Shown here: positions 1 through 64,000 of the stretch, in pieces | How the letters are laid out: the number at the start of each line of letters is the position of its first letter | How positions within the stretch are numbered: the stretch's first letter is position 1 | DNA from: Neoarius graeffei | Taxonomy: Eukaryota > Chordata > Actinopteri > Siluriformes > Ariidae | Length of the DNA stretch: 64,000 nucleotides | Assembly: GCF_027579695.1 (NCBI RefSeq) | Contig: NC_083571.1 | Span: forward strand, 88,834,888 to 88,898,887 | Direction of reading: 5' to 3' | The notes under the pieces: model-generated | Database searches by the model: none | Told to the model about the DNA's origin: nothing | What the model saw: only the letters and a program-made list of their open reading frames with translations | Translations under genes and position numbers: made by a program

Positions 1-1200
1 GGTAGAGACATACCACAAAAGACTTGCAGCTGTAATTGCAGGAAAAGGTGGCTCTACAAAGTATTGACGCAGGGGGGCTGAATACTAATGCACACCACAT
101 TTTTCAGATTTTTATTTGTTTAAAATTTTGAAGCCCATTTATCATTTTCGTTTCACTTCACAATTATGTGCTACTCTGTGTTGGTCTATCACCTGGGTGC
201 CCACCACGTCGATCGCGATCGACCGGTCGATCTCGAAGGCAGGGATGGTAGATCTCATGATTGATATGTAAATGTTAATATATTTGTTATGAAATTTACA
301 AAAAAAAACCCGTCGTGGTCATTTTTACATGTAAACAAATTCGCTTTTTCCCTGAAGCGAAATGTCAGCCAAGCGCTGCGTCAAAAAAAATTGTTACATT
401 AGGTTACTATGACAACCAGGTTGCGCGAGAGACTCGTAACACTGAGGCGCTAAACAACAAAACTGTCTGAAACAGCCGCAAAATGAATGAAGAACCATCG
501 AAGAAAAAGGCCAAAACTTACCATTTTCATGAGGAATAGGAGGAGGAGTTTTTTTTTTTTTTTTTTTTCACGACGTCACACGGTAAATGTCTGTGTCTCA
601 TCTGCAATGGCAGCATTTCCATACTGAAGAAGGGGGGTTGGGGTATGTTCCTTCATGCTGTTCAAACTTTATTAACTCCAACGATGTTTACACATTATTT
701 GTAAGTCGCCATCTTTAGTCTCGTTTAAATCTCGTTGAATGTGATGTAAAATTCGTGTTATCTACATTGTTATTGGTCAAAACATCGATGTCGAGGCCAT
801 AATAGCCAATCAAAACAGGTTTTACAAAGACACCCACATCCGCTTGTTCTGACCCACTGGAGGTAGCGTCACAGTGCTGTTAGCCAATCAGAGGTAACGC
901 GTTTACTGATTGCTGTTAGCCAATCAGAGGTAACACGTTTACATGTCATGAATATTAATGAGTAAAAGCTGAAATCCTGTCGTTCTCCCGTCACCCACTC
1001 CTCCACCAAACTAGAACAGCCTGAAACAGGAGAACCGCAGCATTTTTTTTCAACAAAACCGGTTCACAGGGCATTCATTCATACTAGAGACCACCGCACA
1101 ATTAATGAAAAAACGATGCAAGGGGACCTTTAAGTTCGTGGTTGTAAGGTGGAAAAATGTGAAAAAGTTCAAGGGGTATGAATACTTTTTCAAGGCGCTG
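1..1200 (+). mobile_element. Tc1/mariner element, 3' end, interrupted
   Basis: The window opens inside a Tc1-type transposon. Bases 2-67 read in frame as the transposase C-terminus (ends AAVIAGKGGSTKY, then TGA). The non-coding 3' part follows to about 195 and resumes at about 1127, ending at 1200 in front of a TA (1201-1202), the usual Tc1 target site. The 5' part is off-window. The stretch between is a later insertion. Confidence 0.75.
196..1126. mobile_element. hAT-like insertion(s) inside the Tc1 copy
   Basis: This block splits the Tc1 3' end. A frame near 483-590 (KKAKTYHFHEE, then a stop and a poly-T run) resembles the N-terminal zinc-finger region of hAT transposases. The left edge carries a GATCGCGATCG palindrome. 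Two nearly identical units beginning GTTAGCCAATCAGAGGTAAC stand in tandem near 880-943. I could not find a clean target duplication, so the block may be composite. Confidence 0.4.
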
Positions 1201-1307
1201 TATCTGTTGTATATAAAATTTTTACTTATACAGTAAGTTGGTGTTCAAGTTTGCACCTTCCTCTGCTTCTCCTTCAAAGGTTTGTTGGTCTTTTTTTTTT
1301 TTTCCAG

Positions 1308-1495
1308 GCAGGTACACAGCCTTTTAATAGAGCCATGCTGTTTAATGTGGGCTTCAAGGAGGCAATGAAAGACCTGAATTGGGACTGTGTGGTTTTTCAC
1401 GATGTCGATCATATCCCTGAAAATGACCGGAATTATTACGGCTGCGGTCAGATGCCTCGTCACTTCGCCTCAAAGCTCGATAAGTACATGTACAT
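1308..1495 (+). CDS. b4galt6: b4galt6 exon with DxD motif
   Basis: The acceptor is a T-run ending CCAG at 1304-1307; the donor GTAAGT starts at 1496. The exon is 188 bp, starts in phase 0 and leaves two bases over. It encodes AGTQPFNRAMLFNVGFKEA through the DVDH metal site to KLDKYMY. The next exon supplies the third base of an Ile codon. Confidence 0.9.
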
Positions 1496-4400
1496 GTAAG
1501 TGAGATCTACAGATGTGTACATACCTTTGATCATTTGTGATTTATGTAATGAATGGTTTATACCAGGGCTTTTCAAAGTGTGGGGCGCGCCCCCCCTGGG
1601 GGGCGCCAGAGTTCTTCAGGGGGGGCGCAACGTGAGAGACAAAATGGATCGGTTTTTAGTACCTAAAGCTACAGTGAGTGAGGAGACAAAGTCTGGGCCA
1701 AGCAAAAAAAAACAGAGCCTCCAGGATGTTGCGATTTGCAACTTCAGCGCAAATTCAACCAATCCCCGCGAATTCAGGGCGGTGTTGCAATTATATCCAA
1801 TCACCGCAACGTTCCCGCAAATTTGACCAATCATTGGCGTCGTCTTGAGGTGACGTCGACAAACTACCTTCCGCCTTACTTCCGTGTGTTCAAGAGAAGC
1901 AGCATGCGCGCAGTGTTGCCAGATTGGGAAGTTTCAAGTGCAGTTTGGCGGGTTTTGAACATATTTTGGACTGGAAAACGTCAGCAGTATCTGGCAACAC
2001 TGAAAGTGTGTTATGTTTACAGTGAAGGACTGTGTGCACTTTATTTTTTTTTTTTACTTAATACAAGAAATTAATGGATGCCAACATTTTTGCCAAAATG
2101 GTATTTTATTTTCCATTGTTTAGGCAGCTTCAGCATCATACTGTGAGATTCTGTTCAAATTGCTTTTTTCTTCTATGAAGCCTGAGCCATTTATTTAATT
2201 AGTTTATAATTATTGTTTAATTTAGTCTTCAGGAGAGACTGCCTGCACACAGTACTAGTATTAATAGTTTTTTTCTTATATGAAAGCTGAGGCATTTATA
2301 TTATATTTTAAGGTAACTTCATGTTGTGCTGTGAGGTTCTCTGCACTTTAACTTTTGAACCAACAGGTGCATTTGGATAAGTAAAGCCGATTTTTCTGCA
2401 TTTTTGTAGTCCTGGTAATCTTTTATATTGGTAAAGTTGTTTATAGGACCATTTCTCAGTGTCTGTTTTTTTTAATCAATAGTTTTTCAGTAATAACTTA
2501 ATATTTAACATATCACTCAATTTTAATCACAAAAAGAGAAAATCGCAACAATTTCTCACAACTTTCACTTCCTCCTGCAATGTAATCACAACAAAAACCT
2601 AAAAAACACCGCAACTTTCATCGCAATTTTTTTTGGAAACCCCCCGCAACATCAGACATTTTAGCCGCAACAATCAGAAAAAAGGCCCGCGGAATCCTGG
2701 GGGACTGGAAAAAGAAGGAAGTATGACCATGATTATTTAAAGTTTGGATTTTCATGGACTGGATCTGAAGATGCTCCACTGCCACAGTGTGTTGTCTGCC
2801 AAGAGGTGCTCGCTAACAATGCTATGAGATGTTTAAAATGTGTAAAACAAGATGTTTTAAAAAGCACAGATGTTTAAAATGTGAAAAAGAAAAAAATGTG
2901 TACAACAACCATTTTTTAAAAATACAAATGGAACATTAAGTATAGCAACAAAAAAATGTAAGGGGGGGCGCGGTTGTTTATTTGCTCTCCGAGGGGGGGC
3001 TGACTCTCCCACACTTTGAAAACCCCTGGTTTATACATTATATATGAATGGTTCATTCATCTTTCTTCTCTCCCTGCGGGCTTATGGTTTTGTTTGTGTG
3101 CTGATGTGCACCCAGATTTATACACAATAGGCATATATATTCGGATCATTAATATCTCTCCAATACCTTATAAACAAGAAATTGATATAATTTGATTGAC
3201 CATTCAGACATAATATTCAGCTAAATATTTTTGGTCCGACAACTAAAATAGTTCTCACAACTGGATTGAGCGTCGCATGTTGTGTCCCATAGTAAAGTTT
3301 GCAATGGATTCAAATATTTATTTATTTTTTTGTCAATTCACTATACACTACCGTTCAAAAGTTTGGGGTCACTTTGAAATGTCCTTATTTTTGAAAGAAA
3401 AGCACTGTTCTTTTCAATGAAGATCACTTTTTAAACTAATCAGAAATCCACTCTATACATTGCTAATGTGGTAAATGACTATTCTAGCTGCAAATGTCTG
3501 GTTTTTGGTTCAACATAGGTGTATAGAGATCTTGCAGTCACGTGACCGGAAAGTACACAGCCGCCATCTTGTCAGTAAAAAACACAGCTGCTGCACTCGT
3601 GTTCAGAATGGATCAATTTCAACCGACGGACTACACGGCTCATTTTTCTAATGAACAGATAACTAGATATATGTCTAAAATAAACGATCTACAGATTAGT
3701 GACCCTTATGGCTTACCAGACGGAGTTTTCACGACCGTGTCAGTGGATGTTGAACTGCCAGCAGAATACCCAGACGTGTATAATTACCTCATTAACTTTC
3801 CCTCGCTGCTCAGTGGTGAAGCACTGCGTGCTTATAAATCTCTGGACAGTTATCTTTACAGAAATTCAGGATTTGTCAGCGACTCAGATGTGGCATCTTG
3901 TAAACAAGAAAATAATCCTCATTGGACGGGTAAGTCACTTAAGTATTGAGTATAGCACTGACCAGCCGATTATAGAATAGAATAAGGTAATTCCAGCTGT
4001 AATTCCAAATCGTCCGTCTTGTTTACCATGGATCTGGCGTTGGAGAGGTAGAGGCTTAGCAGTGGAGATTTGAGTGGCTGTTTTCTGAGCTTAGTCAACA
4101 GGCCGGCTCTGCAGCCTCGCTTTTGCTTCCGCTCCCGGCACCGCCTCCTTCGCTTTGCTTCGGATAACAATCCATGGAGACCCCGCTGGTCTCGCTGTCT
4201 CGTCCGGAATGTTGTGCATGCGATGGAAATCGCTACAAACTGTCATTTTCTGCTGGAAACCAATGCCCAGTAAGTCCATACGGTTGTAGTGGATATTGAA
4301 GTCCGGTACAGGCGAACAACACGCAAAAATACACACGAAAAACATAAAAAACGTGCACAGGTAGGGAGAGCTTGTAGCCACAGCCGTTGTAGTAGAATTG

Positions 4401-7400
4401 TATATAGTAGGGTTTTCTAGAAGAAAAGGTAGAAGTAGAAGGCGGAAATATGGCGTTTGACCGACAAGATGGCGTCTGTCACAATCTGGATCGGCTGTGA
4501 CGTCACATGCAAGTGCTCCATAGAGGCCCATTTCCAGCAACTCTCACTCCAGTGTTCTAATGGTACAATGTGTTTGCTCATTGCCTCAGAAGGCTAATGG
4601 ATGATTAGAAAACCCTTGTACAATCATGTTAGCACAGCTGTAAACAGTTTAGCTCTTTAGAGAAGCTATAAAACTGACCTTCCTTTGAGCAGATTGAGTT
4701 TCTGGAGCATCACATTTGTGGGGTCGATTAAATGCTCAAAATGGCCAGAAAAATCTCATCTCATTATCTCTAGCCGCTTTATCCTTCTACAGGGTCGCAG
4801 GCAAGCTGGAGCCTATCCCAGCTGACTACGGGCGAAAGGCGGGGTACACCCTGGACAAGTCGCCAGGTCATCACAGGGCTGACACATAGACACAGACAAC
4901 CATTCACACTCACATTCACACCTACAGTCAATTTAGAGTCACCAGTTAACCTAACCTGCATGTCTTTGGACTGTGGAGGAAACCCACGCGGACACGGGGA
5001 GAACATGCAAACTCCGCACAGAAAGGCCCTCGCCGGCCCCGGGGCTCGAACCCAGGACCTTCTTGCTGTGAGGCGACAGCGCTAACCACTACACCACCGT
5101 GCCGCCCCGGCCAGAAAAATGTCTTGACTATATTTTCTATTCATTTTACAACTTATGGTGGTAAATAAAAGTGTGACTTTTCATGGAGAACACAAAATTG
5201 TCTGGGTGACCCCAAATTTTTGAACGGTAGTGTATATCCAGGACATATACTGTAGGAGAATCGAAATGCCGTTTCTCCCTCACCTTACTTGTAAAAATAG
5301 GATAAAAAAAATTATATTAAGAAAAACTATATAGATAATATCGGTAAAAATACACTCAAATTAAACAATGTACAAATTAGCAGTAGTGCAAATACAGTAC
5401 AATATCTGTAACAGAGAAGCTGCTAGAAGAGCAGCTTATGAGGTGTATGGGTAGTATCTCACTGGGCTGCGACAGCCCGTGACTAGTTGGAGACACAACA
5501 ATTGCGATAAAATATGCGAATTAGCGACAGTTTTCACTTGGAATCACACTGAATTGATATTCGCATATTTTCCCGCAATTGTGTCTCCAACTAGTCGCAG
5601 GCTGTCGCAGCCCGGCTTTCCCTCGGCAGGCAGGGAAGTAGAGGAAACCTCACGGAAACTGACTTGAGAAGGGTTCGCGACAGCTTTGCGACGCATTTGC
5701 GTCTATTTTGAGAGAAATTTTGTCGCGCGAATTTTTTGAACATGTTCAAAATTTCAGTGACGAAGGAGCGACACTTTGCGACTCATGCGAGGAAATCGAG
5801 AAGCCCCGCGAATGTTTCAAGACACTTTTGAAACACTCTCGCGAATAACGTTCACAATTTCACAGCCCAGTGAGGTACTGGCTTATATGAGCAGTAATGC
5901 AAATGATTGTAGTGTGATGTGCAAACGGATGAGAGTTTGTGTGAATGAATGAATGTGTTACAGACCAGGGGCAGGGGGTAGGTAGTGGACAGAGTTCAGC
6001 ATTCTGACAGCCTGGCAGGATTGATTGTAACAAACTTTTACTAGAACTGGAATTGTATGTAGTGAACAGACAAGTGGAGTGATAAAGCATGAAACGTTCC
6101 AGTGCTGTACAGTATGCTAAAATCTGTGCTCATGGAGCACTGAATGCTGTTCCAATGAATGTAGTAGACCGTAACTAATTGTGCAATTGACCATTTGGTT
6201 TTAAAAATTTTTTTGCACAGGAATGAGGTGGTTTTTGCAAATATTTTTTATTGTATCGTCACTGCTCTTAATGTTCAATATTATGTTTTAAATCAACAGT
6301 GAGTAGTGGGTTCCCTCCCTTCGGTTTAGGAACCAGATGGGTTTGAGTTAACTCACCGAGTACTTTATTAGGTCCACCTACTCGTTCATGTAATTATCTA
6401 ATCAATTAAGCAGTTCAAAAAATCATGTAGATACGGTCCAGCAGCTTCAGGTAATGTTCAAATCAACCTCCAGAATGGGGAAAATGTATTGAGTGTTAAT
6501 ATAGTGTTCCTAATAGGGTTGCAAAATTCCCAGGAATTTTCAGAGTGGAAAATTTCCATGGAAATTTTGGGAATTAACGGGAATTTATGGGAATTTTGGG
6601 GAACTTTCGGGAATTTTCAAAACCAACTTTACTTAAAAATTGATACAAAAAATAAGGTCCTTTTATTCAGATTAGGATATTTCTCTGGGTCTCTGTTATG
6701 TTCAGAAGAACATACAAGCAAAAACAAGCATGTAACTAATTAAACAACTGAAAATTAATAACCACCAAATGTTTTACAAAAACAATACGGGTTTTCCCTG
6801 CTACATGTATAATGAATTTAACAATAACCTTAGACTTTGTGAGAACTTCTCTTCAAAAGCAACTTTAACTCTCTACTTATGATTTTGAAGACTGCGTCCT
6901 GTAACTTTTTTGTTTACTACAGTAATGATACTTCAACAACTTGAATTCCTTTTTCATTTTGCAACTGGTTTGTAAACCATATCCTGTCAAGTAATTTGCT
7001 TGCAAATTATCGGATTAGAAGTAATGATTAGGGTTAATAACAATGATTGATTGTTTTAATAGTATTGTTATTAAACAATGACATTAAACAGCCTTGCTCC
7101 AGATTCAAATAAAAAAGTGTCACTAATATATTTTACAAGCAGCAAAACTTATTTCAAGACCACTAGTAATTAGAAATTTTAATTTTTTTAATATTCCTTG
7201 TTGGCACGGTGGTGTAGTGGTTAGCGCTGTCGCCTCACAGCAAGAAGGTCCGGGTTCGAGCCCCGTGGCCGGCGAGGGCCTTTCTGTGCGGAGTTTGCAT
7301 GTTCTCCCCGGGTCCGCGTGGGTTTCCTCCGGGTGCTCCGGTTTCCCCCACAGTCCAAAGACATGCAGGTTAGGTTAACTGGTGACTCTAAATTGACCGT

Positions 7401-8593
7401 AGGTGTGAATGTGAGTGTGAATGGGTGTCTGTGTCTATTGCCGCTTTTCCACTACAAACACGGCTGAGTCGGGCCGTGCTGAGTTGGGGCCATAAGGGCC
7501 ATAATGGCCCTTTTCCACTACCCTTTCTCAGCTCACTTCAGCTCACTTCAGCCCGACACGGCTCGCGTTTCGACTACCAAAAACCAGCACGACTCGGCTC
7601 GCTTCAGCCCTGCTTAGCCCCTAAAACTCGCACCGTTTTGGAGTGGGGCTGAAGCGAGCCAAAGCGAGCCGAGTGAGGCTGGGGGCGTGAGCAGACACTC
7701 CCCTGTGCACTGATTGGTGAGGAGGCGTGTCCTCACATGCCCACACACGTCCCGCGAGCACGCTGGGATCTGTAAACACCGCAAACCCGGAAGGAGAAGA
7801 ATTACGAATTACGAGAATTTCTGAAGCCTTATGCGCCTCGCCTCATCTATACGCTCTTGCCAGTATCTGTTCGCGTTGTCGGTGACAACAAGCCACAGCA
7901 CCAAGACCAGCAACACTAACGACTCCATGTCCTCCATGTTTATTGTTTACTATCCGGTTCGTGAGACTACCGCTTAAAAGATCACTGATGTCACTGTTTG
8001 CGCTGCTTAACGACATCACGTGACGTCCACCCACTTTCGCTAACTCCACCCAATGTGTCCACCCACTTCCAGCCAGCACGGTTGTAGTCGAAATGCAACT
8101 CCAACAGCCCCACTCAGCTCGACTCAGCCCAACTCAGCACGGCACGGCTCAGCCGCGTTTGTAGTGGAAAAGCGGCATTAGTGTCAGCCCTGCGATGACC
8201 TGGAGACTTGTCCAGGGTGTACCCCGCCTTTCGCCCGTAGTCAGCTGGGATAGGCTCCAGCTTGCCTGCGACCCTGTAGAACAGGATAAAGCGGCGAGAG
8301 ATAATGAGATGAGATGAGAATATTCCTTGTTATTTTATGATGTGATACCTTTGTGATTAAATCTGTAGACAAGTCTTCAAGTTTTGTAAAATTTTGTAAT
8401 AAAAATGGTCAAAACTGTGTTTTTGCAAGATTTTTAGAAATCACTACTTGTTATGCAATGAGTTGGATTTCCAGTTAATTCTTACCAAAGGGTACACTCT
8501 AGAAAAATAATCTATTCAATTCAAAATTACTAGATATCTTGTCCCAGGGACACTTAATAGAAGTCTATTCAAATGCAGATTTGAGAGGTCCCC

Positions 8594-8643
<50 letters not shown>

Positions 8644-9857
8644 AAAAAAATGTATTCAAAATATGTGTAGTAGACCAAGGGATACCAGACCTTCTACACT
8701 TTTGTGGTAGGGAACTTGGGAATGCGCATTTGACAGTTTTGACTGGATTTCAATTAAGTGTCCCTCGGACTAGATAGAGATTGAGAATAATAATTTTTCA
8801 CTGAAAAATCTGAATATGATACTCATATTGAAAAACTAAAAGCCTTTTATTAATTGGCATTTAGCAATATATCCTATTCTTAATTAGCACAAAACAGTAC
8901 ATAATTGAAAGAAAGGCTTAACATGGGTTTTGGTTTGTTTTTCTGGGTGATTAAATGTTTTAAAATGTTTAAAACTTAATAAATGCCAAAATTGAAAATT
9001 CCCGATATTCCTGGGCCCTTCAAAATTCCCGGAAACTTTCTACTCCTTTGCAATCCTAGTTCCTAATAAAGTAATCAGTGAGTGCATGTCGACCACCAGT
9101 ACAAGGTTGGAGCGTCAAGTCACAATATTGTTCAGGAAATAACGCGTGTTCCCTAAAATGTTAACTCCAGATGTGTATTTGTGAATATGCGTGTGTGCAG
9201 TCTGCCCTACAATGAGTTCTTTGGAGGAGTGAGCGGACTTACAGTAGAGCAGTTCCGCAAGATCAATGGTTTTCCCAATGCATTCTGGGGCTGGGGAGGG
9301 GAGGACGACGACCTCTGGAACAGGTGGGTGGATGTGCAAATGTAATTAAACAGTGATGCTGTGCTCAGTGTGTACATGTTTTCAATGTCCATCGCTCTGT
9401 GATGTCCCAGGGTTCACTTTGTTGGCTTGAATGTGACCAGACCCGAAGGAGATATTGGCAAATACAAATCAATTCCCCATCACCACCGAGGAGAAGTGCA
9501 GTTCCTAGGAAGGTCAGTTTGCTCTTTGCCCATTTGTCTTTCTCATTAGTGCTCAGTCTTATGACATTTTAATATGTTGCATAAACAAATTTTCAGTAAA
9601 TAAACTGATGAGAGATGGAAATGTTTAGGGTTTTGGACAATTGGAAACAGGAAAAAAAATGGATGATGAGTTCAGCAGATATGTATTTGCTTTACGCTTG
9701 TGTGCATCAAGTAGAGGTTAAACTAACATGTGTCTTCCCACGTTTAAATGCTTGTAACCACCAGGGCAGTGACCTGTTGCTGACGCACCTCATTTGCAGT
9801 AGCGCAATACCCTTTACGCTCTGCTTTTGATCCTGTGGTTTGTTGAATGTGCTGTTC

Positions 9858-9924
<67 letters not shown>

Positions 9925-10072
9925 GTACAAGTTGCTAAGGTATTCTAAAGAACGGCAATATTTGGATGGCCTAAATAATCTTCAGTATTCTCCGGAAATA
10001 TCTTTAAGTAGTCTGTACAAGAACATCACTGTTAACCTGAGCCCTGAGCTTGCCCCAATATCGGAGTACTGA
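1308..10072 (+). CDS. b4galt6: beta-1,4-galactosyltransferase 6 (partial, last four coding exons)
   Basis: Coding exons 1308-1495, 9201-9323, 9411-9512 and 9925-10072 join with phases 2, 2 and 2 into the C-terminal ~186 residues of a type II Golgi glycosyltransferase; the cytoplasmic tail, membrane anchor and stem lie upstream of the window. The family moves galactose from UDP-galactose onto an acceptor; B4GALT6 acts on glucosylceramide to make lactosylceramide. Visible are FNRAMLFNVGFKEA, the metal-binding DxD motif within FHDVDH, and the catalytic WGWGGEDDD. Identity as 6 rather than 5 rests on the C-terminus (YKLLRYSKERQ, PELAPISEY) and on the neighbouring TTR and desmoglein genes. The 7.7 kb intron between the first two of these exons is packed with transposons. 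Confidence 0.9.
1564..3028 (+). mobile_element. hAT-type transposon, decayed
   Basis: The element is 1465 bp with an exact 8-bp target duplication GTTTATAC at 1556-1563 and 3029-3036. Its ends are inverted: CAGGGCTTTTCAAAGTGTGG on the left and the complement of CAGGGGTTTTCAAAGTGTGG on the right. Inside, near 1644, a frame begins MDRFLVPKATV, a typical hAT start. Near 2715-2830 a second frame carries KYDHDYLKFGFSWTG followed by CVVC, the start of a hAT zinc finger. The catalytic core is missing, so it is non-autonomous. Confidence 0.85.
3609..3949 (+). pseudogene. Transposon-borne coding fragment, function unknown
   Basis: The frame starting MDQFQPTDYTAHFSNEQI runs 113 residues, with LPDGVF, a VYNYLINFPS segment and YKSLDSYLYR near its end, then a stop. 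The same codons are open further upstream. The block resembles the N-terminal part of large uncharacterised fish proteins that come with transposons, from memory only. A splice donor-like GGGTAAGT at about 3928-3935 suggests this is a first exon whose continuation is lost. I assign no function. Confidence 0.4.
3985..4170 (-). pseudogene. LINE endonuclease N-terminal fragment
   Basis: On the minus strand this reads RRRRCRERKQKRGCRAG and then LYLSNARSMVNKTDDLEL, the start of the ORF2-type endonuclease of fish non-LTR retrotransposons. It is a short fragment captured inside the 3529-4519 element, which suggests that element is chimeric. Confidence 0.6.
4755..5108 (-). mobile_element. tRNA-headed SINE, full length
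   Basis: A complete copy in reverse. Its 5' end (right side) has the tRNA-like head with GTAGTGGTTAGCGCTGTCGC and a B-box-like GGTTCGAGCCC; the 3' tail is of the ATGAG type. The target duplication GGCCAGAAAAAT is exact (4743-4754, 5109-5120). The duplication length fits LINE-mediated insertion. Confidence 0.88.
5458..5874. mobile_element. Foldback MITE
   Basis: The outer ends CTCACTGGGCTG and CAGCCCAGTGAG are inverted. Inside, 5466-5505 and 5571-5613 form a second inverted pair (CTGCGACAGCC ... GACTAGTTGGAGACACAA against its complement). The element is about 417 bp and has no coding sequence. The superfamily is not clear. Confidence 0.65.
7439..8177 (-). mobile_element. Harbinger-type element, copy 1 (rearranged)
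   Basis: It is related to 51241-51913 and 61560-62229 but reversed. Both ends read TGCCGCTTTTCCACTAC inward. Near 7487-7525 there is a junction (GGCCATAAGGGCCATAATGG) where a short left-end piece meets an inverted nearly complete copy, so it is composite. Flanks are TAT and TTA rather than a perfect 3-bp duplication. Confidence 0.75.
7809..7937 (-). CDS. 42-residue ORF of the Harbinger-type element, copy 1
   Basis: The frame [18 protein letters not shown] then [13 protein letters not shown], ending LQKFS and TAA, is the same as in the two other copies (51491-51619, 61797-61925). It starts with an acidic stretch and a hydrophobic run and ends in an Arg-rich helix-like part. It resembles the beginning of a Harbinger-family protein, truncated by internal deletion; I cannot say whether it is translated. 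Confidence 0.4.
   Translation of the reverse strand: MEDMESLVLLVLVLWLVVTDNANRYWQERIDEARRIRLQKFS
8595..8638. repeat. (AC)n microsatellite
   Basis: About 22 uninterrupted AC units within the 6514-9058 hAT element. Confidence 0.95.
9201..9323 (+). CDS. b4galt6: b4galt6 exon with catalytic WGWGGEDDD
   Basis: Acceptor GTGTGCAG ends at 9200; donor GTGGGT starts at 9324. The 123-bp exon encodes LPYNEFFGGVSGLTVEQF through FWGWGGEDDDLWN. This is the strongest signature of the beta-1,4-galactosyltransferase family (acceptor and metal-side catalytic region). Confidence 0.93.
9411..9512 (+). CDS. b4galt6: b4galt6 exon, third in window
   Basis: Acceptor GATGTCCCAG ends at 9410; donor GTCAGT starts at 9513. 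The 102-bp exon encodes VHFVGLNVTRPEGDIGKY then IPHHHRGEVQFLG. VTRPEGD and the histidine-rich stretch are family hallmarks; the His residues include a metal ligand in the family. Confidence 0.92.
9865..9922 (+). repeat. (TC)n microsatellite serving as polypyrimidine tract
   Basis: About 29 TC units run directly into the AG at 9923-9924, the acceptor of the last b4galt6 exon. The microsatellite is therefore the splice-site pyrimidine tract itself. Confidence 0.95.
9925..10072 (+). CDS. b4galt6: b4galt6 last coding exon
   Basis: The exon begins right after a (TC)n-AG acceptor and encodes YKLLRYSKERQYLDGLNN to the C-terminus PELAPISEY with TGA at 10070-10072. The ending is closer to mammalian B4GALT6 (PELAPI.(D/E)Y) than to B4GALT5. 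Confidence 0.93.
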
Positions 10073-13000
10073 CACCCGTCTCTCCATCCACTCCACCTGG
10101 CCATTAGTACCTGAAGACAACCGACCCAGAATCATGAAGTGTGTGGCCTGAACATCACATACGGCCGCCAAGTAACCTTAAAACCAAGAGACAAAAGGAT
10201 AAAGGCCTGAATACTAAAATGATTGTATGTGAAGTCTTACATATGTTTTTTTTTTTCCCTTTTTTTTTTTTTCTTTTTTGCGCGCGAGTGTGTGCGTCCC
10301 AATGCATGTCTCTGTTTATGCGGCTTTGGCTACTTAAATCATATCAAGCTACGAAAAAAAAGGATGAAAAAGAACTTGGGGCGTGTCCGTGTCAACAATT
10401 CAGATGTTTACTGCGAAGCCTTAACTGATTTTCATAGGCTGTTATCACTCTGAGTGTCAGTTTTCATCCATGCCAACAATGTAGACCGCTCAGTTTTACA
10501 ACTCAACAGCAACCTAAATGCCAATAGATATTTTAAGGCACGTTTTGTATCATGTTAGTAGTATTTTAAGGCATATGATAATTTATGTATGTACTGTAAA
10601 TGGTCGTTTTTTTTGGCCTTCATTAATTTATTGTTTTTTTAGTTTCTTGAGATGTACTTTCGAGCACTCCAGTGGCGTGCGTGTAATGTGAGCGTCACGC
10701 TTTCTTTTGCGGGCTGTGAGTGCACGAAGGCTCACGACTGCTCACTCGATCCTGTAATGTCATGAATCATTCCAGTGCACATACTCTTACTTTTGGCAGC
10801 TAACTGTCTTTTTTTTTTCTTTAACCCCCTACCCACACCTTACACAAATGGAAGCTTCAGTTTGGGGACTAAAGACAAATGAAACTGGGATGTGTGGTCT
10901 CTTAAGCAAAACACCAATATCAGCAGCATGCCTTACTTTTAAAAAATTTTTTTAGTTGTATATCATATAATATTTTTTTTTTCTTTTGTGCACTGTAACA
11001 ATGAAAGTGAAGAAGAGATATCAGGTGAGGGGAAATGTTATTGCTGTCATTCACTCGAAGAATTGCTGAGCAGTCAGGTACACAGCTGCTAAATGATAAA
11101 ATGCTATAGTAATTGTGTGTGTGTGTGTGTGTGTGTGTGTGAGCGAGCGAGCGAGTGAGATCCTCCAGCTGTGTATATGAAATCCCTTGTGATGTTGCAC
11201 TCTAGTCATAAAATAAGTTGGGCCTGGATGAGAGAGTGATGTGTTACTCTTGAATGGCATCAGAGTAGAATTTGGGCAATGAAGACTTTATGCTGTTAAA
11301 GTTTTGAGCTGTTGGTGGGTTGTGCTTTTTTTTTTTTTTTTCTTTGTCTTTTTTTGTACATGTTGATTGCCTTTGTATATACAGCCTCATGTTTCATAAT
11401 TTGGTTTATTTTTTTAAGTGTGTGTGTGGGGGGGATTTGCGCCATCTTGTTAATTTATATCTGTCCTAAATAGAGAAGTATTTGGTATTATTACACTGTG
11501 TGCGCGCGCTTGGAGAAGCACGTATCCCCTTTCACTGCAGTCCGAGCGTATCAGCTGCGCCACACGCAGCACTAGCTTTTCTTTCCCTTGTAGTACTGAC
11601 ATGCTCGTAGCACTAATCCTAAGGTGTTCTCTAATCCCGAAGCTCACTGATGCTTGGGGTAATTCCTTTTCTTTCACAGCTTGCACAGGGTCATGTTCTG
11701 TGCTTCATCCTGTCTGAGCTGTTGCCTTTTCAAGGTGCTCTTATGTGGGCTGTCCTTGTTGTGCTGTTCAAGCAAAGGCCTTTTTTTTTTTTTTCTTCGT
11801 GCTTTCTCCTCTAAGGCCAAGCTGAGCCATTGCTCTCTAAAGATATGTATGTGGCCTGAAGCATTCTTGTACTCTGTACACCCAAGTTACTTGTTTACAG
11901 ATTTCTTCTTTTCTTCAACTTGCAGACTGAAGTCTGTTTGATCAGGCCTAGTTGCTATGGTTAGAGTTTATATGAATACACTTTTGACCAATGGGCTAAG
12001 GAATCTGAAAGCGTACGTAGGAAACAGGGTTGAAGAAGCGAATGTTAATATTACAGTGAAGGAGATTAGAGGTGCCAAAGTCCCATTGCGCCCCTGTGTG
12101 AAAACTTTTCCTTCCTGTTATTATTTTTAATCCAAACCTTCACTCTCATTGCTTCTAAAGCTTTGTACTTTCACCAGTGTTGAGGTCTTAAAATTAAGGT
12201 TGATTTGTTACCTTAGGGGTTTCTGTCTGAGAGTGATATTAGCTTTTAAAAAAGGATTAGTTTGATCCAAGGGGGAAAATATATACATAACGTACTGAAC
12301 ATCAAACACTGCACTTAATCTGACACAAATGCATCAAATTGAGCCTGTATTCATTTTAATTAATAAACCCACAACCCCTTAAGCTGTTTCGTTGGAGAAC
12401 TGAGATTTTCATTCAGTGTTATGGAAGAAATTAGCATCAAGGAAAATGCATTGATATTGCAGTATGTTATAAGTGACTATCTGGCAAGGAGGCAGCATTC
12501 TGTGGTGGATGCTGGTCAGACAATGGGCAGCATTTCATTTAAATACAGATCTTGCATTCTCACGCTGTAACCCAGTGTGTACATCACTTGCACATGGTCT
12601 GAATGATTATCTATTCATCTTCAATCCTTTCATGCATAAATGTAGTGAACTTTGACCGAAAAAAAGAAAACACAACTGAAAGTTACAAACTATATTAAAG
12701 TATCTTTACCAAGGTGCTTGCAATGTGCAAATTGTGAAATCTTGTTATTAAGCTACTAGTAACCTTTTTGAAATTCATCACAAGCAACTTATGGCATTTA
12801 GTGTGTTTAAAAAAATAAGGTTTGCCAACTCGGGAGGTGTTTTAAGCCTTCTGTCTTAACTCTGTATTCCTAATTTGGCTTCTGCTCGGAGTGTGCTGTC
12901 AAATTTTTTTGAACCTGTGATTTTTTTTTTTTAAGTAAGTTACCATAATAAGGTGGCCTGTAGGTTTAAATCAGTCTCATCTCAAAAAGATTTTATTTAA

Positions 13001-13560
13001 AAAATATATATATATCTATATTGTTGCAACCCATCCCTTGTCCATCTGTGTCTTTTGAAATGATTGAAAAATACAGATTTTGAAAAATGTATTCATTACA
13101 AATTTGTTACAGAGTGTTATGTTTTTTGCCGTATTCATATTTGTGCCTTGAGTTCCTTTCTTTACACATTTGCATTCACGATTGACAGTTGCAGTGAGGT
13201 GACTGTTTTGGTGTTTCAAAAATGAAAATAATGGAGAGTGCACATTTTTATTTTTCACAAGTATTTAATTTAAATCTGGATTGAAATGTGTAGTCTTCTA
13301 AAACATTTAAAGCTAATGAATTGAAGCAGAAAACCAGGGGGACACTCTCTCCTTTGTGTCTCGTACTGTTTTTCCAGGGTCCATGGTTTCTGCAACTCTG
13401 TTTGGAAATGAGATGTGAGGTAGCGATTGCTTTGGCTGATGTGTAAAATCTTGATCTTTTCCCCCCTCTTTCTTTCATTTTTCTGGGCTCTTCACGGTGT
13501 TACCGGTTTGCTCACTGCATTACACTCTGTAATGACCATTAAAAGAGTTTATAGTTGAAA
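10073..13560 (+). other. b4galt6: Probable b4galt6 3' UTR
   Basis: About 3.5 kb after the stop holds no supportable gene, only T-runs and a (TG)n tract near 11116-11140. An ATTAAA at 13538-13543 followed by T/G-rich sequence is the best poly(A) candidate. The length is plausible for B4GALT6 but the end is inferred. Confidence 0.5.
13538..13543 (+). terminator. Candidate poly(A) signal ATTAAA of b4galt6
   Basis: ATTAAA with TTTATAG and GTGTAATTTTTTTT downstream. It lies only ~155 bp from the stop codon of the convergent TTR gene. Other signals earlier in the UTR cannot be excluded. Confidence 0.4.
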
Positions 13561-13696
13561 ATCTGTTCAGAGTGTAATTTTTTTTTCTTTTTCTCCTCTT
13601 CCCTCTGAGTGTGTTCGTCACGGCGACCCGTCAAGATGATCATTGTATGGGTATGGGAAATGTGGATGATGTGGGTACTCGGCATGCTGCGCATAT

Positions 13697-13804
13697 TTAG
13701 TCATGTTCTTTCCCCACTACAGCTGTTGTGGTGTAGGAGAAGGGGCTCAGTAACAGGGCCAAAGTGTAATGAAGATGTCCTTCTGCATGAGCCTCAAACA
13801 CCAC
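13697..13804 (-). CDS. ttr: ttr exon 4
   Basis: Acceptor GATTGCAG sits on the complement of 13805-13812. The exon encodes [18 protein letters not shown], then [16 protein letters not shown] and TAA (13697-13699). It has no internal ATG near its start, so it is easily missed by ORF finding. Confidence 0.94.
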
Positions 13805-15967
13805 CTGCAATCATACAGTCAGGAAAAAAAAAATCACACTTTAGATGCTCGTATTCATGTAAAACCTCACAGTACTTGGACACCTTGAACTGTTCTAAAA
13901 CAGTGCCTTTATGACCGCATCCTTGACTGTTCTTACCAAGGGTTTTTGGACAGATGGGTCTGTGTGGTATGTTTGACAAAATTGGCTGGACACTTGGCTG
14001 AAGTCCAAAAATAGCAGTTCCGTTTGTCTTTCAATGGTGGAATTTACTGAACGTCAAAGTTCTGTTTATACACTTGTAAATTCAGTCACTATGGATCTGA
14101 GCTCTATGGGTATACTACATTGCTCTCGAAGGGAAACATTTTCTTGTCTTCTTTAATTGGGCACAACTAAAATGCAGAAAAAAATCCTATAAAGCAAACC
14201 TTTTCAGAATCGGGTGCTATTAAGAATAATGGGTAAAGTTAAAAATATAGCCTCTCAAATGAGGAATATTGGAGCCCAGTCTCATGGTTGAACAAAATTA
14301 CTGGATCTTAGAACTTAGTGAAGGTGTGGGTCAATTTTCATGTTTTCAACTTGACAAAATCCCTGGGATTTTTTTTTCTTTCATCCAGGAGATGGAATAA
14401 TTAGTCTCCTGGCTACAACTGTAAAAACCTTGTTAATGAGCATTTCTAGTAAAGGGTTTTTTTTTTCTTCTTTTTTAAGACCAAATAACTACTTACTTGA
14501 GCAACTTCATGGAATGATTTGTGGCCTTCTGCTTTCCAGTAGGTTTTGGTGTCAAATTCGACACGATACACGCCAGGACTGAAGTCCTGCTCTGAGAGAA
14601 GTTCGTGAACCTCACCAGCTACATTTGTATTCCTGGAGAGAAGCAATATTGAAGTTATTCAGAGAATGAGTTCATAAGTGATGGAAGACTGAAATCTGTT
14701 ACAGTAAATCAGATTCCCTACAGTATCATCTCGACTATTACAATTACCATATTTTCATTATTTCTGAGCTATCATGAGAGTCGGATGCAAAATTCTTGAT
14801 TTCCCAACATCACAGCTTACAGAATCTTAGACATTTAGTGAATGCTACTTTCACCATTCTGTAATCAAACACTTCAAAAATTCTGTTTTATATTCTGTAT
14901 GTAAAATAAATTAAGTGAAATCTTTGTGAAGAAAATTATCCACAGTAGAATAGTATAATGCTAGCTGTAGAACTACTTATTTGCAATTTTCTTATTACAG
15001 AACGGTATCACAAACCAACTTGATATCAGAGAATGAGAACTTTTTGGATGTCATCTTACCCACTGGCAACTTTTTCCCAAGTTTTATCAGCACCTTGGCG
15101 GAAGACTGCGAGTGCCACATTTCCAGCAGGTGTGCCTTTCAATGCGTCCAGGATCTTTACGTTAAGGGGACAATGTACATCTGAGCTGCCATGACGATCC
15201 TAAGGGGCAACAAAGAACCTAATTGCACTTTCTGATCTTATGTGAATTCAGTGAGTGCAGTGTCAGTGTTACTTTTTCATAGACAGACATAAGGTTTATT
15301 AACATTTAACATACACTTTTGTCATTTTTCTTGACGGTCACTTTTGACGTCTTGATGAATATCTACATTAATAGAAACAAAATCTTGCTATGAGGAGATG
15401 GCTAAAATCTGTGATCTGGTCAAATTTTCTAGTCACCACTAGACATTAATATAAACAACTACAATAAAGAACAAAAATGAGCAATTGCTTAAAAACGTTT
15501 GGTTTGGTTTTTAGTCATTCTTCGACCTACAGAACAAATTTTAATAGCTTTTTGAATGCATCTATTTAAAGCATCAATGTTAATTATTCTTTCACTATGC
15601 TATTAAACTACTGCCATCAAAAACTGACTTCCAAAAATCCAAAATAACCAATTATATGCAACATTTAACAATATTTTCATCTCCACTCTAATCCAAGTAC
15701 ATCAGCTTCGGATATTTCAGATTATAATATTTTAAGTAATACAAGGTGTTTAAAAATTACCCAACTTCAAGTTATTTGACACAGTTTTAACAATTTAGTT
15801 TGCACGAGATTGCACTTAGAAGTATTGTGTCTTCTTGTTAAAGTTTTTTTTTTTTTCTTCCAGAAAGATGAACTCTGTGGACCACGCTAACAGTAACTTA
15901 CCACTGGAGCGGCCTGACAGCAGAAAAGTGTTGAGGCAAGAAGGACAAAATTGATCACTTTGGCCAT
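13697..15967 (-). CDS. ttr: Transthyretin, complete four-exon gene
   Basis: Exons (minus strand) 15902-15967, 15060-15199, 14497-14632 and 13697-13804 join in frame to 149 residues. TTR is a secreted homotetramer that carries thyroid hormone and, in mammals, retinol-binding protein. Exon 1 encodes a signal peptide ([19 protein letters not shown]). The mature chain keeps [10 protein letters not shown] (the hormone-site Lys), [10 protein letters not shown] (the Glu at human position 54), [14 protein letters not shown] (Leu110 and Thr119 equivalents; Ser117 is Thr). It lacks the C-terminal YRGS of the related 5-hydroxyisourate hydrolases and has a signal peptide, so it is true TTR. Exon 3 is 136 bp, as in mammals. 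It is convergent with b4galt6. Confidence 0.95.
14497..14632 (-). CDS. ttr: ttr exon 3
   Basis: A 136-bp exon between acceptor CTCTCCAG and donor GTAAGTAG. It encodes [17 protein letters not shown], then [15 protein letters not shown] to HEVAQ. Glu and the following DTK match the hormone-channel strand region. Confidence 0.95.
14633..15059 (-). other. ttr intron 2
   Basis: AT-rich intron of 427 bp. I see no repeat or other feature in it. Confidence 0.85.
15060..15199 (-). CDS. ttr: ttr exon 2
   Basis: A 140-bp exon between acceptor CCCCTTAG and donor GTAAGATG. It encodes [19 protein letters not shown], then [22 protein letters not shown] (last codon completed by exon 3). The Cys and Lys match human Cys10 and Lys15. 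Confidence 0.95.
15200..15901 (-). other. ttr intron 1
   Basis: An intron of 702 bp, AT-rich, free of recognisable transposons, in contrast to most of the window. Confidence 0.85.
15902..15967 (-). CDS. ttr: ttr exon 1 with signal peptide
   Basis: ATG at 15965-15967 in CACCATGG, a strong Kozak context. It encodes 22 residues, mostly a hydrophobic signal sequence, ending APV before donor GTAAGTTA. Cleavage after CQA is likely. Confidence 0.93.
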
Positions 15968-16017
15968 GGTGGAAGAATGTAGACACTGAGTATGTGCCTT
16001 GAACATTTGCTGTAGGC

Positions 16018-16080
16018 CTATTTTATGTGCTCTGGTGACCCCAGGGGAGAGCTGGGGTTTTGCCTTGACTCAGTAAATAA
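16018..16080 (-). promoter_or_regulatory. ttr: ttr proximal promoter
   Basis: Read on the minus strand, a TATA-like CATAAAATA (about 16019-16027) lies ~55 bp before the ATG, which would give a 5' UTR of about 25 nt, as in mammals. Further up is TTATTTAC (16073-16080), a FOXA/HNF3-type site, overlapping an AP-1-like TGAGTCA (16066-16072). FOXA, HNF4, HNF1 and C/EBP sites drive mammalian TTR in liver; only the FOXA-like one is clear here. Confidence 0.6.
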
Positions 16081-16689
16081 GTTGGTAATGTATAACTTCA
16101 AGCAAAGCAAACTTGGTGGCGATTTTACTTCATTCATTCATTTCATTCTACAGAAATATTTGTTGCAAAAGGAAAGCTCTTCTGTTTCATCCTGACACAA
16201 AATGTCTGGTAACGTTTTTGTTGTTTTTTGGTAGGTTTTCAGATTTAATTTGCAAAGCTATAGGTCATATTCACTAATTTGTAGTTATAACTTTCTTAAT
16301 ATCGGTTTTGTCAAAGAACCAGGGCTTACTTGCATGTTGAAGTAGTTATTTGGATGAACAGGAAACACTATTGGGGCAAGCGTCAGGAGGCATGATCATT
16401 TTGTAATTGTATCATTTTTATGTGAACTTTGTTCTCAAACACACTGCTATAGACATATATTCACTGTCCATGTTATTAAGAACAGCTGCATATGTATTCA
16501 GTTTTCAAGTCAACCGATCATGTGGCAGCAGCATATTGCAAAATTAATGCAACCAGAGCTTCAATTAATGTTCACATCAAATATCAGAATGATTGGGGGG
16601 GGGGGGGATGTGGTCTTTGTGTCTTTAATCATGGTAGGAATGTTGGTACCAGATGGGCTGGTTTGAGTATTTCAGAACCTGTTAAATGT

Positions 16690-17514
16690 GTAGAGAAGGC
16701 AGGACCCAAAAGCAAGAGTCAAGACTGGCAGTTTAGTAGGTAGGGTTGATTTTATTGAACAAAAGCAAGCAGAAGATCAGGGGTTTTCCAGGAGATCTGA
16801 GCAGATAGGCGGAGCAGACAGGTAACAGGAAGGCAGTGGATCTGAAGCATAGAAGATTCATTTCATCTCATCTCTAGCTGCTTTGTCCTGTTCTACAGGG
16901 TCGCAGGCAAGCTGGAGCCTATCCCAGCTGACTATGGGCGAAAGGCGGGGTACACCCTGGACAACTTGCCAGGTCATCACAGGGCTGACACATAGACACA
17001 GACAACCATTCACGCTCACATTCACACCTACGGTCAATTTAGAGTCACCAGTTAACCTAACCTGCACGTCTTTGGACTGTGGGGGAAACCGGAGCACCCG
17101 GAGAAAACCCACACAGACATGGGGAGAACATGCAAACTCCACACAGAAAGGCCATTACTGGCCACGGGGCTCGAACCCGGACCTTCTTGCTGTGAGGCGA
17201 CAGCACTAACCGCTACACCACCGTGCCGCCTAGGAGATTCACAGTTGGTCAAAACTTAAAACATACAAGAGACAATTCCACCAGTTACAGAAAACCTTCA
17301 TGCAGAATCAAACTAGTAACCTGAACGATCTGGTGGTGACTGGATTGCAGAGCTGAGGTATAAATATTACTGGAGCTTGATTGCAGGTGTGGAGACAGAT
17401 TGGCAGCAGGAGTTAATTGGCTGAAGCAGAAGAGCAGGAAACACAAACAAGTAATGAAGGGGAGGGGAAACAGCTGAGACATGAGGAATGAGGAGGCGGC
17501 AAAAACTGAACTAT
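16690..17514. mobile_element. Insertion of unknown class in the Tc1 remnant
   Basis: It interrupts the Tc1 frame at CAGAACCTG and carries a SINE (16861-17234). The rest (AGGCAGGACCCAAAAGCAAG on the left; GAGGCGGCAAAAACTGAAC on the right) looks like fish retroelement non-coding sequence, but I cannot classify it. Confidence 0.4.
16861..17234 (-). mobile_element. tRNA-headed SINE
   Basis: A full-length reverse copy of the family at 4755-5108. The short duplication AGATTCA flanks it (16854-16860, 17235-17241). Confidence 0.85.
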
Positions 17515-17769
17515 GATAGAAATTGCTAATCTTCCAGGATTTTTGCACACAACCGTTTCTAGAGTTTATACAGAATGGTATGAAAAAAAACATTGAGTGA
17601 GCGATGGTTCTGTGGGTAGAAACGCCTTGTTGTTGAGAGGTCAGAGGAAAATGGCCAGATTGGTTTGACCTGCCAGGAAGGATAAAGTAACTCGTATAAT
17701 AAATTTTTACAAACATGGCGAGCACAATGATTGCCTGATTCGAGGACTACATAAATGAGCAGGTGTACA

Positions 17770-18440
17770 GAACAAAAATTCTGGGATGTTGGTGGGTTTC
17801 CTCACAAACTGTGCACACAACATATCTATTGGATTAAGGTCAGGACATTGACTTGGCCATTCCAAAACTTGTCTTGTTGCATGACCTAGTTTCTCTTGAG
17901 ATTCAGTTCATGGACAGATGTCTTGCATTTTCCTTTAGAATTCAGTGAATAATTTAGACCTCGGGGCGGCACGGTGGTGTAGTGGTTATCACTGTCGCCT
18001 CACAGCAAGAAGGTCCGGGTTCGAGCCCCGTGGCCGGCGAGGGCCTTTCTGTGTGGAGTTTTCATGTTCTCCCCGTGTCCGCGTGGGTTTCCTCCGGGTG
18101 CTCCGGTTTCCCCCACAGTCCAAAGACATGCAGGTTAGGTTAACTGGTGACTCTAAATTGACCGTAGGTGTGAATGTGAGTGTGAATGGTTGTCTGTGTC
18201 TATGTGTCAGCCCTGTGATGACCTGGCGACTTGTCCAGGGTGTACCCCACCTTTCGCCCGTAGTCAGCTGGGATAGGCTCCAGCTTGCCTGCGACCCTGT
18301 AGAACAGGATAAAGCGGCTAGAGATGATATGAGAATTTAGACCTCATTGTTCCATCAATGACGACGATCCGTCCTGGCCCAAATGCACCAAACCAGGCCT
18401 AGATCATGATATTACTACCATGTTTCACAGATGCAATAAT
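17770..18440 (-). mobile_element. Antisense Tc1 fragment with SINE insertion
   Basis: 17800-17962 and 18334-18440 resemble the reverse complement of a Tc1 transposase gene (the region around the proline-rich DLNPI motif, seen as GGATTAAGGTCAGGACATTG). The copy is badly decayed and split by the SINE at 17963-18333. Confidence 0.55.
17963..18333 (+). mobile_element. tRNA-headed SINE, full length
   Basis: A near-consensus copy with exact duplication AATTTAGACCTC (17951-17962, 18334-18345). It carries GGTGGTGTAGTGGTTA at the head and GATGATATGAG at the tail. Confidence 0.9.
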
Positions 18441-20040
18441 GTTCTTACTGCAGCAGGTGAGGATTCTATTCATTTCCTCATTCTATTAGTTGTCTTTAGC
18501 CAAGATTTCTTTCAGTGCGTTACTGATTATGTAGTTGGGGGCAGTACCTAGACAGCATATATCTGGACACATGATTGTGGCCCAGATGTACGCTTCTTAT
18601 CTCTTCTGGTAACTTGATCCTAGTGCTAGTGGCATGGTGTGCTGGCTAGGTTGGAACCATCGTGGTGGGCAAGTGTGCCTTTCCAACATCTGCTTGCATG
18701 GTGGCACGGGTCTTCAGTGTTGCCTTGGCTTCCACTTTGTTGCGCAATTGGTGTGGCATCATCTCGCTTTGAAGCAGCACTGTTCCATTTGAACTTTGGA
18801 GTTGTGGTTTGCTAATTCTCCCTCTCTCTACTTGCAGTATGGTAGTTGTGTCTCCACTCTGGGATATCCACATGCAATGAAGTTTGCAGTCTTCACTGGC
18901 TCAGCATCCCGCCACCCTCGCAAGACTGCTGTTCTGTCACTGCTGTGATTTGTTTAATTTTGTTTGTTAGTTTTCTTTGTTTGGTCCTGGACAGTGTATT
19001 GTTGCATGCTCTGTCCGAGGGTGTTTGGTGGCTTTACTCTGCTTTCTTGCCGTTCCCGATGGCTTTGTGTCCAGTGTAAATTGTATATTTTGGATTCATT
19101 ATGTGCCCTTTTTGGGCTTTATTGTTTTGTGTGTTTGCATTTTTTTGTGTGCGAGTGGTGTAGCAGTTTTAGTTGTTTTTATTTTCATTGTTTTTTTTCC
19201 CCATTCATATTGTGTATATTTTATATATTTGTGTGTGCGCATGCAAGTACAATACTGAGTATTATCTCTTTTTGCTGCAGTGGACCACTGCAATTGCAGT
19301 CAGCCAGCTGTATGCTATTGTGTTGGGGTGGCTGGAGCGTAGCACCTGTGTATACTTGGCAGGAAAAGACAGGAGCTGCTGGGCCTCCAAAGATGGTTGG
19401 TTGGTCCTAAGGTGGTGGAGTCCCATCATTGGTTCTTTACTATATTGCACTTAGGGTGCCACTTGGATTATGTTGTAGTTTCATGCGTGGTGTGTATCCT
19501 AGGACCCTGTTCCTTCAATCGTTCCCTCTGCCTGTGATAAGTCCTGGGTTTGCTCATGGTCTTTCCTGTTTTCTTGAATGACTGTTCGGCTATTATGGCA
19601 CCACAGTGTTCCATGTGCAACAGGTTTTTCTGTTTTGTCTAATCGTTGTATATAATTGATGGGGTGGGCGACTGGGACTATGACTTGGTCATTTCCCATT
19701 TTTATAAAGTAATAAAATATTTATTATTATTAAATTTATTTTTTTAGTTTTGTTTTATTTATTTATTTATTTGGAATCACATCTCTGGCCTCTGAGTGGT
19801 TCCCCCCCCCCAAACCTGTGTTGTCTAGCTGAGAATCCAACTAATATGAATCTGTAAAGATTTCCTTTGGGAAAAATTTCCCGAGGTGGCATAGCTGATT
19901 TTGCTTAATAAATTCTAACAGCATATCCGCTCCCATCACAACCTGACATAGTTGGCAGGATTCACTTCTTACAGGCAGACATGCTGCTTTTTTTTTTTTT
20001 GGCCTATAGTTAGGTTTTGTGTTTTATGTATGAGCAGCAG
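18441..20040. other. No gene seen; possible LTR/leader of the gypsy-like relic
   Basis: T/G-rich sequence without a supportable gene. Its position directly before the gag-like relic makes a degenerate LTR or leader possible, but I found no paired repeat or clear ends. Confidence 0.3.
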
Positions 20041-20082
20041 TAGAGACAGAGCAGCAGCATTTGTGTCAGGTATTTCAAATCC

Positions 20083-21660
20083 ATGTTAGGGCCCTATTTT
20101 GTGAGGTTGAAGTGCAGTTCTTCCTCTGTTATTCTGGAAAAGGAAGTGCAGCAGCTCAGAGACTTAATACTACAGCTGAGAGCATATAATGAGCAGCCAC
20201 TTCAGGAAATGGCTGTTTCCCAAGCGTGTCCAAGTATAGCTATTAATGCCCTGTCTGTAGGTGCCAGTGCTACTATTGCAGAGCAGCTGGTTGTTGTAAC
20301 CAGAGACCAGATGTGTCTGATATTTAATGGCAAGACAGGCATAGGTCTAAGGGAATGGACAGATGAGATTCAGGCATGTATGTGGGCCTGCCATCTTATT
20401 CTTCATTTTTTTATCATTTAAAGGGAGAGGCAAAGGATGAAATAAAGTATCGTTCTGGTGCAGAATTAGGTGATCCATTCAAGGTACTCACTATCCTGAA
20501 GGAGTTTTATGGTTGTGCCCAGTCATATGCAACCTTACAGTAAACCTTTTTTCTAGGCAGCAGAAGGAAGGGGAGACTCTGCAGGAGTTTCCCTTAGCAT
20601 TAATGGCCTTAATGGAGGTCAGGCAGTGTGTGCCTGATGTGACCAGTTTGTAGAGCATGTTTTGGACAGTGCCCTCTGCTGGCAGTTAAAGCAGTCTGTC
20701 TGCTGCCAACCAACTGCTACTTTGTTGGAAGTGCTTGGGGAAGCTATTAGGTGGGAACGGAAGGCATTCCCTGGGGGAGCTAGGGGACGTAGCTTCACTC
20801 TTCCCTCAGCTTATGGCTTACAATATGATGTTCAAGGTAGTTCCTGTTCAGCCCCCGTGATTGTTTCACAAGGATCTGAATTAAGTGAGTTAAGGGAACT
20901 GCTAAAGTGCCAGCAGGAGCAGCTCAACTAGCTCACCCAGATGGTGACACCTCTGTAGGCTCCCAAAATGCAAATTCAGCCTCCATGTAATGGTCCGTTA
21001 ATTTGCCACTGGTGCCAGCAGCCAAGTTATTTTGCTAGGGAGTGTGAGGGGGATTGGGTTCCCCGCACACTTGGGTCCTCCCCTGCACGCTCGAGTACCA
21101 ATTCTTTCTTTCATTGGCCCATCCCTTAATGGGGCCAGGCCTTTTTGTTCTGCACCTCAGCTAGAAAACTGAAGCCCACTGAGCTATCAAGCTACGACCC
21201 AGATGGATTGTTTACTGGCTCACAGGTAGTTATTATGGTATGTCTAGGTTAATGTCCTCTTGTCTGAATATTGATGTCTTGAGGGGTAGGGTGATTGTTT
21301 CCTGCTTGTTAGACACTGGGTCTGTGGTGTCTATAGTAACAGAGAGCTTTTTCCAATAGCAGTTTGAACCTTGTGGCTGTGAGTGTCTCCAGTACTCTCA
21401 CTGGCTACAGCTTCGGGCAGCTAATGGACTTGCAATCCCACAGATCAGCTATTTGAAGCTGGATGTGGCATTGTATGGTAAAGTGATGCCTCATTGTGGA
21501 ACCTTAGTAGTGAAGGATCCCCTTTGGGGCTTTATCTGTCGTCCCTGGACTCTTGGGGATGAATGTTATTTCTCAATGTTACCGGGAGCTCTTTGGGGCA
21601 CATAGCTCCTCTCTTTTTGACCTGCCTTCTCTGTCACAGGCTTCTGGCCCAGTTCTTGAG
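20083..21660 (+). pseudogene. Gypsy-like retrotransposon relic: gag and protease
   Basis: Several broken frames in the same direction form a retroelement polyprotein remnant. The first (20083-20421) is gag-like with a coiled-coil start. 20662-20931 continues it. Near 21004-21050 a degenerate zinc knuckle CHWCQQPSYFARECE has lost the usual Gly and His. At about 21290-21350 the retropepsin motif LLDTGSVVSIV is intact. Stops and frameshifts are frequent; reverse transcriptase and integrase are not found. It is non-functional. Confidence 0.65.
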
Positions 21661-22640
21661 GCCCTGCAGCAGTGCCATCAGTCTGCCATTTGGGTTTTGA
21701 GAAACTACACTGGCACCATCAAGGCTCGAAGTAAATGGGTGGTGCGTATACCTGGTGGGGTGAAAACAATAAATGCCCATAATGAGGCCCAAGATGGTTG
21801 TGTCATCAGCAAACTTAATGATGATACTGGAGCTGTGTTTAGCAGTACAGTCATGAGTGAACAAGGGTTACAAGAAAGGACTGGGCACACAGCCCTGTGG
21901 TGCGCCCGTGTTCAGGATCAGCAAGGTGGAAGTGTGGCCATCAATTCTCACTACCTGGGGTCTGCCCTTCAGAAAGTTGAAGATCCATCTGCAAATGGAC
22001 GTCCTCAGTCTGAGATCATCAAGCTTTGAGACAAGTTTTGAAAGGATAATGGTGTTGAATGCAGAACTGTAATCAATGAAGAGCATTCTCACATATGCAT
22101 TCCCTTTTTCCAGGTTGGTGAGGGCAGTGTGTGTCGCCAAGGCCATAGCATCTTCCGTGGCCCTGTCTGATCTGTAGGAGAACTGAAGAGGATCTAAGCT
22201 GTCAGGTGAGTTTTTACCAGCCACTCAAAGCACTTCATGATGACTGTTAGCGCAACAGGACGGTAATCATTCGGACAAGTGACCTCTGATTTCTTAGGGA
22301 CAGGAATCGATGGTGGATGCCTTGAGAGAGGTGGGGACCATAGACTGTCTCAGGGAGAGGTTGAAGATCTCTGTAAATGACAAAACACAGCAGTTCCTGG
22401 TATTCCTTTGGTGTTTGTTCTGTGTGCGCAGTTTGTCCAGTTTGTTGTCCAAAGACTGAACATTAGCGAGCAGGACGCTGGGCAGAGGAGGCTTGTTGTT
22501 TCTGTTGTGAGCGACACAGAAGTCCAGCACGCTTGCCTCTCTTCGTTTTCCACTGGCGATGCCTGAGTAAACAAAAAACCCAGGGGAGTGTGACGTCTGC
22601 AATATCAAAAGTTGGTTTTAAGTCCGAATTGGCTTAGAGA
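21634..22640 (-). pseudogene. LINE (non-LTR) reverse-transcriptase relic
   Basis: On the minus strand 22294-22608 holds an endonuclease start (PSVLLANVQSLDNKLDKL). 21868-22224 is the RT core with LFIDYSSAFNTI and NTGAPQGCVPSPF. After a frameshift, 21634-21864 carries IIIKFADDTTILGLI, the active-site Asp pair. The middle of the endonuclease is deleted. It fits a CR1/L2/Rex-type fish LINE. It overlaps the 3' end of the gypsy relic, into which it probably inserted. Confidence 0.75.
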
Positions 22641-23372
22641 GACTTTGTCGGTCATATTGAATGCGTGATAGTGCTGTATGTGCAAAAAGAGCCAGTAATA
22701 AAAAATAAACAAGCACTAATTTGCTGAGCTGTCTCAGAGCTCTCGTTGGTGTGGCCATCTTACAGCGCAACCAGAAGTTCAAGTTTAGTTATTCTATATA
22801 AACACGGCATGGAGAAAAATACTTGCAATCATGTCTTTTCTAGTTCACATTTTTTGTTTTTTCTCTGCTGCTCTTCCCTTTTTTTCTTGGATTATGTCAC
22901 TTGGATTACAAATTTGCATGCCATTTTTGGATTGTCTGACTGTGGACTCCGTTTTTCCGGTTTCCTGTTTGTCGACTGTGCTTGGATTTTTCCCTGGGAA
23001 TCGGTCACTGTGGATTCCATGTCTGCCCTGCCATTCTTGGATCATCACTTGGAGATTATTGACTCTGTTGCCACGACTGCTTCCAGCCTGTGTGCCTCAC
23101 CGCTTCACTCATCAGGTATTTCTCGGTCTTTTATCTGTGATTTCTGTAGCTGCTCATTGGGTCCTAATCTGCACCTGTGACCTTTGGGCTGTGACACAAT
23201 CAAGTATGGATTGTATAAATTAACAATTTTTAGAAGTTGGATATTTCGGTATTATAAATCCTTTTTTGATTGATCCGAGGAAGTATTCTAATAATTTGAG
23301 ATACTGGATTTTTGATTTTCATGAGCTATAAGCCATAATCATCAAAATGAAAAGAAAAAAAGGCTTGAAGTA
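22641..23372. other. No gene seen
   Basis: The segment contains open frames of moderate size (22746-23223) without recognisable motifs or supporting splice signals; I regard them as chance. Repetitive origin is likely. Confidence 0.4.
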
Positions 23373-24970
23373 CAACCCCGATTCCAAAAAAGTTGGGACA
23401 AAGTACAAATTGTAAATAAAAATGGAATGCAATAATTTACAAATCTCAAAAACTGATATTGTATTCACAATAGAACATAGACAACATATCAAATGTCGAA
23501 AGTGAGACATTTTGAAATTTCATGCCAAATATTGGCTCATTTGAAATTTCATGACAGCAACACATCTCAAAAAAGTTGGGACAGGGGCAATAAGAGGCTG
23601 GAAAAGTTAAAGGTACAAAAAAGGAACAGCTGGAGGACCAAATTGCAACTCATTAGGTCAACTGGCAATAGGTCATTAACATGACTGGGTATAAAAAGAG
23701 CATCTTGGAGTGGCAGCGGCTCTCAGAAGTAAAGATGGGAAGAGGATCACCAATCCCCCTAATTCTGCACCGACAAATAGTGGAGCAATATCAGAAAGGA
23801 GTTCGACAGTGTAAAATTGCAAAGAGTTTGAACATATCATCATCTACAGTGCATAATATCAACAGATTCAGAGAATCTGGAAGAATCTCTGTGCGTAAGG
23901 GTCAAGGCCGGAAAACCATACTGGGTGCCCGTGATCTTCGGGCCCTTAAACGGCACTGCATCACATACAGGCATGCTTCTGTATTGGAAATCACAAAATG
24001 GGCTCAGGAATATTTCCAGAGAACATTATCTGTGAACACAATTCACCGTGCCATCTGCCGTTGCCAGCTAAAACTCTATAGTTCAAAGAAGAAGCCGTAT
24101 CTAAACATGATCCAGAAGCGCAGACGTCTTCTCTGGGCCAAGACTCATTTAAAATGGACTGTGGCAAAGTGGAAAACTGTTCTGTGGTCAGACGAATCAA
24201 AATTTGAAGTTTTTTATGGAAATCAGGGACGCCATGTCATTTGGACTAAAGAGGAGACGGACGACCCAAGTTGTTATCAGCGCTCAGTTCAGAAGCCTGC
24301 ATCTCTGATGGTATGGGGTTGCATTAGTGCATGTGGCACAGGCAGCTTACACATCTGGAAAGACACCATCAATGCTGAAAGGTATATCCAGGTTCTAGAG
24401 CAACATATGCTCCCATCCAGACGACGTCTCTTTCAGGGAAGACCTTGCATTTTCCAACATGACAATGCCAAACCACATACTGCATCAATTACAGCATCAT
24501 GGCTGCGTAGAAGAAGGGTCCGGGTACTGAACTGGCCAGCCTGCAGTCCAGATCTTCCACCCATAGAAAACATTTGGCGCATCATAAAACGGAAGATACG
24601 ACAAAAATGCCCTAAGACAGTTGAGCAACTAGAATCCTACATTAGACAAGAATGGGTTAACATTCCTATCCCTAAACTTGAGCAACTTGTCTCCTCAGTC
24701 CCCAGACGTTTACAGACTGTTGTAAAGAGAAAAGGGGATGTCTCACAGTGGTAAACATGGCCTTGTCCCAACTTTTTTGAGATGTTGTTGTCATGAAATT
24801 TAAAATCACCTAATTTTTCTCTTTAAATGATGCATTTTCTCAGTTTAAACATTTGATGTCATCTATGTTCTATTCTGAATATAATATGGAATTTTGAAAC
24901 TTCCACATCATTGCATTCCGTTTTTATTTACAATTTGTACTTTGTCCCAACTTTTTTGGAATCGGGGTTG
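23373..24970 (+). mobile_element. Intact Tc1/mariner transposon
   Basis: A 1598-bp element with nearly perfect inverted ends CAACCCCGATTCCAAAAAAG on both sides, flanked by TA (23371-23372, 24971-24972). The word AAAAAAGTTGGGACA (allowing one change) occurs twice at each end, about 190 bp apart, which is the IR/DR arrangement of Sleeping Beauty-like elements. The transposase frame inside is unbroken. The ends match each other over about 60 bp with very few differences, implying recent activity. Confidence 0.93.
23735..24754 (+). CDS. Tc1-type transposase, apparently full length
   Basis: A cut-and-paste DDE transposase of 339 residues when started at MGRGSPIPLI; an upstream in-frame ATG (23681) would add 18, but 339 fits the usual ~340. 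It starts with paired helix-turn-helix DNA-binding domains (QCKIAKSLNISSSTVHNI; GRISVRKGQGRK as hook/linker). Catalytic residues are D in WSDESKFEVF, D in FQHDNAKPHTA and E in PPIENIWRIIK; the last two are 34 residues apart, giving DD34E. No stop or frameshift is visible. It may be active or only recently silenced. Confidence 0.92.
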   Translation: MGRGSPIPLILHRQIVEQYQKGVRQCKIAKSLNISSSTVHNINRFRESGRISVRKGQGRKTILGARDLRALKRHCITYRHASVLEITKWAQEYFQRTLSVNTIHRAICRCQLKLYSSKKKPYLNMIQKRRRLLWAKTHLKWTVAKWKTVLWSDESKFEVFYGNQGRHVIWTKEETDDPSCYQRSVQKPASLMVWGCISACGTGSLHIWKDTINAERYIQVLEQHMLPSRRRLFQGRPCIFQHDNAKPHTASITASWLRRRRVRVLNWPACSPDLPPIENIWRIIKRKIRQKCPKTVEQLESYIRQEWVNIPIPKLEQLVSSVPRRLQTVVKRKGDVSQW

Positions 24971-25074
24971 TATTTCACTTTTACATATAATGAATATAGA
25001 ATATATGCAAGTTTACCTTTTTGAATTAAATTATGAAAAAACAACTTTTTCATGATATTCTAATTTTTTGAGAT

Positions 25075-27025
25075 GCACTCGTATAGAAAATGTTAAAGGC
25101 TCCACAAACTTCCAAGCACCATTGTACAGAACACTGATTTTCTATAAAGCATTGAATGGTCTTGTGCCCCAGTACCAGAGTGAACTTCTGGTCCTTTATG
25201 ATCCACCATGCCTACTTGGATCAAAAGGTGCAGGCTATCTGTTGGTACTTCATGTAGTGAAGGCTACATCAGGGGTAGAGCCTTTTCTTACAAAGCCCCA
25301 CAGTTATGGAACAGCCTTCCAAGTAGCGTTGAGGACTCAGACACAGTCTCAGTATTTAAGTCTAAGCTGAAAACATCTTTTTAGTCAAGCCTTTTGTTAA
25401 TAGCTTTTTATTAGATAAAGGAGTAGATCTGGAGGGTCCTCAGGCATGGAGTGTTTTGGTAAATTGGGATGCATGGATGTGGTCTCCCCCTACTTTCTCA
25501 CATGTTCACTCGGGTTTGTTGACGGTGTAGTGGCTGGCTGCTTTATGTCCCAGGGCTCCCTCATGCCTGTGTCACTTTCTGGGTCTCCCTTTTAGTTATG
25601 CGGTCATATTTAGTCTTGCTGGAGTCCCTGCTTGCACTCAGCACAAAATGTATACTGTTCTTAACCATTAGGTGGCACCAGGCATACCTAACCAGTGTTC
25701 CTGAAAAACTTTCCTTAACATCAGTCATATTGTCTGACGTTAGACAGATCTATGTCAGACATTTTCAGACCTTGTCAGACAATTTTAGCTTTGTGTAAAA
25801 TGAATGAAAACAAGCAAGAAAATCAAGGACTATTATTTATTCCACAATGTCCTATTCGACAATGCCCTTTCCAGCACATTGAAACGGTCAGTTACTGATA
25901 TTTTTTTGTGTATCAGTTTATCACTGACCACATCAAAGCTCCTTTCTGAATTTCTCAAGCAGACGGTTGTTAGTTTCCTTGTCCTGCTCATCAAAGCGCT
26001 CATAGCCTGCATCAAGATCAGAATCCGAATCCTGCTCATAACACTCATCCAAGGTAAACAAATATGGTGCGAATGCATTCGGACAGCATATCGATTGATA
26101 ACATATCTTCTCAATGAACTAAGTAGGTCGCTGCGAGAAAACTCTGCACCATTGACGTGTATTTAAGGTATGCGAAACCGCGTAGAGACATTGATGCATG
26201 GAGTATTAGAACTTTGTTTATCAAGTTGCGATAAATACGATTTTTTTTCTCACGTTAAATTCAGGCATGTCTTAGATTTGGATGTTTATATTAGTAATTA
26301 CAATAGCCATCGGTCAGGTTGACTGATGTTTATGTTAATTACGTAGGACAACTGAATTTTTCGTCTGTCATGACCGGTGTCCGACGATATTTCGGAAACA
26401 CTGCCTAACAACTTGTGCTCCCCCCCAGTCTGTCTCGCTTTGTCGAGTTACATGTCGATCCTGAGACACCAGTGATGCTGACCTCTTCTGCCCTTCGGAC
26501 CTGCCCGATCCATCCTGATGCCCTACATCTGGCTGGCGTCTCATCACATCACTTCTGTGGAGGATGGGCCCCATATAGACAGTCGAAATCCACACTTGGA
26601 AGATGGCTCTGGACACTTACTATAATTATCATGATAACTTTAGGACTGCAGTTGACATGAACAGTTTTGCACTCAAGTCTCCATCAATGAACAGTTGATG
26701 ACTTCAATAAAATAGTTTTAGCATGAAGTCTATAATCATTACACAGTTGTACTTTTATGACCATATAGGACACAGTTATAGAAGCGAGTTATTTATAATC
26801 ATGCTGTCTATCATGCAAAAGAGGATCGGTCCCTTTTGAGTCTGGGTCCTCTCGAGGTTTCTTCTTCGTTGTCTGAGGGAGATTTTCCTTGCCACTGTCG
26901 TCACAGGCTTGCTCATCAGGGACAAATTTATTAGGGATAAAATTAACTCATATGTTTAAAAATCTTTCATTTTCTGTAAAGCTGCTTTGTGACAATGCCT
27001 GTTAAAAGTGTCAGATAAATAGACT
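25075..27025 (+). mobile_element. LINE 3' end
   Basis: 25100-25385 reads as the C-terminal region of a fish LINE ORF2 (LIFYKALNGLVPQY, GAGYLLV, then FLTKPHSYGTA; frame imperfect). The 3' part ends with AAGCTGCTTTGTGACAATG and AGATAAATAGACTTGAC, a common fish LINE 3' tail. The 3' UTR is split by an insertion at 25694-26403. Confidence 0.65.
25694..26403. mobile_element. TIR element in LINE 3' UTR
   Basis: Ends CAGTGTTCCTGAAAAAC and the complement of CAGTGTTTCCGAAATATCG are inverted, with CCTAAC on both sides (25688-25693, 26404-26409). The CAGTG ends suggest hAT, though the visible duplication is 6 bp and not 8. No transposase domain is recognised; ORFs on both strands inside are likely by chance. 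Confidence 0.6.
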
Positions 27026-27470
27026 TGACTTTCTTACTGTTTGACTACTTATTTAGTTTTAGCTAGTCTGATTTCACACCAAAACTCAGCCAGTGGCTGT
27101 ATGATGTTTTTAGCTCACCAGGTAACTGGGATTTCCTAATGGTCATGTGGCTATTTGCACTGCTTTTATGACTGAAATAGGTGATTTTATTGGAATCAAA
27201 CAGACTTGCATTATGCATCACATTTTAAAAACATAGTTTTCTAACAAAGACACACTTCAACCCCAAAGCACCCGACAAAAGTACTTATAGCATATCTGGG
27301 AAATGTTCAAGAAAGCACAGAACATGGAAATATAAAGGACTTTTAAAAAAAAAAAACACTTTCAGAATGTAATTAAATTCACATTTGTAATACTTTTTGA
27401 ATAATGACAGCAAATAATTAAGGACAAGTATACCTTAGGTTCAGTGATGGTATACACCCAGCGACCAATT
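26404..27470. other. Rest of LINE 3' region and intergenic sequence
   Basis: 26404-27025 is LINE 3' UTR. 27026-27470 shows nothing I can name. Confidence 0.4.
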
Positions 27471-27561
27471 TATTAGGAACACCTATACACCTACTGTTTT
27501 ATGCAGTTATCTAATTGGCCAATCCCTTGAAAGCAGCACAATGTATAAAATCATGCAGATA

Positions 27562-29168
27562 CAGTGGTGCTTGAAAGTTTGCAAACCCTTTAGAATTTTC
27601 TATATTTCTGCATAAATATGACCTAAAACAACATCAGATTTTCACACAAGTCCTAAAAGTAGATAAAGAGAACCCAGTTAAACAAATGAGACAAAATTAT
27701 AATACTTGGTCATGTATTTACTGAGGAAAATGATCCAACATTACATATCTATCTGTGAATGGCAAAAGTATGTGAACCTCTAGGATTAGCAGTTAATTTG
27801 AAGGTGAAATTAGAGTCAGGTGTTTTCAATCAATGGGATGACAATCAGGTGTGAGTGGGCACCCTGTTTTATTTAAAGAACAGGGATCTACCAAAGTCTG
27901 ATCTTCACAACACATGTTTGTGGAAGTGTATCATGACACGAACAAAAGAGATTTCTGAGGACCTCAGAAAAAGTGTTGTTGATGCTCTTCAGGCTGGAAA
28001 AGGTTACAAAACCATCTCTAAAGAGTTTGGACTCCACCAATCCACAGTCAGACAGATTGTGTACAAACGGAGGAAATTCAAGACCACTGTTACCCTCCCC
28101 AGGAGTGGTCGACCAACAAAGATCACTCCAAGAGCAAGGCGTGTAATAGTCGGCAAGGTCACAAAGAACCCCAGGGTAACTTCTAAGCAACTGAAGGCCT
28201 CTCTCACATTGGATAATGTTAATGTTCATGAGTCCACCATCAGGAGAACACTGAACAACAATGGTGTGCATGGCAGGGTTGCAAGGAGAAAGCCACTGCT
28301 CTCCAAAAAGAACATTGCTGCTCATCTGCAGTTTGCTAAAGATCATGTGGACAAGCTAGAAGGCTATTGGAAAAAGTGTTTTATGGATGGATGAGACCAA
28401 AATAGAACTTTGTGGTTTAAATGAGAAGCGTTATGTTTAGAGAAAGGAAAACACTGGATTCCAGCATAAGAACCTTATCCCATCTGTGAAACATGGTGGT
28501 GGTAGTATCATGGTTTGGGCCTGTTTTGCTGCATCTGGGCCAGGATGGCTTGCCATCATTGATGGAACAATGAATTCTGAATTATACCAGTGAATTCTAA
28601 AGGAAAATGTCAGGACATCTGTCCATAAACTGGATCTCAAGAGAAGGTGGGTCATGCAGCAAGACAGCGACCCTAAGCACACAAGTCGTTCTACCAAAGA
28701 ATGGTTAAAGAAAAATAAAGTTAATGTTTTGGAATGGCCAAGTCAAAGTCCTGACCTTAATCCAATCGAAATGTTGTGGAAGGACCTGAAGCGAGCAGTT
28801 CGTGTGAGGAAACCCACCAACATCCTACAGTTGAAGCTGTTCTGTACGGAGGAATGGGCTAAAATTCCTCCAAGCCAGTGTGCAGGACTGATCAACAGTT
28901 ACCGGAAATGTTTAGTTGCAGTTATTGCTGCACAAGGGGGTCACACCAGGTACTGAAAGCAAAAGTTCACATACTTTTGCCACTCAGTTATATCATTTTC
29001 TTCAATAAATAAATGACCAAGTATAATATTTTTGTCTCATTTGTTTAACGGAGTTCTCTTTATCTACTTTTAGGACTTGTGTGAAAATCTGATGTTGTTT
29101 TAGGTCATATTTATGCAGAAATAAATATAGAAAATTCTAAAGGGTTCACAAACTTTCAAGCACCACTG
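27562..29168 (+). mobile_element. Second Tc1 family, nearly complete but broken
   Basis: A 1607-bp element with inverted ends CAGTGGTGCTTGAAAGTTTG and its complement, flanked by TA. Long inverted ends (~180 bp) share ACACAAGTCCTAAAAGTAGA. A solo end of the same family is at 59654-59799. Confidence 0.9.
27933..28956 (+). pseudogene. Tc1 transposase, frameshifted
   Basis: The N-terminal part (MTRTKEISEDLRKSVVDAL, with both helix-turn-helix units) is open to about 28394. A frameshift near 28370 and stops follow, so the first catalytic Asp region (WMDETKIEL) is out of frame. The C-terminal part 28654-28956 keeps QQDSDPKHTS (second Asp) and [11 protein letters not shown] (Glu), DD34E type. Inactive as it stands. 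Confidence 0.88.
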
Positions 29169-29630
29169 TACAAATCAAGATCTTTAGTTAATGTTCACAT
29201 CAGACATCAGACCCATTCTGATTCAGAATGGGAAAAATTGTGATCTCTGACTTTCACTTTGGCATGGGTGTTGGTGCTGAATGGACTGATTTGAATATTT
29301 CAGAAACTGCTGATCTCCTGGGGTTTTCACACACCACAGTCTCTGGAGTTTACACAGAATGGTGCAAAAAACACTCAGTGAGCAACAGTTTTGTGGGTGG
29401 AGACACCTTGTTGATGAGAGAGGTCAGAGGAAAATGGCCAGATTGGTTTGAGCTGCCAGGAAGGATAAAGTAACTCATATAATCACTCTTTACAACTGTG
29501 GTGAGCAGAAAAGCATCTTCTGCACCAGGAGAGGACCACATTGAGTTCCACTCCTGCCAGCCAAGAACAGGAATTTTTGAATCAAGAACAAGTTCCTATT
29601 AAAATGGCTGGTGCGTGTACACTGGCTCTG

Positions 29631-30537
29631 ATTAAACAAAGAAATGAAAAAGCAACATTATATACACAGTGGTATCCAAAATTGTGAGACCACATTGAAA
29701 ATCTGCAATTATTATTTTAAAATGGGGAAATAAACAGGTTTAGGAATTTTAAAATATTTTAAACAAAGAAATTAAATGTTCAATAGCTTCAATATTTAAT
29801 ATTCAACATTCTGCACTATTTCTAGTTCTCCATTTCTAAGAAATTGTAAGAAACTTTGTGATATTGACCACGTTATCTATCTGCTTTGTACAAAAGGTAA
29901 AATGTTCTTAATATCCTGTATTGAAGCATGTATTACAATGACACAGTAGTGGATTTGATCAAAAATGGATCATAAAGTTCTGCATGAACTTGTGGAGTCC
30001 ATGCCAGCTCAAGTACTCTGTCATTAAAGCAAAAAAAGGAGACACGCCAAATACTAAAACTTTGAAATTCATGTAAATTGTTCAGATTCTACCTTTCTTG
30101 CAGGTTTTGCCTATAATATAATTTGCAACCAGGGACCTTGGAGCTCTAAAGCACCAATGCTACCCACTGTATCGCTGTGCCGCATAAGTGCTCTTATAAA
30201 TTAGCATGGTCTTCAGCAAAAGCAAGTAGTTTGGTTTGTGGTTTCTATAGAATTACAATTGTCTTGCATCAGAATAATTATAAATCTGCTCTCTGTTATG
30301 CCATATACACCAAGTTACCAGTTTGAGAGATATCTATCTAACAGTGTGTTGTGCCTCATGCAGTCTTTAAATCAGTATTATTTTGTTTATTCCATAAAAT
30401 GCTGAATGCATTGTGCAGAAATGCATATTGCACATTGAATTTCAGAACTCTCAGCCTTGAACATCAAGGCTGCTAATGCTCATTTACTTCATTGTACACT
30501 TAACAAGTCGTAATACTGTTTACTATACATTTATAAC
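29631..30537. other. No feature seen
   Basis: AT-rich intergenic sequence without a gene or recognisable repeat. Confidence 0.5.
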
Positions 30538-31755
30538 TGTTAGGTTTTATTATTATGTAGGTTTATAAATAATTGTAATTCTTGACCAAGAAGGCAGTAA
30601 TTTATTTGTGACAAAATTAAGGATTAATTTCTGTTCAGTTAAAATGACCTTATGTCTCGGCTGGACATTGTTTGGGAACATTTTGCTTATTTTGATTTGA
30701 TCAGAGATGTGTCTGAACGGCGCCAAGGTCTGCAATGATGTCACATCCACCCACACACCCCCGCAGCTGCATAGCGCAACGTGTAGTTAGGATTAAAAGT
30801 TAAATTTAAAGCCATGATTTAAGTTAGTTTTATAGCTACATGTGATTTAGGATTGTTAAGGCTTTATGATTTAATATTTTAGAGCTTTAAGATACTTTAT
30901 TAATTGCAGAGTGTAATTTAGGATTGTTAAGACTTTATGATTCTAATGTTAAGACTGAGTTTAATCCTGAATCCTAGGCTTGTGACCTTCCTCCAGTCAC
31001 AGAGAAGTGCTGACCTACTTTGCTAGACTAGACATAAACATGTCTTTGTTTAAAATGGTAAATGCTGAGTTGTTAAGAACATATTCTTGATATGAGATGT
31101 TTTGCTTATGATTGTCTTACTACATATTGATGAAATCAAGATGTAATTTGCTGACTTAGCACAAGACACACGTGTTAAGAATTTATGATCTTTTCATCCT
31201 TTAGCTTTTAGATCCTTTAAACTATTTCTGTTTAACTTGGCATTAATTTCTGACTTCGTAGACTAGACATTCTTATTTTTTGTTTACTTTCTTATAACAT
31301 ATGTGTTTAAAAATTCCATCACCATCTTAAGTACATATTGCCCTATGTTATATCTGACCTGAAGGGGTGTACGTAAGCAATGACCTTTAAAATCTGTCTG
31401 TACCTTGCTATCATGTCATATCATCAGAAATATGTCATTATGATTTACACACACACGTACATCTGAACATTCCATCAGAACAGTGATGTAATTAAGATGT
31501 GACCTGCTCATACATCTCACACATTCATGCGCATACACACACAGATATCAAACAGTGATGTCATTTACACACAGATAACACTCATATATAATAACCCTCT
31601 GTATTCTTGTCTAATTGGGGGAACTTGCGAATAAAGATGTGAACTACATGGGGTTCCTGTCTTTTTTTTGCGACTAACCCCCAGACGTCTGGGTGGCACG
31701 AGGGCAGTGGTCCCGAGAAGTAAGTTGACCGTTTCTGACTGGGTGAACCCTAACA
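30538..31755 (+). mobile_element. Solo LTR of a retroelement
   Basis: A 1218-bp block starts TGTTAG and ends CTAACA, with an exact 5-bp duplication ATAAC outside (30533-30537, 31756-31760). Near its 3' end are a TATA-like CATATATAATA (~31583), a poly(A) signal AATAAA (~31631-31636) and CATGGGGTTCCTG after it, consistent with U3-R-U5 in plus orientation. No internal coding region and no second LTR are nearby, so it is the product of LTR-LTR recombination. Confidence 0.8.
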
Positions 31756-32245
31756 ATAACTTATACCTAATGTACCTCTTACATACTGTTCACTGCCCAT
31801 ATACAGTATATACTACAAATCATCTATGCTGTATAAATTGCAAAATAACATTTATTGGTTAAAATATAATGAAGTTCACACTAAAAATCTACCTCTTCCC
31901 TTTGACCTACAGGTCGGTATTCACTTTCTATGCACCTGTTGTCTGCCTTTTGTCTGCCTGTTTTGCACCAGAAAAGTAGCCTGATTGTGCTTCGTTATAC
32001 TATACAACCCTTGTATTGGCATAATGACAAAGTTGAATTCGGTTTAATTGAAACATGCAAACAATACTTTCTACCTCATCACAGAGATGTGCAATGAAGC
32101 TGAGGAGGTTTGAGCATTTGTGCAGATCACTGCAGCACTAAAAATTAAACGTCTTGTTCACGGAATATGTTTGACTGTACATGTGCTGTACTGTAAGTGT
32201 CAAGGAAGTATTCATCATGGTGTTGATAAAATGTAACCATAAAGC
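31756..32245. other. No feature seen
   Basis: Intergenic, AT-rich; nothing recognised. Confidence 0.4.
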
Positions 32246-33712
32246 ACGGGCGATTGCTCTAAGACAACGAGGGAGGCTCAGCCTCCTCTAAAAATGCCCT
32301 TATAACTTTAACGTGTGCGTGAGTTTCTCCCCCTCGTGACAGCACGATGCAGCGCAGCCTCAGTGGGCTTCAATGGCATTTGGGAGCTCTGCGCTTTTCA
32401 ATCTCAAAATGCAAGACAATTATTGGACAAATACTGCGAAAATGCCCGCCTACGGACTCCGAGCCTCACATGGGAGGGACATGGCAGTTTCCGCGAGGAG
32501 ACTGGTGATTGGTGAAAGCGGCCGGATATTTTCTTTGATTGACAGCTCGTTTCAACTATAGACAGGCAGCGGTGAATTTCAGTTCAGTCCCATGCGGATT
32601 CGCAAGTGCTGTGGTGTATTGTAAGAGATCAGCTTACATTTCGATTTCATTCATTACATACGGTTTCTACCAGCTTTTTTAGTTTGTATATATTTTCATT
32701 GTAAATAAAGTGTAAATATAGTGTTGTCAAGTTTGCTATCTTAGTTCCAGAAATGTCGTTTATTTGAGTGACTGAACTTGAACTTGAGGGGGCTAGTCAG
32801 CTAGCAAGAAAGCTGCGCACGGATGCCAAGCATTGCTGATTTAATTTTGGCGAAGCCATTTGCCAGTCTTCCTTTCGAGGAAAAAATTAAAGAGGAGGGT
32901 AGACCAACGCCTCAAACTGACTTGGTGAAAAAGGTAGGGAATAATACTCATTCCTTTCAGCTCTCCTGGTACGAGAAAGTGAATTGGCTAACAGCAAGTG
33001 ACCCACATCAACAACAGTAAATAGGCTACTTTAGTAATATGTCATGGACGGACCAAAAATAAAGAATCTATTTAAAATGTTTATGCTGAGTATATTGGAA
33101 TATATATTTTTCTGGATATGAATTAAACACAGCTACAATTTGGAAAACATTTTTAAACAAAAACACAGCCGAGAACATTTCACACTACAGACCTGGATTA
33201 AAAGTGAAGGGTTATCAAAATTGTCAATAAAACATTTCTCAGTCAAAATAAGTAAAATATAGGGAAAGTGTCATTGAATGAAATGTGTGGCACCCAGCTC
33301 TACTGCTGAGGTTCCTGACAAAGAGCTGCTTTCAATAATGATCAATTTTTAAACATGCCACAATTTTAAAATATAAAATGTTAAAATATACCCCCCCCCC
33401 AACACCACCATCATGTATATTGGACAGTAGGCTAATGGGCCAAAAGAACCTGTTATTTCACAGTTTGTGATGCTGCCAACAATCAGCCAGATCAGAGGCA
33501 AGAGTATGGGCAAAATTGATGTTTTTTCTTTTAAAATCTGGAAATATCGTAACCGACCAGCCTCCCCTGTTTGAAAGACTACCAGCCGCCACTGCCATAA
33601 AGAGATGCTCACCACCATATGCAGTACCATTCATATATTCTACACTACCACACAGGCTGGACCCAAATATTGATCATTCCATCACCATAATAACAAAAGG
33701 AATGAACTAGTT
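32246..33712 (+). mobile_element. hAT relic
   Basis: 32330-32570 resembles part of the 45612-47037 hAT element (shared CTTTTCAAT...AAAAT...TTATTGGACAAA and GAGCCTCAC words). It is followed by a transposase N-terminal fragment. The outer ends and duplication were not resolved; the right limit is approximate. Confidence 0.5.
32823..33020 (+). pseudogene. hAT transposase N-terminal fragment
   Basis: The frame reads DLILAKPFASLPFEEKIK, then GRPTPQTDLVKKVG and SFQLSWYEKVNWLTASDP, the start of the TTF-type zinc-finger region of hAT (ZMYM-like) transposases. It stops after 65 codons; the core domain is absent. Confidence 0.6.
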
Positions 33713-34013
33713 TTCATCCAGAACTTTAATTCTTTGCTGACATCAGCACCCACTGTGGTCTTTGCAGTATGGTTGAGACAAAGTCGAACAAATGGTGCAT
33801 TCTCAGAAGACATTTCACCTACTGTACTATTGTTCAAATTGGGTGTGTTTTGGCTGGTTATGGCTTAGCTGATTTTCACATTTCTGGCCACCCATCTGAA
33901 CTACCAACTGTTATGCAACTGGTTGTTTATTGAAAATGTTTGAAATGGTTGTGCATGAAAATTCCAGGATGACAGCTAAGGTTATTTATCATGACCTTTT
34001 CAATGCTTTACAT

Positions 34014-34839
34014 ACATGTCAACCTTTGGTCAATCAAACCTGTATAACCAACCTCCAAAATCCGTATTTCCCTTATAAAATCCGTATAAGATGCAAATTA
34101 AAATAATTTACCTAAAATTTGAATGATAATTAACAATGATATATCCCAGTTACTTTTTATTCAATATTAATAACAATAAACCTTCAGAATGAATACAAAG
34201 CTCCAATGTTTGACAAAAACACAAAGTGTTATCAGCGTAGTTACGAAGGAAATACTTCGTTGTTTGGAGACAGGTTTCACTGAGCGGCTATTATGCACAA
34301 GACTTCATATTAGCCACAAAGTCAGAAAAATCTGTTTGTAAAATTGTTATAATGACCAAATACAATGAAAAGTATTTTTCCAGTCTCACCTGTGAAAGGT
34401 AATCCCATGTGATCTCGTTTGGACAGTAAACCTGTTGGTACAGTTAAACGCAGCACATGAATGAGGCATCTTTATTCTCGGCTACTGTCTCGACGCTATA
34501 CTAGAGACGGTTGAAGAATCTCCACTTTGCCACATCCAATATGGCGGCGAGGATGACGTATGATTCTCGCAATGCGGTGTGCGCATGATCAAAAGTGGAA
34601 CGAAGTCTCGCTACCACAAGATAACGCACGATTTCATAAGACTCTTTACTGGCTGTCTGTGGTGTACAGTACGTTTGTAAATGTTATGCGCTCTTTTATC
34701 ATCGTGGGAATTGATTATAGCTCTAAATAAATATTGAAGTTTTTTAAAGAATCCGTATAACTTTATTTATACGTCCGTATACTACGTTTATTGAATCAAA
34801 TCCGTATAAAATACGGACATTCCGTACAGGTTGACATGT
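34014..34839. mobile_element. TIR element, non-coding
   Basis: Ends ACATGTCAACCT and AGGTTGACATGT are perfect inverted repeats; TCCGTATAAAAT words recur inward on both sides. The interior has CAATATGGCGGCGAGGATGA and no coding frame. Flanks TTCAATGCTTTA and ATGGCTTTATC are similar but give no clean duplication. Confidence 0.6.
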
Positions 34840-35025
34840 ATGGCTTTATCAAATTCTAAATTATGATGCTTAAAATGACTGGCCTGCCTGCCTGCCTGCA
34901 TCAAGGGAATATGTGCAGTTGGTGGGAAGATAGAGGGTATATCTAATAAACTGGCAAGTCAGTGTACGTATGTTCATTTCCTTGATTTGACCTGAAATTT
35001 TGCAGGCTTAGTATTTTTCACATTC

Positions 35026-35763
35026 CTAGACTCTGTTTTCGTCCTCTGAGTTCCCTGGTTGTGTGTCCTGAGGTAGAGAAACCTGGAGTTGTTTCCTGCC
35101 TTCCTGTCCCTGAACCAGCACAGTAGAGAGAGCTAAGCTACCTGCACTGGCAAGATTTAGACAGTTGCCTAACATTATATTGCCTTGTAACATAGGCATC
35201 CCATCAATCAGATACATTTCTTGTTGTTCTACAGCATTCTGTAGTATGTTACCACCCTGGAGAACTAGTCCCTGAGTTCTTGCAGGTCCATTTATCAAGT
35301 ACATTTCCTGTATAGGTTCTTCAGCAAAAATTATAGCACTTGGTGCCTGATGTTTCACCAGGTAGTACAAAGGCTGCTGTTGTATGAGCAGTGTCAAATT
35401 AGAATTTATGCTGTCTGATTTGTTGATAGTCTCTATAACATTGGTGATCGTGCTTTGCTGTGGTGGAGGCTGATCAGATTGCACAACTTGAACTGCACTA
35501 GTGGCTACAGAACTCTCGCTTTTGAGGCTGGTATCCACTGACTTCAAAATTTGTTCAACGTTTTCTAATTTGGGTGGTGGAGGACTGCAAATTGTTGCTA
35601 AATTCACAAATTTGGGATCCAGGTCGTCGAGGAAACCCAGGCCATTTTCATCCTGAAGGATACTGCAGCAGCCTATGGAGCCAACAGGAGAGTTTTGACC
35701 TTCATCGTTATACATCAATGGACTGTCATTGAGAACAGGGTTGTCAGCCAGAAACCCTGTTTT
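35026..35763 (-). CDS. dsg2: dsg2 last exon, catenin-binding segment and tail
   Basis: Acceptor TTTCATTACAG. It encodes [20 protein letters not shown], then [12 protein letters not shown] and [18 protein letters not shown], the intracellular cadherin segment that binds plakoglobin. The tail is Gln/Ser rich with two related units, [17 protein letters not shown] and [15 protein letters not shown], comparable to the repeat-unit domain of desmogleins, ending GNSEDENRV. Confidence 0.92.
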   Translation of the reverse strand, partial: KTGFLADNPVLNDSPLMYNDEGQNSPVGSIGCCSILQDENGLGFLDDLDPKFVNLATICSPPPPKLENVEQILKSVDTSLKSESSVATSAVQVVQSDQPPPQQSTITNVIETINKSDSINSNLTLLIQQQPLYYLVKHQAPSAIIFAEEPIQEMYLINGPARTQGLVLQGGNILQNAVEQQEMYLIDGMPMLQGNIMLGNCLNLASAGSLALSTVLVQGQEGRKQLQVSLPQDTQPGNSEDENRV

Positions 35764-38700
35764 CTGTAATGAAAAGTAAGAAATGATGCTCAGTATTTGT
35801 GTTATTACACGTATAGATGACTTGCAACCACATGATCAAAATGTGCTACGTCATGAGCATCTGCCATGATGGTGGATATACAAAGCCACTAGGATGACAG
35901 CCGCTGGAAGCGTGTCTGTAAACAATGCTGAATTTTCTCAATATTACCATGATTTGAACGTTCAAGTGAAGATTCGATACAAAGAGAAAATGGATGTGCG
36001 TAGTTTTGACCCATATTATCATATTAAATCTTCAGGTGCAGCGTTCTCGCGGGAGCTTTGTTCGCGAATACTGGGCCGAGGTGCAGTCCTACTGACCTGA
36101 GACCATGCTCTTTTGAAGGGGGAGGCTTAGAAGGAGGTGCCTGTAAAATTTGGCTTTGCTGTGCGCTCCATTGGCCTGGTTATTAATTTTTAAAGCCAGC
36201 TGGATCATATTAAATCTTTAGGCGCAGAGCAGTGCTCTCGCGGGGCTTTCGTTCGCAAACACCAGAATACCTGAAATATAAAATAATTGATAGTGCATAT
36301 GGAAAAGGCTTTGGATGAAATGTCTTAACTACTGGATGAAATGGCATTGGACGAAGTATCCTGATCCCCTCGTCTCCTCTCCGTACTAAGCCTCAGAGTT
36401 TCCTCGCCCTCTTTCTGAATCGTGGACGGAATTTTAAAAGATCGGAACATGCCACAGTCACGAGTACTGTTGTGATCACAACCATATACAGCACAAAGAT
36501 ATGGCATAGCTAAAAGAATGCTTAAAGCAGTGAAAAAACAGAGTTGCGCACACGTGACTGTTTTGTATGGAATGTCGCTTGACCCCACATTTGTATATCC
36601 ACCAACATGGCCGACATCCGGGTTTCTATTTTGCTTTGACGTCACTTGCGAGTCAAGGATTGATCATGAAAAATAAGCCTATGTATTAGGAATGTCCCAA
36701 TCTCAATTTTTGAAATTATACCAACATTAGCTCTCTACATACTGTTGATAAATGATTCAGTTCCTCTATCCACAAAGTAACCAGGCAAATTTTCTGCTAA
36801 GTAATATAAACACCAGAGGCATGATGTGGATATAATGTATTTTAAGACAAGTTAAAATGTGCTGTGTTAATACGTATAATTTATGTTGTGACAGTCAACT
36901 TAACATGCAACACAGCAGTGGATCAGCCTGGAAATTATGTGAAATCCTATTCCCTGCAATCCATGGTTTCATACTGGTACTGTATGGTGGCCCATAAGTG
37001 CAAAACCCATTCTGTCTGTTACCATCCTCGTAGTTGAGGGTCGGAAGCCATCAACTAGCTTCCCTGAATTGTCTTGGGTCAGAAGGACCAAAACCAGATA
37101 CGCATACACACCTGTGGGCAATTTAGAGTAGCCAATCGACCTAACCCGCATGTCTTTAGACTGTGAGAGGAAACTGAAGCACCTGGAGGAAACCCATGCA
37201 GACATGGGGGAGAACATGCAAACTCCACACAGAAAGGCTCCCGTCAGCCACTGGGCTCGAACCCAGAACCTTCTTTCTGTGAGGTGACAGTGCTAACCAC
37301 TACACCACCGTGCTGCCGTAAAACCCATTTAATAAACCAAAAAACATCAGAAATTAAAAAAGGCAACACCAAAACCAAAAACACAATGGCAAATTTGGAG
37401 ACATGCAAGCAAATCTGAAAACGCCACAATAAATCCAAAAACACAACAGCAAATTTGGAACTGTGACTGAACATCCAAAAACATGACAGCAAAAACATGA
37501 GACAAAATTGGAACACAACCTTAATTAAAAATTGGTCTTGGCTCAGGTTGGTCTTGACTCAGCATGAGATGCTCATTGCTGATTGGCTACAGAACATGTC
37601 CTCTTGAGAGACCATTGGAGGATGTTTACAATAAGAGGAAATATGAGTCTAACTGGATCTACTGATAATGTTCTTCATGCTTATCTTATCAAGGGCATTC
37701 AAATGATGTTATTTCAGATATGCTATTAATTTTGCACAACATTTAATATGAGTATGTGAAAGCCAGCCTTGAGGAAGCCAGGTACAGTAGTTCAAATGAA
37801 ATCACTCTTCACTATATCATTTTGATTAGGATAACTGTATAAGAGACTGGGGGGAGTGCAATTATTTTTCCTTGTGATAGTCATATGCCATGTACAATCA
37901 GCAACAAACGTGATGTTTATTAAGGACATACCATTTCCATGTTGAGCTCGGGTTGATGTGTTTTTGGATTTCTTGTTGCATTTTCTAATTTGCTCTTGCA
38001 TTTTTGGTTTGTTATTGTGCTTTGCACTTATTGCCCACTGTAGTATTGAACCAGCATCAGATCATCTCCCCTCGGCTACATATGATTAAGATGTCTTTGA
38101 TTTCCTACCTGAGAAAAATATCCATGGAGATAGCCATCTAATGGTGCCATTTCTGCATAAGTATTATGCACCTTATGTCGAAAAGATGCAGAGTGAGGAG
38201 TGTTTCTTTGGGGAGATACTATGAATTGTTGAGCTTGTATTGTGTTGAGTTGATATCCAGAGATGTCGTCATCCTCCATAACATCTCCATTTGGCTCTTT
38301 ATTGAGCATGCTGGCATCTAAGCACTGTGCACTTTGCACCATGGAAGCCTGGTTGAAACTGCTACCAAATGCAGCCACAGTTTGTTGGTCTGCCACAAAA
38401 TAAGCAGACAACAGATCCAGCAACTACAAAATATATAGTGAGCAAAAAAGCAAGAAAAATGTTATTAATTAAAATTTATGGTGTAGTAAAAGTACAGTAT
38501 TGCTTTAGTGCTGCCAGAAAGCGTTCTCTAATGAAAAATACAGTGGAGATTAATCACCAAGTTGGTAAACACTTTGGCAGAGATGTTTAACCACTCCCTC
38601 CTCCTCCTTCAACTGAAAAGTATTTTGTCTGTCACGTTTGATACCGGGGCGGCACGGTGGTGTAGTGGTTAGCGCTGTCGCCTCACAGCAAGAAGGTCCT

Positions 38701-41700
38701 GGGTTCGAGCCCCGGGGCCGGCGAGGGCCTTTCTGTGTGGAGTTTGCATGTTCTCCCCGTGTCCGTGTGGGTTTCCTCCGGGTGCTCCGGTTTCCCCCAC
38801 AGTCCAAAGACATGCAGGTTAGGTTAACTGGTGACTCTAAATTGACCGTAGGTGTGAATGTGAGTGTGAATGGTTGTCTGTGTCTATGTGTCAGCCCTGT
38901 GATGACCTGGCGACTTGTCCAGGGTGTACCCCGCCTTTCGCCCGTAGTCAGCTGGGATAGGCTCCAGCTTGCCTGCGACCCTGTAGAAGGATAAAGCGGC
39001 TAGAGATAATGAGATGAGATGAGACGTTTGATACCAAGTTCAGTTTTTGCAACCAAAATCCACATTTATTTGTTATTTGAAAGCTGTAGTTACAGCTTAA
39101 AATGTTTTCAGTTATAATAGCTGTAATTTACCTGGTCTTCTCCATTGCCTTCAGTGTGGTATGCCATAAGATATTCTTTTGTATCGAAAGGTAGCTCTGA
39201 GAATTCCCTAAATGTCCCACACTGGCAGAATAACAACAACAACAGGGGAATCACTGAAAAGGTAACGGCAAAACATGCTATTAGAAGAGAACAGAACACT
39301 GAATTCTGTACGTATTGTAACATGGATGATAGGTGGTGATCTTGTAAACCAGGAGGAAACATGAAAACTGTAAACATTTATGTATATGTGGATGAATGTC
39401 TTTGATTCAACTCACACATGAGCAGAATTAGTGCTCCGATAAGTACTCCAATGGCAGGAAACCCCACTTTAACTGACAAACCACGTTGACGAACTAGTTT
39501 GGGACCACACGTGCCACCCTTTTCACAGATGCATACCTCTAATTGAAGTTTTTGTTTGTCTTTACATCCCTTATCCTGTCTGTCGAAAATCTCCAAACTG
39601 AGCTCATAAAATCCTATCCATAGATGCTCCTTAGAAAGGAAGCTCACTGTTGTTTCTTAAAAAGAGAAATAAGTAAACAAGCATCCAAAATGTTAGAAAA
39701 TAGTCTTTTAGTGCAACACCAAATCAGAAAATGTGAATGAATAAAAAGAAAAAAAGAAATCGGTGATTTCTAAATTTACTTTGACTTGTATTTCATTGCA
39801 GACAGCATGAACCCAAGATCTTTCATGTTTTGTCTGGTTAACTTAATTTAATTTTTTATACATCCATTCCTGTGTTTGTCCTGCAATACATTCCAAAAAA
39901 AGTTGGGACAGGGGCAATTTATGGCTAGGAATGAGGTAAAACAATTAAATAATTATGTGATTTGAAACAGATGATATCAACAGTGATCGTAATCATGATT
40001 TGGTACAAAATCCAAATCATGGATTTTCCTTTTCCAGGAAAGGCCTAGCCTTTGAGGAGCAAAGATGGGCTGGGGATCTCCAGTTTGTGAACAAATGTGC
40101 AAGAAAGCAATTGAAATGTTTAAAAACAATGTTCCTCAAAGAAATACAGGAAGGGATTTGGATATTTAACCTTCTATGGTGCACATCATTCAACTATTCA
40201 AGGAATCTGAAAGAATTTTTGTGCATAAAAGGCAAAGGTGCAAACCTAAGCTGGACACCCGTGATCTCCAATCCCTCAGATGGAGCTGCATCAAAAACAG
40301 TCATTGATCTATAGCTAATATAACCACATTGGCTTAGCATTATTTTGCAAACCTTTGTCAAGCACTACAATATGGAGTTACGTACACAAATGCAATTTAA
40401 AACTTTTTACTGTGCAAAAAGGAAGCCTTATGGTAACTGTCCAGAAACACCATCGACTTCTCTGGGCTCGGAGGCATCTCGGATGGACCATCACACAGTG
40501 GAAATGTGTATTGTGGTCATCCAAATCTGTATTCACAGGCGCAGATAGAGGGTGGGACGGGTGGGATTCGTCCCACCCAGATTTAAATTCACCTCGTTCG
40601 GTCCCCCCCACTTATAGGGAGGAAAAAACGTCTATGCTGTCTTTCTTTGCATAAGGCAAACCTCACGGAAAAATCAAAAGACTAATTACCATTCGGTTTA
40701 TTGAGGTGCACAGCAGTACATACATAGTTGCAACAACTCGCATAAAACAAAACAAAGACTGATATTCGGTTGGTTGAGCTGCGCAGACTGCACAGGTTGC
40801 GAGCTCGAGCTTGGTTGCTATGGTTACCCACAACAAGTTTGACAGGCATATCGGGGACAGCTCCTAGTTCAGGACCCCAACACGGCATGATGAAGGGTGC
40901 CAAACTGAAAATGCAGAAAATGATTGCATCGTTTTTTCAAAAAACAACGACTAAGTAAACTGTGCCTTACTTTATCATTTCACCTTGCAATTTTTGATAG
41001 TCTGTTCAAAGTAATGTCGTAGTGAAAGTAAAATCGTACAGAGTAGAGATGCCTTTCTGGTAGCCTCCTTCTTTCGGTGGTAGCCTGTAGATACAGTGCT
41101 CAGAAGGCAGTTTTAATGTTTAATCTGGCGTTCCCTGCCATAATTTCAGCGAGCATATTGTTTCATAAGGAAACTTTGCGAAGAGTTGTTGACTGACTGC
41201 CGCTCACGCAACACACAGGCATAGTTAGAAAGTCAACACATGTTGACAACACATGTTGGGGGTGGGGTTGGGGTTGGTTTGCTGGCAGCTTTATCCCCCC
41301 CAGTTCAAAAAACGTATCTGCGCCCCTGTCTGTATTCCAGGTCTTTTTTGGAAGAAACGGACACTCTCTGGGCTCTGGACCAAAGATGAGAAGGCCCATC
41401 CAGACTGTTACAAGCTACAAGTCCAAAATCCAGGGTCTGTCATGGTATGTGGTTGTGTCCGTGCCCTTGGCAAAGGTAACTTACACTTCTGTGATGGCAG
41501 CATTAATGCAGAAAAGTTCAGATTTTGGAGCAACATATTCTGCCTTCAAGATGACGTCTTTTTTCCAAGGATCTTTCGACAAAATAACAAATGCATTCTG
41601 CACACATTACAAAGGCATGACTGTGGAAGAAAAGGGTGCCTGTCCCCAATAGAAAACGTGTGGCAAATTTTGAAATGAAAAATACAATTATTACAACCCT

Positions 41701-44700
41701 ATACTGTTGCACACCTTAAGACCTATTTGCAGGAAAAATGGAACAAAACAATACCTGAAACATTTCATCACTTCAGTCCCTAAAAATCTTTTAAGTGTTG
41801 AGAAGGAATGCCAACATTACAAAGTGGTAAATGCTTTACAATACCAACTTTTTTTTTTTTTTAATGTGTAGCAAGAATCAAAATTGAAATGTGTTTATTT
41901 TTTGGGGAAAAAACCCCAATACAATTCATGAGGTAAAATATAATGTGCTGCTGTTTTGTTTTGAGTGCAATACAGGTCAGAGATTATTCACAAATCATTG
42001 TTTTCAGTTTTAATTCCAATTTGATTCCAATTCCAAAACCATCCCAACCTTTTCGGATTTGGGTTATACCGTAAATCCTCTAATATAGGCCGGGGCCTTT
42101 ATTTCACTCAAGTGCATCTTGGTCCAGGCCATTATTGGAAGGAGGCCAGAATTAGAGGCAGGCCTCTATTTCTATTTGAGCAAAACAGACTACCAGTGGA
42201 ATGAATAAAAACGAGATTTTGTGTCTATTTGAACCTATAAAATAGGTTGATGCTTGGTTGCCTGGTTACCACCAGACCTACCGGTAATCACAATCAGGGG
42301 CGCCTGCAGGGTTGAACTGTAAGGTACGCACTAGCGGTGTAATCCCCCCCCCCCCCCCCCCCAAAAAAAAAAAAAACAAAAACAAAAAAACGCTTGCGTG
42401 CTGCAGTTTCTATGAAGAGTCGATCTATAGGCTTATACACAAAACAACGATAGAACTTTAACTTGAACAATAGCCTTCCATGAACACAGGCTGATATTTG
42501 AACAACATATGTGAACTACACACGACAATAAACAATAAACTCTTTATAGACTCTTTATAAACTCTTTAGAATCTAGTGAACTTGCTCAGCACTACCGCAC
42601 GCACGATTCTGACACACACTGTAGCGCAACGTGGGGTACAGAGACTCGCTGAAAAACTCCTCGGGTATTTTTCTGAGTTTACCGAAAATCAGAGTAGAAG
42701 GAGCCACCCACCCTCTGTCTGGTTTGAAGCGGTTCTGTAGGACATTGAGCTTTACAGAGTCCGGTGCACATTTTAAGGCATCTGGTTGAAGTTTACCTAT
42801 GTCTGATAAATGTGATGTCAGTGATAGCGGGCTGACTCGTGGCTCATTAGTAAAGCTATCTGATGGCTCATTTGTCAGCAAGGTGGAGCAACCATCTACT
42901 TCTGATCGTAAGGGACATGGGGAGATGTAGGTGTTCTTATATGAAATTCACTGGATGTATGGCTAGTTTCAAACTCAGAGGTAGATGGAGGCAATTCCCT
43001 CAAAGGAACTGAGCTAGCATCCAGCTGCAGCGTACTGCTGCTCGGTTGCGGAGGAGTGGAAGCTGCCGGTGCCGTGTTACTAGCTGATACTGGAGAGGAC
43101 TGGCAAGCAGATGACACCCCTGGATCACTGCTTTTGGACTTTTTCGTAAAAGTCTGAAACAAGCTCGTTTGTTTCAGGGTTCGTTTACTCATTTTTGACT
43201 CGCTTCTCAATAAATTCTCGCACAAGCTCTGACTACTGACGATTGTCTGTCTCCGTTTCTCAAAACTGGAGAGAATCTCAGTGGTGCAAGAAAAGTATAT
43301 CTGCATTGACCAATGAGCTTTCTTGGTCACGCACACCCCGCCCACTCCTGAAGCACACAAATGCGCCGGCACACACACGTCTCTCTCTCTCTCTCTCTCT
43401 CTCTAATTATGTTGCATTGCCAAAGTAGACCCCGAAGCCGCCGCCAGGCGCCGCTAAAACCGCCATTTAGAATTTGAGCCGCCGCCAGCCAAAAATTTTG
43501 TAAGCCAATTTGAGCCGCTATCTAATAAAAATTTGGCTGAGCCACTAAGAATTGTGTACATCAAATAATGGGTTTATCCACATCATGAGCTACAAGAAAA
43601 GTGACACAAACATGATCAACTGTACACACTAGTAGTAACACAATAGAGACGTATAGGCATACACTGTAGAGATTTAGAACTGATATCACAGCACAGAGAG
43701 CCACCACAAGCTTGCCGTTGTGACTACCTGTCTGGCTTCCCGCCCCTCACACCGTTACCACGATACACTGGGGAACCCGGGAACCCACCCAGAGCATCAA
43801 TCGACTCCGATATCGACGAGATGGCTGCATTCTTTGCCGCTGCTGAGGGAAAGTGTAAAGGTATTTTTTTGTTTGTTTGTTTGTTTGTTTGTTTGCACGT
43901 CCAGGTTTTTCCGGGATTGTCCCGGTTTTTTTGTGGAAAATGGAAAATGTCCAGGAAAATGGAATAACCTTCCCGGGACACGTTTTGTCCCGGTTTTTTA
44001 CTTCCTCACATTATCCCCCATTGAAATAAACACAAATCATTAATGTTTCTCGCAGCCACTTAACATATTAATAGTTTTCACGTAAGCGGGCATATTGTAG
44101 GCAGCTGCTTGTGTGGCCTCACCGAATGTTTGCGCACGCAGCCAGTCACCGTTGCTAGGTGATCGTGGTCAATACAACGGCGGCCGCGCGAAATCAAAGA
44201 TACTGGAATACCGTAATACCAAACAATAGGTGAGAGTTCCCTTGGTCGGTGCGCGAGTAGGCTGGCTGTCTACTTCCTATGTTCTGATTCTGATAAAGGC
44301 TGGTTCTAAAGCCTGGGCCAATTTCATCAATAAATGAATCATTAAATAAATCATTAAATATATCAAAAAAGAATGCCTGAACACTGGCGTGAGAAATGAA
44401 TAAATCGGTTGTCCCAATAACATAGCATCTCTCTCTTGTGATTAAAACAAAGGATTAGGGCTATTTGGTATGATACGGTAGTCTAACTTTTAAAGTTCAG
44501 TTCTCCAGAGAAAAGGCTAAAACAACAACGAAGCAGACTGAGAGAAATTATATTGATTATATTTGTATTTTGATTTGGAAACGGAATGGGAGGAGAGACA
44601 GACGATGAGTGAGTCGGACAGAATGAAGTAGAAGATCCGGTACCTGTCAAAAAGAAAAAAAAATTGTTAAAAAAAAATATTGGCGTCCAAATAAGATCAT

Positions 44701-47700
44701 TCCTATATGAAATTATTTTTTGTAATAATATTTGTGGTAGTGCCCATTTAAGGGTTAAGAAGACAAAATGAATTTTAACTAAACGCCTAACTGCACCAGT
44801 TGAACTGTTTTATTTTTAAACGTGAACATTCACATAAGGCATCGTAGATGTGCGTGTCCGCAGCCCTCAACCCCCGCGCTCGTACGTGCGCGCAGGCGCG
44901 GCCGCCGACCGATGTGTCCCGGTTTTTTACAACTCAGATCTGGCAACCCTATTCACATACTTCGAGATTGATTAAAAAAAAAAAAAGTACTCCACCACTC
45001 TACTTTCATCATAGTAAGATAGCTGCCAGTCCTTCACTGGTCATTGCTAGTGAGAGTAGATAGCTAGATGCCTTCCTCGAACAATCCAGATTAGCTTATT
45101 ATTAGCATTGAACTACAATCTTGCTAGATTTATATTTACAATGAAGTAAGAGACCAGGGGACCTGTGGTAATTTGCTATTTATTCCCCCCATTTGTTTGA
45201 TCCGTTCGCCCGGATATATGCCACACAGTGACGTCCAGTATCAGCCATTTGTAGCCATAAACATTTTGGTGGCTGCAGCAGCCATTAAGGTTTTGGCTGA
45301 GTCAGCTAGCCAGCCAATAATTTCATCAGCCAGCCATTATCCTGAAAACAAACGGCTTCGGGGTCTATGCCAAAGCATTCAGGTAACAATTATAATTAAA
45401 AAAAAAATCTCTCTCCCCAAGGTACGCCTAGTGCGTACGGCCATACGCCTGGCGGCGCCACTGATCACAATTGTCTTTCAGATCGGAACGATTGTGTAAG
45501 GCCACTATGATCTCAGAAACATCGTTGGTTATAGCCCCGGCCTGTATTAGAGTCCGGCCATTATTTACCTCCTCCGACAGCGAGACCGGCCAATATTAGA
45601 GTCCCGGCCAGCAGGGCCGTAACCAGGATTTTTCAAATACCGAGGTCAAACATTGCGATACATCTTATTTGCCAAAAAAAAAAAAATGTCCTAATATGGT
45701 GACTTTTCATACATTTTGGAAACGAGTCAAAATCACAAGCCCAACAAGATGAACATGTAGGTGAACATGTTTATTTTAACAATTTCAAAACTGCACGATC
45801 ACAAAAGTATTTTGTGTGTGTGTGTGTGAGAGAGAGAGAGTGTGTGAGAGTGAGTGAGTGAGTGAGTGAGTGAGAGTTTGAGTGAGTGATGGAGTGTGAG
45901 TGAGTGAGTGAGAGAGTGTGAGTGAGAGAGAGAGAGTGACAACGCAATCTAGCCGAGCCTGAATGGACTTCAATTGCTTTTAAAAAAATATCTGCCCTTT
46001 TCAATAGCAAAATACTAGACGGTTATTGGACAAAACCGACTAAAACGCCACATTGGGAGACTGAGCCTCACTGGAGATGGGAGTCAATAAGAGGGGCGGG
46101 ACAAGACTTCCCGAGAGGAGGCTCATCTCCAGCTGGTGATCAGAGGAGCAGCTGTGAACGCGGCTGGGCTGGTCATGATTGACAGAAAGCAGTCAGAGGT
46201 GGTACATCATGTTGTAAATAAAATGTGAACATAATAAGTTTGCTACCCGTTTTCATTTCCGTTCGAAAATACAACCAATGATCAAAACAACAGTGTCTTG
46301 TGTTCACGTTAGCCTATAGTCTGGTAAGTTAGCAAAATAGCTCAAGTCTCGTCAGCACCCAATAACTTCATAAACAGGTCACGACTGCCCAGCCTTTTCT
46401 GATCTGAAACGCACCAAATCAAATCGAGAGAGAGAATAAAAGAGTTTGTGCCGCCTGGAAAACGAAAATCCTATCTAGCTAAGTGGCTTCGACTGTTGTT
46501 GCTTGAAATGCTAATTAAAATTGCACTGTTAATGATCATAAGCATTCCGGCACATAACTGTCAGTGACTGGCAAAATTAACTCCCCTTCTTCCCTCTTTC
46601 TTTTTCTCTCACTTGTTGACTTTCCAGAGCTGAGTTTGGTTTGTTTTAATGTAGTAGACTTCTTCATCTTATGTCAATTTTCAGATTCCACGACTAATTG
46701 ACAAACTGGCTGGCTGCGGAGTCGGACCTTGATGAGAACACTTCTCAACTCTTGTGTATCCCGCGGTGCTTAGCTGACTGTCGCGAGGCTGCCGGATATG
46801 AAATGTTTCCAATGTCGGATATTTCAGCTTCGTTTAAAAATGATTATGTGGACTTTATTTTTAGACAAACAAATGAGAACAGGGAGATGCAAGCTGAATT
46901 TAGAATTTTCCACCAATCAAAGTCAGAACGATTTTCATCATATATTAATTTCACATTTCTGAGTGAAAAAAAAAATACCGTGGGAAAAAAATGCCGAGGA
47001 CATGAGCTCGGTGTCCTCAATGGTAGTTACGGCCCTGCCGGCCAGTAATGGAATACAGGCCAGTATTAGAGGATTTACTGTAGTTAGAATGGACAATGTT
47101 TTACTGTTTATTATCCTCAATATGCACAGGAACATAAACATTATAGAATAATATTTGTATGCTTTTACCATTTACAGGAACCATCTCCCATTTTCCATGA
47201 GTCTCTTCCTCTATCAGAACAAATTTATAAGGCTCTCCGTTGGGATAGTCATCCTCATCGAATGCAGTCACAGTTACCACTTTACTATCAGAACAGATAA
47301 TCTGGTAGGTGCTGGTCAGTGTAGGACAATTGTCATTTGAATCCTGAACCTTTAGAACTATTGTTCCAGTAGCTGTCTTGGGTGGCATGTCTAAGTTAAA
47401 AAAAAAAAAAGTGCTTAAAATTCTTTGGCACACTTAGGGCAAATACAGTATAATGAGACATGCATTCACATCCACGTTAATGTGGGAACACCTGTTCACC
47501 TGCTAATTTTTGCAGCCAATCATGTGGCAACAGCACAATGCATAAAACCATGTAGATAGAGGTCAAGAACTTCAGTTAAAGTTCACATCAAACATTGGAA
47601 TGGGGGAAAAGTGTAATCTCTGTGCTTTTAACCACGCTGTAGTTGTTGGTGCCAGATGAACTGGTTTGAGTATTTCAGAAACTGCTGATGATCTGGGATT

Positions 47701-50700
47701 TCCGCACACAACAATCTCGAGTTTACACAGAATGGTGTGAAAAACACTGAGTGAGTGACAATTCTGAGAGTGGCAACTCTTTCTTGAAAAGAAAGTTCAG
47801 AGGAAAATGGTCAGGGGTGGGTTGTTTTACAATCAGGGTACAAAGTTTGTGTCACAGGGGTCCAAAATTCAAATTGATTCAAACTGGTTCTTGTACCAGT
47901 TTTTAAGTGAAGGATGAGTTAAAGAACAGATTTCAGGTAATTTTTTGACGTGTGTATGGTAATTTTGTGTAATCTGCTATAAGATGGGAGAAACAAATGA
48001 AGTGATTCTCGGAGAGGACTTTTTTTTTTTTGACAATTCAGAATCCACTGCTTCCATAGTGCTTTTAAATATAAGGCTGTAAGCTTTGTGTTAGCTGTCT
48101 CTAATATTTATGTCCCAATATCTTGACCACATTTTAGGATGAAAATAATCATTTTAGATATGTTATTTTATATTGAAAAATTAGCTGTCTCCGAGACGAC
48201 ATTTTTTTTTTGACACAATTACATACTCATTTGATCAAAATAGTCTGAAAACTTACTGGCATTCAACATTAAAACTTAACTACGGTATGTTTCCAATGAT
48301 ATGGAACCAAATATTTGTTTTATGGTATAAAGAATGATTTAAGTGCATCCCTTTTGGAGCTACCTGTGGTCAAAAAAGCACTTTTTCTAAATGACACAAG
48401 TAATTTTGCTAAATATGACATATATTGCCATACATTCACCAAAAATAACGTTATCACCAAATTTTTTTTTTGCATGGTAAATAGAGCTATCACAGGGCTA
48501 CAATAAACAACCAAGTTTATTTAGTCAAGCCTTTTGATATTGAAGATAATAAGTGTTAAATGTGATTTTTAGCTTGCGTACCCTGATTGTAAAACAACCC
48601 CGGGTGTGTTTCCCAAAAGCCTCTCAACACTAAGAGCATCTTAACTAGGACAGAGAGCATTCATTGTGCTGCTCGCTGTACCACTTAATGATCTTTGTGC
48701 TACGATGCTTTTGGGAAACTCAGGCCAGATTGGTTCGAGCTGCTAGGTTTGATGTGCTGTGTGTATTGTTTCTTCTGATATGTTTTTCTGCTCACCACAG
48801 TTGTAGTGTGAGATTATATGAGTTACTATAGACTTCCTGTCAGCTCAGACAAGTCCTGTCATTTTCCTCTGATCTCTCTCATAAACAAGGTGTTTTAGCC
48901 TGCAGACCCTCCATACACTGGATATTAGCTCAGTGACTTTGTCCATAGTATGCTTGGTGGTGCCAAACTGTCTCTAGAGTTTACACAGAATGGTGAAAAA
49001 AAGAAACATCCAGTGAGCGTCAGTTTCACAGATGGACGCAAGCTTGCCAAAGTGGACAGCTGAAAATTAGAAAAACACCACCTTTTTTGTTCCAGTCTTC
49101 ACTTGGGTGAGTCTGTGCCCAATTTAGTCTTGGATTCCTATTCTTGTCTGACAGGAGTGGAACCCAATGTACACTTCTGCTGTTGTATCTCAAGGTTCAA
49201 CATGTTGGGTATTCTGCAATGCTTTTCTGTTCACCACAGTTGTAAAGCGTGATAATTTGAATTACAGTAGCCTTCCTGTCAGTTTGACTCAGTCTGGCCA
49301 TTCTTCTGTGACTTCTCTCGTTAACTAGTCATTTCTTCCCACAGAACTGGGATGTTTTTGTTTGTTCTTTTGCAATTTTGTATAAACTATTCACTCTTGT
49401 ATGGGAAAATCACAGGTGAATCAGCAGTTTCTGAAATACTTAAACCAACAGCCATGCCACAGTGAAAGTCACATTCTTTTCTCCTTCTGATGTTTGATGT
49501 GAATCACCATCATCATCATCATCATCTTCCTCCTTGTCCAGCACTATTGCCAGGTCGGGGTCCATGTGGACCCTACTTATCCACGTATTCTATTAATTGG
49601 AGCATAGTTTTACGCCGGATGCCCTTCCTGCCGCAACCCTCCCATTTTTGGGCTTGGTGCTGCCCCATATGTTTGATGTGAATGATAAATGTAAAGTGTT
49701 GATATCATCCCTATTAAATGAAACTCCAAATTATTAAAATTAAAAAAAACAAACAAACAACCCTTATCACGGTTTATCTTGCCTTTTGTCATGCAGAGAA
49801 TTTTTGCAATGTATGATCCATTAACCAGGGACTTTGACTCTCGATCTGGTATCTTTGTCAGTTTAATTTCTGATGTCTTCTCATCAATGGACAGCCAGTT
49901 GTCTGGATCATATCCTTTTGCATACCTGCGTTTGCAATTTAATAGATCAATAAAGGTATAAACCTATGCAAAATATTACATTCACAACTTTTAAGCTCTC
50001 AGAACATTATTGCTGCTATAAAGATGGAATTAAATGTAATCTTGTTTTAAGGAGTGCTGCACATCGATTCTGAAGATGATTTATCAAGTTCATGTTCAAA
50101 CCTGCCTGACATGTTCAGCAATTTCTCCAGTATCGAGATCCAAGGCAGGAAAAGAACCAATGACCACTGGAACATGTATTCCCTCTAGGTCCTCTGAAAC
50201 AGGCAACTCTTTCACTGATGGTGAAAAGCGTGGGCCTTCAGGCAAGTTGTTTACGCTGATTTTTATTGGATACTTCTTTCCTCCTGCTTGCGGCTTTTTG
50301 TCTGGTTTTGAACCAGATTTAATTCCAGGTTTGGAGCTAGGCTTGCCATCAGGTTTGACACCAGGTTTAACTCCTACACCAGCACCTGCATCTACACCTA
50401 CCCCTGCCCCAGTAGTGATTCCAGGTGCTTCAGGCCTGTCCAGATTGAGACCCAAAGACTGTGCAGTTCCATTTATAAAAGCAGCTTCATTTGAAACAGC
50501 CAAGTTAAGATCCACCATTTTGACCTTTTCATAATCCACAGGCTTCATGCATCAAGTAAGATGGCAAAGATAAGGAAAAGAAAAACAAAGAAAACATGAT
50601 TAGAACAATTCAAATTCAAGAGAGTTAAAAATAATAACAAAAAAGCCCCCAGCAATAATAATGACAACAACAACATTAAACATGTATACCTTGACGAGCT

Positions 50701-53700
50701 TTAAAATGCCCTCATTTGTTTTGGGGTCCGTTTCTATAGTGAAGAGTTCATCTTCATTACCCTTGACAATGTCAAAGACGGCCCGCCAGTTATCTGTATT
50801 TTCCAAATCTTTATCCAGAGCTTTGATTCTCATCACAACTACATCAACTGCACCTTCATCAATAGTACCAGTATACTAAAAAGTACAAGACAAAGACGTA
50901 ATTGTTACAAGTAGCTTAATATAATTCTTTTGTAGGAAATTAAGCAACTATGGTATTAAAAATGTCCTTTCCCCCCTTCAGAACAAGTCCATTTTTGTTT
51001 TACCAGCGTTTACAGTTTATGCAATAGACAATTTCTTATGCATAAATATTTAAGCATGCATCATATGTATTTACAATTTCATTCATTTCTAACTCTACAA
51101 GAGGAAGAAATGGATGTTGCTACCTTATAGCTACATTCATTGGCCTATTTATCAGGCATAATTGCCCTTTTTCTCTTTGTAATAAGTGAAAGTATGTATA
51201 ACACCCTGCCTCAACCATTAGCAAAAAGGAACCAGTGTAATGCCGCTTTTCCACTACCAACGCGGCTGAGTTGGGCTGAGCCGTGCCGTGCTGAGTCAAG
51301 CTGAGCAGGGCTGTTGGAGTTGCATTTCGACTACAACCGCGCTGAACCGTGCTGGCTGGAAGTGGGTGGACACATTGGGTGGAGTTAGCAAAAGTGGGTG
51401 GACGTCACGTGATGTCGTTAGGCGGCGCAAACAGTGACATCAGTGACCTTTTAAGTGGTAGTCTCACGACCCGGATAGTAAACAATAAACATGGAGGACA
51501 TGGAGTCGTTAGTGTTGCTGGTCTTGGTGCTGTGGCTTGTTGTCACCGACAACGCCAACAGATACTGGCAAGAGCGTATAGATGAGGCGAGGCGCATAAG
51601 GCTTCAGAAATTCTCGTAATTCGTAATTATTCTTCTTCCAGGTTTACGGTGTTTACAGATCCCAGCGTGCTCGCGGGGCGTGTGTGGGCATGTGAGGACA
51701 CTCCTCCTCACCAATCAGTGCACAGGGGAGTGTCTCCTCACGCCCCTAGCCCCACTCGGCTCGGTTTGGCTCGCTTCAGCCCTACTCCAAAACCGTGCGA
51801 GTTTTGGGGGCTGAGCAGGGCTGAAGTAAGCTGAGTCGTGCTGTTCTGAGGTAGTCGAAACGCAAGCCGTGTCGGGCTGAAGCGAGCTGAAAAAGGGTAG
51901 TGGAAAAGGGCCATAAGACTACTGATGAAAAGACTGATTATTGCAGAATTGACCGTGACATTAGCATCTGAGTGTATGAGGAGCTGGTGTTAATGTATCA
52001 GGTACAGCAGTGTTGCAGGGCTTTTTAAACACCTTGGTGTCACAGCTGGGTTGAGACACAGTCCATTCAACAGCAATGCTGTAGTCAGAAACCTAATAAG
52101 TAATAATAAACCTCTAAAAAATCTTGGTGTAATAAAAAATAATGACATTCCTTTAAAATAATATGGAACAGCCTTTTTCATTTACATCATAAATAACCAA
52201 ATTTGTACTCTCACTCAGATAGCGAGAAACTAATCTACACATTTGTAACTTTTGTAACACACAGTTGATTGGGTATCTTGCTGTATTTCTTAACATGTAA
52301 TGCTGCTACCAGAGTTTCTTTCTAGATCTAGAAACTTCAATCCATCAATCCTATAAGACTTTGGAGTACTGTCCACTACACAGTTTATGCCCTCATGGCC
52401 TTGGTTTGCTGTCTGTATGAAGAACCATGAAAAGGTTATCAGGTGGTAGGGCATTTTGCTCTTTTTTTATGTAATTAACTCCCTGAATCTTTGGGAAATC
52501 TGTTGTTTTTGTTGCCATGTGAGGTTAATTGTTAATAAAGTTTGGTGATTGGTAATAGTTATTTAGGACCTAATAAATAAAAACATAGAACTGAAGAAGG
52601 GTGCAATTTCTTTTTCCCATGACTATTGTATAGCAGTGGTTCTCAAACTTTTTTTTTTGCCAGTGACCCTTAAACTTTTAAAATAAATTCCATGGAACCC
52701 CACAGTATTCAGTTATTTAATGAAAATTATTTTTAAAAATTTTAAATCATTTTTTGGAGAAATGGAACTTTTTATTCCTGAAATTTGTACTGATGGAACA
52801 CGAAGTCTGAGTTGACTTTGGTGCCTGGACCCCTAACTATAATAAATTTGGTAATGCGACATTGTGATTGCCATCAGTGTAACGTAATAATATTATCATG
52901 GACCCCCAGCTATGCTTCACGGACCCCACTGTGAAAACTACTGCTGTATAGATGAATACTTTCTGAATAATGACTAATACATACACTAGTCATTAATGCA
53001 TCAAGAAATAATGTGTTCTATACCAATATAGGACTTTAAAAAAATAATAAAAAATTATATATATATTAGAGGATATTACATGGTCACGTGAAGATACAAA
53101 GTTTATCTATATCTTCATGCCACCGTGTAATGTTCTTTAAACTATATACACACATCCACAAAAAAAATGCAAGTTAATCAAAAGCATTTTAATTTTGAAC
53201 CAGTTTGCCATTTTGACAATGCCCATCCAGTTAGCGGGAAAACACTGGGAGTGACATCAGAGTGAAATATTGGAAAATGTATCACTCAGGCCTGCAATGT
53301 ATTTTATATGAAAATGCAAGTTTTTCAACACGAGAAGATAAAGTTCATATCTTTAAGCCAAGATATGATTTTCTTATTATACAGACACATTCACAAACAA
53401 AGTACCCACATTTATCAAAAACAATTCATCGATTTCCTTGCAAGTGACATATTGAGAATTATTATTCATACAGGACACTTTTTCCATGAATAAAAATGTA
53501 TTCTATTCCCTTTTAGCAGGTTTCATTCATTTGGTTTGATAGTGTACAATATTGATAGCATATCGCTTATCCGCTTATCACTCTACCCAATGGAGAATGA
53601 GCGTTCAATATGTTTTGTGATATTGCATGGTTGTTAAGACATGACGTCACACATCGGTGACATAAAATTTCCACTCTAGCGAGTGACTGTGGCAATTTGT

Positions 53701-56700
53701 AAACAAACATGGTCGCCAGGTTTGCTTCGTTAAATATGGAAGATTTTGAGAATTTTTTTTTTACCTTCATTACCATATTGCTGTCTAAAAGCAGAACAAT
53801 TCTGACTTTTGAACAAAGACAAGCTTCTACTATGTTATATGAAAACATTCAGGTGATCTGCTCCTATAATCCTATCTACTTCACCGAGTGTGTGAAGATA
53901 AGCCAAAAATCTCATCTCGTCACATTTCATCAATGATGCAGTGTGCCCTTGTTATTGTAAAACATCCATCCATCCATCCATCCATCCATCATCCGTAACC
54001 ACTTATCCTGTGCAGGGTTGTGGGCAAGCTGGAGCCTATCCCAGCTGACTATGGGTGAGAGGTGGGGTACACCCTGGACAAGTCACCAGGTATTGTAAAA
54101 CACGAGTTTTTAAATTATTTATACTAGGTCCGATCATCCAGTTTTCTGTCTCATACTTTTGGCTGAAAGTAAAATGTTTTGTTCATATACATGGAATGTA
54201 CTGGAAAATGTTTCCTGATTTATGCTAGCCAGTGACATGTTTAAGTTTTGACAAATCTGTAAGTCAAGTTCCTCTCTGATGCAGTGAGTAGCATCTCATT
54301 TCTTAAACAACCATTTTGGAAGATATATTCCACGATTGTGGAAAAGATATTAGTGTTTCAAACAGTTAAAGTATTGGCCTGCATTAAGCAAAGAAAACAA
54401 CTAAAGAAGATTGCTGAAATGACTGGAATTGGGTTAAAGTGCCATTCCACCATTGGATGTATTCTTTGGCATAAAATACAATATATTTTATGACAACATG
54501 ACTAGACAGAGAAATCTTTTAGCTTCAAAATGATATATCAAACATAATTTTTTGACAACGACAAGTATATTAATTTTGCGACCAAAGTCACCTACCCTTT
54601 TAATTTCCGTGCGGTAGTGAAACGTGAGGTCATCAGCAGGTTCCCCTTCTTGTGTACCACGTGTCGGTCTATTTTTAGACCAGGAAACCCCCAAAGTGAG
54701 AGAGTCATTTCTCCTCGTATATGGGGGCCAAAAAAATTGCGAAAAATTTAGTTAATCTTTCAGTTAGCTAGATTTATTGGTATTAGCTAGATTTATTGGT
54801 ATTATTTTTATCGTGTTCTATCCGCCATTGCTGATAATATGTGCCACATCACGTGGTACACAAGAAGGGGAACCTGCCGATGACATCATGCGCGGAAATT
54901 AAAAGGGTAGGTGACTTTGGTCGCAAAATTAATATACTTGTCGTTGTCAAAAATTATGTTTGATATATCATTTTGAAGCTAAAAGATTTCTCTATCTAGT
55001 GATACCATTTATATATGTTGTCAAAATATATTGTATTTTATGCCAAAGAATACATCCAATGGTGGAATGGCACTTTAAGAACTGTCCAACTCATTATTAA
55101 AACCTGGAAGGATAGTGGTGAACCATCAACTTGGTGGAAGAAATGTGGTCAGAAAAATTTTTTTTTGACTGTCCATGATCAGAGATCACTGAAACACTTG
55201 GTAAAGTCAATTTGTTAAAAAAATCAACAGTTGAATTCATGGCTATGTTTAATAGTGAAAGTAAGAGCATTTCTACACACAATGTGACAAATGCTCACAG
55301 GATTGGGACTAAACAGCTGAGTGGCCCTAAGAAAACCACTTGTTAGTCAGACTAATCGGAAGAAATTGTTTCAATTTTCCAGGGAGCATAAAGTTTGGAC
55401 TCTGGAGTAATGGAAAAAGGTCATGTGGTCTGACGAGTCCAGATTTACCCTATTCTAGAGTGATGGATGTGTCAGTGTAAGAAAGGAAGCACATGAAGTG
55501 ATGCACCCATCATACATAGTGGCCACTGTACAAGCCTCTGGAGGCATGATCTGGGGTTGCTTCAGTTGGTCAGGTTGAGACTCAGCAACATTATGTGGCA
55601 ATAAAATGAAATGAAGTCAGCTAGTGACCTGAATGTACTGAATGACCAGGTTATCAAACCCTGATGGCACGGGCATACAATTAGAGCTGAGATTGTGAAA
55701 GAGTGGTTCAGGGAGCATGAGAAATCATTTTCACACATGAATTGGCCACTGCAGGGTCCTGATGTTAACCCCATTGAAAGTCTTTTGAGATGTGCTGGAG
55801 AAGACTTTACAGAGTGGTTTGACTCTCCCATCAATACAAGATCTCAGTGAAAAATTAATGCAGTTCTGCATGGGAATAAATGTTGTGTTGTGTATTAGTT
55901 TGTTGAAACAATGCTACAGGGAATGTGTGCCATAATCAAGGCTAAATGCAGTCCAACAAAATGTTAATGTTTTTTTTTTTGGCCAGGCAGTGTATATGAA
56001 TTTGCAATAGTAATATTTAGTATATTTCTTGTTAAATGATTGTTACTGATTTATGGCTTGCCATATTCATGAAGATTATTTCCATTATGCATGATCTTTA
56101 TCTAGACAAAAGTGTGATGTTTGTTTAAGTCACTTATATAACCCAAACTACTACTCATTCTTATACATTATTTGGGATTATTCTATTTTTTTTATTATTA
56201 CTGTTCAAGAATTTATTTTCGTTATTCACTTTTTATATGATGCTATAGAAATAAAGCTGATTTGAGTGGTAGGTGTAGCTGATAAAATGGCCAATGAGTA
56301 TAGCTACAAGACAGGTGCATATATTGTATATTAAAATATTATAAAGGCACTGTTACCTCATCTTTTTCAATAGTAGGAGCATTGTCGTTGATATCTAAAA
56401 CTTTAATCTTCACTGTACCAGTTCCTGTGTTACCACTTGGTGCTCCGTCCATATCTACACCTTGCACTATTAATGTGTACGAATCACACACCTATATGAA
56501 ATAAACCAGAAGTAAGATAATTCCATTCATTAGACAATGCTAATTTAAAGTTAAGATCACTTAATTGGTGGTGCACACACAATCATTATGTGGTTAGAAA
56601 TGAGTTGGGGGAAGGAAAAAAAAAGATCTTAACACCACATACCTCCCTATCCAGGGTATGTTCTTTAACAGAGATCTTCCCAGTTTCTCTGTCAATGGTG

Positions 56701-59450
56701 AACATGTTGCCAGATTGTTCTGGAATTTGCTTCAATATACTGTATGCAATCTTTGAATTTGGTGTCCCCTGTTGATCTGCATCCTCAGCAGTTACCTGCA
56801 TGACAGGGGTTCCTACAGTGTTGTCGGAAACATGCTATTAAATATTAAAGAGCACAATACAATGTAGCCACATTTTTATATAAGGAGGAAAAATCCATTG
56901 TAGTCTGTTTTACAGATAAGGGCATTTTAGTTAAAGAAAGGATTCATAGTGCATAAATACCTATTGGGCTGCATTCTCTTACAGTTCCAGTGAATAACTT
57001 GAACACAGGGGTACTGTCATTCTCATCTTCAACCTCTATTTTCAGCTCGACTCCTTCCTCAGCCAGACTGCCACCTTTGTATTTAGCAATCCCAGTCAGC
57101 TACAAGTGGATATCGCACACAGATAACTCAGTCAAGAGAATAAAAATAAAAAAAAATGCTCAAAATTGTACACAACTACAAATGGAAATTATAAGTATGA
57201 TTACTGTAAGACTATGTGATCAATGTTATATAGTAGATTTATGAATGTCTCTGCTGTATTCCAACTTACATTGTATTTTGATACTTTCTCTCTGTCCAGA
57301 ATACCTGTGATTCTGACAAAGCCATTTTGGGGGTTGACAATAAACAGGTTAAATGGCTCCTTGTCAGCACCAGGTCCTCGCAGGCTGTACTCAAATGGTT
57401 TGCTTCCAGTATCCTTATCAGACCTGATCTAAACAAAATAAAATAAATCATTAAAAAAATCCATTGACTCTACCAGTCAAATGTTTAGACACACCTACTC
57501 ATGTTTTTCTGCATTTTGACTGTTTTCTACATTGTAGAACAATACTGAAGAAATTGAAACTATGAAATAACATATGGAACATGTATCAAATTATGTGGTA
57601 ATCAGTAAAGTGTAAAAAAAAAAGTTTATTTTAGATTCTTCAAAGTAGCCACCATTTACCTTGATGCTTTGCACACTATTAGCATGATTGAGGTAGTCAC
57701 GTGGAATACTTCTCAGTTAACAGGCGTGCCTTGTCAAAAGTTAATTAGTGCAATTTCTTGCCTTCTTAATGTGTTGGAGATCAAACAGTAAATAGCAAAT
57801 AATAAAAATACAGTAAATAGCCCTATTCCACAACTGTAGTAATCCATATTATGTCAAGAACCGCTCAACTAACTAAAGAGAAACAACATCCATCATTACT
57901 TGAAGACTTGAAGTGTTTTTTTTTTAAATTAATTAAAAAACACTGAATGAGAAGGCATGTCCCAATGTTTGACTGATACGGTATCTGTCCATGTCTGCAT
58001 TAAATCCCAATGCATCTGGCTTGTTCCTCACTCACTCACTCAGTCACTCATGTTTAAGAGGAAGATCCACAAGGTGGAACACTTGCACTGAACCTACGCC
58101 AGCACAGCATGATATATGCACCTTTCTTTACACTTAGAGTTCCCAAATAAAGCCAGAAAAGTTCATTTGAAGATTCTATTTACACCCCACAAATGAGGTA
58201 GAGCAAATTTGGTAAATCTCTAAAAAGCCATTTTAGTGCGAGTCAGCACATTTTTTTTGATTGTCCCCCTGTCTCTGCCTTTTGGTTAGACTTTTTGATT
58301 TTCTTTGTATTAAAAAAAAAAGGCTAATTTTAAAACTTACAGTATAATGTAATGTGCTACTTTTCACATAAAGATTTGGACATTGTCTCACTAATAACTG
58401 TTTGGATGATATCATCTCATCTCATTATCTCTAGCCGCTTTATCCTTCTACAGGGTCGCAGGCAAGCTGGAGCCTATCCCAGCTGACTACGGGCGAAAGG
58501 CGGGGTACACCCTGGACAAGTCGCCAGGTCATCACAGGGCTGACACATAGACACAGACAACCATTCACACCTACGGTCAATTTAGAGTCACCAGTTAACC
58601 TAGCCTGCATGTCTTTGGACTGTGGGGGAAACCGGAGCAAACCCACGCGGACAACATGCAAACTCCACACAGAAAGGCCCTCGCCGGCCCCAGGGCTCGA
58701 ACCCAGGACCTTCTTGCTGTGAGGCGACAGCGCTAACCACTACACCACCTGTTTGGATGATGAATAACAAAATCCTAAAACTGATCAAATGTATGATCCT
58801 TTATGAATGTAACATTTTTGTAATTCCCTTTTTTGTTCCATTTTTAAAATCTTTTATAAATCTTGCCATCCATATTTCATTTTTCTTACTTGGAATTTGT
58901 CTAAGTTTTGTACATTTATTTGTTGTATTAAAAATATCTTTGCACTCAGGGTGTTTGTATAGATCCAGAATAGTTTCTAAAATTAGACTCAGAGCTAACA
59001 TTCACCAGACTGTAAAGCCATATGGTTAACATCTTCATTTATGTTGTTGCTTTACCTTTATTACCATATTGCTGTGTAAATTCACCACAGAATGTACTGG
59101 AAAATGTTGCTTGGTTGAGTTAGACTGTGAAATGTTTGTTTGAGAAACCTGTAAGTCAAGTTCTTCTCGGATGTGTCTAGGATGTATTTCATGGGCTGAG
59201 TCTCAATCTGAACTTTTAAACTGATCTTAACATGTCAAAGTTATGTGAAACCCCCCCATCTCTGTCCCCTATTCAAGGCTTTCCTTTCACATACCTTTAC
59301 AGGCCTAAATTTTATTCACATGATTGAACGTTGAATGCTTACCTTCAGAATGAATTCTTGTTTTGTGTAGTCAACATTCTCTTGGAGTTTTGTTGGTGGG
59401 AGGAGCCATTCACGCTTCTTTCTCATGAATCCAATTACAGTTTGTGTTGC
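35026..59450 (-). CDS. dsg2: Desmoglein (dsg2-like), 13 exons, signal exon not secure
   Basis: Thirteen minus-strand exons join in phase: 59343-59450, 57270-57428, 56961-57099, 56643-56812, 56357-56491, 50690-50875, 50106-50542, 49783-49925, 47169-47390, 39416-39655, 39132-39253, 38109-38423, 35026-35763 (1037 codons plus stop; human DSG2 has 1118). Desmogleins are calcium-dependent cadherins that hold desmosomes together. In order: propeptide ending RKKR, mature EWLLPP with the strand-swap Trp at position 2, four cadherin repeats with DxND and LDRE calcium motifs, extracellular anchor with paired Cys, one membrane helix ([20 protein letters not shown]), then the intracellular catenin-binding segment ([19 protein letters not shown]) and a tail with a short repeat. 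It lies next to ttr, as in mammals. The DSG2 label rests on synteny and overall similarity; fish have dsg2 duplicates. Confidence 0.9.
35816..36655. mobile_element. Relative of the 3529-4519 element
   Basis: It starts GACTTGCAACCACATGATC and ends GACGTCACTTGCGAGTC, with GCCATGATGG near the left and CCAACATGGCCGACATCCGG near the right, as at 3529-4519. A plus frame at 35894-36100 ([18 protein letters not shown]) occupies the position of the unknown fragment there. Ends are approximate. Confidence 0.5.
36975..37316 (-). mobile_element. Old, diverged SINE
   Basis: A reverse copy of the tRNA-headed SINE, much more diverged than the others (CTAACCACTACACCACCGTG is still clear at its 5' end). It marks an earlier insertion wave. 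Confidence 0.7.
37320..37530. repeat. Degenerate short repeat (CCAAAAACACAACAGCAAAT-like)
   Basis: Units of about 30 bp containing CAAAAACACAA.(A/G)GCAAATTTGGA recur several times with changes. Low-complexity satellite-like block in a dsg2 intron. Confidence 0.6.
38109..38423 (-). CDS. dsg2: dsg2 cytoplasmic exon
   Basis: A 105-codon phase 0/0 exon between acceptor ATTTTGTAG and donor GTAGGA. It encodes [20 protein letters not shown] to [11 protein letters not shown], which aligns with the mammalian EEFLRNYF region just before the catenin-binding segment. Much of the middle is poorly conserved. Confidence 0.8.
38646..39023 (+). mobile_element. tRNA-headed SINE, full length
   Basis: A near-consensus copy with exact 12-bp duplication ACGTTTGATACC (38634-38645, 39024-39035), in the dsg2 intron between 38423 and 39132. 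Confidence 0.92.
39132..39253 (-). CDS. dsg2: dsg2 exon, end of membrane helix
   Basis: Acceptor ACCTTTTCAG, donor GTAAAT. It begins within the helix ([13 protein letters not shown], the desmoglein PLLLLxCxCG signature with a Cys pair that is palmitoylated in mammals) and runs to GNGEDQ. Confidence 0.9.
39416..39655 (-). CDS. dsg2: dsg2 exon, extracellular anchor and start of helix
   Basis: Acceptor CTCTTTTTAAG, donor GTGAGT. It encodes [18 protein letters not shown], then [24 protein letters not shown] and [11 protein letters not shown]. The Cys pattern CxC...TCG is the desmoglein anchor domain. Confidence 0.92.
39712..42066 (+). mobile_element. Decayed Tc1 copy
   Basis: Left end CAACACCAAATCAGAAAA and right end (complement of AACCCAAATCCGAAAAGG) match the family of 23373-24970. 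Transposase fragments occur in order: 40037-40250, 40355-40520 ([20 protein letters not shown]), 41340-41650 ([30 protein letters not shown]). Many stops. It is split by a hAT insertion. Confidence 0.75.
40535..41329. mobile_element. hAT-type element inside the Tc1 copy
   Basis: Exact 8-bp duplication CTGTATTC (40527-40534, 41330-41337). Ends ACAGGCGCAGATA and the complement of ACAGGGGCGCAGATA. The Tc1 transposase sequence resumes exactly after it. A fragment near 40880-40955 ([14 protein letters not shown]) resembles a hAT N-terminus. Confidence 0.88.
42573..42881 (-). pseudogene. hAT transposase fragment, second part
   Basis: Reads [20 protein letters not shown], then [20 protein letters not shown] and IPEEFFSES, the region just ahead of the core in ZMYM-like hAT transposases. 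It is out of frame with the first part. Confidence 0.55.
42896..43192 (-). pseudogene. hAT transposase N-terminus
   Basis: Begins [20 protein letters not shown] (a nuclear-type basic start with the SLF.FF-like motif common in hAT proteins), then a Ser/Thr/Pro-rich stretch. The start codon is chosen by this motif. It is truncated by frameshift into 42573-42881. Confidence 0.6.
43380..43403. repeat. (TC)n microsatellite
   Basis: About 12 CT units inside the 42295-45463 hAT element. Confidence 0.9.
43426..45367. mobile_element. hAT element nested in hAT element
   Basis: Exact duplication TGCCAAAG (43418-43425, 45368-45375). Ends TAGACCCCGAAGCCG and its complement, perfect over 15 bp. The interior shows GCCGCC/AGCCAGCC words at both sides, a (TTTG)n tract (43869-43895) and probably a further insertion ending AGATCTGGCAACCCT near 44955. 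Confidence 0.87.
45612..47037. mobile_element. Third hAT element of the nest
   Basis: Exact duplication CCGGCCAG (45604-45611, 47038-47045). Ends CAGGGCCGTAAC on both sides inward. The interior has a (GAGT)n tract and a region similar to 32330-32570. No transposase core. Confidence 0.88.
45820..45935. repeat. (TGAG)n / (TG)n simple repeat
   Basis: Mixed TG, AG and GAGT units over ~115 bp within the 45612-47037 element. ORFs called across it are artefacts of the repeat. Confidence 0.9.
47169..47390 (-). CDS. dsg2: dsg2 exon, end of cadherin repeat 4
   Basis: Acceptor TTTTTAACTTAG; donor at AATG|GTAAAA, chosen over an earlier CCT|GTAAAT because only the former keeps phase with the next exon (VPVNETTVSFL). 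It encodes [19 protein letters not shown] (calcium motif DSNDN) and the start of the anchor domain. Confidence 0.9.
47822..48600. mobile_element. TIR element, non-coding
   Basis: Inverted ends GTTGTTTTACAATCAGGGTA and its complement GTACCCTGATTGTAAAACAA, perfect over about 20 bp. Inside, TCTCGGAGAGGAC / TCTCCGAGACGAC flank T-runs. No coding frame of note. Confidence 0.75.
48602..48722. mobile_element. Short hairpin MITE
   Basis: About 120 bp with ends GGGTGTGTTTCCCAAAAGC and GCTTTTGGGAAACTCAGG. It resembles a known teleost hAT-like hairpin family by its TTTCCCAAAAGC ends. Confidence 0.6.
48960..49480. mobile_element. Scrambled Tc1-family pieces
   Basis: Segments of the same Tc1 family in both orientations (TCTAGAGTTTACACAGAATG forward near 48975; GAGTGGAACCCAATGT and AATCAGCAGTTTCTGAAATA in reverse). 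A rearranged remnant. Confidence 0.5.
49505..49671 (-). mobile_element. Second SINE family, short copy
   Basis: Exact 12-bp duplication TTTGATGTGAAT (49493-49504, 49672-49683). A (CAT)n-type tail stands at the left and GGATGCCCTTCCTGCCGCAA inside, a well-known teleost SINE motif. Orientation inferred from the tail. Confidence 0.75.
49783..49925 (-). CDS. dsg2: dsg2 exon in cadherin repeat 4, flanked by probable GC donors
   Basis: It encodes [20 protein letters not shown], then [20 protein letters not shown] and CMTK, closely matching mammalian DSG2 (DNWISVD.VTSEIKL). The acceptor CAAACGCAG is normal. The best donor is AAAG|GCAAGA; an in-frame alternative GT lies 15 nt further on (AACC|GTGATA). 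Confidence 0.88.
50106..50542 (-). CDS. dsg2: dsg2 exon, cadherin repeat 3 with KPG-rich insertion
   Basis: Acceptor GATGCATGAAG; donor GTCAG|GCAGGT, a GC donor needed for phase. It encodes [20 protein letters not shown], then an extra low-complexity loop (about 50273-50431: [20 protein letters not shown] and further KP/KPG units), then [17 protein letters not shown] and the start of repeat 4 ([13 protein letters not shown]). The loop replaces a short linker in mammals. Confidence 0.88.
50690..50875 (-). CDS. dsg2: dsg2 exon, cadherin repeat 3
   Basis: A 62-codon phase 0/0 exon, acceptor GTACTTTTTAG, donor GTATAC. It encodes [34 protein letters not shown] and [18 protein letters not shown], the classic desmoglein DKDLE.TDNW / NEGI signature. 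Confidence 0.93.
51241..51913 (+). mobile_element. Harbinger-type element, copy 2
   Basis: 673 bp, ends TGCCGCTTTTCCACTAC and the complement of TGGCCCTTTTCCACTACC, with 3-bp duplication TAA (51238-51240, 51914-51916), typical of PIF/Harbinger. Tandem GAGCTGA/GGGCTGA-like words lie near both ends. Confidence 0.85.
51491..51619 (+). CDS. 42-residue ORF of the Harbinger-type element, copy 2
   Basis: [20 protein letters not shown] then [16 protein letters not shown] to LQKFS, TAA. Same start, length and stop as copies 1 and 3. A larger overlapping frame (51349-51585) exists but its residues vary more by context; I prefer this one because of its ATGG start. Confidence 0.4.
   Translation: MEDMESLVLLVLVLWLVVTDNANRYWQERIDEARRIRLQKFS
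52634..52943. mobile_element. hAT-type MITE
   Basis: 310 bp, ends CAGTGGTTCTCAAAC and the complement of CAGTAGTTTTCACAG, flanked by TTGTATAG / CTGTATAG (7 of 8 match). GGAACCCCAC and GGACCCC repeats inside. Confidence 0.75.
53964..54090 (-). mobile_element. 5'-truncated SINE piece with (GGAT)n tail
   Basis: Exact duplication TATTGTAAAAC (53953-53963, 54091-54101). It holds only the 3' part of the tRNA-headed SINE (GCAAGCTGGAGCCTATCCCA) but its tail is GGAT repeats instead of ATGAG. Confidence 0.85.
54340..55992 (+). mobile_element. Tc1-type copy, decayed, with palindromic insertion
   Basis: Transposase remnants are legible at DNA level (ACTGTCCAACTCATTATTAA, GAGCATAAAGTTTGGACTC, CACTGCAGGGTCCTGATGTT). 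It ends GGCCAGGCAGTG before TA at 55993-55994. The left end is lost. It is interrupted at 54438-55074. Confidence 0.7.
54438..55074. mobile_element. Large palindromic MITE with TTAA flanks
   Basis: Two arms of about 225 bp (54438-54662 and 54852-55074) are near-perfect inverted repeats, starting AGTGCCATTCCACCATTGGA. TTAA stands on both sides (54434-54437, 55075-55078), a piggyBac/Kolobok-type target. The ~190-bp loop has a tandem AGCTAGATTTATTGGTATT pair (54766-54803). No coding sequence. Confidence 0.88.
56357..56491 (-). CDS. dsg2: dsg2 exon, end of cadherin repeat 2
   Basis: A 45-codon phase 0/0 exon, acceptor TTTCATATAG, donor GTAACA. It encodes [20 protein letters not shown] to [16 protein letters not shown] with the intact DINDN calcium motif between repeats 2 and 3. 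Confidence 0.93.
56643..56812 (-). CDS. dsg2: dsg2 exon, cadherin repeat 2
   Basis: Acceptor ACACTGTAG (57 codons, phase 1 to 0), donor GTATGT. It encodes [20 protein letters not shown], then IAYSIL and [14 protein letters not shown]. An upstream AG (TTTAATAG) would extend the exon but breaks the frame. Confidence 0.92.
56961..57099 (-). CDS. dsg2: dsg2 exon, repeat 1/2 boundary
   Basis: Acceptor CCACTTGTAG, donor GTATTT. It encodes [20 protein letters not shown], the calcium motif DENDSTPVF (changed from the usual DxNDN) and [13 protein letters not shown] strong GTAAGA inside the exon (after FTG) is a possible cryptic donor. Confidence 0.88.
57270..57428 (-). CDS. dsg2: dsg2 exon, cadherin repeat 1
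   Basis: A 53-codon phase 0/0 exon, acceptor ATTTTGTTTAG, donor GTAAGT. It encodes [37 protein letters not shown] and ILDREK (calcium motif). Confidence 0.92.
57467..57925 (-). mobile_element. Tc1-type fragment
   Basis: Starts CTACCAGTCAAATGTTTAGA, the end of a widespread fish Tc1 family, followed by antisense transposase remains. Truncated at the right. Confidence 0.65.
58411..58748 (-). mobile_element. tRNA-headed SINE
   Basis: A slightly deleted copy with exact 13-bp duplication CTGTTTGGATGAT (58398-58410, 58749-58761). Confidence 0.9.
59343..59450 (-). CDS. dsg2: dsg2 exon, propeptide cleavage site and mature N-terminus
   Basis: Acceptor TTGTGCTTAAG, donor GTAAGC, 36 codons, phase 0/0. 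It encodes [13 protein letters not shown], a furin-type site, then [15 protein letters not shown]. Trp at mature position 2 is the adhesive strand-swap residue. Confidence 0.9.
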
Positions 59451-59653
59451 CTTAAGCACAAATATTTTATTCATTTATACATTTCAAAATGTAGTTGCAT
59501 TTGTGTATATTAGTGCATCCATCTTCCCTAGAGTTAATAGAAGCTTCTAGTTAGTATGTTGGCTGGCAAGTTTCTTGACAAGGAACAACAAGGAAGTTAT
59601 TAAAACCAAGAAGTACACAAAAGAAGTGGATATAGAAACCACCGAGTGGGATA

Positions 59654-59799
59654 CAGTGGTGCTTGAAAGTTTGTGAACCCTTTAGAATTTTCTATATTTC
59701 TGCATAAATACGTATCATCAGATTTTCACACAAGTCCTAAAAGTAGATAAAGAGAACCCAGATAAAAAAATGAGACAAAAATATTACACTTGGTCATTT
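59654..59799 (+). mobile_element. Solo Tc1 end (family of 27562)
   Basis: Begins after TA with CAGTGGTGCTTGAAAGTTTG and matches the first ~150 bp of 27562-29168, then is cut by a SINE; the rest of the element is absent. Confidence 0.8.
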
Positions 59800-60174
59800 A
59801 TCTCATCTCATTATCTCTAGCCACTTTATCCTGTTCTACAGGGTCGCAGGCAAGCTGGAGCCTATCCCAGCTGACTATGGGCGAAAGGCGGGGTACACCC
59901 TGGACAAGTCGCCAGGTCATCACAGGGCTGACACATAGACACAGACAACCATTCACACTCTCATTCACACCTACGGTCAATTTAGAGTCACCAGTTAACC
60001 TAACCTGCATGTCTTTGGACTGTGGGGGAAACCGGAGCACCCGGAGGAAACCCACGCGGACACGGGGAGAACATGCAAACTCCACACAAAAAGGCCCTTG
60101 CCGGCCACAGGGCTCGAACCCAGACCTTCTTGCTGTGAGGCGACGGCACTAACCACTACACCACCACGCCGCCC
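59800..60174 (-). mobile_element. tRNA-headed SINE, full length
   Basis: A near-consensus reverse copy inserted at the end of the solo Tc1 fragment. No clear duplication is seen, possibly because the Tc1 rest was deleted at the same time. Confidence 0.85.
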
Positions 60175-60337
60175 GTGAAACTTTATAGGAATCAGAATGC
60201 ACACATTATACACACGTTACTTTGCAGCAAATCAAGCTTTGTTGTACTATTTTAATCAGCTGATTTGCTAAGAACCCTGATAGATAAGTGGTATAGATGA
60301 TGGGTGGATGGATGGATTTGCTAAGAAAGATACTCAC

Positions 60338-60403
60338 TGAAAAATTGAGTGGCAATTCATTAACCTTACATAATAAACAGATAAATTGCAACTTCTCTGT
60401 CAT
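60338..60403 (-). CDS. Possible dsg2 first exon (weak)
   Basis: ATG followed by MTEKLQFICLLCKVNELPLN, then FS and donor GTGAGTATC, 22 codons in phase 0, which would fit exon 59343-59450. The hydrophobic run (LQFICLLC) is short for a signal peptide, and the true exon may lie beyond or be too short to recognise. Low confidence. Confidence 0.22.
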
Positions 60404-61559
60404 AGCCACTGCCCAATCTCCATCACCTGCACGTTCATTCACTGCACTACACAGCCCACACTACAACTCCCATCATGCTCCGCACCGCTCCTTGTCACTT
60501 GAATAATCATGGACACCTGTTCAGAATCACAGCTACTCTACACACACATTCATGGTGAAGTCTTGTTCTGGTTCATCTTTTCATTACCAAGCTGTCTTAT
60601 TTCTGGCTGTTACTATTGTGTTTGACCTGTGCTTGTTTTGTGACTTTATTTGGGTAGTCCTGTTATTCCTGTTTATTGACCACATGTCTGCCTGTTGCTG
60701 TTGTTCTGAACCTGGTTTTTGTGACGTTCCTTCTGAAGAAGTAGCAAAATAAAAAAACCCTTCTAGAGCATTACCTTTTAGCTATTGGGTGTTAACTTCT
60801 GTAGAATTATGAACCATCTGAAATATGTGATAGTAACTACCAAAGCTACTGGGTGTGGCTGAAACTTTGGAGCTTGTTTTTACAGCCATGTTTGAGGCCT
60901 GTCGTGACATTCATTCCTTCAAATACTAAACTAGCATGGTCATTAGAGGACCCTTCTCAGAAAAGTTCATTTGTGTATCTCATCTGAGAATAGAGCCCAT
61001 GTCTAGGAAAATAATGTAGAATTTTTTTCTAGTGGAATGTACAATAACTTAAAAGGTAAATGGTATAAACTCTAAAGTCACACAAAGAAAAACTGAACAT
61101 TTTCTTCTATCACATGCCTGTATGTAGGCAACTGTTGCTCCAATCTTTTGGAGTTTGTGTCACTCTGTCAGATGTCACTAATTTAATGTTCAAAAGAAAT
61201 GATGTTTTTGTTCCTCAAAGTGAGATACAATGTGTGCAGTATTATAAGGAAATTAGCTGGAAGCATCTTGTAAAACCAGTCAGAGTTCTTCTGGAGACTT
61301 CTTATTTTTGTAGAAAAACTCAGCAGCCTTCATTATGTTTTTGTCTGAAAAGTGGTTTATGTAATCTGCTGCTTTCTTTACTGACGTACAAACATTTTTC
61401 TGTGTTTTTTCAACATGTGCTGGAAAACTAATGTTTGGAACTTTAAAATGTTTGTTTTTGTACTGACTTGATAATGTAGACGTCATAAAATAAAAGTCTA
61501 TAACAAAGTTTGTACTAAGAAATGGGGTACCTAAACCTTTTGTCCAGTACTGTGTGTAT
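60404..61559. other. dsg2 upstream region, no gene seen
   Basis: No supportable coding exon. A Tc1-end-like CCTAAACCTTTTGTCCAGTA lies at 61530-61550. A dsg2 promoter may be here but I see no clear TATA or CpG cluster. Confidence 0.35.
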
Positions 61560-62229
61560 TGCCGCTTTTCCACTACAAACGCGGCTGAGCCGTGCCGTGC
61601 TGAGTCGAGCTGAGCGGGGCTGTTGGAGTTGCATTTTGACTACAACCGCGCTGAACCGTGCTGGCTGGAAGTGGGTGGACACATTGGGTGGAGTTAGCAA
61701 AAGTGGGTGGACGTCACGTGTCGTTAAGCAGCGCAAACAGTGACATCAGTGACCTTTTAAGCAGTAGTCTCACGACCCGAATAGTAAACAATAAACATGG
61801 AGGACATGGAGTCGTTAGTGTTGCTGGTCTTGGTTCTGTGGCTTGTTGTCATCAACAACGCGAGCAGATACTGGCAAGAGCGTATAGATGAGGCGAGGCG
61901 CATAAGGCTTCAGAAATTCTCGTAATTCGTAATTATTCTCCTTCCGGGTTTGCGGTGTTTACAGATCCCAGCGTGCTCGCGGGGCGTGTGTGGGCATGTG
62001 AGGACACTCCTCCTCACCAATCAGTGCACAGGGGAGTGTCTGCTCACGCCCCCAGCCTCACTCGGCACGGCTTGGCTCGCTTCAGCCCCACTCCAAAACC
62101 GTGCGAGTTTTAGGGGCTAAGCAGGGCTGAAGCGAGCTGAGTCGTGCTGGTTTTTGGTAGTCGAAACGCGAGCCGTGTCGGGCTGAAGTGAGCTGAAGTG
62201 AGCTGAAAAAGGGTAGTGGAAAAGGGCCA
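61560..62229 (+). mobile_element. Harbinger-type element, copy 3
   Basis: 670 bp, same ends as copy 2, with 3-bp duplication TAT (61557-61559, 62230-62232). Strongly similar to copy 2 throughout, so amplification was fairly recent. Confidence 0.86.
61797..61925 (+). CDS. 42-residue ORF of the Harbinger-type element, copy 3
   Basis: Same frame as at 51491 with few changes ([20 protein letters not shown]). Start, stop and length are kept. Confidence 0.4.
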   Translation: MEDMESLVLLVLVLWLVVINNASRYWQERIDEARRIRLQKFS

Positions 62230-62411
62230 TATGTAATAAATTATACTGGGGAACACAATTTTTGTTGAGTTAGGTCTGACAGCTGTTTTTAACAAATTTT
62301 TGGGTGCAGAATCCAAAACTGATCTCAGTTTTTCTCTATCATGTCAAGTTTTTGAACTATAGGATCCCCGTTTTCTTAAAAAAATATGAAAAATACTGTA
62401 CTTAACAGATA

Positions 62412-63992
62412 CAGTTGTTCAAAATAATAGCAGCGTGTTTAAAAACGTGAGTAAAGCTCAAAATCCTTATAATAGTTTTTATTTCCATGCACTGGGAACA
62501 ATGCACATTATATTCTACATCAAAACATGAAGAAAAATGTATCAATATTTTAATTACTTTACAGAAAAGGAAGAAAAATGAACATTGGGCTGTTCAAAAA
62601 AATAGCAGTGTCTGCATTTTTCATTACAAACTCCAAATATTTACTGTATAAACTGAAAAAATCTTAAGGATTTAGTATTCCTGTGAATCACTAAACTAAT
62701 ATTTAGTTGTATAACCACGGTTTCTGAGAACTTCTGGCACCTGTGAACAGGTATTCCAGCCCAGGATGATTTGACAACATTCCACAATTCCTCTACATTT
62801 CTTGGTTTTGCCTCAGAAACAGCATTTTTGATGTCACCCCACAAGTTTTCTATCGGATTAAGGTCCGGGGATTGGGCTGGCCACTCCATAACTTTCATTT
62901 TGTTGGTCTTGAACCCTGATGCTGCTCGCTTACTGGTGTGTTTGGGGTCGTTGTCTTGTTGAAACACCCATTTCAAGGGCATTTCCTCTTCAGCATAAGG
63001 CAACATGACCTCTTCAAGTATTTTGATATATGCAAACTGATCCATGATCCCTGGTATGTGATAAATGGGCCCAACATCATAGTAAGAGAAACATTCCCAT
63101 ATCATGATGCTTGCACCACCATGCTTCACTGTCTTCAGAGTGTACTGTGGCTTGAATTCAGTGTTTGGGGGTCGTCTGAAAAACTGTCTGCAGCTCTTGG
63201 ACCCAAAAAGAACAATTTTATTTTCATCATTCCACAAAATGTTTTTCCATTTCTCTTTAGGCCAGTCGATGTGTTCTTTGGCAAATTGTATCCTCTTCAG
63301 CACGTCTTTTTTTTAACAGTGGAACTTTGCGGGAGCTTCTTGCCGATAGATTAGCTTCACACAGGCATCTTCTAATTGTCACAGTACTCACAGGTAACTT
63401 CAGACCATCTTTGATCACCCTGGAGCTGATCATTGGCTGAGTCTTTGCCATTCTGGCTATTCTTCAATCCATTCGAATGGTAGTCTTCTGTTTTCTTCCA
63501 CCTCTCTCTGGCTTTGCTGTCCATTTTAAAGCACTGGAGATCATTTTAGCTGAGCAGCCCATCATTTTCTGCACTTCTTTACAGTATACGTTTTACCTCT
63601 CCAATCAACATTTTAATCAAAGCACGCTTTTCTTCTGAACAATGTCTGGAACGACCCATGTTTCTCATGTTTTCAGAGAGAAATGGATGTACAACATGTG
63701 CTGGCTTCATCCTTAAATTAGGGCCACCTGACTGACATCTGTTTTTTCACAGAATGAATGATCTCACTAATTAAACTCCACACTGCTATTATTTTGAACA
63801 TGTCCCTTTCACTTAATTATTCGATTACACAGACTCAGGAGCATGCATATTATGAATGCTGGGTCTGTTGGTTTTCTATGACTCTACTACACCTACTGGT
63901 AAATTATTTGCCATGTAGTAATATAATTTCCACCAAAAACAGTGATTGATCTGGTTAGTCGTGTTGGACTGCTATTATTTTGAACACAAGTG
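62412..63992 (-). mobile_element. Tc1-type transposon, nearly complete
   Basis: Ends CAGTTGTTCAAAATAATAGC and the complement of CACTTGTGTTCAAAATAATA, flanked by TA (62410-62411, 63993-63994). Inner repeats of TTCAAAAAAATAGCAG type are at both sides, again IR/DR. The transposase is on the minus strand and broken. Confidence 0.88.
62641..63451 (-). pseudogene. Tc1 transposase, frameshifted
   Basis: 63257-63451 carries the helix-turn-helix end ([20 protein letters not shown]). After a frameshift near 63280-63310, 62641-63303 carries [11 protein letters not shown] (first Asp), [11 protein letters not shown] (second) and [14 protein letters not shown] (Glu), DD34E. The catalytic half is open; more N-terminal codons are further broken upstream (63452-63660). 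Confidence 0.85.
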
Positions 63993-64000
63993 TATGTGCT

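Follow-up and report, generated by a model that had tools for sequence, protein, structure and literature searches.

Here we present the structure of a transposon nest that fills a single desmoglein intron of Neoarius graeffei, within a window (the whole stretch of DNA analysed) of 64 kb. One of its four hAT-type elements, hAT-B, did not land in the intron by itself: it is the cargo of a composite TA-flanked element that recurs with the same internal junctions in other copies of the same genome. An old Tc1-like element, a composite-borne hAT-B and later local insertions of hAT-A, hAT-C and hAT-D together form the best explanation of the nest, and one that we hold with high confidence. The features are as follows (window coordinates; strand given where assigned).

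47169..47390, minus strand: upstream desmoglein exon; far end 47390 placed by eye, from a TTAG acceptor
39656..47168, minus strand: desmoglein intron, 7513 bp, phase 1, GT...AG; 98% transposon
39378..39655, minus strand: downstream desmoglein exon; first base 39655; 39378 is the open-frame limit only
39656..39713: intron sequence without transposon assignment, 58 bp
39714..42066, plus strand: old Tc1-like element, 1550 bp excluding hAT-A and one duplication
40534..41328: hAT-A, 795 bp; duplication TCTGTATT at 40526-40533 and 41329-41336
42067..47082: TA-flanked composite (TA element plus hAT-B), 1632 bp excluding hAT-C and hAT-D
42287..45471: hAT-B with its duplication ATCACAAT; composite cargo, not a local insertion
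43426..45367: hAT-C, 1942 bp; duplication TGCCAAAG at 43418-43425 and 45368-45375; local, into hAT-B
45612..47037: hAT-D, 1426 bp; duplication CCGGCCAG at 45604-45611 and 47038-47045; local, into the TA part
47083..47168: intron sequence without transposon assignment, 86 bp

The intron and the ends of its elements

The interval 39656..47168, which an earlier sequence-only reading had placed inside one desmoglein intron, coincides exactly with such an intron on the minus strand, with the donor at 47168/47167, the acceptor at 39657/39656 and a frame that stays open across the joined exons. The joined-exon protein (125 residues) gives a single alignment through the junction, with a one-residue gap at the junction; its best PDB match is 5j5j (named Desmocollin-2,Desmoglein-2; E 3.9e-24), followed by the desmoglein-2 chains 7a7d and 5erd and then by desmoglein-3 and desmocollins. 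The transposon-free remainder amounts to 144 of the 7513 bp, and a search against Rfam returned 0 matches.

Exact 8-bp duplications are present at 40527/41330, 42287/45464, 43418/45368 and 45604/47038, all four as first read, with a one-base shift needed for hAT-A. Chance expectation was estimated from 100 random sequences, each 64 kb long and generated under a first-order Markov model. In these, exact 8-mer pairs 200-4000 bp apart with inverted ends matching at 11 or more of 12 positions arose 0.01 times per sequence, those matching at 10 or more of 12 arose 0.37 times, and those matching at 9 or more of 12 with both ends starting CAG or TAG, as hAT ends usually do, arose 0.03 times. The window holds five pairs with at least 11/12, including hAT-C (12) and hAT-D (12), and hAT-B (9/12) passes with its CAG/TAG starts; the structure of these three elements is far above chance by itself. 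A further one of the five pairs, at 54532/54962, is not hAT-like in appearance. The 10/12 match of hAT-A in its shifted reading is weak alone, and the call was accepted because the family copies settle its ends.

The inverted ends are identical over 15/15 bases in hAT-C and 12/12 in hAT-D, and match at 12 of the first 14 in hAT-A and 13 of the first 16 in hAT-B. In four frames of hAT-B, hAT-C and hAT-D, Pfam detected no transposase family; a frame in hAT-B presumably resembles the start of a TTF-finger transposase. By their termini only, the four elements are filed as putative non-autonomous members of the hAT superfamily. The genome from which the window comes (2.34 Gb in 38 contigs) was searched for family copies, and the best 40 candidates were scored per family, which favours copies resembling the window's own. 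The genome copies confirm the element ends, and support the earlier picture of four hAT-type elements with different ends, its boundaries and its nesting.

hAT-B as the cargo of a composite family

The composite is bounded by TA at 42067-42068 and 47081-47082 and is interrupted by hAT-C and hAT-D. The hAT-B body within it (42295-43425 plus 45376-45463) measures 1219 bp excluding hAT-C. Used as a query with hAT-C omitted, it returned 39 other copies among the best 40 scored of 347 candidates, of which 32 were read and 7 left out. ATCACAAT lies to the left of hAT-B in 12/12 first-fetched copies and is exact on both sides in 10/12; beyond it, tgtctt follows on the right in 12/12, and ccggta precedes on the left in 10/12, with one change in the others. 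Among 20 further left borders, ATCACAAT is exact in 15 and carries one change in 1, and 4 have another flank; these four copies lack 8 or 25 bases at the start of hAT-B. The same duplication is hence found in 28/32 other copies read, in one of them with a single change. Wider flanks revealed the whole composite around hAT-B at 11/12 loci (1583-1625 bp), and the twelfth lacks only the right tip. In 9/11 full composites the outer TA is present at both ends, a target duplication of the kind left by Tc1/mariner/pogo-type elements; of the other two, one has TG and one has AT at its right end. The sequences flanking the composites were judged different over 25 bp, by eye. The copies share their internal junctions although their surroundings differ, as expected of a cargo-carrying composite MITE.

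The outer part of the composite gave the same result from the other side. A TA-element query with hAT-B and hAT-D omitted yielded 536 candidates, and each of the best 40 scored (own included) is 100% identical over query positions 1-228 and then stops at the hAT-B junction; all 20 copies read past this junction continue into hAT-B. No TA element free of hAT-B was seen among the best 40 scored of 536 candidates; a hAT-B-free copy of similar sequence would outscore the hAT-B-bearing ones in this query. Nor did these DNA-level comparisons turn up an autonomous partner among the copies scored. By eye, we take the outer ends to be pogo-like. The portions of two descriptions of pogo-type elements used here (PMC9976928, PMC7325037) leave the superfamily of these ends unsettled.

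Because the duplication and junctions recur across composite copies, hAT-B is cargo. The sequence-only reading had all four hATs landing one by one in the intron, in keeping with the exact 8-bp duplication around each of them here and with the independent sites of the hAT-A, hAT-C and hAT-D families. However, the hAT-B duplication and junctions recur in 12/12 and 16/20 hAT-B copies and in 20/20 TA copies, and independent hits are not credible because one base position is common to that many copies. We therefore regard a local landing of hAT-B as very improbable.

We also searched for free hAT-B elements, using end patterns that required a neighbour base unlike the composite's. The right-end pattern matched 15 times and the left-end pattern 26 times, compared with 0 for a reversed-pattern control. 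Of these, 11/15 right and 9/26 left ends were read, and the composite's flank was in none. Nine free elements could be paired (718-1383 bp), with an exact 8-bp duplication in 8/9 and one change in the ninth; the nine duplications are mutually different and all unlike ATCACAAT. hAT-B is a true hAT element. One of the nine, situated within a TG repeat, carries no information. By contrast with the free elements, the 12 fully read composite copies of hAT-B are nearly uniform in length (1196-1217 bp).

These free elements bear on a second alternative, that hAT-B prefers one exact site and that many TA elements were hit separately at ATCACAAT. Such a preference would accommodate the occupation of the same site in 40 scored TA copies, and hAT-D has a comparable common site, ACTGCTGC, in five copies of another repeat. 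However, nine free hAT-B copies have nine different duplications, an unoccupied TA site was found in none of the best 40 scored of 536 candidates, and the narrow lengths of the composite copies (n=12) differ from the wide range of the free ones; repeated hits at a preferred site are about as improbable as the local landing. Least probable of all, and refuted by free elements that have identical end bases and their own 8-bp duplications, is that hAT-B is the mere middle of the TA element, with the ATCACAAT repeat and the inverted ends due to chance, even though the best-scoring hAT-B copies do sit within the TA element.

Capture of hAT-B by the TA-flanked element followed by joint multiplication is the reading we favour, because free hAT-B with its own duplications exists beside the recurring composite junctions. 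Most simply, hAT-B would have entered the TA-flanked element once, and the pair would have multiplied afterwards. We also considered that the capture founded the composite family and coincided with its expansion, hAT-B then being no neutral baggage. This idea draws on the lack of a hAT-B-free TA element among the best 40 of 536, although these 40, chosen as the top scorers, are identical over the outer 228 bp, and we think it unlikely. On this view the composite has two usable sets of ends, TA-type outside and hAT inside, and one transposase could move the whole and another the core.

Local insertions and their order

The element at 39714..42066 gives a Tc1-type transposase alignment and has a TA target of which the right TA is kept, the left flank being TG (39712-39713). 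Its transposase is broken, and its frame matches HTH_Tnp_Tc3_2 with an E of 7e-5, which falls short of the Pfam cut-off. The ends were set by comparison with a Tc1 at 23.4 kb; within a few bases, 6/39 other copies start there and 5/39 end there. With hAT-A removed, its protein and that of the Tc1 at 23.7 kb in the window align without gaps across the insertion site and for 8 residues beyond it, after which the frame changes.

hAT-A belongs to a family of 1923 first-look candidates, and the other copies among the best 40 scored are 95-98% identical. All 30 copies examined (own included) are full length, with an exact duplication in 23/30. The sequence-only reading had given its duplication as CTGTATTC, which is one base off: the 30 full copies fix TCTGTATT, one base to the left, and the duplication lies within a 9-bp repeat in the Tc1. 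The site is uninterrupted in 39/39 other Tc1 copies, which bears out the reading of a Tc1 hit by a hAT.

For hAT-C, the best 40 of 782 candidates were scored and 12 copies examined (own included); all 12 have exact duplications, all different, and the site is intact, with a single TGCCAAAG, in 12/12 hAT-B copies. A fifth hAT inside hAT-C (~43.9-44.95 kb, with flanks loosely matching by eye) was considered and rejected; this stretch belongs to the hAT-C family because 28 other copies match the whole of positions 1-1942. hAT-D, which contains an expandable GAGT/GT microsatellite, was represented by the best 40 scored of 1506 candidates. Among 30 copies examined, 28 are full length (the two dropped run off the fetched stretch), and 24/28, own copy counted, have an exact duplication. 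ACTGCTGC is shared by five copies, which lie within copies of another repeat, and GTTCCATC by two neighbouring copies; the window's CCGGCCAG is absent from the other 27 full-length copies. hAT-D is missing from 11/11 full composites. Sites without hAT-A, hAT-C and hAT-D, which the sequence-only reading had named as its check, are in each case other copies of the host element in the same genome. Because the families have other duplications elsewhere and insert-free host copies exist, hAT-A, hAT-C and hAT-D landed separately.

The claim that relative ages follow without any alignment stands for nested pairs: Tc1 before hAT-A, hAT-B before hAT-C, and the TA element before hAT-B and hAT-D, as first read. 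It fails for Tc1 against the TA element. The Tc1 end at 42066 adjoins the TA at 42067-42068, which is also the composite's left TA, and an order based on nesting is ruled out because this one TA is common to both. Divergence separates the two: the Tc1 shares 76-83% identity with the other Tc1 copies, compared with a difference of 0.9-1.1% between the composite and its own consensus. Private changes, counted against 29, 11, 21 and 11 other copies, number 3/735 in hAT-A, 5/1775 in hAT-C, 8/1269 in hAT-D and 7/1494 in the composite. The Tc1 thus looks old and the composite, hAT-A, hAT-C and hAT-D look recent; the last four arrivals were close in time, since private changes are few in each. Contrary to the earlier claim, these changes give no order among hAT-A, hAT-C and hAT-D. 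Divergence from consensus was also tried and proved too noisy to date the nest: hAT-D differs from its own by 2.1-2.2%, above its host's value and against the nesting, and the private changes of hAT-D and host overlap within error. We attribute the excess to subfamilies within hAT-D, because its nearest sampled relative is 2.3% away.

In the sequence of events that we propose, an intron of originally ~144 bp would first have received the Tc1-like element. Elsewhere, hAT-B would have jumped once into an ancestral TA-flanked element, and the resulting non-autonomous composite (~1.6 kb) would have been copied as a unit by a putative transposase acting on its outer ends. Much later, the composite with hAT-B would have entered at the TA bordering the right end of the Tc1. 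After its arrival, the composite was hit by hAT-C in its hAT-B portion and by hAT-D in its TA portion, and the Tc1 was hit by hAT-A. The 8-bp duplications and inverted ends of these three suggest cut-and-paste by hAT transposases in trans. hAT-A, hAT-C and hAT-D are so recent that they may still be missing from some individuals or close relatives.

The sequence-only reading also saw an unusual concentration of four hATs in 7 kb, of which only three are local, hAT-B having arrived inside the composite. Against the first-look counts of the three families, which are unconfirmed copies, three hATs in such a stretch have a chance of 4e-7 (~0.13 stretches per genome); with the two further structurally complete hATs outside the intron (56.5 kb of the window) as the measure, the chance is 0.0026 (~800 per genome), and the stretch itself was chosen for its nest. 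Rare by family counts and common by the window's hAT density, the concentration is not established as unusual.

Relation to known systems

A transposon nest as such is ordinary for a fish; what is of use here is the composite family. In a review of ray-finned fish, hAT and Tc/mariner are listed with the most widespread groups (PMC7599744). The four elements resemble the hAT superfamily as outlined in the excerpted account of PMC3942097 in their 8-bp target duplications and in the short inverted repeats at their ends. However, their lengths of 795-1942 bp fall short of the 2.5-5 kb stated in that account, and the frames of hAT-B, hAT-C and hAT-D are without a hAT transposase match in Pfam, unlike an autonomous hAT.

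Nesting is an established means of ordering insertions, as in Transpositions-in-Transpositions (TinT; PMC3014933, as excerpted), and both TinT and our reading of the nest infer relative age from the enclosure of one element by another. TinT counts nested pairs genome-wide, whereas our nest is one locus. An exact duplication inside a host element proves insertion into the host lineage, not at the locus read. Without a comparison of copies, the single hAT-B event would be recounted at every composite copy; one inherited nest could likewise be recounted per copy unless copies with a common junction are collapsed.

Apart from MER6, we came across no equivalent case in the literature on nested and composite elements, and we do not claim absence from print. 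The mammalian composite MITE MER6/MER6A, as presented in the relevant part of PMC6887750, is a transposon enclosed in Tc1/mariner-type ends and multiplied together with them, as here. The cargo of MER6 is a V-SINE body, whereas that of the fish composite is a hAT that keeps its two ends and target duplication, and the fish copies are very young, a further difference from that account. The composite family is thus a further case of the known composite-MITE kind, with a hAT as its cargo.

Copies of hAT-D within a shared repeat

Five copies of hAT-D, a 1426-bp non-autonomous hAT element, have the 8-bp target duplication ACTGCTGC in common (L045, L053, L065, L069 and L071; one of the five carries two changes on one side of the duplication), and all five sit within copies of a single repeat, which is at least 1.78 kb long. 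The copies of this repeat are 98-99.5% identical to one another, whereas identity over the last 1000 bp of the hAT-D elements that they host is 97.5-99.1%; hAT-D appears older than the repeat surrounding it. Repeat and hAT-D together may form a second composite. The repeat also contains a frame that, by eye, resembles a BED-finger start.

A GT/GAGT microsatellite lies within hAT-D (window 45812-45940) and is expanded in several copies (among L065-L072), the whole element reaching 2018 bp. Elsewhere in the window, positions 31900-33300 display ~70% DNA similarity with the central part of hAT-D. One frame there resembles by eye the start of a hAT transposase, and this segment is probably an older relative.

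Copies of B with another left flank

B is a hAT element carried as cargo in a TA-flanked composite of ~1.6 kb. Three of its copies (L113, L114 and L116) are without the first 8 bases and share a left flank differing from that of the composite. The same start position was observed in four more scored B copies, flanks being read for the first three. The flank common to these three perhaps marks another unit, based on B, that has been amplified.

Other repeats in the window

The following features are also present in the window (inverted ends are scored out of 12):

1556-3036, hAT-like pair, duplication GTTTATAC, CAGGGCTTTTCA-type ends, 11/12 match
6506-9066, hAT-like pair, duplication GTTCCTAA, TAGGGTTGCAAA-type ends, 11/12 match
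23373-24970, Tc1-like element, stop-to-stop open frame of 360 residues, long inverted arms
54532-54969, pair of exact 8-bp repeats GATATATC, ends AAACATAATTTT, 12/12 match
4753-5110, 7195-7440, 16859-17235, 17962-18332, 38645-39022, 58412-58749 and 59800-60174, copies of a short repeat

The pair at 54532-54969 is unlike hAT. Copies of the short repeat occur on both strands, with identity of up to 99%, and by eye the family has a SINE-like look.
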